The position numbers and the translations under genes were made by a program. From assembly GCA_903953935.1 (NCBI GenBank), contig CAJBLF010000051.1, positions 1-57,371 of the forward strand: DNA of 57,371 nt, read 5' to 3'. The notes beneath the pieces were generated by a model that was not told the DNA's origin, ran no database searches, and worked only from the letters and a program-made list of their open reading frames with translations. The stretch comes from an uncultured bacterium. Lineage in GTDB: Bacteria > Patescibacteriota > Gracilibacteria > Absconditabacterales > Absconditicoccaceae. Shown here piece by piece: positions 1-57,371 of this stretch (position 1 is the first letter of the stretch; every line of letters starts with the position of its first letter).

Positions 1-1
1 A

Positions 2-136
2 AAGATTCATGAGTCTCAAAGATTTGATACTGATGACTTTGATGCGTTACTAAAAGAATCTGATTGTTTATTGCATCTATATGCGGTAGTTGAAAATACT
101 TATGTTTGACCAGTAGTATATGTACTAAAAAAATAA
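2..136 (+). CDS. 3' end of an unknown protein (partial)
   Basis: An open frame enters from the left edge and ends at a TAA at 134-136. It contains one in-frame TGA that reads as glycine in this genome. The visible 44 residues are acidic (FDTDDFDALLKESD) and end in a hydrophobic VGPVVYVLKK tail. The start lies outside the window, so no family can be assigned. It ends 24 bases before the next gene on the same strand. A short palindrome, AGTATATGTACT (115-126), sits at its end and could belong to the next gene's control region. Confidence 0.5.
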
Positions 137-160
137 TATATTTATATTTTAATTATTATC

Positions 161-904
161 ATGGACGCAAATTTACTTATTACACTCCAAAACTACGGTC
201 TTTCCGAAAAAGAAGCGAGAATATATCTCACGGCCTTGGAATTGGGGACGTCTATCGCCAGCACTATCGCCAGGCGTGCAGAGCTCAATAGAGCGACAAC
301 CTATACCTTACTAGAAGATCTCAAGAGGGATGGTATTGTTAATGAGACAACCAAAGACGGAGTCAAATATTACAGCGTTATCAGTCCTGATATTTTGCTC
401 AAACAGCTGGAACAGAAATACGAAAGTTTCAAGGAAAAGGTTCCGGAACTATTGGCTATGGCAGAAAAATTCGGCAATAGAATCAAAGTCCAATTTTTTG
501 AATGAGTGGAATGAATCGTAAAGATGTACAATGATTTGTTAACATCAAATACGGAACCCATTCATTCGTTTTTGGGGTTGTCAGATATGCATCCAGTATT
601 GAAAAAACGTTTGTTTGAGGGGTTTGTACCTCAAAGGATCAAATTAAAGATACCAGCAAAAGTCATTGTGAGTGATCATGCTGCAAATCAGGAATACAAG
701 AAAATGGACAAGAAGGCAATGAAAGAAACTCGTGTTATCAAATGAGATCTGTTTTCATTGTATGGAGAGATAAATATTTACGGAGAAAATAGAGTTATGA
801 TAGCTATGTTCAATGATCAGGAGATGTCATGAGTTATTATTCATAGTAAGACCATGCACGATAGTCTCAAAAATATATTTAATTTTATGTGGAAGAATAA
901 ATAG
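161..904 (+). CDS. TrmB-family transcriptional regulator
   Basis: 247 aa, starting at the ATG at 161 and ending at TAG 902-904, reading through four TGA codons as glycine. Residues about 8-65 form a winged helix typical of TrmB-like regulators: NYGLSEKEARIYLTALELG, then a helix-turn-helix around ASTIARRAELNRATTYTLLE. The C-terminal half (DLFSLYGEINIYGENRVMIA) resembles the effector/PLD-like half of CPR TrmB proteins. The next gene starts only 3 bases downstream, so the regulator is probably co-transcribed with the two methyltransferase-like genes and may control them. The ligand is unknown. The family call rests on the N-terminal pattern; the regulatory target is inferred from position. Confidence 0.8.
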
Positions 905-907
905 TCT

Positions 908-3856
908 ATGAAAAACATTAGGAATTTTTTTAGTAAAACAGTGAAGAGTATGCATAAGTGAAAAAAGACTTATGAGGATTTTAAAAAAGAAAAAATAGGG
1001 AATGTTATGAGATCGAGCATACATCAAGATATTGCAAGTCAACTCATCGATGATTTTTCTCAGAGATCTATGCGAAGGAATATGTATGTCGGTTTTGTTT
1101 TGGATGACTCGTATCCCAAAAAAGATTTCGAATCGTTTTATGAATATTATGTTGCTGTATATAGTGCTGAAGCACAAGAAGAGGCAATAGAAAAAAAACA
1201 GCCAAGCTATAGTTATGTTTTCCAAACCAAAGAGATGCTTAAAAAAGGTTTTGATACCAAAGAAATGCTTGAAAAAGGCTTTAATGGCTTCATACGACAG
1301 CATCTTGAAGAGTCGATTGATGATTTTTTGGCCAACAAAAGTAAGGAGTATTCTAATAGATATGATGGTTTTCTTGTGTATTTACAAGAACATAAGCCAG
1401 ACCTTATAGATGCTACGACAGAAGGGAGGATAAGGCGTGTATATGATGAAAGATATGCTATATATCTCAAGTCACAAGATAAAAATGAATTCGGATTAGA
1501 AATTAAATATGTCGATGAACAACTGAGAAAAATTTTTCGATGATCGCAAATAGGTGACGGTACGCTTCTTTATGCCTGGAATACAAGCGAAAGTAATGGT
1601 ATTGAGAAATATATAAAAGTTACCCAGAGTGATATGTACAAGAACATAGAACCGACAGAGAAGATGATATGTGAGTTTTTATTTTCATGATGAGGAAAAA
1701 ATTTATCTTCCAAAGAAGAGATATGAAATGTTGATGTACATCGTCAATACCCCAAAATACACGCTATTTTATCAAAAAGTAAGACCTTTGTAGAACTGGG
1801 CCCAGGGGGTGTAGATAAATTATTAGAATATCTTAAGTTTTATACGGGTGAAGATACTATTCAGAAATTTTTGGAAAGTAAGGTTATTAAACTGGTTGAT
1901 GTAAATGCTGAAGGGTATGTGGAAATAAAAAAGAAGCTTAATAAGGTTGCGGAAAGACAGGTATCAGAGGGTATAGAGGCGGATTTTTCGAATAAATTTG
2001 GTAGTGCATATCTCTGAGATCAACCATGTTATTTTATGTTTGGGGGTAGTATAGGAAATTTTTCATTTGAGGAAATTAAGTGAATTTTAGAAAACATGAA
2101 ATCAAAAGAAATATTTAAGACTACAAATGCATTCATTACATATTTTACCGCACCAGATAAATCGAAGTATACCTCAGAACAATATGATAGAGAGATACAG
2201 AAGATAAAAGCAATGTATGGAGATCCTGATAGAAATAATCCGTTTTTTAATCTATCGGCCAATCAGGCTGTGGAAGATTTAATATTCTCATGATTCAAGG
2301 CCTTGGGTATCGATACGAGTAAGTTAGAATATGTAGTAGAATATGAAGAAGCTAGTTGGCATAGTCCTGCGAGGATAAAATTAGGTGCAAAATGTAAAGA
2401 AAATATCCAAGTATATGGAAGTACGGCTAGACGCCCATTTGAAAAGAAAGCTGGGGAATATATTCGAGCGGTACAATCAGCAAGATTTACAGAAGAAGAA
2501 TTCAAAAAATTGGCAAAAGAATCAGGATATACTATCATTATGCAGCAAAGTGATAATGGTGTTGCTGTTGCAGGATTACAAAGCAAGATGTGAGTTCATG
2601 ATAAATACAGCAAATCAAGAAATATCATTCTTGGTGTACTTACAGGTGCCTTGATTCTTTCGGGATGATTGTTGTGGCATAATAATTACAAGGATAAATC
2701 TATAAAGGAAAAAATCTTAAATCAGGAAAAGAGATTGGAAATAAACAGATCAATTGTTGATCTGGGTAAAGTAAATAAGATAAAAGCAATACAAGATACT
2801 ATAGCTCAGGAATGTGCTCTTATATATGATGTATGAAGTTCATCACAAGAGGATGTGAATAATGGGCTAATGGAATATCTACTTCGTGAAGATGTTAGTA
2901 ATAAACGATTAGATCTACTCTATGATAATAAAGATGATAAAGTGATAATATATAATTTTTTACAGGAGTTTGTTAATGATTTCTTTTATAAGAAAATGTT
3001 TGAAAATGGTGCTGAGAATATTAGTGTATTACCATTTTTACAGTGACACGAAAAAGAATTTCTAAATACATTAAATTATCAGGGACAAACGAAAGAGGGA
3101 TATAATGCAAAAGAAGGTGTATATTATCAAATAATGAGTCCAGGATCGATATACAATTATCGTGATGAAAAGATGAAATGATCGGAGGATAATGATTTAG
3201 TATGATGATATATGGTAAAGCGTACATGAAATCTAGATATATGGAAAGTTGATAAGGATAGATATGAATACAACAAACGTACAACACAAAATGATATTAG
3301 TGTGATCGAGCTTTCAGTGTCAGAACCTGACGCAGATAATATGATTACTATAAAAAGATTTGTTTTTAATGATAATACGGAAAATATTGTAAACCATCTT
3401 AATCGTAGTGAACATTTGATTTTTGTTAATACTCATGAAAAGACTGGTGTACGAGAGCACAATAATCTGATGGTTGATAAACAAGTTATCATTAGTTTCT
3501 TTGAAAAAAACAATCCTATTTTCAAAAAGATACGGAAAAGGTATCAGATAATATATTGAGAAAAGGATAAGGTACTTATGGGAGATAAAAATGCTCAGAA
3601 TACAAAGATAGCAATGTTGAATGATCTTTACAGGAATAATCAATTTGGTATCCCGAATATGTCAGAATATACCGATGAAGTAATAGATAACTACGTAAGA
3701 TCATTTCATGAAAAAAAACAAAAACACGCAAAAGCAATAGATGATATTATGTCTCAAAATACAAATATATGGTATCCAAAACAAACAAATACATTAAACT
3801 ATGAGAAACCAGATTCAAAACCGAAATGATTCACCCCATGAATACGTAAGAGATAG
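908..3856 (+). CDS. EgtD-like SAM methyltransferase fused to a membrane anchor and C-terminal domain
   Basis: About 982 aa from the ATG at 908 to TAG 3854-3856, with many in-frame UGA-glycines. The middle carries histidine-specific (EgtD/Methyltransf_33-like) methyltransferase features: FVELGPGGVDK near residue 293 as SAM motif I, LVDVNAEGY as motif II, and FGGSIGNFSFEE near residue 380, matching the family's 'GSTIGNF' signature. The following FTEEEFKKLAKESGYTI fits the end of that fold. A hydrophobic segment at about residues 571-594 (IILGVLTGALILSGGLLW) is followed by about 390 residues of unrecognised sequence. This is far longer than EgtD, which is usually about 320 aa. It follows the TrmB gene by 3 bases and precedes a second EgtD-like gene. 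Substrate unknown; there is no sign of the other ergothioneine genes here. Confidence 0.65.
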
Positions 3857-3895
3857 ATTTGATTGTTTTATATGTTTATAGCGCTAGTGTGTATG

Positions 3896-5722
3896 AAGGA
3901 ACTACTTCAAAACACAAAAGAGAAACAATATGAGCAGATGTTTGAACACATCACAGATATTTCATTAAGTGAAAATATAGCACCCTTTTCTACTGATGTA
4001 CAAGCAGTTATAACATCAGCAAAGGAACAGCATAAGGATGAATGTGAACATCTTAAAGATGGAAGTATAGGTCCGTTTACTCGTACGGTTGTCATGAATC
4101 TTCCTATAAAAGTACATACCCAGGAAGGTAAAAACATTGATCTGGATTGTAAGATATGGTCTAGGACAATGCAGAATCTGATAAGTGATGACATCATACA
4201 AAACATCCGTTCATCCTGATCGGTTGATCTTCTAGATATTGATTTTGATTTCAATCTTTGACCTACAGAATATGCCGAATATTATTTTTCCGATACTGAT
4301 TTTTTCAAAAACATTAAACAAAATGTTGTAAGTTTTATTAAGAAAAATCCAGGGATACAGAAAACTATCGTGGATAATTATTGTGATGGAGTATCTGCTA
4401 CTCTATGATATATCAAGAGCAAAGAACCAATTATTGATCAGTGGGAAAAGACCACAAGAGAATTGTTTATATCATTAGGTATGCCAAAAGATTTTGTTCT
4501 ACAAAAGCACAATAGAGTGGTCCCAGATACAATGATTTTGGGAACTTATGGATCAAAATGGAGAGAAATACTTTCATCTCAACAAAAAAAAGCATTTGAA
4601 AAATTATTAGATATAGGACATGAATTGAGGTGATTTGATGCAGCACATGAGACAAAAAGATATATTGAAGAGGTAAAGAAAAATAGTGAAAGTATACAAC
4701 AGATTGTATCGGATATAAAAGGAGGTAAACAGGAAATATGGTTGGATTCCAAATTTTTCTATTTGGACAATGGAGATAATTTCTATGATGATGTAATAGA
4801 AAAGAGTAAGTATAATATATATTATAAAGCAGAATTAGATTTGATACAGGAAAATAAGCAAAGGATTATTCCATATCTGAGATATAAATATATAGGATTA
4901 TGATGTGGAAACGGGAAAAAGGATTATAGTATGATTTCGGAAGATATAGATGTCGGTAGGTCATTACTTCAGTCATCTTCTTGATCAAAGATAGAAAAAG
5001 TAATGTTAATCGATAGTAGTCTAAAATCGCTTTCCAAGGCTGAAAAACTTATGAGTCAGAATAGAGCGGCGCGATGAGTGTCATTATGATCAACAACGGT
5101 ACTATTTTCTCAGGAACGAGTAGATACGTTGTTGGAGACTAATGAGATGAAAACATTGACGTCAGTCACGCACAATCCACACGAATCGATACTAAATATA
5201 CCAGACATTAGAGAATCATCAAATATGTTTGCTATTTTTTGAGGAACATTTGGAAATTTTGAGAAATATCAATCAATGTTTCTTAAACAAATGGATGAAC
5301 TTATGAATAAAGATGATGTATTGTGTATTTCGCTGTTTAATCGTCCAAAGACCGAAGAAGAAAGAAAAAATATTGTGAGTATGTATGATACACCAGAAAT
5401 TTATGCTTTCATGAAAAATTTCTTTATCAAAATGGGAATACCCAATGAGTGTATAAAAATCAATGTATGGTATGATGAAATAAGTGATGCTATAAAGATT
5501 GATGCACAGATGCAACGAAAAGATAATACCCCCATAAAAATAAATCATAAAGGAGAGCAGGTAGTAGTTCCTGATGGTACCAAGTTTAATTGTCTCACGT
5601 CTCAAAGGATGGATAAAGAGGCATTACAAACATGTATAGACCAATCAAACACGTCACTCAAGATAGTAGATCAGATAACTACCGCAGATAATCCATTTAC
5701 CTTATATATGATTTCAAAATAA
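3896..5722 (+). CDS. second EgtD-like SAM methyltransferase with long N-terminal extension
   Basis: About 608 aa ending in TAA. I chose the ATG at 3896 (MKELLQNTKEKQ); an in-frame ATG at 3872 is possible. The C-terminal half carries the EgtD-like pattern: YIGLGCGNGKKDYS near residue 332 (motif I), VMLIDSSLKSLSKAE near 371 (motif II), and FAIFGGTFGNFEKYQ near 447, followed by DDVLCISLFNRPK. The first 330 residues are helical, charged and unrecognised. It lies 39 bases after the membrane-anchored EgtD-like gene, so the two probably form one operon with the TrmB regulator. The two proteins share the methyltransferase architecture but differ clearly in sequence, suggesting an old duplication or a hetero-oligomer. 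Substrate unknown. Confidence 0.6.
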
Positions 5723-5735
5723 CACAGTGTATTGG

Positions 5736-5783
5736 TGTTGTAATATATTGACAGCAGTTTGGAATTAATACGTATTGATATCA
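5736..5783 (+). promoter_or_regulatory. degenerate copy (R0) of the six-copy upstream motif
   Basis: GTGTTG-N11-CAGCA is followed by exactly 18 bases and then TTGATA (5775-5780), the same geometry as the better copies at 9.7, 16.9, 18.9, 19.6 and 20.4 kb. The arms are imperfect (CAGCA for CAACA) and the 18-base spacer has diverged. It lies just after the second methyltransferase gene and upstream of the acetyltransferase leader, so it probably drives the gene at 5995. A role as promoter plus activator site is inferred. Confidence 0.4.
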
Positions 5784-5888
5784 GATCAGATATATGTATC
5801 TCTATGGTATGTTTATATTACAATAAAATACGTATGCACATACGATTACAAACAGCTCAGACTACCTTCTTCTATTATTTTAAGAATA

Positions 5889-5973
5889 GGAAGGATTTCT
5901 CGTATTGTAGATAAATAACAAGATCATACATACACAAAGCCTTCCTCAACTATTATAGATGAAGGCTTTTTTT
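5889..5973 (+). promoter_or_regulatory. attenuator-like leader with terminator
   Basis: A stem AAAGCCTTC (5936-5944) / GAAGGCTTT (5961-5969) runs into seven Ts, an intrinsic terminator only about 20 bases before the ATG at 5995. Upstream, GGAAGG (5889-5894) can pair with CCTTCC in the terminator's 5' arm and would then prevent termination. The same arrangement precedes the genes at 6778, 8022 and 30222. The mutually exclusive pairings are visible in the sequence; the signal that switches them is unknown. Confidence 0.5.
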
Positions 5974-5994
5974 ATTATTTTTATTGAATATACC

Positions 5995-6597
5995 ATGAAA
6001 AATATAGCAACAAAAAATGTTATCATCCATGATATGGTAAGAGAAGAGCTTGATGAATTATCTATATTGGTTTCACATCGGCAAGAAAATAAGGAATTTA
6101 TGAGATTTCTTAAAGAGACGCCCATGACATCTACACAAAATTTAGCGATATTACAGAAAGAATTTGATACACCGCAAAGTTTTTTCAAATCGATTAAACT
6201 GGAGGGAATCAAAGATATAGTATGATTTTTATTGTTTCATTGTTTTGATCTTCCCAAAAGAGAGATAGAACTTTGATTTAGGATTGATCCATCGTTACAA
6301 CATAGAGGTATTTGCTCACAAGCAGTCAAACAAAGTATTGCAGAAGTGTTGTCTCAGGATGATATAGACCATATCGTATGATGGCATTCTGCGTGGAATA
6401 CATGAAGTTTTGGAGTGTTTAGAAAATCATGATTCAAGATAGTAGATTTCGTTCCTGATCAAACGTTTTTGCCAAATATAGGAAAGATAACCGATGATTT
6501 CAAACGACAGATATCGAAAAAAGCAATACAAACACATATAGATAATGAAGATCGTATACAAGCATGATTACAACAGCACGATTTAAATGTATTTTAA
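5995..6597 (+). CDS. GNAT-family N-acetyltransferase
   Basis: 200 aa from the ATG at 5995 (MKNIATKNVIIHD) to TAA 6595-6597. An earlier in-frame ATG at 5959 lies inside the terminator hairpin and was rejected. The C-terminal half has the acetyl-CoA binding pattern of GNAT motif A, ELGFRIDPSLQHRGICSQAV, followed by a motif-B-like stretch, HSAWNTGSFGVFRKSGFKIVD, as in RimJ/RimL-type enzymes. Five or more glycines are UGA, including the one in 'SGFKIV'. It is the first of three acetyltransferase-like genes in 2.6 kb, each behind its own leader. Its acceptor substrate cannot be told from the sequence. Confidence 0.75.
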
Positions 6598-6680
6598 CAA
6601 TAGAACAAAGAATATGAATATACTGATAGTAAAACATATGATAAATAAGGTAAATAGCACATTCTTCTTTTATATGTGAA

Positions 6681-6759
6681 GGAAGGATTTTGAGTTTTGA
6701 TAAAAGATTATGTAAACTCGTTACGCCTTCCTATCACACAAGATAGGGAGGTTTTTTTT
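6681..6759 (+). promoter_or_regulatory. attenuator-like leader with terminator
   Basis: CCTTCCTATC (6726-6735) and GATAGGGAGG (6742-6751) form a 10-bp stem with one G-U pair, followed by eight Ts, 19 bases before the ATG at 6778. GGAAGGATTTT (6681-6691) repeats the sense of the 3' arm and could instead pair with CCTTCC. This closely parallels the leader at 5889-5973, including a preceding TTCTTCT-TTAT stretch, which suggests a shared regulatory element. Confidence 0.5.
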
Positions 6760-6777
6760 ACTTTGTAATATACACAC

Positions 6778-7539
6778 ATGAATATACCGTATCATCATAT
6801 AGAAAAAATAGATGGAGCAAACAATCAAAAAGAAGCCAAGATAGCTTCATTAGCGCAGGCTTTATATAATCATCGAGAGCAGAACCAGGAGTATGGTAGT
6901 TATCTCTTGGAGAAAAAACCAGATTCATATCATGATATAGCACACGATATTATGATAGCACTGACAAAAAATATAGAGCATCACCGTCTATTTATTATGA
7001 CTGACGAAATGAAAAAGGAGCTAGGATATATATTACTCAAAAATTATGCTGACTATATAATCGACGATCCAATAGCATGACACAGTATATCTTCCATAAT
7101 CAGACCTAATTTGGAAGCGAGTTATAGAACGATAAAGAAATGAACATGTACACCAGCTATCAGACATGTTTTAATGGATACCTTAGTGGTATGAGATGGT
7201 ATACAATCTATCATGTGACATCATGCAGTAGCCAACAAATCCAGTGGTGCAGTATTTCACGCAAACGGATTTTCTGTAGTCAAATATCATAAAGACTACG
7301 TTTATCTACCAAATATCGACGAAAGATCAGATACCATTCTCTGGAAATTAGACAAGGAGCAATATCTTCAAGACAATATCCGCTACAACGGAAATTTAAA
7401 AAATCATGTAAGAGATAGTGGATTGAGAATCGATGAAACACAAAATAAAAATAGTAAAGATCTCCAAGATTGGTATTTGGATATGCAGAAAAAACGGCAA
7501 AAAGATGCTCCTGTAGATAAAGTGAAATCACTAAGATAA
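6778..7539 (+). CDS. GNAT-like acetyltransferase (tentative)
   Basis: 253 aa, ATG 6778 to TAA 7537-7539, with several UGA-glycines. The N-terminal 100 residues are helical and unrecognised. Residues about 115-175 resemble the GNAT core: NLEASYRTIKKGTCTPAIRH, then VVGDGIQSIMGHHAVANKSS, then GAVFHANGFSVVKYHKDYVY, where 'N..S..V...GF' is the usual motif-B pattern. A clear R/QxxGxG loop is not visible, so the enzyme could be a divergent or inactive member. It sits 180 bases after another GNAT gene with a matching leader, which supports the assignment. Confidence 0.5.
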
Positions 7540-7570
7540 AAATCTCTTGATTTATTTTGTAACTTTATTA

Positions 7571-7593
7571 CAGTATCACTGTTTTAATACAGT
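7571..7593. promoter_or_regulatory. overlapping palindromes before the YerC/TrpR-like gene
   Basis: CAGTatcACTG (7571-7581) overlaps ACTGTtttaatACAGT (7578-7593). The two dyads share the ACTG half and end 7 bases before the ATG at 7601. The position suits an operator for autoregulation by the encoded small helix-turn-helix protein. Binding is inferred from geometry only. Confidence 0.4.
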
Positions 7594-7600
7594 AAAACAT

Positions 7601-7882
7601 ATGAAGATGGCAAAAAGCATATACGCTAAATCAATCGAGCAAGTATCCAAACTCTTATTTAGTATAGAAAAAGAGCAAGAATTACATAACTTCCTTGAGG
7701 ATATTCTTACGCCTCAGGAAATTATAGAAATTGGAGAGAGGATTCATCTTTGTCGTCAACTTCTCCAAGGTAAGACCCAGAGGGAAATAGCTGAAGATTT
7801 GGGTATCTCAGTAACCACGGTGAATAGGGGAGCGAGAATGATAAAATTTGGAACAGGATGATTAAAAACAGTATTGAAATAA
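7601..7882 (+). CDS. YerC/YecD-type TrpR-like DNA-binding protein
   Basis: 93 aa from ATG 7601 (an ATG two codons later is also possible) to TAA 7880-7882. The protein matches the TrpR/YerC-YecD family in length and layout: an N-terminal helix (SIEQVSKLLFSIEKEQELHN), a central FLEDILTPQEIIEIGERIHL, then the helix-turn-helix GKTQREIAEDLGISVTTVNR. UGA encodes glycine in the tail FGTGGLKTVLK. The family are small dimeric repressors; the ligand of this subgroup is poorly known. It probably represses its own transcription through the dyads just upstream. Confidence 0.85.
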
Positions 7883-7956
7883 TATATTTTATACAAAGAA
7901 GTCTTTATGATGGATAAACAAGCAATACAGACACCAAACAAATTATATAAAAAATC

Positions 7957-8023
7957 ACGATGGCGATGAAATCGTTGTATAGAAATTTTACGATTTTTTT
8001 TATTCTTTGATTCTTATCGCCAT
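7957..8023 (+). promoter_or_regulatory. leader with terminator and start-codon-occluding pairing
   Basis: AAATCGT (7969-7975) / ACGATTT (7990-7996) form a stem running into eight Ts, a terminator 20 bases before the gene. ACGAT (7957-7961) can pair with ATCGT (7971-7975) as an antiterminator. In addition ATGGCGAT (7960-7967) is exactly complementary to ATCGCCAT (8016-8023), which includes the first two bases of the start codon at 8022, so the leader could also control translation. All pairings are visible in the sequence; function is inferred. Confidence 0.5.
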
Positions 8024-8627
8024 GAGAAATTCAAATATATCTTTCACGACTCCGCAAGAGGCTAATATCGACGCATCCATATACAAAGATCATCTCAAAG
8101 ATTTAATACTTCAAGAAATACATACCAATCCCACTATGGTTTTACATACAGATGAAGAAATACTTTCAAAATATACCTCAAGTATTATAGCTATTGTTGA
8201 CGGAAAAATCGTGGGAAATGCAAGCATCTATCCTACTCACATGCAACCACTTGATACGCTTATTTTAGATGGAAAACATATTCGTGTGGGTGAGACGTGA
8301 TCCGTTATTATTCATCCAGATATGAGAGGACATGGACTAGGAAAAAATCTTATTACCAAAACATTGAGCGAATTTTCTCATGCATATGATGTGATTGTCG
8401 AGGCAACAGTAAATGATGTTATGTTTGCTTTAAGCTTACACCAAGGGTTTGAACGCATTCCTTTTCCAAAGAATTTGTATGAAGAAGGAAGAAATCATTT
8501 AGCTCCACGCATGAAAGGCAAGGAAGCGGAATTCGATCAAAGAGCAAGATGTCTCATGTATAATGTTACGTTGTCCCAAGAACAGAAGGAGGAATTGATA
8601 GCTATTTTACAGAAGGAATATAGGTAA
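8022..8627 (+). CDS. GNAT-family N-acetyltransferase
   Basis: 201 aa from ATG 8022 (MRNSNISFTTPQEAN) to TAA 8625-8627. Acetyl-CoA binding motif A is clear: VIIHPDMRGHGLGKNLITKT, with the RGHGLG loop, followed by a motif-B-like ALSLHQGFERIPF. The single internal UGA encodes the glycine before SVIIHP. A TTG in the same frame at 8007 would add five residues but overlaps the leader stem. It follows a convincing attenuator/start-occluding leader and is the third acetyltransferase-like gene in the block. The gene 46 bases downstream encodes a deacylase-family protein. Substrate unknown. Confidence 0.85.
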
Positions 8628-8673
8628 ATCTCTTTACCATAGAAGTTTTTTTATCTTTTTTAAAAGGCATGTC

Positions 8674-9513
8674 ATGCAATGAGTTCATATAATAGATTTT
8701 AAAAAACCAGGACCAACGACATTGATTGTCTGATGAGTTCATGGAAATGAAATAGTATGAGAAAAGGCGATAGAGTATCTTATCACAAAAACAGAGACAA
8801 TGGTCGTAGGATGAAAAATAATAACACTACAAGCCAATCTTGAGGGCAAGAAGATGAATAAGAGATATGTAGATCACGATCTCAATAGAGCCTTTGCTAG
8901 TGAAGATATTGGGTGAAGTTATGAAGTTAGTAGGGCACATGAGATTAAAGATTTTTTTAAGGAAATACCCATTGATTATGCGTTTGATTTGCATTCTACG
9001 CCAAGCAAAAGCGATCCTATGATACTTTGTACATCACAGCCATCGTCATTAGCTCTAGCATCCAAGATGCCTATATATCATGTTGTCCAATGATTGATAG
9101 ACAGGGTAGAGTGAATGTCTTTACTGAAATATTTTCAGCCAAGATTAAAACTTGGTATGGCCTTTGAGTGCGGATGTCATGAAGATGATGTAACCATTAC
9201 TATAGGAAAGAAAATTATAGATACTATTATAGATTTTCATCAAGGAAAAGAATTACCTAGTCAGAATGATCAGATGAAAATAGCTATAACAGATATCGTA
9301 TATACTGCTGATCCAAATTTTGTGTATACCAAACCATACAAGTGATTTGAGATGATAGAAAAGTGAGAAGTGTGGTGAGTAGATAGTATGTGAGAGCATA
9401 GATTTGAGGTATCCAAAATTATAGTCATACCAAACACGATGATTGCTCAAGATCTTGAAAAACAATCCAAAACATGGGTCGCTTACTTCTGAGATGCTAT
9501 AAAGAACAAATAA
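8674..9513 (+). CDS. succinylglutamate desuccinylase/aspartoacylase-family metallohydrolase
   Basis: 279 aa from ATG 8674 (MQGVHIIDFKKPGPTTLIV) to TAA 9511-9513. It shows the AstE/AspA zinc-carboxypeptidase signatures in order: GGVHGNEIVGE near residue 24 (H and E as zinc ligands; both leading glycines are UGA), DLNRAF near residue 72 (substrate arginine), and AFDLHST near residue 104 (third zinc ligand His). FECGCHEDD near residue 168 fits the position of the catalytic Glu. These enzymes remove acyl groups from N-acyl amino acids. It follows three acetyltransferase-like genes, which makes an acylation/deacylation theme possible. Good family confidence; substrate not determinable. Confidence 0.85.
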
Positions 9514-9539
9514 TAACAAAATCGGAAATGATTTTTTAT

Positions 9540-9560
9540 CCCGCAGTAATGCGGGTTTTT
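9540..9560 (+). terminator. intrinsic terminator
   Basis: CCCGCA-gtaa-TGCGGG followed by five Ts, 26 bases after the deacylase stop codon. A weaker hairpin (AAATC/GATTT plus Ts) lies just before it. Confidence 0.85.
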
Positions 9561-9651
9561 AATCGAGATACAATGAAAATCAGATATTTTCTGATGATTT
9601 TTGTGATATCGAAATTATATATATTCCCAGTGCATGGGAGTAAATATTCTA

Positions 9652-9730
9652 TGTTGTAATTTTCCGACAACAGTATTTGTCAGTTCAGCATTGATATTTA
9701 TCTACATTTGCTTATTTATGGAAATGTCAA
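9652..9730 (+). promoter_or_regulatory. copy R1 of the six-copy upstream motif
   Basis: The palindrome TGTTG-N11-CAACA (9652-9672) is followed by an 18-base block and TTGATA (9691-9696), then TGTCAA 35 bases on. The copy sits about 33 bases before the gene at 9763. TTGATA fits a -35 box, with TATTTA 16 bases further as a weak -10. The block between the palindrome and TTGATA is partly diverged (GTATTTGTCAGTTCAGCA) compared with the 19.6/20.4 kb copies. Confidence 0.55.
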
Positions 9731-9762
9731 GTTTATGTATTTTATATGATATGTTAGTGATA

Positions 9763-10971
9763 ATGGAAAATTTTGAAGCTGAGTCATGAATTACGTTTAT
9801 GAAAAAAAAGCAACAATTGGAGGGTCAGGTGCAAGTGTTATTGCAAAAGAGTGATTTTGAGTGAGCTAAAACAAAAATAGATCAAATAGCTATTTTGGAA
9901 ATACGTAGACAAAAATCACAAAATATGTTGTGATTATGAGATGAGGAATATAAGGATGCTTTATTGCTTGATGATCCCATATATCAAGAAGCTGTGGAAC
10001 ATAATAATCAGCAGGTCATACAGCTTTTCAAAACGAGAAAAATTACTCAGGAACAATATGAACAACTCAGAAAACAGCAATATGAAAATCTTTTTAGAGA
10101 AAAGGAGTGAGAGCGTATAGAGACATCAGAAGGTAAAGTTTCTAGAATAACGAAAATATACAAAGTAGAAAACATACTTTCTATGTTGGATATCATACAA
10201 AAAAGATTCGGAGAGGAAAAAAGAGACATGCTAGCGATGCAGATAATGGATTTTCTTGATTCAGACAAAACACCAAAGGAGTTTGATCTATCATATTTAG
10301 AAAACATTGAAACGAAGGTAAGAAATTATCTCATACTTATGAGAAAGGTCGAAAGTAATAGCTTACGATGAATAGAGGAATCTATACATATGCATACTAA
10401 GATAGATCCACAAGAGATAGAAGCACAAAAGACAAAAGATGTACTACTACAGGCACGTAAAGAACATATTGAAACCAAAAGAGCTAGTTTGATAGCTGAG
10501 ATGAATCCTCTAAACGAGGATATGATAGCCAAACAGAAAACATTGTATGCATTATTAGAGAATATGGTAAATAATACGCACAATCATGATCTGTGATTTC
10601 GTAGCGATATATCATTTATGTTTCAATTTGCGAGATTGAAAATGTTTCCAGCAATGGCAGATGGTTTGCCATCAGGTATACCTGCCGAGTTTGTAAAATA
10701 TGTACAAAAATATGGTAAGGGAGATGTAGAGAAAACTCTTGCTACGGTATACTGATTGAGAGACGAAATTCGTCAACTAAAAATACAGATAGATGAGATA
10801 TACAGGAAATTTTTAGTTATAGAGCAAGCACAGGAAGAAGAAAATGTATATATATCAGATAGTTCAGAGGTATTTATTTGAGATTTTATACCTATGCCTA
10901 TCAATAAACTAGCGAGTGAGTGATTGATAGATATGCCATCATATCATATCGTAACCCCAGAGATAGCATAG
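9763..10971 (+). CDS. coiled-coil protein of unknown function
   Basis: 402 aa from ATG 9763 (an in-frame ATG at 9751 is possible) to TAG 10969-10971, with about ten UGA-glycines. The protein is rich in Lys, Glu and Gln with long helical, coiled-coil-prone stretches (KKKQQLEGQVQVLLQKSD; IEAQKTKDVLLQARKEHIET) and no signal peptide. I recognise no enzymatic motif. It is preceded by motif copy R1 and followed after 68 bases by another large unknown protein. Possibly a structural or scaffold protein, but that is a guess. Confidence 0.75.
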
Positions 10972-11039
10972 TTTGTAATATTGTATTATTGGTTCTAACC
11001 CATCAAGCACAAGTATTTTATACTATTATATATTCACAG

Positions 11040-13385
11040 ATGAAAAAAAACACACCTATTTCATTAATTGATCTTAAACAAAAAATCGAATCATTCAAAA
11101 ATGATATCAATAATTTTTCAAAGGAAAATGAAAGTCAGTTGGAACATCAATTGAAAGATATCAAAGATGATGTACAATTTATTCTCTTGGAATCTGCTGA
11201 TAGACAGAATGAAAGAATACAAAGGCGCACCCAAAGAAACGAGGAGATTGAAAAATACAATAAACAAGGGCCTCATAATGCCAAATTGCAATATATAAAA
11301 GATAATACGGAGGAATTTCTGGCTACGATGCGTAAGAAATGATATCCTATAGATGACGCATGAGATATGAATGTTGGGAAAACAAAAAAAAATAGGAATA
11401 AAGTAAATATAATACCAGTTGTGTTTACGCCTAAGCCATTGATTGGTTGAGATAATTATGAATATGTGAGAGAGGTGTTGGAAGGACAAGAACAAGCAAC
11501 AATAGCTGAGCTTACAGAATTATTGGAAATTGCACAGACCAAATCAAGAAATATTTTCGAATATTATACTATGCCATCAGAGTTATTTCAAAAATTAGGT
11601 ATCTCTGTACAAAAGGTCAATTATTCGTTTTTTGCACAAGAGCCCAAAAAAGATAAGATACCAAGAAAGGGTGGTAGTCATGATGGTGGTAGAGATAAGG
11701 TTGATCAAATTCCACCTACCTTCAAGAAAATATGATTACTGATGAAGCATCTTCTGGAAAATAATATTCCCTTCCGTGCAAACAATATCATAGAAGATAA
11801 TAATCAACGATATCAATTTTATTTTTATGATAAGGACATTACTATACTCATTTCTGATGAGGTTTCGGGGAATTGCTTTAGAGATTCAACGTATGCAATC
11901 AAATGAATAGTTCCTGGATTGAGGAATGTAAATAAAGAAGAGCTAAAAAACTACCAAGGGAAGAAAATAGTATATAATGAGAATCGAAATAGAAGAATAG
12001 AGTCGGTATTTACTGATGATCCACAGAATCGACCAGTTATAGGAGAGGAAAAGGACGATATAGCTATTGTTCCCAAAACATTGATCACGGATAGGGCAAC
12101 GTTTATCAGCATCATCAGAGAGCATTTTACACCAGAAACATTCAATGGTGCATCATACAGGAAGTTCGCACAAGAATATAATGCAACACAAGCTAATGAG
12201 TTATTGTTAAATGATACAATATACTGAGCTGTTTCATTGCTGTGATTATGAGGAAAAAAGACAGTTGATGATATCAAAAAAGCTATATTCGAGTTCAAGA
12301 AACCAAAATTGGAGATGCCAAAAGATTCGTATTTTTTTAATGAATATACTAGACAGCATCTATTAGATATTCAATGATGTGAATGATTTGATGCTGAAAA
12401 AATGCTTGGATCTGTTAATTATGCAAGTCGAATAAATGAACTATTGAGGAAAGCATGCAATGAAGAATATGTTGATGCTGTCGTAAATAAATCACCAAAA
12501 GAGAAGAGAGAAAAATTACAAAAATATACTGGGGTAAAAGACATTCCATTGAATGCAAGCAAAATAACTACTATGCTTGGATGATGTGTCAGATGTATAG
12601 ATACTGACTATCAGAAAATGCTCCGAAAGAGGTTTGTGATGTATATAAATCTTAAAGAAATAAATATGCAAGAGTACAAGGATCTACAGAAAGAGATTTT
12701 AGAATATGAAACGAATTGGGAAGATAAGGAATTGCGTCCACATACAAATAAATCAGATAGGAAAGTAAAACAAAGAGAAGAGAATGCTGATATCCAAAAG
12801 ACAGAGAAACCAAAAGAGAAGCAAAAAGTGCTAGTATCAAAGAATGTAAAGAAAGTTCAAGACGATGCACAAAATACTTTGTTGAATGTTTTGAAAGATC
12901 CTATTACCATTGAGACATTCCCACTCCATGTGGTTAAAAGCGTTAAAGTTGTTAGCGAGAATCCATCGTATCGAGTGGTAAAAGCATATAATTGTCCTGT
13001 GGAATTGAGATTATCGAAATTAAGCGTAGGAAATAATGCAGTATTTAAGCCTGGAGACAAGATAGATGTGTTTTGAGTGAGAAAAAACGAGAAGGAGTGA
13101 TATATAATGGTTTCTCCAGAACGAGAGAAGTGAGTTCATAAACTCATAAAATTTCGTGATTCGCATCCTGATAAACTATTAGATGAATGTATTCATGGTG
13201 AGACTTATGATGCAGTAGTGAACAATGTTAGTTGAAAATTTGTTTATGTATCTTTGACAAAGAATTATTCAGGAAGATTGCTTATTCAACAAGGAGAAGA
13301 ATATAAAATAGGGGATATCGTGAAGGTAGTATTTGATGGTATAGGAACTAATCGTCAGGGTAATACATTCATTAAATTGCAGTAA
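11040..13385 (+). CDS. large unknown protein with S1-like C-terminal domain
   Basis: 781 aa from ATG 11040 (MKKNTPISLIDLKQKIESF) to TAA 13383-13385. The N-terminus (about residues 1-110) is coiled coil. The middle is unrecognised and includes a lysine-rich, disordered stretch (KQREENADIQKTEKPKEKQK) near residue 590. The last 60 residues, GETYDAVVNNVSGKFVYVSL then GRLLIQQGEEYKIGDIVKVV, follow the S1/OB-fold RNA-binding pattern. An RNA-related role is therefore possible. UGA-glycine occurs throughout. No close family is recognised. Confidence 0.7.
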
Positions 13386-13413
13386 TATTTTTTATCTCCT
13401 ATGATTGAAAGCA

Positions 13414-13590
13414 ATGAAAAAACAAACTTCTTCTAATGATATATCTTCTGAAAACGAGATAATTCTAACTACTTCAAAACAAAAACTCAAAAACAAAAAA
13501 ATATATTTTGATTCTAACGGGACCCATATCGAGATCGGCTACGATGACGAAACTGGTGTTGGTTTTGTTGAAATCATAGATAATAACTAA
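13414..13590 (+). CDS. small acidic protein of unknown function
   Basis: 58 aa from ATG 13414 (MKKQTSSNDISSENEI) to TAA 13588-13590. A TTG at 13405 would add three residues. The C-terminal half alternates hydrophobic and acidic residues (KIYFDSNGTHIEIGYDDETG), suggesting a small beta-rich fold. It contains no UGA, which is unremarkable at this length. It lies 28 bases after the preceding gene and 24 bases before the next one on the same strand, so it is probably co-transcribed. Confidence 0.6.
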   Translation: MKKQTSSNDISSENEIILTTSKQKLKNKKIYFDSNGTHIEIGYDDETGVGFVEIIDNN

Positions 13591-13614
13591 AATTTATTCA
13601 TTATTCATAAAAAA

Positions 13615-14238
13615 ATGACTGACATAAACAATCTACGTAATCAAGATGTAGAAGATTGTGGAGATAATACACCTTACCATGTAAGAGTTCAGAATCATGA
13701 AATGGTCGATGTATTGGATGATGATTTCTATGATATATTCTCTCTCAATCAATGATTGCTCTTTCATATGGTTACTTCTTGTGAACCCACACAATACATA
13801 GTATACAAAAATGCTCAACCTATTGCGTTCGTATATAGTAGATCACATTCTTCTTGTACAGTGTGAAATACAGTTATATTTGATAGCTCAGATTTTATGG
13901 TGGATCCGAACATTGAAAATATGACAGAGCATATCTCAAGGAGATTGCAACAATCAATACCACAAGAAGAAAGAGAAAAAATAGAAGAGCTGATAAAATA
14001 TTATGATACCGTTAGACAAGAAAAAAGTAAAACATCAAAATATTTGAAGGCAGCAGAATTTATTAACACCTGTAAAACAACTTCATGGACCGATATGTAC
14101 GCGCAGCTTATTAATCGGTATATACAAAAAACATGAGCAGATACTATATGAGCATTGGATGGTTTTGATGCTTTGTTGAGTGAAATGCCGAAGGAAGAGA
14201 TTCGTGCTATAGAATCAAAATTACAAAATAAAATATAA
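13615..14238 (+). CDS. unknown protein
   Basis: 207 aa from ATG 13615 (MTDINNLRNQDVEDCGDNTP) to TAA 14236-14238, with three UGA-glycines. The N-terminal half looks alpha/beta (YIVYKNAQPIAFVYSRSHSS); the C-terminal half is helical (EHISRRLQQSIPQEEREKIE). No signal peptide, membrane segment or known motif is visible. It belongs to a run of same-strand unknown genes from 9.8 to 16.9 kb. Confidence 0.7.
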
Positions 14239-14291
14239 CAATAAAAATATATTTTGAATAACAATATTTTATCATTTTTTTAAAAATACTC

Positions 14292-16091
14292 ATGACAGAA
14301 AAGATTATCAGTACGGAAATAACTGAAAAAGGTCCTGATCAATGAATGGAAAATAAGATATTACATACGCAAATAGAACTGCAGGATATTATGACCTTGG
14401 TAGAGAAGCTATGAGAAGAATGAAGACAAGTATTTCTTCATAATTTATCTCAACAAGAGAATCTCTCTGAAAATGTTTTCAATCTTTTGATTAAACATAT
14501 TGATTCAAAAATATTGTTTAATCTATGTAACAATATAGCAGTATCATGAAATATTTTGGACACAATTGTTCAGAAGATTATAGGGATTGCTCAAGGTACA
14601 GAGCAAATTCCATGGGTGATAGAAAGCAATGAAGTATATTACGTTGAAGAAGAAGATGAAGAATGAGGAGTTTTTATAGTAAATGACACTAGTCCATATA
14701 TAGAATGTATACTCAAAAATATTCATCTACGTACCCAAGATATAGAAAATATAATGAATGTTTTTCAGTGATCTATGAATCATTGGTTTCAAGTAAATAT
14801 ATGTTCAAATCCCAATACGCCATCATGGATTTTGGAAAAAATGTACGAAATGAATCCTCATAATCTAATGGATGTGGTATTTGATAATCCTAATCTCTCC
14901 GAGACTTGCAGGATAAAGATACAGGCAATAAAGAATCAAAACCATGAGAAGAATAAAATTAAGCAACATATTGAGGATATTAAGGAAAAACATCCTGAGC
15001 TGGATATATATCAGATATTAGCGTATTATGAAAATAAAAAAGATAAGGAAACATCCTTATTGATAGCTGGATATCTATATAATTATAATCTTGGGCATTT
15101 TAGATATTGATCAAAAATACATCATGAGAAATTACAATTAAAGCTCAAATTGGCACAAAAATATGCTATGTCAGAAGAATGTAAACTTAGAATACTATAT
15201 GATATGATAGGAGAGAGTATAGTGAATGATTGATCGCTAATGATATATGAAAAATTTGACGATGATCCGATATATATAACTATCCCTGAAGCAGAAGAAA
15301 AATATGGAGTCAAAATAGATCAGGAGCATATAAAAATAGTATGTCAGGATATTTTAAAAGAAATGCTCTGACGAACTAGCCCGCAGTTCAAAGATATAGA
15401 AAATGCTTATACATTTGCTCAAAATATGGATATAGAAATTCCAGACATCAATACACAATATTATATAAAAGCACGTATGTCTGTTATAAACAATAGAAGA
15501 AGTAATCGTTTTACCACAAACGACATGTCAGAGCATTTCAAAAAGTTATTAGAACTAATGGTAGAAAACAAAAGAATGTTTTCTGTGTCAGAGGTAGAAA
15601 ATTACGTACAAGATATGAATACATTCATATTCCCTATTTGAGGGGTTAACGATATATTTGAGGTGATTACAAAATTAGAGTTATCCGAGGAGTTTACTCA
15701 TGATATAGTTATCAAAGAATTAAAGAAATGTTTCAGATACAATCACAAAAAATGAAAATTATTGATACAGAGATTTGCTATTGATCCGGAAGAACTCATA
15801 CAAATCATAATAGGTTTAAAAGAAACATCAGGTGGTGAAGAAACAGATGAATGTGGTTGGTGTTTTGCAATGGATAAAGACTCTTCTCTGGAATATTGTT
15901 TGGATACATATGGAATAGATCATGATAAGGTGATACCATATATGATTGATGATATCAAAAGAGAACTTATCGAAGATATACAAAAAAAAGACTATGATAG
16001 GGCACAAACCATTATAGATAAGTACACTGTTTGGGCAAACTGAATGTTTGATGAACAAAGCGAGGTGCTTACTATATTAACCAATAAATAA
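14292..16091 (+). CDS. unknown helical-repeat protein, possibly LRV-like
   Basis: 599 aa from ATG 14292 to TAA 16089-16091, with about nine UGA-glycines. The segment near residues 165-205, VNICSNPNTPSWILEKMYEM followed by DVVFDNPNLSETCRIKI, has the 'NPNTP..L..L' rhythm of leucine-rich variant (LRV) repeats, and an earlier stretch (NLSQQENLSENVFNLLIKHI) fits the same style. The rest is helical and acidic with no signal peptide. Such repeats mediate protein binding; nothing points to an enzymatic role. The repeat call is tentative. Confidence 0.6.
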
Positions 16092-16119
16092 GGTTTTTTA
16101 TATTTTTATATACCAAAAC

Positions 16120-16878
16120 ATGACAGAAATAATCGATTGAATAGATCAGACTACAGAAAATGGAGAAGAAACAAAAACAAATCATATCCAACAAAATACA
16201 TGACCTACAATTCTTTGAGCCTTAGCAGCAGAACAACAAGACGAATCCAAAGAGAAGATACAATTGCCCAATGTTATCATCTGCCGTAGATATGGATCTG
16301 ATAGGTCAAATGATATGGCAGCATTAGAGAAGGATCTTCCAGAAATTTTGAGTAATGTTACCTATATTAATACTCCATGAAAGGTAGTGAATTATCTCAA
16401 ATCTGATGTCAAAAACATTGTGTTTGTTGGACAGTATTTCGATTGTGATATGAAAGGAACGGATGTTGCTGCAGCAGTAAAAAAAGTGGGACGGGATAGT
16501 GAAGTCATATTATTGACCTCTATAGATATGTATCCTTATCAGTTGTGAGATTGTGATCATTACTATCAAACAAGTAAATCATTCAATGTACCAGATGGGG
16601 CAAGAATGATTGTAGATCATCTCAAAAGTAGAATACATATTTCTACCAAAAAAGAACAAGTACCACCGACAGAGGATGTGCTTGAGGAAAAATTAGAACT
16701 TTTACATATGTGTTTAGTGCCTTCACAAGTACCTACTCAACTTCCCAAAGAATTATCAATGTATACGGAAGCGTTTGAACTATTTAAACAAACGACAAAG
16801 GGATGTGGTGATTCGTTTGATGATACCTATGTCGAAGCATTGAGAAAATTTCGTGATATCTTATTAGAAAACATATAA
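16120..16878 (+). CDS. degenerate receiver-like (CheY-fold) protein
   Basis: 252 aa from ATG 16120 to TAA 16876-16878. Residues about 50-170 suggest a receiver fold: a first strand PNVIICRRYGSD, a strand ending NIVFVGQYFDCDMKGTDVAA where an Asp could be the phosphoacceptor, EVILLTSIDMYP with the usual Thr/Ser, and YQTSKSFNVPDGA with a Lys. The acidic pair normally after strand 1 is absent, so phosphorylation is doubtful. An N-terminal 45-residue low-complexity stretch and a C-terminal helical tail flank it. No histidine kinase is seen nearby. Confidence 0.5.
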
Positions 16879-16900
16879 TACAATACCTAACCTAGAGAGA

Positions 16901-16932
16901 AACTCTTCCATAGAAATATGGGAGAGTTTTTT
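16901..16932 (+). terminator. intrinsic terminator
   Basis: AACTCTTCC (16901-16909) pairs with GGGAGAGTT (16920-16928), continuing into a T run, 22 bases after the receiver-like gene. Confidence 0.85.
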
Positions 16933-16936
16933 GGTC

Positions 16937-17016
16937 TTGTTGGTGGTGTACAACAACAGTATTTACTAGGTAAGTATTGATATATTATTAAATATCATTA
17001 AAAAACAAAATGTCAA
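16937..17016 (+). promoter_or_regulatory. copy R2 of the six-copy upstream motif
   Basis: TTGTTG-N8-CAACAA (16937-16956) is followed by GTATTTACTAGGTAAGTA and TTGATA (16977-16982), with GTCAA 35 bases after TTGATA begins. The radical SAM gene starts at 17074, 92 bases after TTGATA ends. Only two bases or so differ from the 20.4 kb copy over the central block, so this non-coding sequence is under selection or recently copied. Confidence 0.6.
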
Positions 17017-17073
17017 CAAAAATAAAAAACAAAGCAAACATATCATAAAATTTTTATCTATATATTATAATAT

Positions 17074-18468
17074 ATGGATCTAATTCAGCCAAGACATTCT
17101 TATGCAGACGAAACAGCTCAATGACAGATTTATACCAATACGTCATTATGGACAATATGAGCTATGCTTAATAATGCAGGAATACCTATCTCTTTGCATG
17201 ATGAGAATATTAGACCAACAACAACATTAGATTCAAATATTGTAGGAATAAATCTGCTTTGAGCACCATATATTCCAGTAGCTAGAGAAATGATACAGAG
17301 ACTAAGAAAACAATTTTGAAATGAATTGCTTTTTGTTCTTGGGGGACAGGTTCTTACGCAAAAGAAATCAAAAACGTGAAAGATACTCTGACTGGATGAT
17401 ATTCAGTTTAAAAAAATATTTTGAGAAAATGTAAAAAATGGTATGAAATCAGGTGTTTTAGAAAATATTTTTCATGCAAGGTATCTTACGACAGCTCCCA
17501 ACATTTCATTAATCCCTATATATAAAAAACTGTCTGATGCAGATTTTCTGAGATATTTTTCAGGAGAAATTTCTTTGTATGTGTCTCAGGGATGTAAATT
17601 TACCTGTGATTTTTGTGCTGCCGAAAAAAACCAGAAGGAAATATATAGAGACGAAAATCTTATTTGTAAGGATCTTCTCTATATTGTTACAAGATTACAG
17701 GATCTAGGAAAAAATCACTTAGATATCTATATGTCCAATCTTGATGTCTTCCAGTCTCCAGAACAGTTGGAATGATTTGCTGATATGATGGTGAACCTCA
17801 AAAGAAATATACCAGGATTTACTTGTTCTTCTTTTACCTTTAATCTTCGTGGACTTGCTGGGACGGAATCGTTTGTTGATCTGAATATCAATCATCCTAA
17901 AATATTGGAAAAACTAGTTGAAGCTGGTTTCAATACCGTCGGATATGGAGTGGATGGTATGTGACCTGATGTTTGGAAGGGGATTAAGAAGCCACAGAAT
18001 AATGAAAAAAATATTCTGGATGCTATTCGCATTTCGAAAGAAAAATACAATATCACTCCAGAATTACTCATGGTTTTTGGTCATGTGGGTGTAGATACTG
18101 AGCAAAGTTTGAGACATGCCTACGATTTTGTAGAAGCAATGGTGAATACATATGGTGCAGTGCCTAGACCACATATAGCTAAGCAATTCATTCCTGGAAA
18201 CGATGGACGAAGTAATCATAGATTTCAAAAAGAAGTTAGTATGCTTATAGAGAATCCGATATTATTTCAATCACTAGATTTTACAGCATTGGCAAGTACA
18301 TTAACACATCCAGATAATGAGTTTAGAGATATGGTAAATTACTATTATCTAGAAATGTGTAAACTTCCAGGAAACATTACGCGTCCGATTATTCCCTATG
18401 ATATATGAGATACCCAAGAAATTATCCAGCAAAAAAAGAAAAAAAATATAGGAAAATTCGATAGATAA
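17074..18468 (+). CDS. radical SAM protein, probably B12-binding type
   Basis: 464 aa from ATG 17074 to TAA 18466-18468. The radical SAM cluster motif CX3CX2C is clear near residue 175 (CKFTCDFCAAEKNQKE) and should bind a 4Fe-4S cluster. The preceding 150 residues (SLWTIGAMLNNAGIPI; FGNELLFVLGGQ) follow the layout of the N-terminal cobalamin-binding-like domain of MiaB/BchE-type proteins, although no DxHxxG is visible, so B12 may not bind. Downstream GYGVDGMGPDVWKGIKK fits the barrel. UGA encodes glycine many times. It stands alone behind motif R2. Reaction unknown. Confidence 0.8.
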
Positions 18469-18522
18469 GAAGTCAAATAAAAAATAGTATACCTAAACAA
18501 TAAAACAAAAAAAGGAGGAACT

Positions 18523-18783
18523 ATGAAGAGTATAATAATAAAGTTTGCTATAATGATTGCATTTGTTTCTTTGTTGATAGCGATAGGGGCATATTCGCCT
18601 CCATCTGATGAAAACAATGCCAAAATAGCGATAAGGTCAAAGGTTGATAAGTGTGTGAGAGTTGTGAAAATATCAACTCAATTCAATGGAATTGCCCATT
18701 ATGTAGCGATAGACAGCGCATATACTATCTATATGTTCAGTGTTACTCCCATCGGCAGTATATCACAAACAGGTCAGAAGTAA
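18523..18783 (+). CDS. small secreted or membrane-anchored protein, no UGA-Gly
   Basis: 86 aa from ATG 18523 to TAA 18781-18783. A strong Shine-Dalgarno sequence, AAAGGAGG, ends 5 bases before the start. The first 25 residues are hydrophobic (IIIKFAIMIAFVSLLIAIGA), a signal peptide or anchor; the remaining 60 are unrecognised (KVDKCVRVVKISTQFNGIAH). All glycines use GGN. It is the first of four short UGA-free genes between 18.5 and 21.4 kb, each closed by a strong terminator. Its strong ribosome binding site differs from the other three, which lack one. Confidence 0.7.
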   Translation: MKSIIIKFAIMIAFVSLLIAIGAYSPPSDENNAKIAIRSKVDKCVRVVKISTQFNGIAHYVAIDSAYTIYMFSVTPIGSISQTGQK

Positions 18784-18801
18784 AAAGAGAAAAGGTAGTG
18801 G

Positions 18802-18829
18802 TGCTTAGGTATATCCTAGGCATTTTTTT
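18802..18829 (+). terminator. intrinsic terminator
   Basis: TGCTTAGG-tatat-CCTAGGCA followed by seven Ts, 18 bases after the stop of the small secreted-protein gene. Confidence 0.9.
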
Positions 18830-18889
18830 AATTGAGATATAACAAAAAAACGAAATGGAGTAGTGTCTTTTTGTGCTATAGAAATTATA

Positions 18890-18969
18890 TTGTTGTAAAT
18901 TTCTGACAACATGTTTTGTTAGGTAAGTATTGATATTTAGCTATTAATATATAAAATAAAAAATGTCAA
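18890..18969 (+). promoter_or_regulatory. copy R3 of the six-copy upstream motif
   Basis: TTGTTG-N11-CAACA, then an 18-base block sharing TAGGTAAGTA with the other copies, then TTGATA (18930-18935), with GTCAA exactly 35 bases after TTGATA begins. The gene at 19016 starts 80 bases after TTGATA. A -10-like TAAAAT lies 16 bases after TTGATA. Confidence 0.6.
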
Positions 18970-19015
18970 TGTGGATAATTAAAAAATAATTACTAATCAT
19001 ATAAATCGCTACCCT

Positions 19016-19441
19016 ATGAAACATGTACGCGGAATCGTTAAGCACTACGACAGAGAGTTTATCTTTGAGGTCGGAATGCACGTTGCAAACACAACGGACC
19101 AGTTATGTATGGAACAGCTGGAATATTATCAGAAATATGCTGGTAAGATACCATCGATGCCACACATAGAACTGGAAATTATTACTTTACCATCAGAGAC
19201 TGTAGGTATTGAATTACACATACATCCCGTAAATGACAAAAATTTTGTTTGTTGGACGGGACATGTGCCGGATGATACCAAAGCTTCTTGGGTATTTAGA
19301 CTTTGGTGTTTGGGTTCGATTTATACAGTATTGACCGGGATACCATTTGAAAAATACCTGTTCGATGGTGATATCAAGGGCGATTCTGATGCTTTTGAAT
19401 CTGCATTGGCACAAGAGTTTCATCTGATCTACATTGATTAG
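19016..19441 (+). CDS. unknown protein, foreign-looking, no UGA-Gly
   Basis: 141 aa from ATG 19016 (MKHVRGIVKHYDREFIFEVG) to TAG 19439-19441. All nine or so glycines use GGN, and codon choice (CGC, CGG, GCG, CAC) is richer in G+C than in the flanking genes. There is no signal peptide. The sequence looks like a small alpha/beta cytoplasmic protein (IPSMPHIELEIITLPSETVG; FVCWTGHVPDDT). No family recognised. It has its own motif copy (R3) and its own terminator, so it is a single-gene transcription unit. Confidence 0.75.
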   Translation: MKHVRGIVKHYDREFIFEVGMHVANTTDQLCMEQLEYYQKYAGKIPSMPHIELEIITLPSETVGIELHIHPVNDKNFVCWTGHVPDDTKASWVFRLWCLGSIYTVLTGIPFEKYLFDGDIKGDSDAFESALAQEFHLIYID

Positions 19442-19508
19442 TGGGGTAATGTTTTCATGTGTTGATATGACAAACCAATGAAAACAGGATACCTACTATC
19501 CAATAATA

Positions 19509-19542
19509 AACTGACATCGTATTTCTTTGTCAGTTTTTTTTT
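19509..19542 (+). terminator. intrinsic terminator
   Basis: AACTGACA (19509-19516) pairs with TGTCAGTT (19528-19535), running into about nine Ts. It closes the gene ending at 19441. Confidence 0.9.
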
Positions 19543-19582
19543 ATAGAGCAAAAAAACTTATTACATGGTTTTTGAATGTCTA

Positions 19583-19677
19583 TTGTTGGTTCTTTCAAAC
19601 AACAGTATTTGCTAGGTAAGTATTGATATTTGTCGTTTTTTTGATATATAAAATATATACAAAAACAAAAAAGTCAA
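19583..19677 (+). promoter_or_regulatory. copy R4 of the six-copy upstream motif
   Basis: TTGTTGG-N7-CAAACAA is followed by GTATTTGCTAGGTAAGTA and TTGATA (19623-19628); 18 bases later comes TATAAA, a good -10, and GTCAA lies 50 bases after TTGATA begins. The start codon is at 19693. About 95 bases here are nearly identical to the region before 20523 (R5), a recent duplication or gene-conversion pair. Confidence 0.65.
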
Positions 19678-19692
19678 GTAAACAAAAAAGTT

Positions 19693-20298
19693 ATGAAAAA
19701 ATTATTCGTAATGATGATCAGTGTTATGATCATAAGCATGGTTTCTGCACAAGAAATTAAGACCAATTGGCAACTTTCCGATGTAAGCTTTAGTGCGGGA
19801 AAGGGTGCATTAACCTCTGGATTTGATACCCGTTTTGATTTTTCCAACAATAAAAACGGCGTCTTATTTTTACAAGCAAACAATGATCGTGCAACTATCA
19901 ATATGGGAAAAAAATTTGGTAATTTCCAATTGATTGAAAGTATAGGAGTATTTAAGAATATACCTTGGACGGGACCTATGTTACTCTATCAATTGGGACC
20001 ATTTGATTTCATTGTGTGGAATGGTGTAGGTTTCGCTAAGACCAAGGAATTATTAGCTCCTAGTTATAAACCACAGTTTTTCTTTTCCTATGAGGGAATG
20101 GGAGTGACAATAAAGAAAAACAATAAATTGAGTGCTGCAGTTATGTGGTTCGGTAAAGAAAAACCAAATTGGTTTGTATCGTACAAGAGAACACTGTCTG
20201 TAGGAGAAAAGTCAAAGTTCTTCGGTGAAGTTACCTACAACTATAATCTCAAAATCCCAATGTTCGTTTTGGGATACAGTATGAAGTTAAATCGATAA
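19693..20298 (+). CDS. predicted outer-membrane beta-barrel-like secreted protein, no UGA-Gly
   Basis: 201 aa from ATG 19693 to TAA 20296-20298. It starts with a signal peptide (MKKLFVMMISVMIISMVSAQ), with likely cleavage after SA and Gln at +1, a pattern common in Bacteroidota. The mature part alternates polar and hydrophobic residues (KKFGNFQLIESIGVFKNIPW; KSKFFGEVTYNYNLKIPMFV) and ends in a beta-strand, like small outer-membrane barrels. No glycine uses UGA and no Shine-Dalgarno is visible, unlike native neighbours. It has its own promoter motif and terminator. CPR bacteria are thought to lack an outer membrane, so the protein's location is puzzling. Confidence 0.75.
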   Translation: MKKLFVMMISVMIISMVSAQEIKTNWQLSDVSFSAGKGALTSGFDTRFDFSNNKNGVLFLQANNDRATINMGKKFGNFQLIESIGVFKNIPWTGPMLLYQLGPFDFIVWNGVGFAKTKELLAPSYKPQFFFSYEGMGVTIKKNNKLSAAVMWFGKEKPNWFVSYKRTLSVGEKSKFFGEVTYNYNLKIPMFVLGYSMKLNR

Positions 20299-20321
20299 TT
20301 GTTATTAGTAATTGTTAGTAT

Positions 20322-20351
20322 CTTCCTCGGTATATCCGGGGAAGTTTTTTT
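20322..20351 (+). terminator. intrinsic terminator
   Basis: CTTCCTCGG-tatat-CCGGGGAAG then seven Ts, 23 bases after the stop codon. Nearly the same terminator follows the next gene at 21398, so the two cassettes share promoter and terminator sequences. Confidence 0.95.
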
Positions 20352-20391
20352 ATAGAGCAAACATAGTGATTACATGGTTTTTGGATGTCTA

Positions 20392-20486
20392 TTGTTGGTT
20401 CTTTCCAACAACAGTATTTGCTAGGTAAGTATTGATATTTGTCGTATTTTAAATATATACTATATACACAAACAAAAAAGAGTCAA
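20392..20486 (+). promoter_or_regulatory. copy R5 of the six-copy upstream motif (best copy)
   Basis: TTGTTGG-ttcttt-CCAACAA is a perfect 7-bp dyad, followed by GTATTTGCTAGGTAAGTA and TTGATA (20432-20437); 18 bases later TATACT fits a -10 box. GTCAA lies 50 bases after TTGATA begins, as in R4. The dyad is centred about 31 bases upstream of the -35-like box, comparable to class I activator sites. Confidence 0.65.
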
Positions 20487-20522
20487 GTTAGACAAAAAAC
20501 AAACAAAAAAACAAAAAATACT

Positions 20523-21377
20523 ATGAAAAAAATTATGATTATTATTGCTTTCGTAGCAATTAGCGCAAGTTCTTTTGCTCAGATCACTGGCATATACATT
20601 ACCAAGGATAGTACCGTGGTGATCGATAAGATATATGCAGGAACGCTGAGTGGCGTTAACTTCCATACTGATAGTTTGTATAGCTCGGGATCAACTGGCA
20701 TCCGATTTGGAGCAATGGCCACCTATAGGCCAACCAAATGGATTTCGTTCTCATCATGGGGAATGGCTCAGATTGATGGTGGTTCAACTCCATGGTCATT
20801 GCAACAGTTTTACATGACCATCACACCGATTAAAAATCTGACTATCCAGGCCGGAAGTATGGCAACATTACCTACGGAACAAAGGCCGCATCCAGTAAGT
20901 GGTAACGGTCAGTTCGAAACATTCAGTGAATCACAGATTCCAGGTGGTGGTTTGGGTGTCAAAGTTAAATATCAGTTAACTAAAGACGTTCAACTTGCCA
21001 GCGGAATCGCTTTGCGTAATAGTTTACCTGAGTATTCGGGTAGGATTATCTACAAAAAAGTGCAACTGAGTGCGTGGTATACTACATGTGATTCAACTAT
21101 GGGTACAGCACTCACGTTGGATTTAGATAGAGTGTATTCAACATTTGTCTTCAAGTATGATCAGAGTATCTCCAATGTACTTGTTGTCAAATTGAGCAAA
21201 AAGCAGGATATCTCTCTCTATTCCGATATGAGCTATGACTTTGTAAAAAAGGACTTAGTTCGTGGTGAGTGGGGAGTACTCAAGGGTTTTGATTCAAAAT
21301 GGATTGATGGTTTACTTGGTGTAGGCTATCAGCATGAATCAAAATCAGTAGTGGGATACTTGTTTGTACACCTCTAA
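20523..21377 (+). CDS. predicted outer-membrane beta-barrel protein, no UGA-Gly
   Basis: 284 aa from ATG 20523 (an upstream in-frame start would place 28 residues in the promoter region and hide the signal peptide) to TAA 21375-21377. Signal peptide MKKIMIIIAFVAISASSFAQ with a Bacteroidota-like SFA|Q cleavage site. The mature protein has repeating amphipathic strands typical of porin-like barrels (TGIRFGAMATYRPTKWISFS; LTIQAGSMAT; YQHESKSVVGYLFVHL). All glycines, about 27 of them, are GGN, and G+C is visibly higher than in native genes. Likely horizontally acquired and fitted with the local promoter motif and terminator. Confidence 0.8.
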   Translation: MKKIMIIIAFVAISASSFAQITGIYITKDSTVVIDKIYAGTLSGVNFHTDSLYSSGSTGIRFGAMATYRPTKWISFSSWGMAQIDGGSTPWSLQQFYMTITPIKNLTIQAGSMATLPTEQRPHPVSGNGQFETFSESQIPGGGLGVKVKYQLTKDVQLASGIALRNSLPEYSGRIIYKKVQLSAWYTTCDSTMGTALTLDLDRVYSTFVFKYDQSISNVLVVKLSKKQDISLYSDMSYDFVKKDLVRGEWGVLKGFDSKWIDGLLGVGYQHESKSVVGYLFVHL

Positions 21378-21397
21378 TCATTGCTAATTATGAGTAT

Positions 21398-21427
21398 CTT
21401 CCTCGGTATGTCCGGGGAAGTTTTTTT
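21398..21427 (+). terminator. intrinsic terminator
   Basis: CTTCCTCGG-tatgt-CCGGGGAAG followed by seven Ts, almost identical to the terminator at 20322-20351. Confidence 0.95.
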
Positions 21428-21474
21428 ATATAAAAACAATAATTTGTAAAAAAACATTATAATTATTATTAGTA

Positions 21475-21502
21475 TTGACTTAATTATATATATTTGTATA
21501 TA
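21475..21502 (+). promoter_or_regulatory. candidate sigma70-type promoter of the ParB-like gene
   Basis: TTGACT (21475-21480), a 16-base spacer and TATATA (21497-21502), 33 bases before the ATG at 21536. The preceding AGTA resembles the context of TTGATA in the repeated motif (AAGTATTGATA). Confidence 0.4.
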
Positions 21503-21535
21503 TTCTTTGAAATTTATTGAAGTATCGGAGTAGGG

Positions 21536-23002
21536 ATGACAGAAGATATCAATAAAAAAAAATGAGGAGATCAATCTGAACACAATTATAGGTCAGATCT
21601 TTTTTCTATTACCGATGAAACATCCAAGAATACAGTAGAAATTTTGGAAACAGAAATTATAGAGGCGATGAAACAGGATCCGAATATCGTTGCAGAATTA
21701 CACAAAGCATTGAGTGTCATTCAAAAAGATAAGGCGGACAAAATAGAATACACAAGAATACGAAATTTTGCTTGGCATAGAGTACCACTAGCTGATATAG
21801 CTACAGACATCAAGAATTTTCAAAACAGAAGAAAGCCCTATAGTGAATATAGCGCTCAAGGTATAGTCGACGCAGTAAAAATATGAGAATTTAAGTGGAA
21901 AATGTTTACCCCCGCATTGTTGTGGAGAAAAGATGATGGAGTGTTATACGTCTTAGCTGGGCATTCAAGACATGAAGCATTCAAAAGACTCTCTACCACA
22001 CACAAAGATGATGAAGCGGTAAAGAAATATTGTGAAAAACATAATTGTGATTTTGAAGATTTGCCTTCGCTTATTCTCAATGATATTGATTTTGATGATG
22101 CAAAAATGGTGGCGTTGATGTCCAATGCGCTCGCAACAGCAGAAACTGATGTAGAAAGAGCTGATGTATACAGACATATGAGGATGATGGGGAGAGATAA
22201 AAAATCGATAGAGGAGTTCTGAAGAAAATGTGAAAAAAGTAACCGATCAAGAGTGAGATCTTTTTCTCATTTAGCACCGAATGGGATGGCAATGGATATG
22301 TTGTATGCATTTGAAACAGGCGAAGATGCCAACTATGTTATAAAAAGAATATCTTATTGGATAGGCGAATTGAGAAGAAAAAACCCAGAAATTTCTGATA
22401 TGCATGAGGGTGAATTATTTGACCGATTGCTCAATAAATGAGTATATGGAAAAAATAAGAATAAATGAGAAATCAATAAAATGGATATTTTTATAGATAT
22501 TATAGAAAAACATATTCAACAACTAAAAACACATAATGAATTTGCTGCTGATCACCCATTAAATATCGCGAAGATAAAAGATATCTCATATGTTATGAAA
22601 TATTATTATGAGACATTACATAGCTATAGATCAAGAAAATGAGCTCTCATGCAGGATTTTCATGCTTCACGTAGAAGAATCAGTCAATTAAAAGCAACGA
22701 CAGATATTTCTGATGAAAAAAGAACCATGCTAGCAAAATTAGAAGAGCAATTTCAAACATCATTCAAAGCTATAAATGAATGTGAAGATGTACATACAGC
22801 AACGAACCTTTTGTTTGATGCGACGGAAGTATATCTTAATCCCGACGAAGAGATTGTTAGGTGTGAAAAGATACAGGCCGCAATACTCAAAGAAATCCAA
22901 GAGATAGAAAAAAAATATTATATGCATCGTGGTAAAAAAGATAATTTTCAAAGAGAATGTAAAACCGTAATAAAGTTAGATTTTACTGTTGAGTGAGAAT
23001 AA
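21536..23002 (+). CDS. ParB/Srx-fold (ParB-like nuclease domain) protein
   Basis: 488 aa from ATG 21536 to TAA 23000-23002, using UGA-glycine (KKKGGDQ). Residues about 75-160 resemble the ParB N-terminal domain: RVPLADIATDIKNFQNRRKP, then VLYVLAGHSRHEAFKRLST, where 'GHSRHEA' corresponds to the CTP-binding GERR-like box. The rest is helical, with a kinase-like spacer absent and a coiled C-terminus. It differs from chromosomal ParB in length and lacks an obvious adjacent parA, so a plasmid/phage-type or stand-alone ParB-like protein is more likely. It sits directly after the foreign-looking island. Confidence 0.65.
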
Positions 23003-23050
23003 CGTAGGTACTCAGACACTAATTTTGTATATATTTTTTCTTACTAAAAA

Positions 23051-23072
23051 AACTCGATTGCTCGAGTTTTTC
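23051..23072 (+). terminator. intrinsic terminator
   Basis: AACTCGA-ttgc-TCGAGTT followed by Ts on the plus strand; the preceding A run makes it potentially bidirectional between the convergent parB-like and clpP genes. Confidence 0.85.
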
Positions 23073-23122
23073 TCTATTTTTAATTCTGATTTATTCAATT
23101 CTCAACTTCTCAATTCTCAACC

Positions 23123-23704
23123 TTATGTAATAATTTTATCCACGATTCCGTATTTCATAGCTTCTTCAGCATTCATCCATTTATTTCTTTCCATGTCATT
23201 GGCTACGACATCAACCTTTTGTCCTGTATGTTTAGCCATAAGCTCGATAAACATATTTTTTACTTTCAAGATTTCTTCGGCTTGGATAACGATATCACTA
23301 GCTTGTCCTTCAGCGCCACCCAATGGTTGGTGGATCATTATTTTACTATGAGGAAGCGAATATCTTTTTCCTTTAGTTCCTCCAGCGAGAATTACTGATC
23401 ACATAGAAGCTGCAAGTCCTACACAGATTGTAGAGACATCACATTTAACGTATTGCATAACATCATAGATAGCCATTCATGAATAGACTTCACCACCTGG
23501 TGTGTTGATAAACATAATAATATCTTTATCTGGATCTTTTTTTTCTAAGAAGAGGAGTTGTGCAACGATAGAATTCACCATTCCTGCTTGGACTGGCTCT
23601 CCAACGAAAATAATTCTGTCTTCAAGTAATCTAGAATAGATATCATAAGCTCTTTCACCTCATTTTACTTTTTCGATAACGCTAGGGATTAGTGTCATGT
23701 ACAT
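23123..23704 (-). CDS. clpP: ATP-dependent Clp protease proteolytic subunit
   Basis: 193 aa on the minus strand from ATG 23702-23704 (a second ATG two codons on is equally possible) to TAA at 23123-23125. It follows ClpP closely: [33 protein letters not shown] with the nucleophile Ser, and [14 protein letters not shown] with the catalytic His. UGA encodes the glycine beside the active Ser (AASMGS). The third triad position differs: where family members have D in 'DRD/ERD', this protein reads MERNKW, an Asn. Listeria ClpP1 also carries Asn there and works best with a second ClpP. ClpX/ClpC partners are not in the window. Confidence 0.95.
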
Positions 23705-23908
23705 AATTTAAAATTTAAAATTTCGAATTTAAAGTTTAGTAGTTTTAAGTGTTTTGTTCTAAAATTATATTCATAAATGTAGTGATTTACAAATATATAT
23801 CAGCAATGTATTCATTTTAACAACCAAAATCAACTTGAATTTATATAATAAAAGTGTAAAAAATTGAGTAATCCAGCTTATGGTCTTTACTTTTTGATAA
23901 AAAGTGAT

Positions 23909-25489
23909 ATGAAGGTTTTGTGAAAATGGATAATGATGTTAACGATATGTACAGTAGTCGGTGTGGTCTCAAGTGTACGAGCAGATACGGGAGATGTTGT
24001 ATGAAGTGGCAGTACAAGTACGGGAAACATAACTACGGGGAGTACAGTAACGACTGGCACTACAACAGGCGGTATATTTACCTGATCATTACTTACGTAT
24101 ATCAATACACAAGAGAGTAGTGTGAGTGCTTTATTGACGACAGCGTATAGTCAATTATATACTACATTTATCAAAACATGACTTAATATTCTCAAGAGTA
24201 TAGATTATCAAAGTTTAGTGTGTTTATGAGCACTCAAAGAGGTTTCTCTATTAGCTCAGATGCAAAAAGATAAGACAACATTGACGACAGCATTCAAACA
24301 GGACTTTATCGACTTGGAAAGTCAGGTTATGGCTTTGGAAGAAAAACAGGCACTACAAACGTCAGATAATGTGAATATGTTTGATGTGGGAACTACGTAT
24401 GAAAGCGAAAAAGCGAAACTCAAAGATCTTATTGATACCAAGGTCAAGTTACATAAAGGATTCATAAACACGTATGCTACAACGTATGCTGGAAAAAATA
24501 CGGAATTTTTGACAACCTATATTCAATATCGTACTGCCAATACTGATTTTTTGAATACTATCCAAAATAAGATAAATAAGGTACAAAGTGTTCTTACTGC
24601 ATTTTCTTGAATAGAAGCAGCAATCGCTACGATCAATACAAAAGTTACAGGATTAGATGATGTGATGAAGAAAATTGAAGAGAGTAAGACCAAAGGATTG
24701 GCAAATTTACAAAGTACATTACAGGGGCTTATCAATACTAACATCAAGAAATATAAGAAATTACAGAATTTGGCCGACGCATTGACTCAACAACAATCAT
24801 ATGTGATAAGCCAGTATCAGACTGATCTCAATGGCTATCTCAATACTAGCATGCAGAATCGATACAATCGTAGCCAATATCTTACGCTCAGAGACGAAGT
24901 GAATACCTTTAAGGCGAAGTTTTTCACAAACACTAATCAACTGAATTGTATAAATATTCTTTCTGCAAGTCCTGAAAGTACATGACTATCAGCAAAGATT
25001 ACTACCATGAGTATAGCAGTAAATTCATGATTAGTGAAGATAACAACAGAAGGGATAAGTACTACATTCAAAGATCAGTTATATAGTGGTTTTCAGGCAT
25101 TATATCTCCAAAAATTCAAGCAAAGATATGCTGAATTTATCGAATATATCAAAGCATATATCAAGACAGCAATCAATACTGTTATATCTCCTAGTGTATC
25201 TACGGGAACAACTGTTACTACATGATCCAATCAGAAAATTACCTATGTATTTACCAGACCATTCAAGAGTGGTGAATATGCTGAAGGTATCAAAGTATTG
25301 CAAAATCTGCTTACAACATTACAACTCTATAGTGGTACCATCAATGGTATCTATGATAAGGCAACCAAAGATGCAGTATATAAATTCCAATTAAGCAAGT
25401 GACTACTCAAAGGATATGAGAAGAAACCAGACGTACGATGATGGATGGGACCTGCTACAAGAGCAGCACTCAATCAATTAACAAAATAA
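23909..25489 (+). CDS. exported helical protein with C-terminal peptidoglycan-binding domain
   Basis: 526 aa from ATG 23909 to TAA 25487-25489. Signal peptide MKVLGKWIMMLTICTVVGVV..VRA with likely cleavage before DTGD. A Thr/Ser/Gly-rich stretch follows, then a long helical region of about 330 residues (TTAFKQDFIDLESQVMALEE), and last a PG_binding_1 domain (GEYAEGIKVLQNLLTTLQLY, then GTINGIYDKATKDAVYKFQ, then MGPATRAALNQLTK). The domain anchors the protein to the cell wall. A related domain ends the secreted protein at 50239. A surface role such as adhesion or host contact is inferred only. Confidence 0.8.
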
Positions 25490-25536
25490 ATCGCAATGGG
25501 TAATTAATCAAATAATTTAATCTTTTAAAAAGTAGT

Positions 25537-26391
25537 ATGGTTAGAAACAAAAAAAAGAGTCCTGGGAGACCAAAAAAAGAATTTGTCTCAAAAAAACCCC
25601 AAACTCCGACTAAAGAATGACCTGGAAGACCGAGAAAACACGAACAACCACAGAGGGTAATTACGTCCGTACCTCCTCCTGCAGTAGTATGATTTGTTGA
25701 AGAATCTGTCGATACATCCAAAAAAAAGGATATAATCATTCTTGTATTGTTTCTTATGTCCTTTTTGTTGTTCATAGTCTCGTTATATTTCACATTTATG
25801 AAAGAGAAGAAAGTAGATGAAGTATCACAAGCAAACACTAATGAGATAACAAACATAAATACGGGAAATATTGATTATTCAAATATAGATACGGGAATCA
25901 TGGAAGAAGATATAGATACGCCAATAGCGGTTACTACAGGAAAAATTCAATCACCCCAACAAACAGTTTCTTCTACATTACAGAATATACAGACACTGAG
26001 TCAGGCACAGCAGATGATAATAGATTTCTATCAGGCCATAAATGTAGTCGATATGGATGCTATTTATACATTGACGGATGCACGTCTGGAAGATTCCACA
26101 GTATTCAAAACGTATTATAGCAGGAATTGGTTAAACAAATTTTCTGAAATATTAGTAGCACCCAAGGTAATTGTAACAAATATTCAAGAGAAGAATGCAA
26201 TAAGCAACCCAAATATCAAAGAATTCACTTATACACTAGAATATGTAGTAACAAGCAATCAGCAGAAATTCACAGAAGAATGGTCAACTATATTGATCAA
26301 GAAGGGTGATAATCGAAGGATAGGAAAACTCTTGTGTGAAACAAAGGGCTGTTCAACTATGCCATTTTTCAATCCAGATAAATACAAATAA
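25537..26391 (+). CDS. single-pass membrane protein with AT-hook-like N-terminus and NTF2-like outer domain
   Basis: 284 aa from ATG 25537 to TAA 26389-26391. The basic N-terminus holds two GRP motifs, PGRPKK and GPGRPRKH, resembling eukaryote-like AT-hooks; the UGA at the second site supplies the glycine before PGRP. A transmembrane helix follows at about residues 67-90 (IIILVLFLMSFLLFIVSLYF). The outer part ends in a domain of about 130 residues (AQQMIIDFYQAINVVDMDAI; FTYTLEYVVTSNQQKFTEEW) that looks NTF2/SnoaL-like. The basic motif would lie on the cytoplasmic side, so DNA tethering to the membrane is conceivable, but simple topology-determining charge is an alternative. Confidence 0.65.
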
Positions 26392-26394
26392 AAT

Positions 26395-26483
26395 TTCTAA
26401 TTTCTAATTTTCAATTTTCAAACAAACTTCAAAATAAATTTAGAAATTAGGAATTGAAAATTGAAAATTTATTTACGAAATAA
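26395..26483. repeat. AT-rich inverted repeat before miaA, homologous to one before rlmH
   Basis: The left arm TTCTAATTTTCAATTTTC pairs with GAAAATTGAAAATT after a loop of about 25 bases. The right half (TTTAGAAATTA...AATTGAAAATT...TACGAAAT) recurs before rlmH at 35633-35700. Similar simple AATTTTAAATTT leaders sit just before clpP and the CCA enzyme on the minus strand. Confidence 0.6.
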
Positions 26484-26488
26484 ATAGT

Positions 26489-27445
26489 ATGGAAATAGCA
26501 GATATCGTTCAAGAAGCCAAGCAAGAGATAGAAATTTTTCGTGAAAAAAATCCGAATGGAGTTGTTGTTATTCGATGAGCAACTGCGACAGGAAAAAGTA
26601 AATTATCTATAGAATTATCAAAATATTTTGATGAAGAAATTATCTCTGCGGATAGCAGACAGGTTTTTAGATATATGAATATTGGGACAGATAAGGTTCC
26701 TGATGATATTCTTGCAAAGATTCCTCATCATCAAATAAATATTGTACATCCAGATGAGACCTATACCTCAGGACAACGAAAAAATGACGTTTACAAAATT
26801 ATTCCTGACATCCTTGCACGTAAAAGACTTCCGATGATTGTAGGAGGAACCTGACTCTATATCGATACGGTGTACAAAAATTTTTCTATGCCAGATATTC
26901 CACCAGATATGAAATTGAGAGACGAACTGTTTGCAAAGGAAGATAAAGAGCCATGAATTCTTCATAAAGAATTAATGAAACTTGATCCCGAAGAAGCCGC
27001 AAAATTGCATCCCAAGTCTACGAGATATATTGTGCGTGCCTTAGAAATTTTTCACAAAAGTTGACAGACAAAAACAGATACTTTTATTTCACAAGCACCA
27101 GCATGGCCACTACTCATGATTGGTCTTCGACGTGAAAAAGAAGATACTAACAAAAAGATCAATGCAAGAGTCAGAGAGATGTTGAAGTGATGACTTGTCG
27201 AAGAAGTAGAATGATTACTTAAGAAATGATACAACAAAACATTACAATCTATGCAGGGAATCGGCTATAAGGAAGTTATAGAGTTTATCGAATGACGTTG
27301 TTCGTACAAAGAAATGGAAAGTAATATTATGATAACCACTCACCAGTTAGCAAAAAAGCAGAGGAGTCGATTTCGTAGATATATGGCTGAAGGTATTCAG
27401 TCTCCAAGAGAAAACGTAACGTATAAGGTACGAAAACTTTCTTAA
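26489..27445 (+). CDS. miaA: tRNA dimethylallyltransferase
   Basis: 318 aa from ATG 26489 to TAA 27443-27445. All MiaA landmarks are present: P-loop RGATATGKSKLSIEL (the first Gly is UGA), EIISADSRQVFRYMNIGTDK, HHQINIVHPDETYT, MIVGGTGLYIDTVY, and the C-terminal LQSMQGIGYKEVIEFI and THQLAKKQRSRFRRY. It prenylates A37 of tRNAs reading UNN codons. No miaB-type partner is adjacent. Length is normal for the family. It sits alone between an AT-rich repeat leader and a terminator and converges on the CCA-adding enzyme gene. Confidence 0.95.
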
Positions 27446-27457
27446 ACTAAAAAACGT

Positions 27458-27506
27458 ACCTCCTTTACTGGAAGGAGGTGTTCGCCTAGGCGAACGGAGG
27501 ATTTTT
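27458..27506. repeat. double-hairpin palindromic element (intergenic copy)
   Basis: ACCTCCTT-tactgg-AAGGAGGT (27458-27479) is followed at once by GTTCGCC-ta-GGCGAAC (27480-27495) and then GGAGGATTTTT. It has the same order of parts as the element inside the coding region near 51.1 kb. It is GC-rich compared with its surroundings. GGAGG followed by ATGACTAAGTAA would allow a four-codon frame, probably by chance. Confidence 0.5.
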
Positions 27507-27542
27507 ATGACTAAGTAAAATCTCACACCGTAAGCGATCCTT

Positions 27543-27575
27543 CCTCTTTAAAATAAAGAGGGCACATCTTTTTTT
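27543..27575 (+). terminator. intrinsic terminator after miaA
   Basis: CCTCTTTA-aaa-TAAAGAGG, then seven bases, then seven Ts. It overlaps the stop codon of the convergent minus-strand gene. The gap between stem and T run makes it weaker than the other terminators here. Confidence 0.55.
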
Positions 27576-29382
27576 ATTTCTTTATATATTTCATTTGGAT
27601 TCCCAAAAATCCGAAAATTTCTTTTCTGGTATTTCTTTTTTTGATATCTATCAAGACTCGTGCAAGGGTTTTTTTTAATAATATTCAAATATCAGGTCAT
27701 GCAGTGAGTTTAAATTGTTTGATGATATCTCAACCGTTGATGACGAGCTCCTTCATCGTGAATTGTCCTTCTTCTTTTTGAAGTTTTTTCAGGATGGTTT
27801 TGAGTTTATCTACATCAGAAAGATCAGAACTATTTTGTAGAGGATTATATTGCCCAAGTCTATCAGCCATAGCGATATCTAAGACATTCATTGCTCTTTC
27901 GTACCCAGCATCACTAAAAAATGTTCTAACCTTTTTTTCGACATTTTCTTCTTTAGCGAAAATCATTTCTTCGGGTGTATGATGATGAGCTACGTATCGA
28001 GCTATATCAGTAATTTCTTTGCTAGAAAATCATAGTGATTTAAAATCAATTTTTACATATTCAGGTGAACTTCTCCTATGGTTGAGTGGACCTGCCAAGA
28101 TGCCTCTTATTTCTTCTTTGGTAAGTCATTCAGCATAGGCACCAAATTGATCTACCTTACCCACATCGTGATAGAGCATTGCTAACCTTACCATGGGGTC
28201 TTTATTTATTTTTTGTAATTCATAGAGACAGAGAAGGGTATGAACATAGACATCAAAAGGATGATATCTGATTGGCTGTTCGATATTTTTCGTTGCATAT
28301 AACGCGGGGAATAGATGTTGTAATAATTGTGCTTCGTCGAGTAAGGAAACAAATCCAAAAGGATTACCTACAGTAAATGATTTCATAATTTCTTCTTTGA
28401 TTCTTTCTTTAGCTACGTTGCGTACCAATGCATGATTTTTTTTGACGCTATTCCATGTCGCTTTTTCAAAATCAAACAAAGTAACCTTATCTTTATTTTT
28501 TCCATTTAGGCGTTTAGTCGTTATTTCGTTTCACCCATTTCTCAGTTTCTCATTGAGGACATTTACAAACCTTATCGCTCTAATAATTCTCAATGCATCC
28601 TCAGTAAATCTATGGTCAGGATCGCCGACAGCTTTTAGTTTTTTATGGATAGTATCATGAATTCATTTATGCGGATCAATGACTATACGTAATAATTTTC
28701 CTGTTTCAGTTTTTTTTCCTATGGTGAAAACTACAGCTGATGTTAGTATAGTTTTGAGATGGTCTATTTGGATTTTTCCGTCAGCAAAAAGTTTTTCAAC
28801 GGTTGTATGATCTTGTATGATAAGCAAATTTTGATTATTGATATAGAGATATCCATGGTCGTCGAGTCTCTTGAGAAATGTTTCATCATCAGTGTATGTT
28901 TGGATGTTTTTTTTGTCGATCAGAGCGGTATATTCAGATTTATATGGTAAATTAGTATAATACATACAGTTGATAGTAAAATCTCTTCTGTGAGAATCCA
29001 AAAGAATATCATTACTCCGGTTGATAACATCAGGATGACGAGAATCCGTATAGTCACTTTCTGTTCTTAGTGGTGTGAGTTCATATTTAGTCTCTACTAC
29101 ATTAGAATTTTCAATTTTTCCACTTTTCAATTTTTTTATGAGTGTCATTGTTCAAAATTTTTCGGTCATGAAGTAAGACATTCATGTTTTGTCTATTTGT
29201 TTATCCAAGGTTTTTGGATCTCCAGCCATGGTAAAATCTATGTCTGTGGGGTTTTTGTCCAATCACAAAAGTGGATCTCTGACACATCATCATACCAAAA
29301 AGATGGTATGTTTGTCTTTGATTCTTTTTTGGAGAAACGCGATATGCGTATCAAGATTTTTGAGATAGTCGAAAAACAACAA
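27574..29382 (-). CDS. CCA-adding enzyme / poly(A) polymerase family nucleotidyltransferase with HD domain
   Basis: About 602 aa on the minus strand ending in TAA at 27574-27576. The class II nucleotidyltransferase head is clear: TIFLVGGCVRDPLLGLDKNP then TDIDFTMAGDPK, with catalytic Asp residues, followed by RRDFTINCMYY and GDPDHRFTEDALRIIRAIRF. An HD domain follows (RYHPFDVYVHTLLCLYELQK; MLYHDVGKVDQFG). No ATG precedes the head domain in frame; the start is probably the TTG at 29380-29382, and the first in-frame stop upstream is at 29401. The window's tRNA-Lys gene lacks an encoded CCA, so CCA addition is the likeliest job, though poly(A) polymerase activity cannot be excluded. Confidence 0.85.
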
Positions 29383-29559
29383 AATTTCAAAATTTAAATT
29401 TTAAATATAGAACATATATATCCAAAGGTCATAGCTTTTCAAGCAAAGAAAAACGGGTCTATTTCTAGATCCTAGAAAAAACATAAAAAAAATAAATGAA
29501 TTTTTGCATTTTTTTTAAAATTTTACTATATCACAATATTACAAAATGGTCGATTGTAA

Positions 29560-29960
29560 TATCGCTTAATAAGCAGTCAACCCAATGAATATCAATTTTT
29601 AATAAATATGAAGGACACAATCGACGAGGGTTTTTTTGCATACTTTTTTCACCTGGAAGGAAAAAAGTATGGCCTAGCCGGCGAGGCGATAGATAATATA
29701 TCATTATTTTTTTAAAAAACAGTTAAACGCTCCGCTGGGGTTACTTTTTGGCATTGCCCCAAAAAGTAACGAAAAAACTCTAGCCAGATGCAAAACTCTG
29801 AATACCTATTTCATGGATGAATTTACTACCAACTCACCTCAAACCCCACTGCGCGGGTCCCCATTTCGGTTCGTTCTAGTTAGCAGATTCATCTAAGATA
29901 GTATTACTATTCCGTGGCATGCATCTGGCATGGTTGTATCGTTATATAGTTAAAATTATT
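29560..29960. other. GC-rich palindromic, possibly structured-RNA or foreign intergenic element
   Basis: This non-coding stretch contains three compact stems: CATACTTTTTT/AAAAAAGTATG (29639-29671), GCCTAGCCGGCGAGGC (29672-29687) and GTTACTTTTTGG/CCAAAAAGTAAC (29740-29770). It also has two nested long-range helices: GCCAGATGC (29783-29791) with GCATCTGGC (29931-29939), enclosing GATGAAT (29816-29822) with ATTCATC (29887-29893). G+C is higher than in the flanks. It does not resemble tRNA, tmRNA or RNase P RNA. From memory it recalls palindromic intergenic repeats seen in Bacteroidota, which would fit the foreign-looking genes nearby. No protein is supported here. Confidence 0.45.
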
Positions 29961-30110
29961 CTCTAATTATTTCCGAACCTGAGAATAGAACCCAAAAAAA
30001 CTTGCAAAATTCCAGGAAATGTGTATACTTTATGCGTTAATTTATAGTTTACGAAAAATCTTTATGGTTGCTTTCCTTACAAATAATGGAAATAATGACC
30101 AGCTCTGCAA

Positions 30111-30189
30111 AGAGAGATTTTTCTAGATTATAAGAGTTATTAGATTCTACTACCATACTCTCTAGAAAGTCTCTCTGGAGATTTTTTTT
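30111..30189 (+). promoter_or_regulatory. attenuator-like leader of aspS
   Basis: AAGTCTC (30167-30173) / GAGATTT (30178-30184) forms a small terminator stem running into eight Ts, 33 bases before the aspS start. AGAGAGATTTTT (30111-30122) repeats the sense of the 3' arm and can pair with CTCTCT at 30171-30176, giving an antiterminator. Same design as the leaders at 5.9, 6.7 and 8.0 kb. The bases 29961-30110 upstream are AT-rich and hold nothing I can name. Confidence 0.45.
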
Positions 30190-30221
30190 AAGTTATTTTT
30201 TATTTTATTACTATATATACC

Positions 30222-32036
30222 ATGACAACACCAGAAAGAAGACCAGTAATCTTAGATACCTATAGAGATTGTCCTATTAATTGTATCGACGATTCGTTTT
30301 TGTGAAAAGAAATTACCATTGCATGATGGATACATGCTATCCGTGACCATGGAGAACTTATCTTTATTGACCTTCGTGAAGACGGAGAAATCTTTCAAGT
30401 AAAATTTTCTCGTGAAGTGTTTGGTGATATCGACCAGATTCCGAAGATTAGAAAAGAGTCCGTGATTATGTTTACGTGAACTATTGTCAAAAGAGCAGTA
30501 GAGGATATCGATGCGAAAAGTAGAACAGGTACTATAGAGTTGGACTGCAAAAAATTTGCTATGATTTCAGAAGCTAAACCATTGCCGTTTGCTATTCATG
30601 ATGCAAAGGGTGTTTCGGAATCATTGAGATTGAAATACAGATTTTTGGATCTGAGAGCAGAGAAAACGAGAGAAACGATGGTAATGAGAAGTAAAATGGT
30701 TTCTTTTATGAGGCAGTTCCTAGAAAAACAATGATATATGGAAATAGAGACTCCGATATTGGGAAAATGAACAGATGAATGATCCAGAGAATTTATCGTT
30801 CCAAGTAGAATCCATTCAGGAGAATTTTATACCTTACCGCAGGCTCCACAACAATATAAGCAAATGCTGATGGCATCAGGATTTAGTAAATACTTCCAAG
30901 TGGCAAAATGTTTTCGTGATGAAGATGATAAAGGTGATAGACAACCAGAATTTACTCAATTAGATCTAGAGATGGCATTTGCGAGCGAGCAAGAAATTAT
31001 CACGTTATTTTCTGATATGTTGATTACCCTTGTGAAAAATTATTATCCTGACAGACCATTGCAATCTGATACTATTCCACTCATGACCTACCAAAAAGCG
31101 ATGGATGACTATGGAACAGATAAACCAGATATCAGATTTGATCTCAAAATGAAAGATATTACGCATATCGTTTCCTGAACGTCATTTGAGGTGTTTCAGA
31201 AACAGATCGAGAGAGGAGGAATCGTAAAATGTATCAAGGTAGAACAGGATATAACCAAGAAACAGATTGAGGATCTTACAAAGATAGCTATCCATTCTGG
31301 ACTTGGATGATTGGCATATATAACTGTGCAGAGCGATTATCTTCAGTCGCCTATCGTGAAGTTTCTGGGTGAAAAAGTATCACAGGATATTGTAGAATAT
31401 ATGGATGCAAAATTGGGCGATACAATATTTTTTTCTGCAGCTAAACGTGAAACAGCAGATAAAGCACTAGATATCGTTAGAAGAGAATTGGGAAAGATGT
31501 TGAAATTATATTCAGAAGATATGTTGTCATTTTGTTGGATAGTAGATTTTCCGATGTTTAAAAAATGATTAACGGGTAAATGGAAATTCACCCACAACCC
31601 ATTCTCGATGCCCAAGAAAGAACATGTTGATTTACTTATGCAGGGACAAGATATTGAAAAAATTCAGGCACAACAATATGATATTACCTTATGTGGACAT
31701 GAAATTGGTGGATGATCAATCAGAGCACATCTTCCTGAGATTCTAAAAAGTACCTACAAAGTAATGAAATATTCTGACGAAGAAATGCAACATAGTATAG
31801 GTCATATGGTAGATGCGTTTTCGTATGGTATTCCTCCGCATGGAGGAATCGCACTAGGTATTGATAGAATTGTTATGATTCTTCAGCAAGAAAAATCTTT
31901 GCGTGAGGTCATAGCATTTCCAAAGACCTGATCAGCAGAAGATCTTTTGTTTGGTGCTCCATCATCATTGTCTGGTAAGACCTTGAGTGATGTACATATC
32001 AAGGTTGAAAGTTATATTACGACACAAGGAAAATAA
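30222..32036 (+). CDS. aspS: aspartyl-tRNA synthetase
   Basis: 604 aa from ATG 30222 to TAA 32034-32036, the bacterial type length. An N-terminal OB fold (ITIAGWIHAIRDHGELIFID) is followed by class II motif 2, KYFQVAKCFRDEDDKGDRQPE, the flipping-loop signature LRLKYRFLDLRAE, and motif 3 GIPPHGGIALGIDRIVM. The bacterial GAD insert is present but shortened or divergent. About ten glycines are UGA. It charges tRNA-Asp. Whether it is a discriminating or non-discriminating (Asp/Asn) enzyme is not decided here. An attenuator-like leader precedes it. Confidence 0.97.
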
Positions 32037-32071
32037 AAAAAAATCTGAACCGAAGTCAGATTGATTTCATT

Positions 32072-32145
32072 TAGGCGAGCAGGGAATCGAACCCTGAACC
32101 TTGTCCTTAAGAGGGACCTGCTCTAACCAATTGAGCTACTCACCC
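32072..32145 (-). tRNA. tRNA-Lys (anticodon CTT)
   Basis: Minus-strand cloverleaf: acceptor GGGTGAG/CTCGCCT, D-arm GCTC...GAGC, anticodon loop CTCTTAA giving CTT (reads AAG), T-arm CAGGG-TTCGATT-CCCTG, discriminator A. Two irregularities: the G1-U72 end pair and a G-A mismatch at the outer anticodon-stem pair (27-43). CCA is not encoded and must be added. It lies between aspS and the PhoH gene, on the opposite strand to both. Confidence 0.92.
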
Positions 32146-32306
32146 ATAGTATCAGTGGCGTTGCTTATATAGATAACGAAATGAAAATCAATGGTTTTTT
32201 TGTGTTCCCAAAAAATATATTTATCGGAAAATGATATTGCTTTTGTGCTTATAATACATATGGTTTTTTTGATAAACAAAAATAATAACCAAAAAAACAT
32301 ACACAT

Positions 32307-33818
32307 ATGAGCGAAATTAAAGAAAAGAAGATTTTCGTGTTAGACACGAATGTAATCTTACATGACTACGACTCCATAGAAAAGTTCGAAGAACATGATG
32401 TTCGTATTCCTTCTACGGTAATCCAAGAATTGGATACTTTCAAGAAAGGAAACGAAACCATCAATGTGAATGTTCGGGAATTTCACCGGAAGTTGAAGCT
32501 ATTGAGAGAAACGAAAGTAGAAAAAGAATTTACAAGTGGTAAGGGCAACAAACATGCCATCAAATTCAAAAAAATGGTTCCTGCTTTATCACATGGAGGC
32601 GTTTCACTCGGGAATGGTTTGGGAAATATTGAAATAATCCGGTTACCCAAAGAACTCCATCCATTGGTAAAATCACAATTCTTTCATTCTACACCAGACA
32701 ACTGGATTTTGAGTAGTGTTCTTGAGATTGAAGAACAAGAGATCAAGGGAAAAAGACGCCGCGTGATCCTTGTTACCAAGGATTTCAATCTCCAGGCAAA
32801 AGCCGATTTGCTCGGCATAGAAGTACAGGACTATGAGAACGATAAGGTGCCCAACATAGAAAAACTCTATATGGGCAGAGGTGAACTCGTTCACGAAGGC
32901 TTGTCGTCGCTTGTTGATGTGCTGTATAAAAGTGGTAAGGCCCCCATCTTTGGTCAGGAGTATTCAGGATATATCGAAGCAGAAGAGCTTAAACCAAATA
33001 AGTTCTTTGTGATCAAAACAAGCAACAAAAACTGTCTTGTTCGCGTCGATGGAAACATGGAATATTTCCACAAAGTAGAAAAGATCAAGGTTGCTGGAAT
33101 TACTCCCGTGAACTCAGAACAAGTGTTTTCTGTAAGTGCACTGATGAATAAGGATATCAATCTAGTCACGTTAATGGGGAAAGCGGGAACAGGAAAAACC
33201 TTGTTGGCTATGGCTACTGCTATTCAACAACTTAAAGACAATAAATATGATCGTATTATTGTCGCAGCAGCTATGGTGCCTTTGAGTAATAGGGATATTG
33301 GTGCATTACCTGGTAATGAAAAAGAAAAGGTATCTCCTTATATGCAAGGGCTGTTCGATAATCTCTCGTTTATTCAAAGTCAAATGAAAGGACCGAAAGT
33401 AGACGTGGTTGTTGAAACCGAAGAAGAGGCTCCCACAAAGAGGAAAAACCAAAAAAAAGCACCCGCTGTCGTTGAAAAGATTGATTATATCACGTCCCTT
33501 TTAAAGGACGGAAAACTTAGGGTTCAGGCCTTGGCATCCATTCGAGGACGAAGTTTAAATAATACTTTGTTTATCATTGATGAGGCGCAAAACCTTACTC
33601 CCCACGAAGTGAAAACAATAATCACTCGTGCAGGGAAAAACACAAAGATTGTATTCTGCGGAGACGTACAACAGATTGATTCTCCATATCTTGATGCTCG
33701 TTCCAACGGATTAAGTCATGCAATTTACCGGCTTGCCGGCAAGAGGATTGTTGCTCATGTAACCTTGGTAAAGGGTGAACGTAGCGAACTTGCTGAACTT
33801 GCAGCTGATTTGTTGTAA
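32307..33818 (+). CDS. PIN-domain PhoH-family ATPase, no UGA-Gly
   Basis: 503 aa from ATG 32307 to TAA 33816-33818. The N-terminal PIN domain (KKIFVLDTNVILHDYDSIEK; IPSTVIQELDTFKKGNE; VILVTKDFNLQAKA) carries the acidic residues of a ribonuclease, followed by a PhoH ATPase with Walker A LMGKAGTGKTLLA and Walker B FIIDEAQNLTPHEVK. About 35 glycines all use GGN; codons such as CGG, CGC and CAC are frequent, unlike native neighbours. No Shine-Dalgarno is visible; a TATAAT lies at 32250-32255. The sequence style is Bacteroidota-like. A linker insertion near residue 375 (EEAPTKRKNQKKAP) is notable. Probably acquired horizontally; function in RNA metabolism is inferred from the family. Confidence 0.93.
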   Translation: MSEIKEKKIFVLDTNVILHDYDSIEKFEEHDVRIPSTVIQELDTFKKGNETINVNVREFHRKLKLLRETKVEKEFTSGKGNKHAIKFKKMVPALSHGGVSLGNGLGNIEIIRLPKELHPLVKSQFFHSTPDNWILSSVLEIEEQEIKGKRRRVILVTKDFNLQAKADLLGIEVQDYENDKVPNIEKLYMGRGELVHEGLSSLVDVLYKSGKAPIFGQEYSGYIEAEELKPNKFFVIKTSNKNCLVRVDGNMEYFHKVEKIKVAGITPVNSEQVFSVSALMNKDINLVTLMGKAGTGKTLLAMATAIQQLKDNKYDRIIVAAAMVPLSNRDIGALPGNEKEKVSPYMQGLFDNLSFIQSQMKGPKVDVVVETEEEAPTKRKNQKKAPAVVEKIDYITSLLKDGKLRVQALASIRGRSLNNTLFIIDEAQNLTPHEVKTIITRAGKNTKIVFCGDVQQIDSPYLDARSNGLSHAIYRLAGKRIVAHVTLVKGERSELAELAADLL

Positions 33819-33838
33819 TACATCTCATTGTAGTTATA

Positions 33839-33872
33839 GCTTGCTCTGATATTCAGAGCAAGTTCTTTTTTT
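33839..33872 (+). terminator. intrinsic terminator
   Basis: GCTTGCTCTG-atatt-CAGAGCAAGT then a T-rich tail ending in seven Ts, just after the PhoH gene. Confidence 0.9.
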
Positions 33873-33922
33873 ATATCCTTCTTCAAAAATATTTTTCATA
33901 TTTTTGATTGAAGGATGTATAG

Positions 33923-33956
33923 TTGACCAATACGAATAAATAATTCGGTTGGTCAA
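33923..33956. repeat. interrupted palindrome upstream of obg
   Basis: TTGACCAA and TTGGTCAA enclose CGAAT-aaata-ATTCG, giving a near-perfect 34-base dyad without a T run. It is the only clear structure in the 313-base gap between PhoH and obg besides the terminator; the rest is AT-rich simple sequence. It could be an operator or a processing hairpin. Confidence 0.4.
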
Positions 33957-34131
33957 ATAAATTGAGATTCGTTTTTTTATTATGTCATCTTCCAAAAATA
34001 TCTTCTATTTTACATTAAAAAACATATTTGTTTTAGTCTATTTACTCTTTTTTTTGCTTTCTATTTTATTACTATCTTGCAAAGAGTTCAATTCAGAATT
34101 CAGAATTATTAGTTCTTAAATTAAAAAAAAC

Positions 34132-35619
34132 ATGCGTTTTTATGATGAAGTAACAATAAATGTTCAGTCCGGAAAAGGATGAGATGGAACAGTGACCTGA
34201 AGAAGAGAGGCAGGAGTCGCTTTTTGATGACCGTCAGGAGGAAATGGAGGTAAGTGATGATCAGTCATCTTACAAGCACTCAAAGATGAAAACACTCTCC
34301 AAACCTATAGATATAGAGCAACATTCAAGGCAAATCCAGGAGAAGCAGGAAAATCTAGAGATCAATATGGGTCAAATGCAGAGGACCTGATTCTTTATGT
34401 TCCTGTAGGGACACTCATAAGAGATAAATTGACAGATGAAATACTTTACACCTTTACCAAAGATGGAGAACAATATACGGCTGTCAGAGGTGGTGAAGGG
34501 GGAGTAGGAAATATCCATTTCAAGGATGCGGTACATCAGTATCCGACATTTTGTCTGCTTGGAGAACCGGGACACAAAAAAGAACTGGTACTTGAGCTTC
34601 AATTGCTTGCTGATGTGGCATTGATTGGAACGCCGAGTGTCGGCAAAACGAGCATCATCAATAGTATATCAAATACCAAAGCAAAAGTTGCTGACTATCC
34701 ATTCACGACATTGATACCGAATCTTTGATCAGTTACCGTTCAAAAGACAAATTTTAATGTCATCGATATTCCAGGACTCATCAAAGGTGCTGCTGAAGGA
34801 AGGGGATTAGGGAACGCATTTCTGCGTCATGTCCTCAAGGCGAGAGTATTTTGTCTCATCGGTGATATTTCTAGATATGATACATGAATACATGAAATTC
34901 CAGAATTATTGGAAGAAATTTGTACCTATACGCGTACGAAATTTAGTAAAGATCCCAATGCTGTAGAAATTCAGATTAGAGAAGATAAAGGAATGATTAC
35001 CTTGTTTATCTATGAGGAAGAAAAATTGGTGATAGAAAAAAGAATGATATTTCTTATCAATAAATACGATCTCGTCAATGATCCCGATATTCTCAAAGAG
35101 TACAAAGCACAATTTCGAAAAGAAATTTTAGAGTTCTTCAAAAAAAATAAAATCTGAACCAAAATCACGAAAAAACTTCTTGATGAGCATACCCTTACGA
35201 TATCGGCTGCGACACATTTCGGTGTCGATGAACGATTAAAAAAAATTGTCGAAATGCTCAAAAAAACTGATATCCAAGAAGTATATCATATAGAAAATAT
35301 TCCTCATCACGAAGTGAAACATAGTGAGAATTCGATAAGAAATATCAGTGATCATGAAAAAGAAGTATTGGTAAATGAGAACTATATTTCAGCAACTGAT
35401 GCTCAGTATGTTAGTGTTCGAGAAATTTATAATGAAGAATTTGCTAAACTTGTCTGGATGCTCCAACGAGGAAATGATGAGGCAGAAGGGCGATTTTGGA
35501 AACAAATAAGCCAAAAATGACTGTTGGAGGAATTTGAGAATAGAGGAATTCAAAAGGGTGATATTTTTAAAGTACTGAGTCCATATAGTGGACAGCCGCC
35601 GAAATATATACAATACTAA
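34132..35619 (+). CDS. obg: Obg-family GTPase
   Basis: 495 aa from ATG 34132 to TAA 35617-35619. The glycine-rich Obg fold leads ([40 protein letters not shown]), with many of its glycines written as UGA. The GTPase domain follows: G1 [13 protein letters not shown]2 region [13 protein letters not shown]3 [17 protein letters not shown]4 [10 protein letters not shown]5 TISAATHFG. The C-terminal 150 residues correspond to the variable OCT-like region. Obg binds the 50S subunit late in assembly. rlmH, a large-subunit rRNA methyltransferase, follows after 88 bases. Confidence 0.96.
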
Positions 35620-35632
35620 TTGTCTATTTTTT

Positions 35633-35700
35633 AATTTTTAATTTTCAAATACATCAAAAACGAGTTTAGAAATTATAAATTGAAAATTTTAAAATTTAAT
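35633..35700. repeat. AT-rich repeat before rlmH, homologous to the one before miaA
   Basis: Shares with 26395-26483 the ordered blocks TAATTTTCAAA, TTTAGAAATTA, AATTGAAAATT and TACGAAAT, the last ending at the start codon. The two lie 9 kb apart and precede unrelated genes, so this is a dispersed repeat rather than a gene-specific leader. Confidence 0.6.
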
Positions 35701-35707
35701 ACGAAAT

Positions 35708-36148
35708 ATGTTCATACTATTGAGTATTAGTGATTCAGACAAACATCGAGAAAAGGTAGTTGAGGAATACACCAAGCGCTTAGGCAAATCTGTGAAGATA
35801 GAAAATATAAAACCCAATAGAAAAGGAAATACCCAGCAAATGATACAGGCCGATACAGAGAATATCATCGCTAAGCTGGAAAAATTTTCAGAATATCAAA
35901 AAATTTTATTAAGTAAGGAAGGAAAACAATTAGATACCCTAGCATTACACAAATTCCTTACCGATAAAAATTGTGTGTTCATTATTGGCTGACCCTATGG
36001 TTTGGATGAGCCAGTACTAGCTAAATATATAGATGTCAAAATTTCTTTTTGAGCAATTACTTTGCCGCATGGTTTGGCGAAAGTAACGTTATTGGAGCAA
36101 TTGTATAGAATAGGAACGATAGAGGATGGTAAGAGCTATCACTATTAA
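35708..36148 (+). CDS. rlmH: 23S rRNA (pseudouridine1915-N3)-methyltransferase
   Basis: 146 aa from ATG 35708 to TAA 36146-36148. The SPOUT-fold signatures of RlmH/YbeA are present: the SAM knot loop CVFIIGGPYGLDEPVLAKY and the C-terminal ITLPHGLAKVTLLEQLYRI. The first glycine of the 'IGG' loop is near a UGA. RlmH methylates pseudouridine in helix 69 of 23S rRNA. Length is close to the family norm (about 155 aa). It follows obg, fitting a ribosome-assembly theme. Confidence 0.92.
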
Positions 36149-36210
36149 TTCTTTTGCAATTTTGCTATGAATTGCTATATTTTCTTCCAAAGAGATGTGG
36201 TTGATTAGCA

Positions 36211-36306
36211 AGACAGATTAAAATAAGCGATAGTTGATAGACGATAGCAAACAAATCCATAATTGTTAGTTGTTAACTATTAGTTGTTAGTTATTTTAAT
36301 CTGTCT
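36211..36306 (+). promoter_or_regulatory. long stem-loop in the pnp leader
   Basis: AGACAGATTAAAATAA (36211-36226) is perfectly complementary to TTATTTTAATCTGTCT (36291-36306), enclosing repeats of TGTTAGTTGTTAACTATTAG. The structure ends 50 bases before the pnp start. In E. coli a pnp leader stem is cut by RNase III and degraded by PNPase in autoregulation; an analogous role is inferred here. Confidence 0.55.
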
Positions 36307-36355
36307 AATTACCATATTTTCTTCTCAGATCTTTTACTCTCGTTATTTTTTTAGT

Positions 36356-38488
36356 ATGTCTATCAAAAAAAAGGAGTTTGAACTCCACACGCAATCCTTC
36401 GATTGGGAAGGAAAGCATCTCTCGTTTGAAACGGGAAAATTAGCAGTCCAAGCAGACTGTTCACTTAAGTTGCAATTTGCAGACAATGTACTTCTTTGTT
36501 CTACGGTCATGGAAAAAAATCCAAGATCAGATTCTGATTTTTTACCGCTTATGATTGACTTCAGAGAGAGTTTTTCTGCAGCAGGAAGGCTTGGATGAGC
36601 AGCGTATAGAAGAAGAGAAGGAAGACCATCAGATCAATCAGTTCTCTACTGTAGACTGACTGATAGGGCACTTAGACCTATGTTTCCAAAGGGTATGATC
36701 AACGATGTTGTAATAACTATAACGCCACTTGCACTTGATCAAGAAGTAGATCTTGGTGTTGCCACTATCATAGGGTCATCATTGTCTATCATGACAGCAG
36801 GTATTCCATTCGATGGTCCAGTAGGCGCAGCGCAGATAGGATACATTGACGGGAAATTTATTATCAATCCAACAAGAGCAGAGTCAGAAAAAAGCTTATT
36901 TCTATTATTAGTTGCAGGAAAAAAATGATCTATTAATATGATCGAAGCTGAAGGAAATGAGGTTGAAAAAGAATTGCTCAAAGAAGCCTTCGTAGTAGGA
37001 CAAAAAGCTATCGATGCATCATGTGATTTTCAAACAGAATTTCTCAAAAAAACCACAATAAAAAACCAAGAGATTGTTTACAACAAGCCATCAGAGGCAC
37101 TTATAGCATACATTAGTAATATTCTTACCAAAGATAAATTGGCTGCACTTACGGGAAATAGTAAGGTACCATTCAACGAATTATCTTCTCTTTACGAAAA
37201 AGAGGTATTGGCTATCTGCAAAGAAAATATCGCTGATAATGAGCAAGCAGATTTCACCGAGACTAAAGTGAAAATGTGAGTATTTACTGTGATAAAATAT
37301 TTTCTTCGTCACCGCACTATTGATACAGGAAAAAGAATCGATGATAGAGATCAAAAAGAAATTAGACCTATTTATTGTGAAGTAGCGACATTACCGAGAG
37401 TACATGGAAGTGGATTATTCCGGAGATGAGATACACAAGTATTGACCACAGTTACTTTATGATGACCAAAAGAATATCTGATTCTCGATGATATGGAAAA
37501 CAATAACGTACATCAAAGATATTTCCATCATTACAATTTCCCTCCATTTTCTGTGGGTGAAGCAAAAGGTACAAGAGGAACAGGAAGAAGAGAAATAGGA
37601 CATGGAAGATTGGCAGAAAAAGCATTGGAAAGAATGCTTCCATCAATGGATGAATTTCCATACACCATCAGAGCAGTATCTGAATGTTTAGGTTCAGGAT
37701 GATCTACATCTATGGGATCGGTTTGTGGTTCAACATTAGCACTTATGGATGCGTGAGTTCCTATCAAAAAACCAGTTGCTGGGATTGCTATGGGATTGAT
37801 GACTGACCATGATGATAATGATAATATTACCAAACACATAGTGCTCAATGATCTTATGGCGACAGAAGATTTTACTGGAGACATGGATTTCAAAGTTGCA
37901 GGAACAAAAGATTGAATGACAGCTATCCAATTAGATACGAAATTGAAAGGACTTACTATGGATATTATACACGAAACAATTGATAGAGCATTTGATGGAT
38001 ATAAAGAAATTATGGAAGTAATGCTACAAACTATTGCTGAACCAAAATCTACCGTAGGACAATACGCACCAAAGATTAGAATCATCCATATTAAACCTGA
38101 AAAAGTAAGAGAAGTAATCTGAAAGGGTGGTGATGTAATCAATGGTATCATTGAAAAAAATCCTGGAGTGAAAATTGATTTTGAAGATGATGGAACATGT
38201 TATATAGGACATAGAGATCAAGCAGTTATCGATACAGTAGAAGCTATAATCTTAGAGATAGCATCTGATCTAGAAGTAGGACAAGAGTTTGATGCAAAGG
38301 TCAAGAGAATAGAAGATTACGGGTTGTTTGTAGAATTACCTAAAAAGAAAATGGGACTTTGCCATATTTCTAACCTTGGACAAAGATATGATATTCCACT
38401 TACCAATCATTTCAAGCTCGGACAAGTTATCAGAGTAAAAATCAAGGGAATAGATCCAGATGGTAAGGTTGCAGTAGTTAAAATATAA
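36356..38488 (+). CDS. pnp: polyribonucleotide nucleotidyltransferase
   Basis: 710 aa from ATG 36356 to TAA 38486-38488. Two RNase PH cores are present: the first with [20 protein letters not shown] and [20 protein letters not shown], the second with [20 protein letters not shown] and [20 protein letters not shown] and the catalytic [19 protein letters not shown] domain follows ([15 protein letters not shown], first Gly UGA) and an S1 domain ([20 protein letters not shown]). PNPase degrades RNA 3' to 5' using phosphate. It is preceded by a long stem-loop leader. UGA codes glycine more than ten times. Confidence 0.98.
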
Positions 38489-38508
38489 TATACAATAGTT
38501 TTTCGTAG

Positions 38509-38531
38509 GAAACGGTTGCGACCGTTTCTTT
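38509..38531 (+). terminator. intrinsic terminator
   Basis: GAAACGGT-tgcg-ACCGTTTC, a perfect 8-bp stem with a tight loop and a short T-rich tail, 20 bases after pnp. Confidence 0.8.
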
Positions 38532-38562
38532 CGTATATATTTTATTCTTTAGCTATAAAATC

Positions 38563-39114
38563 ATGAAATTTCTCAAAAAGCTATTACGATTAATTGTGAT
38601 ATTAGCAGTGTTAGCACTCGTAAATCGATGGTATCTAGGGGGATTCATTAAGGTTGAGGTCAAAGAGCAGAATATGGAACAACAAACAATTGCATATGTG
38701 AATTTTATAGGAGAATATAATAAGGTATGATCTTCCATGGATAAGGTATATATGGCACTCTCTGGAGTCGGTATTGTTTCATATACGGGAGTAGGTATAT
38801 ATTATGACGATCCCGCCATTGTCTCATGAGCAAAGCTGAGAAGTGATGTTGGAGCAGTTATTGATCCGCAGGATGCAAGAAAATTAACAAATGATCCAGA
38901 CATAAAGACCAAAACACTTCCTCAGGGAAACAAGATAGTCGCTGAATTTCCGATGAAAAATACCTTTTCTTCTATGGTAGGTCCTATAATAGTCTATCCT
39001 GCAATCATTAAGTATATGACAGAAAAATGATATAGTCACGAAGTTGTTATGGTGGAATTATATGATATGACAGCCAAGAAAATTTATTATATAGCTGAAA
39101 TAGTGGCAAAATAA
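38563..39114 (+). CDS. membrane-anchored GyrI-like (effector-binding fold) protein
   Basis: 183 aa from ATG 38563 to TAA 39112-39114. A single N-terminal helix (LLRLIVILAVLALVNRWYL) anchors it. The rest has the GyrI/AraC-effector pattern: DKVYMALSGVGIVSYTGVGI, YYDDPAIVSGAKLRSDVGAV, TLPQGNKIVAEFPM, and EVVMVELYDM, with the family's YYDDP motif. This architecture recalls the eukaryotic TEX264 type, also a membrane-anchored GyrI-like domain. These domains bind small molecules or act as adaptors; the ligand here is unknown. Confidence 0.65.
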
Positions 39115-39213
39115 GTAATAATTCTAAAAAAAATTAAGGAATTGTTGGGGTGTTGAGTATGTTTTCCCATAAAAAAATACTAAATAGATCATATTTTGGA
39201 GATTTGTATAGTC

Positions 39214-39241
39214 AAAAAGATGCAGAAATGCGTCTTTTTTT
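39214..39241 (+). terminator. intrinsic terminator
   Basis: AAAAGATGCA-gaaa-TGCGTCTTTT running into further Ts, about 100 bases after the GyrI-like gene. Confidence 0.8.
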
Positions 39242-39302
39242 GGTGTTTTTTGCGTATTTCAGATATACTTATAGGTAATCACTTTTAGTTTTTTTGGGTG
39301 AT

Positions 39303-40184
39303 ATGAGGACATACGGAGAAAAAGAACACATATATGCATCTACGACCAACATCAGCGATAAGCAGGATGAAATTGCTGATGTATTGGGAAATGTGAGAGG
39401 ATACATGGAGATGTATACACTAGAAACGATGACAAAATTAGCAAAACAATATTATGAAACAGATCAGGAAATAGCATATGGAGCATATACAGAAAAGAAT
39501 CATCCGGAAGAAGATGATTTAAAGGTTAAAAATAAAGAATATCTGTATACACTCATCCAATATGAGGGTAAAGACGTTTTATTGCATATAGGAACATGAG
39601 AGTTTACGCAAGAAGTATTTACGAGAAGAGATATCCCTCAACTTATGTGATTGTCACATAGTCCATTGCCATTGTTTGTAGTCCCAGCTCGAGCAAAGAA
39701 AGAATATCCTTGGGCAGAGAAAGAATGAATATATAAACATGCAGTAGTAAGAAGGTTTCTTGATGACTGTGCTATACTATATTCACCCAAGTGATGACAA
39801 GCAGAAATACGTATGCCTAAGTATTGATGAAATGATATCCAATACGGTCAAAGTAATGGTATACTGCACCATAAAGATGCTATGTTCGCACTTCAAGAAG
39901 CACTAATCAATAAAATATGCAAGGAAAAGAATGAAAAAGAAAAAATGCTCAAAGAGATAACCGATCTTCAGAAGCTTTCTAAGAAAGAGTTTTTAGAGTG
40001 GGTCAAGGGGAGAGAAAAATATTATACAGATAATCAGAGAATTCTCATAGATATGTTTGAAAAGATGATTGAAGATGATGATGATCAATGAGATGAATCG
40101 TGATCACATATCCATGATAAGAGAATGACAAATATATATGCTATGATAAAAACTTTTGATGTAGTGAAATTAGCTGCTAAATAA
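39303..40184 (+). CDS. unknown protein
   Basis: 293 aa from ATG 39303 (MRTYGEKEHIYASTTN) to TAA 40182-40184, with about nine UGA-glycines. Cytoplasmic, mixed alpha/beta; the centre (HSPLPLFVVPARAKKEYPWA) and the C-terminal coiled stretch (KEKNEKEKMLKEITDLQKLS) carry no motif I recognise. It lies just upstream of the AMP-pathway isomerase gene (50 bases), but no functional link can be shown. Confidence 0.7.
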
Positions 40185-40234
40185 GGTAATCATAAGAAAA
40201 AAATATTCCTTTATTTCATATATACAACAAAACC

Positions 40235-41176
40235 ATGATGAACCTCACGCCCATTAAAACCATTGTCGAAGACATCAAAAGTATCAAAATTCAGTGAGCA
40301 ACGAACATTGCCAAAGCAGGTATCGATATCCTAGCCAAAGAAATCCAAAGACAGAAATTTGTATCGACTAAAGAATTCGACACATTTCTCAAACAAGCGA
40401 TTGTTTTGCTCAAAACTGCTAGAGCTACTGAACCCATGTTATTTAATGGACTCAAAAAATGTTTAGCAACGTACAAGGAATTAGTAACTAAAAAAGCAGA
40501 TCTCAAAACGATGCAGATGACACTATTCAAAACAGGAAAAAGCTATGTCCAGGACATAGAGACAGAAGAAGCAATTAGACCATTGATAGGAGCAAAATTA
40601 ATTAAAAAGAATATGAATATTATGACCCATTGTCATAGTGGCTCAGTAGTTAAGATTCTTGTAGAAGCACATAAACAAGGGAAGAAGATTCATGTATACA
40701 ATACCGAGACTAGACCATTATTTCAATGAAGAAAGACCTCTCAGGATCTCATCAAAGCAGGGGTCCCCAATACAATGATTGTGGATGATTCGGCACCATT
40801 TTTTATAGATAACTTGTACGAATCTGATATTGATATAAATATGGTTATTATCGGTTCTGATGCGATCAAAATGGATGGAAGTATTTACAATAAGATTGGA
40901 AGTTTTTCTGTTGCATTATCAGCATACCATTCTAAGATACCCGTATATATTGTGGGAAGCTTAACAAAGATAGATACCGAAAATACCGTAAAAATAGAAC
41001 AAAGATCTGGCAAAGAACTTCGACCAGAGGCTCCAAAATGATTGGACATTCTCAATTACGCTTTTGATATGGTTCCTGCAAAATTTATCACAGGAATTAT
41101 AACCGAATATGGTATCATCAAACCCAAAGACATAAAAAAAGTAGTCAAAAAACACTATCCATGGATGGTGAAGTAA
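40235..41176 (+). CDS. ribose-1,5-bisphosphate isomerase (eIF2B-like, e2b2)
   Basis: 313 aa from ATG 40235 (or the adjacent ATG at 40238) to TAA 41174-41176. It has the eIF2B-alpha/R15P isomerase layout: an N-terminal helical domain (IKIQGATNIAKAGIDILAKE), MTHCHSGSVVKILVEAHKQG with the catalytic Cys, VYNTETRPLFQGRKTSQDL, and MVIIGSDAIKMDGSIYNKIG with the catalytic Asp. It converts ribose-1,5-bisphosphate to ribulose-1,5-bisphosphate between AMP phosphorylase and RuBisCO, both of which are downstream in this window; that pairing strengthens the call over a methylthioribose isomerase. Confidence 0.9.
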
Positions 41177-41202
41177 GTATATTTTAGGTATCAGGTAATA
41201 GT

Positions 41203-43452
41203 ATGGTAGAAAAAGGAGAAAAAAGACAGATAGAAACCCAAAAAAATACTCCCAAGGTAGCGAATTACAATAATAAGACGCTACATGATTTGGTGGGTGA
41301 ACAGGGATTGGATTTTAGGAAAGTTGCCCCGTATCTAGCAGAAGATTTTGGTGTGTGTAAAAAAGATGAATACAATAAGGCATTGGCATATGGAAGAAAA
41401 ACAAACGATTGGAAACAAAATATTGCTTATAATATTCAGATCAAAACTGAGCTAATCAGAAGATTGAAAAAATGAGAACCTATAAATTTTAATAAGGAAG
41501 TGAAGCCAGATATAGCAAAAAAATTCACGCCTAAAAAACAAGATATCATCAAGAATCAATTCTGAATTGAATGATTTTCATCGTATATCAATGGACTAGA
41601 AGATGGACAAATAACTCAGTTAAATACGTTATCTGAAACAGAATTCAGAAGCTTTTTGGCTCAGCAAGCATCGGAATCGAAGAATTTGTCTTTGGAGACA
41701 TGAACCCATACCAACGCATTGACGCTGGCACAATTGCAAAATTATTTCATATTATCAGAATTTCAAAATAAACTTGATGTGTTCAAAAGGGAGAATGATT
41801 TAGAAAATGTTAGGAGTACGCCTGAAGAGATTGAGAATGCTCTAAAAGCATTACAACCAAAAGAACTAGAAGTGTTGACGAAATCCTATGGAACACCAGA
41901 TCAGATTAAACAAAAATTAAAATATGATATTGATATGAAACTTTTACAGCAATCTGACGAATTCAAAAAACTTAGCACCGAAAAACAGCAAGAATTTAAT
42001 CAGATGATGGTCGATTATTATGTATACAACGAATCGATAGGGTTAGGTAATGAGCTCAAACAGATATGGTGAGAGGAGATGTATTGAGAGATAGGTCGTA
42101 TGTCTATTGCGGAAAACAAAAACTCAAAAAAATTTACAATAGACGGTATAAGGGACAATATATTCAGAAATCAGGATATTATTCAATATTTTACGACAAA
42201 TGGCATACAATCACTGGTCAAAATGGAAACCGATAAAGACTATCAATACTATGCTGATCTGATGAAATTAAATCCGGAATATAAAAAACTTATAGATGCA
42301 GATAACGACATAAAAAAACCAGAAAAACAAAATGATCAGATTGAAAAAATAAAGTCACATGCAGCCACAGAAACAGCAGAAAAACTGCTTTTGGAAGATA
42401 CCAATACAGTCATAAAACAACAGGCAGTGACTACGTGTCTCAATACATTGAAAATGTATATGGATGTCGATCTTACTGAGCAGGAGAATGTATTGAATCA
42501 ATTCGCGATGGTGGATCAGAAAGAATTTATCAAAAAAAATGGTGAAGATGTTATCGTAAATATCAATGGTACGATAAACGGAAAAAAATTGTGTTTGTAT
42601 TACAATCTCACTACATGAACACTTCAGCAGGAACAGTTCCTTGCAAGAGAGGGAGGAGATAAAGCATTTTCTATCAATGATCCTATAGGTGGAAAGAAAA
42701 ATGTTGAAGGTATGCAGCTTCCAAAATTTCAGGATTTTCTCACATGAGCAAAAAACATAGATTTTAAAGAACTTATGAAAATAGCTAAAGATAGTAATGA
42801 ATATAAGGAACATGTTGCCAAAGAAGTACAAAGAAATGTTAAAAAAGAAGGAGTTTGGGATATCTCAACAGAAAAAGATATATTCGAAAAAAAAGTGCTT
42901 CAGAATGTTGTCGCTCAAGATATATTCGACATGATGGGAAAGGATAAAAATATTCCCGCAGAGACTGTTTCCAGGGAAGAAAACGCAGTAGCATATGATA
43001 TGTATACGCTCATCAATAATACACTAGAGTATTATACCATTGATGAACTGAAACAATTTAGAAGTAGTATAGTTAATATAGTGAATAAAAAGTGAGCGTA
43101 TGCTCAAAATATGAAAGAGAAGGGTATAAACCAAGAGAAATATTTGCTTGGATTATTGAATGATCCAAAGATAGTACTTGATAAGGGGTTTCAAACCACC
43201 AAAAATGGTTATGCCTTATTTTTTTCCGTCTTTCAAACCAAAGAAGGAAATCTCCCCATAATAGACCTATCCGTGTTTGAAAAATTCATTAGCAAGTCTG
43301 AGTTGGAAGTGAGCACAGATCAGACGTATCTCGATGGAAAAGATATGCAGATCAACTTCAATAATGCAGTAGCAGAGATGGAAAATACTATTGATTTGGC
43401 AGATCTGACAAAAGACATAGAAAATTTGCCAGATACAAAAAAATCAGTATAA
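41203..43452 (+). CDS. large unknown helical protein
   Basis: 749 aa from ATG 41203 (MVEKGEKRQIETQKNTPKVA) to TAA 43450-43452, with about fourteen UGA-glycines. Highly charged, mostly helical, with no signal peptide, membrane helix or recognisable catalytic motif. The style resembles the other long lineage-specific proteins here (9763, 11040, 52801). It begins 26 bases after the isomerase gene, so it is probably co-transcribed with it. Confidence 0.75.
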
Positions 43453-43495
43453 TTACAATAATAAAAAGCCAATTTTATCTTTTTATATAAATGAA

Positions 43496-44110
43496 ATGAA
43501 TCTTTTAACCAACTTTATAGATCACGATACCGTGACAGCAGAAGAAAATATAGAAAAAACAGAGAAAGCCAAGATAGAGAAAACAATTGATAATCTACCA
43601 ATCAAAGACAAAGAAGATCTTATTAGTCTTATCGATTATCGGAGAGAGGATTGATGAGCTATTAACTATTGATCTCAAGAGAATGAAGATAAATGGGCAC
43701 CTATACACGATTTTATACATCAAAATCAGATGGTATATCTTTATCGTCTTTCCAAGGATGTGTTAGCAGAAAAAGCGAATTTTGCAAATGAGTATAATAA
43801 CAAACAAGCAATAGAATTTATAGATAAATTATTAAATAGAGAAGACAATGAAATCAGAAGATATCTACAAACAAAAGATAAGGAGCAACAAAAGAAGTAT
43901 GCAATGATAGTAAAATTTTATAGTCAGCCAAAGGAATTACAAGCAATCAGACAAGTTTTTGAACAAGCAATAGAAGGGAAAGCAATCAAAAAAAGAGAAA
44001 CCATACAGAGAAGAAACCATGCAAAGAAGTATACAAAACAAAGAAGTATACAGAATTCACAAGCCGAAGACCTAAAAAAAAAGTTGTTAGGTAAAATAGA
44101 TAATAATTAA
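43496..44110 (+). CDS. unknown lysine-rich protein
   Basis: 204 aa from ATG 43496 (MNLLTNFIDHDTVTAEENIE) to TAA 44108-44110; the ATG at 43491 reaches a stop within six codons and was rejected. UGA-glycine pairs occur in REDGGAINYGS. The C-terminal 60 residues are very basic (KKRETIQRRNHAKKYTKQRS), suggesting nucleic-acid binding. No family recognised. It lies 70 bases before the RuBisCO gene. Confidence 0.7.
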
Positions 44111-44179
44111 ATAAAATATAGATACCACAATCTTTCAATGTTAATAATATTCCAATCTTTTAATCTTTAAATTGCTATA

Positions 44180-45640
44180 ATGGACATCAAAGAACTTCTT
44201 TCTACCATCAATTCACATCAAGCAGCATACGTGGATCTAAATCTCAAAGATCCTCAGAATGGTGAATATATGCTTTGTGTATTTCATCTGATTCCTGGGG
44301 GAAAACTCAATATTCTCCAAGCAGCATGTGAAGTTTCCGCAGAATCAAGTACGGGAACAAATTTTGCTGTACAAACAGAAACCAAATTTTCTCGTGAAAT
44401 GAATTCACTCGTCTACAAGGTAGATATCGAAAAAAATCTGGTATGGATTGCGTATCCACGAAGATTGTTTGATCGTGATGGTAATGTACAAAATATATTA
44501 ACCTATATTGCAGGAAATATCTTTGGAATGAAGGAAGTACAAGCATTGAAGCTTCTTGATGTACGATTTCCACCAGCAATGCTCGAACAATATGATGGAC
44601 CAAGTTATACATTAGATGATATGAGAAATTATTTGAACGTATATGATAGACCAATTCTCGGAACTATCGTAAAACCAAAGATGGGACTCACTTCAGCTGA
44701 GTATGCTGAAGTAGCCTACGATTTCCGGGTAGGAGGAGGTGATTTCGTTAAGAACGATGAACCACAAGCAGATCAGGATTTCTGTCCCTATGAAAAGATG
44801 GTAGCACATGTCAAAGAAGCTATGGCCAAAGCTGTGAAAGAGACAGGACAAAAGAAAGTACATTCATTTAATGTCTCAGCAGCTGATTATGATACGATGA
44901 TTGCAAGATGTGAGATGATAGTAAACTCAGGTATGGAAAAATGATCATATGCGTTTCTTATCGATGGTACTACAGCAGGTTGGATGGCGGTACAGACGCT
45001 TAGAAGAAAATATCCAGAAGTGTTTATTCATTTTCATAGAGCTGGACATGGTGCATTTACGAGACCAGAAAATCCTATCGGATACACGGTATTGGTACTT
45101 TCCAAATTTGCAAGATTAGCTGGTGCATCAGGTATCCATACAGGAACAGCAGGTGTAGGAAAGATGGCAGGGACACCTGAAGAGGATGTTACTGCAGCAC
45201 ATAATATTTTTGGACTCAAAGCTCCAGGACATATGTTTATGCAGTCACGAGGGACTATCCCAGAAGACGATATGGATTTTGTAAAAAATATTCTTCAAGA
45301 TGCATTACATCACCAAGTTTTGCAGGATGATTCTTGGAGAGCAATCAAGAAATGTTGTCCTATCATCTCAGGAGGACTTAATCCTACGCTTTTGAAACCA
45401 TTTATCGATGTAATGGAAAATGTAGATTTTATCACCACGATGTGAGCTGGATGTCATGCGCACCCGGGTGGAACACAAAAAGGTGCAACTGCATTAGTTC
45501 AAGCATGTGAGGCATACAAACAAGGAATAGATATCCATGAATATGCCAAAGATCATGAAGAGTTGGCTCAGGCAATTAGTTTCTTTGAAAAAAAAGATAA
45601 TAAAGATGTGAGACACGCAGAAAGAGGAGAAAGTAATTAA
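44180..45640 (+). CDS. RuBisCO large subunit, form II/III-like
   Basis: 486 aa from ATG 44180 to TAA 45638-45640. Active-site elements are complete: GTIVKPKMGL (catalytic Lys), GGGDFVKNDEPQ (carbamylated Lys with metal-binding Asp/Glu), HFHRAGHGAFTR, IHTGTAGVGKMAG (loop 6 Lys), ISGGLNP and GAGCHAHPGGTQKGA (first Gly UGA). The sequence and context fit the CPR form II/III enzymes, which use RuBP made from AMP and yield two 3-phosphoglycerates with CO2 fixation. No phosphoribulokinase is visible, so this is the nucleotide-salvage route, not a Calvin cycle. Isomerase and AMP phosphorylase flank it. Confidence 0.96.
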
Positions 45641-45665
45641 TTCTTTAACTGTATAATCTACTACG

Positions 45666-46292
45666 ATGCCCTTAGATGAATGAAAACTCGCAAAATTCAA
45701 TATCGCTACCACCTGAGTAAGTACATTAGTTGAACACTCAGATACGAGTGATATAGTAAGCTATTTAGATGATTTTCATAAGAGTAAAAATGGAAAGAAA
45801 TTAAGAGATATGTTCGGTAAATTATCTGACAAGGATAGAACTACCTTATATAAGGATGGAGCACTTAACATAGTAAAAGCGACAATTGGCATGGGTTCTA
45901 TCGGTCATATAAAATCGTTATTCAATTATGAATCATGAAAACTTAAATCATTTGGACCAGAGCTTTCCGTTTTTTATAGATTTCTGGTGCATATTGGAGT
46001 AGTGGATGGACCTTGAATACCAAATGATGAACTTATAAAAAACGTCAAAAAAGATGCAAAATTTATCGACACATACATGAATGTAGCGTCAGGAGTATGT
46101 ACGGTATTTGCTCCTGAAGCAAGTCCTTGGATCGCAGGGTTAAAAGTAGTGAGCAAGACCTTATCCAAAAAAGCTGTGGAAATAGCCGAACAACAATTAG
46201 CAACCAATCATGAGACGGTAGAAGAAGTTGAAATTGAGACAAAAAGAGATTTGAAAGAAGATTTTGATGATATATCCAAAGAAGCCGCATAA
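45666..46292 (+). CDS. unknown protein between RuBisCO and AMP phosphorylase
   Basis: 208 aa from ATG 45666 (MPLDEGKLAKFNIATTGVST) to TAA 46290-46292, with four UGA-glycines. Helical, with a central hydrophobic part (VFYRFLVHIGVVDGPGIPND; VCTVFAPEASPWIAGLKVVS) and an acidic C-terminus. It sits 25 bases after RuBisCO and 39 bases before AMP phosphorylase on the same strand, so it is very probably in the same transcript. A role in the pathway is possible but cannot be shown from sequence. Confidence 0.7.
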
Positions 46293-46331
46293 AGACAAAT
46301 TATCTTTTTATTATTTATTAGTGTACAAAAA

Positions 46332-47858
46332 ATGAAAACAAAGGAAACAAAAACAGACAAAGCGATGTTTACTGCAAAGACCAAGATTGTTGATATTCAC
46401 GAAGGTGAACAATTGGTAGTATTGATCAATGAACAAGACGCTTGGGAACATGGAATTACGAGTATGGACAAGGTGTCTCTTATCTATGATGATAAAGAAT
46501 TTGTCTTTGATGTAGATCTAAGTAATACCTACGTACAACGTTGAGAAGTAGGGATATTTGAAGATATAAGAGAAAAATATAAAATGAGAAGTGGGCAACT
46601 CGTTACGGTTTCATTTACCAAAAACACGTCAGAATCTCTCGATGCGCTCAAAAAATGATTAACAGGAAAAAGACTCAACAAACAAGAAATATTGGCCATT
46701 ATGAAAGATATTTCAAACAATAGATTTACTGATGTTTTGACGACGTACTTTTCTGCGATGGGATTTTTTCTTCCTTCAAAGGATGAGGATCTTTATCGGA
46801 TGGCTGAAGCTATGGCAAAGTCTGGTGAAATGCTACATTTCCCAGGTGTGGTAGCAGATAAACATTGTATGGGATGAGTGCCAGGAAATGAAACTACGAT
46901 GATTATGATTCCTTTACTTACATCGTTGGGAATTAAAATGCCAAAGACATTTTCCAAAGCAATTACTACACCAGCAGCTACGGGAGAATGTGTAAGTGTA
47001 CTTATGGATATTTCATTTAGTAAAAAAGAAATAGAAGATTTAGTTGGAAAAAACAATTGCTGTTTGGTTCGATGAGGTGGTTTAGATCTAGCTCCAGCTG
47101 ATGAAAAGCTTATCAAAGTAGCATATCCATTATCTATGCAATCATACTCAAGAACTATAGTAAGTATTATGGCCAAGAAATATGCTATGGGAATCAATCA
47201 TTCATTGATCGATATTCCTGTAGGTCCTACTGCTAAAGTACCTGATATGAAGACAGCGAGATTGCTTAAAAAGAAATATGAATATGTAGGTAAAAAATTG
47301 GGAATGAAGGTACATGTAGAGATGACCCCAGCATTACAGCCAATCGGCGCAGGTATTGGAGCGGTATTGCAGGTAAGAGAAGTTTTAAGGGTGTTACAAC
47401 AACACACACAAAGACCGATGGATCTTGAAAAGAAGGCAGTATATTTGGCATCTAAGATTATCGAACTTGTCGGTATGGCAAAAGGTAAAGATGCTGAAAA
47501 GCTTGCATATGGACAACTCATAAGTGGTAAGGCATGGGAAATGATGCAAAAAATAATTTCCGCGCAACATGGTGATCCTAAAGTTCTTTCAGAAAAATTA
47601 AAATTGGCAAAAATTCAAAAAGATATCGTAGCAGAAAAAAATGGAATAGTGAAATATATTGATATGAAAGTAGTAAATGTAACTGCGAGAACATTAGGTT
47701 CTCCACTGGATTTACAAGCGGGACTATATCTTCACAAAAAACTTGGTGATGCAGTTAAAAAAGGTGAGGTAATTTATACTATGTATGCTAATGATGAAGG
47801 CAAAATTAGATTGGCAAAAGAATTTTTAGATGACAAAAAGATGTATCAAATTAACTAA
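46332..47858 (+). CDS. AMP phosphorylase (thymidine phosphorylase-like)
   Basis: 508 aa from ATG 46332 to TAA 47856-47858. It has the archaeal-type AMP phosphorylase layout: an N-terminal beta domain (about 85 residues), then the pyrimidine-phosphorylase-like core with VVADKHCMGGVPGNETTMIM (one glycine of the 'GG' is UGA), ITTPAATGECVSVLMDI and MTPALQPIGAGIGAVLQVRE. The usual DKHSIGGVPGN is DKHCMGGVPGN here. It splits AMP with phosphate into adenine and ribose-1,5-bisphosphate, feeding the isomerase at 40235. Length matches the family (about 500 aa), longer than bacterial DeoA. Confidence 0.94.
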
Positions 47859-47867
47859 AAACTATCA

Positions 47868-47940
47868 TCTAACAACTAACAATTATTGAATAAGAAAATA
47901 CGATCACTGTTAGTTATTAGTTGTTCACTGTTAGTTAGTA
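47868..47940. repeat. TTAGTTGTTAG-type simple repeats
   Basis: CTAACAACTAACAATTA followed by TGTTAGTTATTAGTTGTT and another TGTTAGTTAG form loose inverted repeats upstream of the pyruvate kinase gene. The same words fill the loop of the pnp leader at 36262-36294. It looks like a dispersed simple repeat. Confidence 0.45.
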
Positions 47941-47980
47941 TTTACTGAAATGTTTTATGACTTAATATACAAATTAGCCA

Positions 47981-48985
47981 ATGACGTGAATAGTAATGAC
48001 TATAGGACCAGCGACAAATAGTGAGTCACAACTTATTAGATGCTATGAACATGGTATCAGGATAGTAAGGTTCAATTTTCCGCATTATACTCAAGAAACG
48101 ACAAAAAGAGATGTGGATACTATTCATTCAGTCGAACAAAAAGTTGGAGGAAATTTTCAATTATTGCTAGATACTGCATGACCAGAAATCAGAAGTTGAT
48201 ATCTAGAAACACCTATTACGTATACTGTTTGAGAAATATTTAAGATATATATAGTAGAAAATCATGGTGATCCTACCTGATTGTTTTGTGATTATTCATC
48301 ATTAGTTGTTGATGTGAAGATAGGTGGAATTGTGAAAATAGATGCAGGGCTTCTCGAAGTTGAGGTTCTTGAAAAATGATCAGAATATATAGTGGTTAAA
48401 TCATTAAATAATTTTGTAGTAGGCTCAAGAAGACACATAAATCTACCTGGCATTCATTATAATTTACCAGGAATAACAGAAAAGGATAAAGAAAATATAT
48501 TGTTTGCTATCAAAGAGAAATTTGATTATGTTGCATTGAGTTTTACTAGAAAAGCGGATGATGTGATAGAGATGAGAAATTTTCTCAAGGCCAATGGTGG
48601 CGAATTTATCAAAATTATTGCAAAAATAGAGAATCAAGAAGGGGTTGATAATGTAGGTACTATCATTGATGTGAGTGATATGGTTATGGTTGCTAGGTGA
48701 GACTTGGGAACTGAGCTTCCAGTAGAAATGATCCCCATTCATCAGATGAATATTGTAAAAATGTGTAAGATAAAAAACACTCCCGTGATAGTGGCGACAC
48801 AGATGTTGGAATCTATGATTTCCAATTCAGTGCCGACAAGAGCAGAGGTGAGTGATATCTTTTATGCGGTACGTGAGGGTGCTGAATATGTTATGTTGTC
48901 AGGAGAGACAGCAGTCGGCACATATCCTATCGAATGTATAAAAGTGATGAATAAGGTGATTGGTGAAGCTGAAAAATATAAATAG
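47981..48985 (+). CDS. pyk: pyruvate kinase lacking the C-terminal domain
   Basis: 334 aa from ATG 47981 (MTGIVMTIGPATNSESQLIR; the third codon is UGA) to TAG 48983-48985. Barrel landmarks are all present: TIGPATN, RIVRFNFPH, the B domain (KIGGIVKIDAGLLEVEVLEK), active-site signature FIKIIAKIENQEG, MVMVARGDLGTELP (the RGD glycine is UGA), VIVATQMLESMISNSVPTRA and VMLSGETAVGTYPI. The protein stops right after this, so the C-terminal allosteric domain of typical 470-residue enzymes is absent. It makes ATP from PEP and closes the route from AMP via 3-phosphoglycerate. It follows AMP phosphorylase by 122 bases. Confidence 0.93.
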
Positions 48986-49007
48986 TAACTTTATTTTGGT
49001 AAAACGG

Positions 49008-49871
49008 ATGAAAAAAAAGCTCAAAGAGCAATATGAAATCGATGGTAGTGTACCAAAAAAAGAGCCACCACATGTGGATGATATTTTTAGTGTGCTTGAT
49101 GGATTAGATAAACAAAAAGTAACCAACTACGTCATTAAACAAGTATTGAAGCATAAGGTTCAAATGTTAACATTCTGAAAACAAGGTTTGATCTATAAAG
49201 TAGCTTTACCATATAAATGATGAGAAAAATATTTCCTTGTGGCAAAAAAGAAAAAAGATACCTTCGATGATGGTTATGATTTAAGATCAGAGTTTCGTTT
49301 GCATCAAACTGTATATGAATCGATTGATCATCCTAGGGTAAAGGTTCCTGAATTGTTTGGATATCAAGAATTGCCCAATAGGGAACAATATATAGTTATG
49401 GAGTTTGTTCCTGGACAAACATTATATACCTTATTGCTCAATAAAGTTACCCGAAAAAATAAGCCAGAACGACCAATGGCTCAGAACGATAGAGAAGCAG
49501 ATACCAATATTGTGAGGATATTTGGTGTTGAGAAAGCTAGAAATATGTTATGAAAGATAGAAGTTGGGCCTTATATCTACCAGAATACAAGGGGGATGAA
49601 ATTATTCACAAAACAACAGGCTGACATTATGAAAAAGGATATAAGAGAATTCTTATCACAAATGCATGAAAAATGAATCTATCATAGGGATTTATGAGGT
49701 AGTTTAAGAAATATTATGATATGTCCTGACGGGAAAATATATATTATAGATTTCTGAAAAGCAATAAAAAAAGAGGGGGTAACAGATGAAAAAGAAGTAT
49801 ATGGTCATGATCAATATTATTCTGATGAAGAAATCTTAGATATTATCGATGCATATACCGAAGAAGATTAA
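49008..49871 (+). CDS. protein kinase-like protein (Bud32/RIO or lipopolysaccharide-kinase type)
   Basis: 287 aa from ATG 49008 to TAA 49869-49871. The small-kinase motifs are visible: KYFLVAKKKKDTFDDGYDLR near residues 70-90 (probable ATP-Lys), REQYIVMEFVPGQTLY as the hinge, KGIYHRDLGGSLRNIMICPD as catalytic loop HRDLxxxxxN, and IYIIDFGKAIKK as the metal-binding DFG; two loop glycines are UGA. The short C-lobe resembles Bud32/KdkA-like kinases rather than Hanks kinases. Substrate unknown. It follows pyruvate kinase by 22 bases and its end overlaps the convergent gene at 49868 by a few bases. Confidence 0.8.
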
Positions 49872-50056
49872 TCTCTGTACCATTCTTTGAATTTTTCATA
49901 TTGGACTATAATATGTGTATGTGCTTCTAATCAAATTTTTTTTGCTTTCTCAAAAATATGTGTCCAATAATCGCCAAGGTAAGACCCTCAGATGACGAAA
50001 TCTACAATCCAATCATTTACTCTTTTTTCTATGTCTTTGAGCCTATCTTGTGTCAT
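49868..50056 (-). CDS. small unknown protein
   Basis: 62 aa on the minus strand, ATG 50054-50056 to TAA 49868-49870; visible only with UGA as glycine (two UGA codons). Sequence MTQDRLKDIEKRVNDWIVDF then IGGSYLGDYWTHIF and HTHIIVQYEKFKEWY, a plausible small globular fold. Its stop overlaps the stop of the convergent kinase gene by 3 bases. No family recognised. The reasonable composition and tight packing favour a real gene. Confidence 0.6.
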
Positions 50057-50238
50057 GTTCTACAACAGAAATAAAGTAGTATATCTTTTTCTGGAGTATA
50101 AAAAAAAACTTGTAATTAGCAAACTAAAAAACTACATATAATAAATGCAATTGCTCAATATAAATACTCAAACTCATTGAGTTCATTCTCAAAATAATGC
50201 TATGTGATATATAATATGTTTTATAATTTAGTTGGTAT

Positions 50239-51402
50239 ATGACCAAAATATTTCTTTCATTATTGGTAACGATTTCATTCGTAGTAAGCTTTGTTTGAGC
50301 ATTTGATTTTTCCAGTTGTGAGGAAAGATGATTTACGCTTACCGCATATTATTCACCAGAAACTGGACAAGCTTTTTATTATAAACCGACATTTATAGAA
50401 GAGGAAATACTCAATGGTAAAGGAGATTATGGTGCTTCCGGCAAAAAAGTATTCAAGGGAATGTTAGCATGACCAGCAGCATATGCTTTCGGTACACGTA
50501 TATATTTTCCAGGACTAGGACTCGGAGAAATAGCTGATAGAGGAGGTGCTATAGTGCTCTCATGAGAGAGAGGAGAAAAATTTGATCGTATAGATGTTTG
50601 GATGGGCAACGGCGAAGAAGGACTCATTAGAGCACTTACGTTTGGCAAAAAAAACATGACCGGATATGTTTGTAAAGATTCAAACATTAAGTTTTCGTCC
50701 AAAGATTCGATCTTATGGGATTCTGTCCCTACGCTCAAATATTTTTTTGATATAGCACTTTGGATCCAACAGCTCGAGGAAGGAAGAAGTGATATATGGA
50801 CACGGACTTTGCAAAAATATCTAGTAAAACTCTGATATCTCAATAAGAAATATCGGAATGGGGAGTATGAAACACATACCAAAAAGGCGCTTTGTGCCTA
50901 TCAAGCAACAAAAAAAATAATTTCTTCAAAAAGCCCTGACTGCTGAGTATTCGGTTCGATGACGAGAAATACGATGAAGCTTGATGTAAAAAACAAAAAT
51001 CTTTTACCTGTTAAACTCTATACAACGGGTACGGTTGCTGCAATCATAGATCTAGCAAAATATTACAACGGAAAACCAACTGAGCGTCCCTTAATAAAGG
51101 AGGGGGACCACAAAGTGGTGGAGGATTTGGAGGGTGTGTCTTCAGTGAAGAAAGTTTTCCTCTTTTACAGAGCTTATACAAAGTGACAGCAATCTTCAGA
51201 GATAAAAATCCTTCAGACATTTCTCCAGACGCAAGGACTATATAATGGAACAATCGATGGCGTATATTCCCAAGCTACCATAGATGCAGTCTATGATTTT
51301 CAAAAAAAATATAATCTGATTTCTGATTCGGATCCATTGTCATTGAGAGGATTTCTCGGACCTAAGACCAGAGCAAAAATCAACGAATTGAGGACAAAAT
51401 AA
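50239..51402 (+). CDS. secreted 3D-domain protein with two peptidoglycan-binding domains
   Basis: 387 aa from ATG 50239 to TAA 51400-51402. Signal peptide MTKIFLSLLVTISFVVSFVG..A, then a 3D/RlpA-like double-psi barrel: FTLTAYYSPETGQAF, AAYAFGTRIYFPGLGLGEIA DRGGA and KFDRIDVWMG, as in MltA/3D lytic enzymes. Two PG_binding_1 domains follow (WTRTLQKYLVKLGYLNKKYR; SSEIKILQTFLQTQGLYNGT with GFLGPKTRAKINEL). The Asp residues of the barrel (ADRGG, RIDVWMG) suggest an active enzyme on cell walls, own or prey. A palindromic element is inserted in frame in the linker between the two binding domains (51088-51150). Confidence 0.85.
51088..51150. repeat. double-hairpin palindromic element inserted in frame in a coding region
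   Basis: CCCTT-aata-AAGGAGGG, then ACCAC-aaa-GTGGT (51107-51119), then GGAGGATTT and CTTC-agt-GAAG. The order matches the intergenic element at 27458-27506. Within the gene it encodes RPLIKEGDHKVVEDLEGVSS, a stretch of low likeness to PG-binding linkers, and it keeps the frame open. Confidence 0.5.
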
Positions 51403-51431
51403 AAAAAACCTCTTCTCAGATACGAGAAGAG
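51401..51431 (-). terminator. intrinsic terminator of the lipoprotein gene
   Basis: On the minus strand CTCTTCTC-gtatct-GAGAAGAG is followed by GG and eight Ts, 24 bases after the lipoprotein stop. It also stands just after the convergent plus-strand gene, so it may serve both. Confidence 0.85.
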
Positions 51432-51454
51432 ATCTATTACGTAGCGAAGAAACA

Positions 51455-52243
51455 CTACAAGCTATTATAGGTTTCTATGATTTTAGCAAGTTTTTTCTTG
51501 GCTGGTATGGGTATAACATAGGATGTTCTCCAGAGTTTATATGCCCGTCCAAATTTAGAACGATCGCCACCGAAGGCAGTAGGAAATGCTGTAAAAAAGC
51601 CATCCTCAAAGCTCTGCCATTGTGGATGATACCAGACTCCATCTGTAGTAGATGAGGAATGGATGGCATAAAACTTTTTGAAATGCACAATATACTTTTG
51701 CTGAAATCCATCAGACGAATATTCGTCCTTGAGATAGGGGAGTATATCTGCATTGATTGCGGGTAACTCCAGTTTTTTCTTTAACCAGGCGATACGTGAT
51801 GTCTCAGCTACAAAAACATTTTGCCATACGGCGGGCACTGTAATGAATGATTTACGTAAGAACGTGTATCCAGATTCTTTGAAAAGATCCAGAACAGCAT
51901 AACGGAAACCACCATCCAATGTAGCATCATATTTCATGTTTTTGGCGAGATTGTGTACTTTTTTCCCATCCCAGAGAGCAATGATTCCCAAAGGGGAGAT
52001 GTTTATCCTGCTTAAGGTATCTTCCAGCTCTGTCGCCATTGCTATTTCGGCAATTCGCAGGGAATCTGCCTGATGATAAGCAATGTTCTGTTGGGTTAGC
52101 TCAGCAATCTGATTTTCATACGTAGTGATTTGTTGCTGATCCTGTGAAGATGTGTTTCCTGATGTTTTGTGGTTGTCGTTTCCACAAGCAGAGATAGTCA
52201 CAATCATTATGATTGCAAACAAAACATTCATACTGTTTTTCAT
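51455..52243 (-). CDS. predicted lipoprotein, no UGA-Gly
   Basis: 262 aa on the minus strand from ATG 52241-52243 to TAG 51455-51457. A lipoprotein signal peptide (MNVLFAIIMIVTISACGNDN) has lipobox ISAC with the Cys at about residue 20. A Gln/Thr-rich linker and a short coiled coil (ITTYENQIAELTQQNIAYHQ) lead into an unrecognised globular domain with many aromatic residues (GVWYHPQWQSFEDGFFTAFP). All glycines use GGN and G+C is higher than in native genes, as in the 19-21 kb island. It has its own promoter and terminator. Probably of Bacteroidota-like origin; function unknown. Confidence 0.8.
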   Translation of the reverse strand: MKNSMNVLFAIIMIVTISACGNDNHKTSGNTSSQDQQQITTYENQIAELTQQNIAYHQADSLRIAEIAMATELEDTLSRINISPLGIIALWDGKKVHNLAKNMKYDATLDGGFRYAVLDLFKESGYTFLRKSFITVPAVWQNVFVAETSRIAWLKKKLELPAINADILPYLKDEYSSDGFQQKYIVHFKKFYAIHSSSTTDGVWYHPQWQSFEDGFFTAFPTAFGGDRSKFGRAYKLWRTSYVIPIPAKKKLAKIIETYNSL

Positions 52244-52273
52244 GGTTTAGTTTTTTGTTTTATATGTATGTAT

Positions 52274-52301
52274 TTTATACATATTTAAATATAAATGTCA
52301 A
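52274..52301 (-). promoter_or_regulatory. sigma70-type promoter of the lipoprotein gene
   Basis: On the minus strand TTGACA (complement of 52296-52301), a 16-base spacer and TATAAA (complement of 52274-52279), 30 bases before the start codon. A near-consensus promoter. Confidence 0.6.
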
Positions 52302-52433
52302 CAGATAGTTAAATATAAAAAATTGATATATACGTAAGAAGACAATAAAATTGTTTATTTTAAAACTATGATTTAGACAAAAAAACAAGTAAAAATATAT
52401 AATATCATAAAAAACAAAAATGTCAGTTATTTG

Positions 52434-52456
52434 GAGCAGAAAATGCTCATTTTTTT
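52434..52456 (+). terminator. orphan terminator-like hairpin
   Basis: GAGCA-gaaaa-TGCTC followed by A and seven Ts on the plus strand, with no protein gene ending upstream. It would terminate a short transcript from the 52302-52433 region, if one exists. Confidence 0.5.
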
Positions 52457-52482
52457 GATAAAACATCGATAGTGTGTATACT
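52455..52482 (+). promoter_or_regulatory. sigma70-type promoter before 52516
   Basis: TTGATA (52455-52460), a 16-base spacer and TATACT (52477-52482), 33 bases before the ATG at 52516. It uses the same hexamers as repeat copy R5. Confidence 0.55.
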
Positions 52483-52515
52483 TAGTATAAGGATTTTTAC
52501 CATAATGTTGTCGAT

Positions 52516-52797
52516 ATGGAAAAGAAGAAAGAATTGATCATCAAGGTGCTGACAAAAATGAAACCATACCGAAATCTCGCGGAAGGTATTTTAGCATTAG
52601 TGGAGAGTAGTTATATGGATGAAAAAACGATTGATGGAATACTACATATTATGAATCAATCCATAAAGAGTATCAAAAAAGAGAATGAAAAAGAGTTGAT
52701 GCAGAAATGAATAGAAAAGATACAAAAAATTAAACTAATGGAAGAGGGTGAAAAAATTTCAGAAGAAGAATTGGATAAAATTTTATTTGACATATAG
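52516..52797 (+). CDS. small helical unknown protein
   Basis: 93 aa from ATG 52516 (MEKKKELIIKVLTKMKPYRN) to TAG 52795-52797 with one UGA-glycine. Entirely helical and charged, with heptad-like spacing (IMNQSIKSIKKENEKELMQK; MEEGEKISEEELDKILFDI). It ends 3 bases before the giant gene and is surely co-transcribed with it. It could be a chaperone or partner of the giant protein, which is inference from position. Confidence 0.7.
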
Positions 52798-52800
52798 GAT

Positions 52801-55800
52801 ATGGTTGGTATAGAAGACTTAAACAAAAACCAGGATCAGTCTATTGATCTTAACGAATTACAGGACGCAATGAAGCCTTCATGATTTTTAAATAATGAAA
52901 AGAATGTGCGTGATCTGAAAATACAAATAGATAGTCCAGAAAACCCAGAGACAATAATAAAATTGAAAGAATCTTTGCAAAACTCGCTTAATCTTGCAAT
53001 AGATGATATTGTAAAGAAGGAGACATTCTCAGATAATGAAATTCAAATACTTAATCTATGGAATATATTGTTGTGAAATGATAAATTAGATAAGAAAAAG
53101 GAAGTAGTGGCCAAAATGAATAATGTGGTAAATAGTATATCTGCTAGAGTTAATGTAGATATTGGGAAAAATAGTAAATGAAATGGAAATTATTATACGG
53201 TCAATGATATAAAAGCTATTCAGCTTCAAGCAAATATATGTTTTGGTGAGGATATTATAATAAATGGATCAAGATGAGATTTAAAAGATATGTTTTATTT
53301 ATCAACAAATACTGCAAACGAAAGAAAAACTAACATATATATTTATAGACAGGAGCTCATAACAAGACAGTGAGTAATAGATATAAGACCAAAAGATTTT
53401 GAAAAAATTCTCAATATACCAAATTTATGAGATATGTTGGGGATATTATGAGATATTCAGACACAAAACAAGGTGTTTGGAAATTTTCTTAAATTTTTTC
53501 TTGGGGATATAAGAGTATCGTGAATGTTTTTTGAAAATAAGATTGGAAGTGAGGATTTGATACAAGTATTAAATTATAAGATATTAGCTGAAAAGTACAG
53601 AGGGATGAGTGGGCAAGAATACATAAAGAAAATAGACACAATACAGGGGATAGGGTCACTCGATCTTATAAAGAAAGAATTATCTAAATATCCTGATATG
53701 TGAAAATTTTATGATGAGTTAGCAGACAATAAAACAAATCAGATCACATTGATTAATAAATGAAATGTCGATCAAAACAATTACAACGCAATTAAATCAA
53801 GGATTGATAAATTAGCAAATTTAAGAGATGATCAAAAAGATGCTAAAGTTGTTATATATAAGGAACTCTTAGAATTAGCAGATAAGACAAATAATGGTGA
53901 TCTAAAAAATCAGATGCTGATATCACTCTCGACAGTATTTACAGAAGATGAGATTAAACAAAAGTTTTGAGATCAGGTAGTAATTAAATTACAAACTACA
54001 AGAAAAGAGATAAGCAAACAAGTGTGAGAGTATGAAGCTATAAATGATATGTTAGCCCAGATAGAGTCACCTTGAATATGATGGAATTTATCTGCCATTT
54101 CGTGGGAAGAGTTTATAGCGACATGGCCTCTTGAGGCCAATGCATTAAGGAGATGACGGCATTGACCGATACATGATTATTCTAGGGGAACGGGTTGGAC
54201 ATTTGAAAATAGACATAGTAAGGTGCCAGAGGTATACCAAAAATTATCGGTTCCAGGATGTGATCCTATATATATTAGAATGACTGATGATTTTCAGCAA
54301 CAAGATAAAATAAAAGAAGTGCTATCAGAAGCAAAAATAGGTAAAATAACATTGTTGTTACCAGAATATAAAAAAGAATATGTGAGAGTAGATCAATCCA
54401 ATCAAGGAGATAGTTATAGTGAACAAAGAATGGATCTTTCAGAGAAGGATAAGAATATACTTGATTTGAATGATCTTGCTTACTCCAAGAAAGATACTGC
54501 ATGAAATATAAATCTATACAAAATATGATCAGATAAACCATATCAAACAATTACTGTAGAACAACAACAGAAGGCAAAACAAATAAATCAACTTGCGGTA
54601 GTGAGTACATTTACACCAGAAAGTGTAAAATTTTATAGTGATGTATCAAACATACAGGCCAAAATGTCAGGTGTACAGACATCTTACGATAAGATGTGAA
54701 AAGCAAAGATTGATTGGAAAAATATCGATGTATTGTGAGTGCTTTTTTCGGTAACTAGTCCGATATGATTGCCCATGATTAATTCTTTTGTGCCTGTGAT
54801 AGATGGGCTCAGTCCAGACGAAGAAACAAAAATATTTACACAGGCACTTCAGGTTAAGGATAAAATAGGTGAATTAAAAAAACAAGAATCATCTCTCGTT
54901 AAGGTGAGGAATCAATTATTAGAAATGCAAAAGAATATAGATAAGTCAAAATTGGTGTCAGCAGATGAAAACAAACTCAAGCAAGCGCTGAATGCGGTAA
55001 ATTTTTTGATTGATGGTATACAATCATGATGAGCGATTACTCAATTTGCGGAGGAGATGTCAAATGCCAAGAATATATCTGCAAATTGAACGTTTACAGA
55101 GTTATGATTACAACGATTGAAGAATAATGGATTACAGATGATATGTGCAATATGAGCTGCTGTTGCAGTTATGGCTGCGCCATTTAGTGGATGATTATCA
55201 TTACTAGCTGTCGCTGCATTATCTACTGCTGCTGGAATGGCATGAGCAAGATTATGACAACGAGCAAATGAATGATTACAAAATCGGAGATTTAAAAAGA
55301 CGGTATTGATAGATGGTGTTGAAAGAGAGATAAAATATGATGATCCAACAGATGTAGAGATGTTAAAAAATTATATTACCTGAGAGAAGTGAGGTAAGAT
55401 ATCTCCCAAAGATTTTTTGATGAATGTCTGAACAGAATTTGTTATATGAACGATTTCGGTATATGGATTTATGAAAGCATGACAGATATTGTGAAAGGGT
55501 ATTTCAAATTTTGCTGCAAACAATCCTAATGCTAAACTCACGTTGTTGCTTAAAAAAATCAAACCACAATTTGGGGAAATTACCGATCCTTATACACAAA
55601 ATATGTTTGACAATGTTGCTCAATGAATCAAAAACAAATCATTTTGACAAAAATTCATCAGTGAGTTTTCACAAGAACTTTGAGAAGAATGAACGGAATG
55701 AGTGGCATGACAGATAGAAAAAAGTACATGAATACAATGATTGGCTATGCTGATGACTACATGGAACAGTCTTACGCCATGAGCGAACACAAAAATATAT

Positions 55801-57371
55801 GCTAATAATAAGGTGTCATTTTGAAATGTAGAGAGAGTTGGAAATAATGCTGAGTTGGAATTGCATTATGATTGAAATGTTAACGAGCTAATTAGCCATT
55901 TCCAAAAGACATGATTTACATTAAATACTGATTGAACGCTATCAAAAAAAAATCAAGTATTACCTACGATAACAGATGTTATAAAATTATCACCATCAAA
56001 AATCCCTGTAGAGGTGAGAAATATGTGATCATTATTACAACAATACGGTATGAATATAAATTATGCATCAGAAAATGAGGTGATATCCAGTGATCCAATA
56101 AAATTAGCTGCATTTAAGATAGCGGTTGAATCACAGGCGATATGAGTAATAAAAACAGAAACCGATGGTACAATAAAATTTATTACAGGTATAGAAACAG
56201 TGATTATCAAACCAAGCACAAATGTAGATGTAAATCATACAACTACGGAGTTACAAAATATGATTAATGAAAAAACAAATGAAATAGAAAAACTACAATC
56301 AAAAAAAGATAAGACGCCTGCAGATGAAGTTGCTTTATGAAAGTTAATAGAGGAACAGTCAATGTTGAAAGATGAATTGGTACAGAAAAACAATCCGGAT
56401 GTTGGTGATGAAGTAAGTGCGATAGATAATACTAGTATAAATAAGCTTCTTGAAGAATATAACAAAGAAACGGATAAGACAAAAAAAGAATGAATTAAAG
56501 ATATGATTAGGGTTGAATTCAAGGAATATTCGAAAAGATTTAAGGAATATATGGAAAAATCAGTGAAAGAAATAGCATTATTAGAAAAGGAAGGTAAATA
56601 TGAAGAAGCATTGCAAAAGAAAAATAAAATCTATGAAAGCCAGGAGTTTATGTTTGGTGATAAACTACCAAAAATAATAGGAAAAATAAGTGATATAGAT
56701 GGTATACAAAGTTTTCTAAAGGAAACGAATTTTAGAGAAATATCAGATCGTTTGAGTAGTATTCAAGAGTTGATAAAGACAGGCAACAGAGAATTGGCAC
56801 AAGATCTTATAAAAGATTACAATGAAAAAATAATAAAAAACAAACGTATTGATGTTACATTAAAGGATATGCTTGATTTATGAGAATTGACTATAGAAAA
56901 TATTCAAGAATATCAAAAAAACTTTGAAAACAATCCTGTTATAAAACAGTATTACGAGATAATGAAAGAGATGGCTAACGCAGACTATGAAGCTATCAGA
57001 ATAGAAAAAACAGTGTATGTAAATGAAACTGTTGCGGAATATACAACAAGATACGAAAAGAGTAAAAAGACAATGGATGATTTCAAAGACAGTAAACTCA
57101 CGGAAGAAATAAGAGCCAGAATTAGTGATGATATAGTTAGCGTTACTATGAAATCTTGAGAGATAGGTGATTTGAATAGATCGAGTATCAAACAAGTATT
57201 AGATAAGACATTACAATTGTGTGAACAGCTTAATGTAAAGTCAGATGTGGCATATAGATTATGTACTATGCTCTCAGAGCATTATGTGTTCCAGACAGTA
57301 GAAAGTAGTAAGAGACAGTTGGGGGATCATGGAGAAAGACACCTTACAGGAAACATAAAACTGATAGAAAA
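52801..57371 (+). CDS. giant protein with hydrophobic core and possible HD-like end (partial)
   Basis: At least 1523 aa from ATG 52801, open to the window edge with no TAA or TAG in frame and dozens of UGA-glycines. Residues 1-770 are charged and mostly helical. Residues about 777-820 are hydrophobic and glycine/alanine-rich (MICAIGAAVAVMAAPFSGGL; LLAVAALSTAAGMAGARLG), like paired membrane helices or a glycine-zipper. A second hydrophobic stretch follows near 870-900. Beyond 1150 it is coiled coil (LQNMINEKTNEIEKLQSKKD; EIALLEKEGKYEEALQKKNK). The last visible residues (RQLGDHGERHLTGNIKLIE) recall the start of an HD phosphohydrolase. Function unknown; size and membrane segment suggest a surface or contact protein. 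Confidence 0.75.

Follow-up and report, generated by a model that had tools for sequence, protein, structure and literature searches.

The six copies of a palindrome-headed motif in the window, the 57,371-nt stretch of DNA analysed here, are quite probably sigma-70-type promoters of a single regulon, in which a TrmB-type protein, F0, binds the palindrome and activates transcription from upstream. Each promoter would combine a -35 box (TTGAYA), a 16-nt spacer and a -10 box (TAtaww) with a 21-bp palindrome placed 18 nt upstream of the -35 box. F0, which is encoded at the head of a gene island, would bind TGTTG-N11-CAACA, probably as a dimer, and activate RNA polymerase from this upstream position; its targets would include native TGA-rich genes as well as apparently captured TGA-free genes, among them one for a porin-like barrel. 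The reading draws on computed features of the copies (geometry, -10 match, orientation, conservation and clustering), on their co-occurrence with F0 and on the presence of the palindrome upstream of distant F0 genes. In the open-access literature searched, no paper was found that links TrmB to Gracilibacteria or to the candidate phyla radiation, nor one that describes a promoter motif or regulon for either group. An operator, a likely regulator and a short list of targets make regulation in an uncultured, host-dependent lineage testable in vitro, and the targets may point to genes that Gracilibacteria use on their hosts.

Host genome and genetic code

The window is contig C51 of a 1.3-Mb genome (G000). 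When TGA is read as a sense codon, long frames cover 95% of the window rather than 12%; both the quality of the resulting translations and the named relatives (Gracilibacteria, Patescibacteria or unclassified bins) point to TGA = Gly (table 25). The genome is that of a Gracilibacterium, and TGA makes up about 31% of the glycine codons in a sample of it. A mis-binned foreign contig was ruled out, since the island recurs in 11 genomes beside TGA-using genes.

The motif in the window

A preliminary description of this DNA had placed a dyad followed by TTGATA at 5736, 9652, 16937, 18890, 19583 and 20392, and direct reading finds the motif at all six sites. The pattern TGTTG-N11-CARCA-N18-TTGAYA matches the window exactly six times, always on the plus strand, and never in 60 first-order Markov windows. 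Copies in both orientations, which the description had counted against its own reading, are not seen, the minus strand of the window having no match. The fixed gap of 18 nt between dyad and TTGAYA that it had claimed is exact in 6/6 copies, and the distances it gave for GTCAA are also correct, with 35 nt from the first base of TTGATA in the copies at 9652, 16937 and 18890 and 50 nt in those at 19583 and 20392. The dyad, written there as TTGTTG..CAACAA, holds in outline: the copies at 5736 and 9652 open with TGTTG, and that at 5736, the most diverged in the window, has CAGCA and a diverged spacer. A single duplication of 166 nt (86% identical) contains the copies at 19583 and 20392, which are therefore not independent.

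Promoter architecture

An alignment on TTG of 45 copies from 12 genomes, partly related by duplication or descent and so not independent, gives the layout TGTTG-N11-CAACA, 18 nt, TTGAYA, 16 nt, TA. The bases of TGTTG are each kept in 43-44 of the 45 copies and those of ACAACA in 44, and the -35 block has TTGA in 43, with YATT after it. TA stands at +22/+23 in 45/45 copies; the search model ended at about +8, and the TA is therefore an independent result that places the -10 box after a 16-nt spacer, within the 16-18 nt that separate the two boxes of a sigma-70-type promoter. When the gap between dyad and -35 box was left free (5 to 33 nt, 37 genomes), 24 of 30 matches fell at exactly 18 nt, compared with three matches in all for a backwards control; this near-invariant gap is suggestive of face-of-helix spacing. 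Behind nearly every strong copy the next gene is co-directional, in most cases with its start 23-73 nt past the predicted transcript start, some longer leaders being explained by short open reading frames or by tRNA-Asn genes in G022 and G031 (directly behind the motif at L073:10687-10760 and L081:8039-8112). The -35 box with an upstream activator dyad proposed in the preliminary description thus gains support from the invariant TA, the 18-nt gap and the co-directional genes. The motif is a -35/-10 promoter whose 21-bp palindrome has its centre some 64 bp upstream of the predicted transcript start; the 21-bp register pairs best (78% vs 67% for 18 bp), and the right arm is readable both ways.

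At class I activator-dependent promoters, CRP has its site at -61.5. The palindrome likewise keeps a constant position before the -35 box, with its centre at about -64, although both regulator family and operator differ. The CRP-like regulator that had been suggested is not indicated, as the consensus TGTTG-N11-CAACA does not fit the TGTGA-N6-TCACA of CRP/FNR-like operators and the candidate is a TrmB-like protein. GTCAA occurs at +35 or +50 after TTGAYA in 24/44 copies, compared with 1.3 expected; in the window it lies at 9726, 17012, 18965, 19673 and 20482, near or just past the predicted transcript start. Its reverse strand was considered as a divergent -35 box and rejected, no consistent -10 box being visible by eye.

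Distribution among related genomes

A sequence-only profile, built from the six window copies and a seventh on contig C11, finds exactly seven strong matches in G000, the next best having E = 0.09. The scan of the genome proposed in the preliminary description thus adds one copy, at G000:C11:2983, outside both window and island. It precedes a homologue of the gene behind the copy at G001:C12:64632, and between these two copies the spacer has diverged and the dyad, -35 and -10 boxes are kept. Extended to related genomes, as had also been proposed, the profile gives strong matches in 10 of 59 relatives' genomes and in 11 of the 49 genomes of the family. Strong copies are nearly always clustered in one gene island, with several each in G003, G001, G005, G006, G022, G235 and G031 (the last a fragmented assembly of many short contigs), for the most part inside some 20 kb. 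The operator is kept at homologous genes in different genomes, namely those of the radical SAM (F20), F4 and F2 families and the C11/C12 homologues. The same operator stands at several promoters and at homologous genes across genomes, as expected of a common-operator regulon.

A TrmB-type candidate regulator

F0 (161-904, plus strand) is a winged-helix protein of 247 aa that matches the TrmB DNA-binding domain PF01978 at 48.2 bits against a cut-off of 25.6 (E = 9.5e-13). The sugar-binding domain of classical TrmB, PF11495, is absent from its Pfam matches at E <= 0.01; some known members of the TrmB family also have no C-terminal sugar-binding domain (PMC4158304). Three nucleotides behind F0, on the same strand, lies the gene for a 982-aa EgtD-like SAM methyltransferase-domain protein of family F1 (908-3856; PF10017, E = 1.5e-13), followed by a second F1-family protein (3872-5722, plus strand; PF10017, E = 5e-12). 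F0 recurs at the head of the islands, and F1 adjoins it in nearly all of them.

Within the 59-genome set, an F0 homologue of at least 330 bits is present in 10/10 genomes with a strong motif, and among the other 49 a close F0 is found only in G034, which carries a weak motif (Fisher p = 2e-10, phylogeny uncorrected). Two further tests are independent of linkage within the island. Five of 116 weak motif matches lie directly upstream of F0 homologues, compared with 0.13 expected, and among the regions upstream of 65 F0 homologues, most of them distant, 13 hold TGTYG-N6-13-CRACA, compared with 0.26 expected and never more than three in 300 simulations. The cognate regulator of the palindrome is, on these associations, most likely F0. 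Most close F0 genes have no palindrome in their own promoter, so that autoregulation is not the rule among them; what they share instead is another conserved promoter-like element, AATTTGC..TTCTGGATAYAATT, for instance just before 8378 in L073 and at about 14920 in L098. Seven genomes of the family have a more diverged F0 homologue and no strong motif, so the link between F0 and motif may be subfamily-specific.

TrmB, TrmBL1 and Tgr of Thermococcales and VNG1451C of Halobacterium likewise have a TrmB-type DNA-binding domain, paired with a palindromic operator as is predicted for F0 by association (PMC4158304). The archaeal operators are TACT-N3-AGTA or TATCAC-N5-GTGATA, in contrast to TGTTG-N11-CAACA here (PMC4158304). 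Archaeal TrmB regulons further differ in their BRE/TATA promoters, where a bacterial sigma-70 promoter is found here, and in targets that belong to sugar metabolism, whereas those of F0 would be island genes, mostly of unassigned function; the sugar-binding domain of classical TrmB, as noted, is one that F0 does not detectably share. F0 would carry the position-dependent mechanism of archaeal TrmB onto bacterial sigma-70 promoters.

Activation and competing explanations

Where a TrmB site precedes the core promoter, the protein is reported to activate, and where it follows, to repress (PMC4158304), and the fixed upstream place of the palindrome therefore suggests activation rather than repression. 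It is possible, though unlikely, that F0, bound upstream at the same promoters, represses or silences them, for instance through a loop to GTCAA near the transcript start. The excess of this second inverted element would agree with such a role, as would the distant F0 homologues, where the palindrome lies close to the gene's own start codon, in some cases at a -10-like box or beyond it; the palindrome studied here, however, does not lie over the core promoter, and its constant position ahead of the -35 box fits contact with the polymerase.

That some other factor binds the palindrome, F0 being a mere frequent neighbour in a horizontally transferred island, is distinctly unlikely. Joint transfer would also produce the linkage and co-occurrence of F0 with the motif, but distant F0 homologues in other families have the palindrome upstream as well, and no further helix-turn-helix gene was seen to recur across the islands.

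The repeats precede successive, apparently captured genes with related flanks, as attC-like recombination sites of a gene-cassette array might, yet it is very improbable that they are such sites rather than promoters: TA is invariant at 16 nt, the copies point one way, towards genes with short leaders, and they precede native TGA-rich genes and tRNA-Asn as well. Integron attC sites have nested paired inverted repeats at the 3' end of the cassette, whereas the two inverted pairs here are sequential and lie 5' of genes; orientation, the invariant -10 box and the sequential dyads led to their rejection. Recent duplication of functionless intergenic DNA as the sole source of the likeness can be dismissed as exceedingly improbable, for although copies 5 and 6 share a duplicated segment and four window copies have most of the spacer between dyad and -35 box in common, this spacer, similar in close copies, differs from genus to genus around retained dyad, -35 and -10 blocks.

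Target genes

In the window, the regulon driven by F0-dependent promoters would cover a GNAT acetyltransferase, a radical SAM protein, a TGA-rich protein and three TGA-free proteins, all on the plus strand. Copy 1 (5736-5802; dyad 5736-5756, -35 5775-5780, -10 5797-5802) has its predicted start near 5809. A Phe/Tyr-rich leader peptide of 26 codons, MHIRLQTAQTTFFYYFKNRKDFSYCR (5834-5914, plus strand), begins 25 nt past this start and is followed by a terminator whose T run ends at 5973 and whose arm CCTTCC is complementary to GGAAGG in the leader. This element with alternative pairings spans 5834-5973, and a similar one occurs in G001, G005 and G007. The GNAT acetyltransferase lies behind it (5995-6597; PF13302, E = 4e-11), and a variant of the element (6638-6769), again with a Phe/Tyr-rich leader peptide and a terminator, stands directly before a second GNAT acetyltransferase at 6778. 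Judged from its sequence, the element looks like ribosome-mediated attenuation, which would put the acetyltransferase under additional control, and copy 1 probably drives this leader-peptide attenuator. The attenuators pheL and trpL are of the leader-peptide type, and the element resembles them in its short Phe/Tyr-rich reading frame, its alternative pairings, which overlap, and the terminator immediately ahead of the gene; unlike them, it precedes a GNAT gene or a gene without assigned function.

Copy 2 (9652-9718; dyad 9652-9672, -35 9691-9696, -10 9713-9718) would drive a TGA-rich gene of unassigned function (9763-10971), read as a frame with its start picked by eye 38 nt past the predicted transcript start. 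Behind copy 3 (16937-17004; dyad 16938-16958, -35 16977-16982, -10 16999-17004) lies a radical SAM protein (17074-18468; PF04055, E = 4.5e-10), and the same promoter stands before its family-F20 homologue in G005. Copy 4 (18890-18957; dyad 18891-18911, -35 18930-18935, -10 18952-18957) precedes the gene for a 141-aa protein without TGA codons (19016-19441), and copy 5 (19583-19650; dyad 19584-19604, -35 19623-19628, -10 19645-19650), duplicated with copy 6, that for a putatively secreted, TGA-free 201-aa protein of family F10 (19693-20298), with a hydrophobic N-terminus seen by eye and an unsuccessful structure prediction (pLDDT 39.5). Copy 6 (20392-20459; dyad 20393-20413, -35 20432-20437, -10 20454-20459) precedes the gene for the putatively secreted porin-like beta-barrel of family F2 (20523-21377), also free of TGA. 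One correction applies to the regulon sketched in the preliminary description: the acetyltransferase is reached only through the leader peptide and terminator.

The TGA-free targets are apparently captured genes and the TGA-rich ones lineage-specific native genes. Families F7, F10, F12, F16 and F21 (e.g. in L071, L074, L078 and L084) are almost TGA-free among TGA-rich island neighbours. Avoidance of TGA through high expression is unsupported, the GroEL of G022 using TGA for 43/54 Gly.

The porin-like family F2

The F2 model (AlphaFold2; pLDDT 79, pTM 0.71) shows a barrel of 15-16 strands similar to OmpF and Rhodobacter-type porins (Foldseek E = 3e-8), and the N-terminus is signal-peptide-like. 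No TGA occurs among about 230 glycines in nine copies or inside any of 11 strong matches, one TGA counted for the window copy lying upstream of the chosen start at 20523. Close F2 members are found only in genomes with a close F0 (G235 was left out of the F0 comparison); members of the family occur in L070, L072, L074-L076, L078, L084 and L086. The F2 of G022, which belongs to another genus, is 68% identical to that of the window and same-genus copies can be 41-44% identical, a pattern that suggests transfer between genera or hidden paralogues. A contig scan for F2, with short patterns that reach close relatives only, returned just four relatives, all from Gracilibacteria, Patescibacteria or unclassified bins, and gave no donor among Bacteroidota. 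No Omp85 protein was detected in 21 genomes by a search that was positive in 7 of 14 control genomes. A bolder and rather improbable extension is that these TGA-recoded episymbionts carry a TrmB-run host-interaction island, whose captured TGA-free genes, the barrel included, would move between genera with their own F0-dependent promoter and be expressed as one programme on meeting a host, the barrel acting in the host outer membrane.

Elsewhere in the window, a PhoH-like gene and two adjacent genes, the latter perhaps of pyrimidine synthesis by sequence (32307-33818; L180:17658-19284), contain no TGA codons, which suggests recent acquisition. A RuBisCO large subunit with few TGA codons is encoded at 44180-45640 of this Gracilibacterium.
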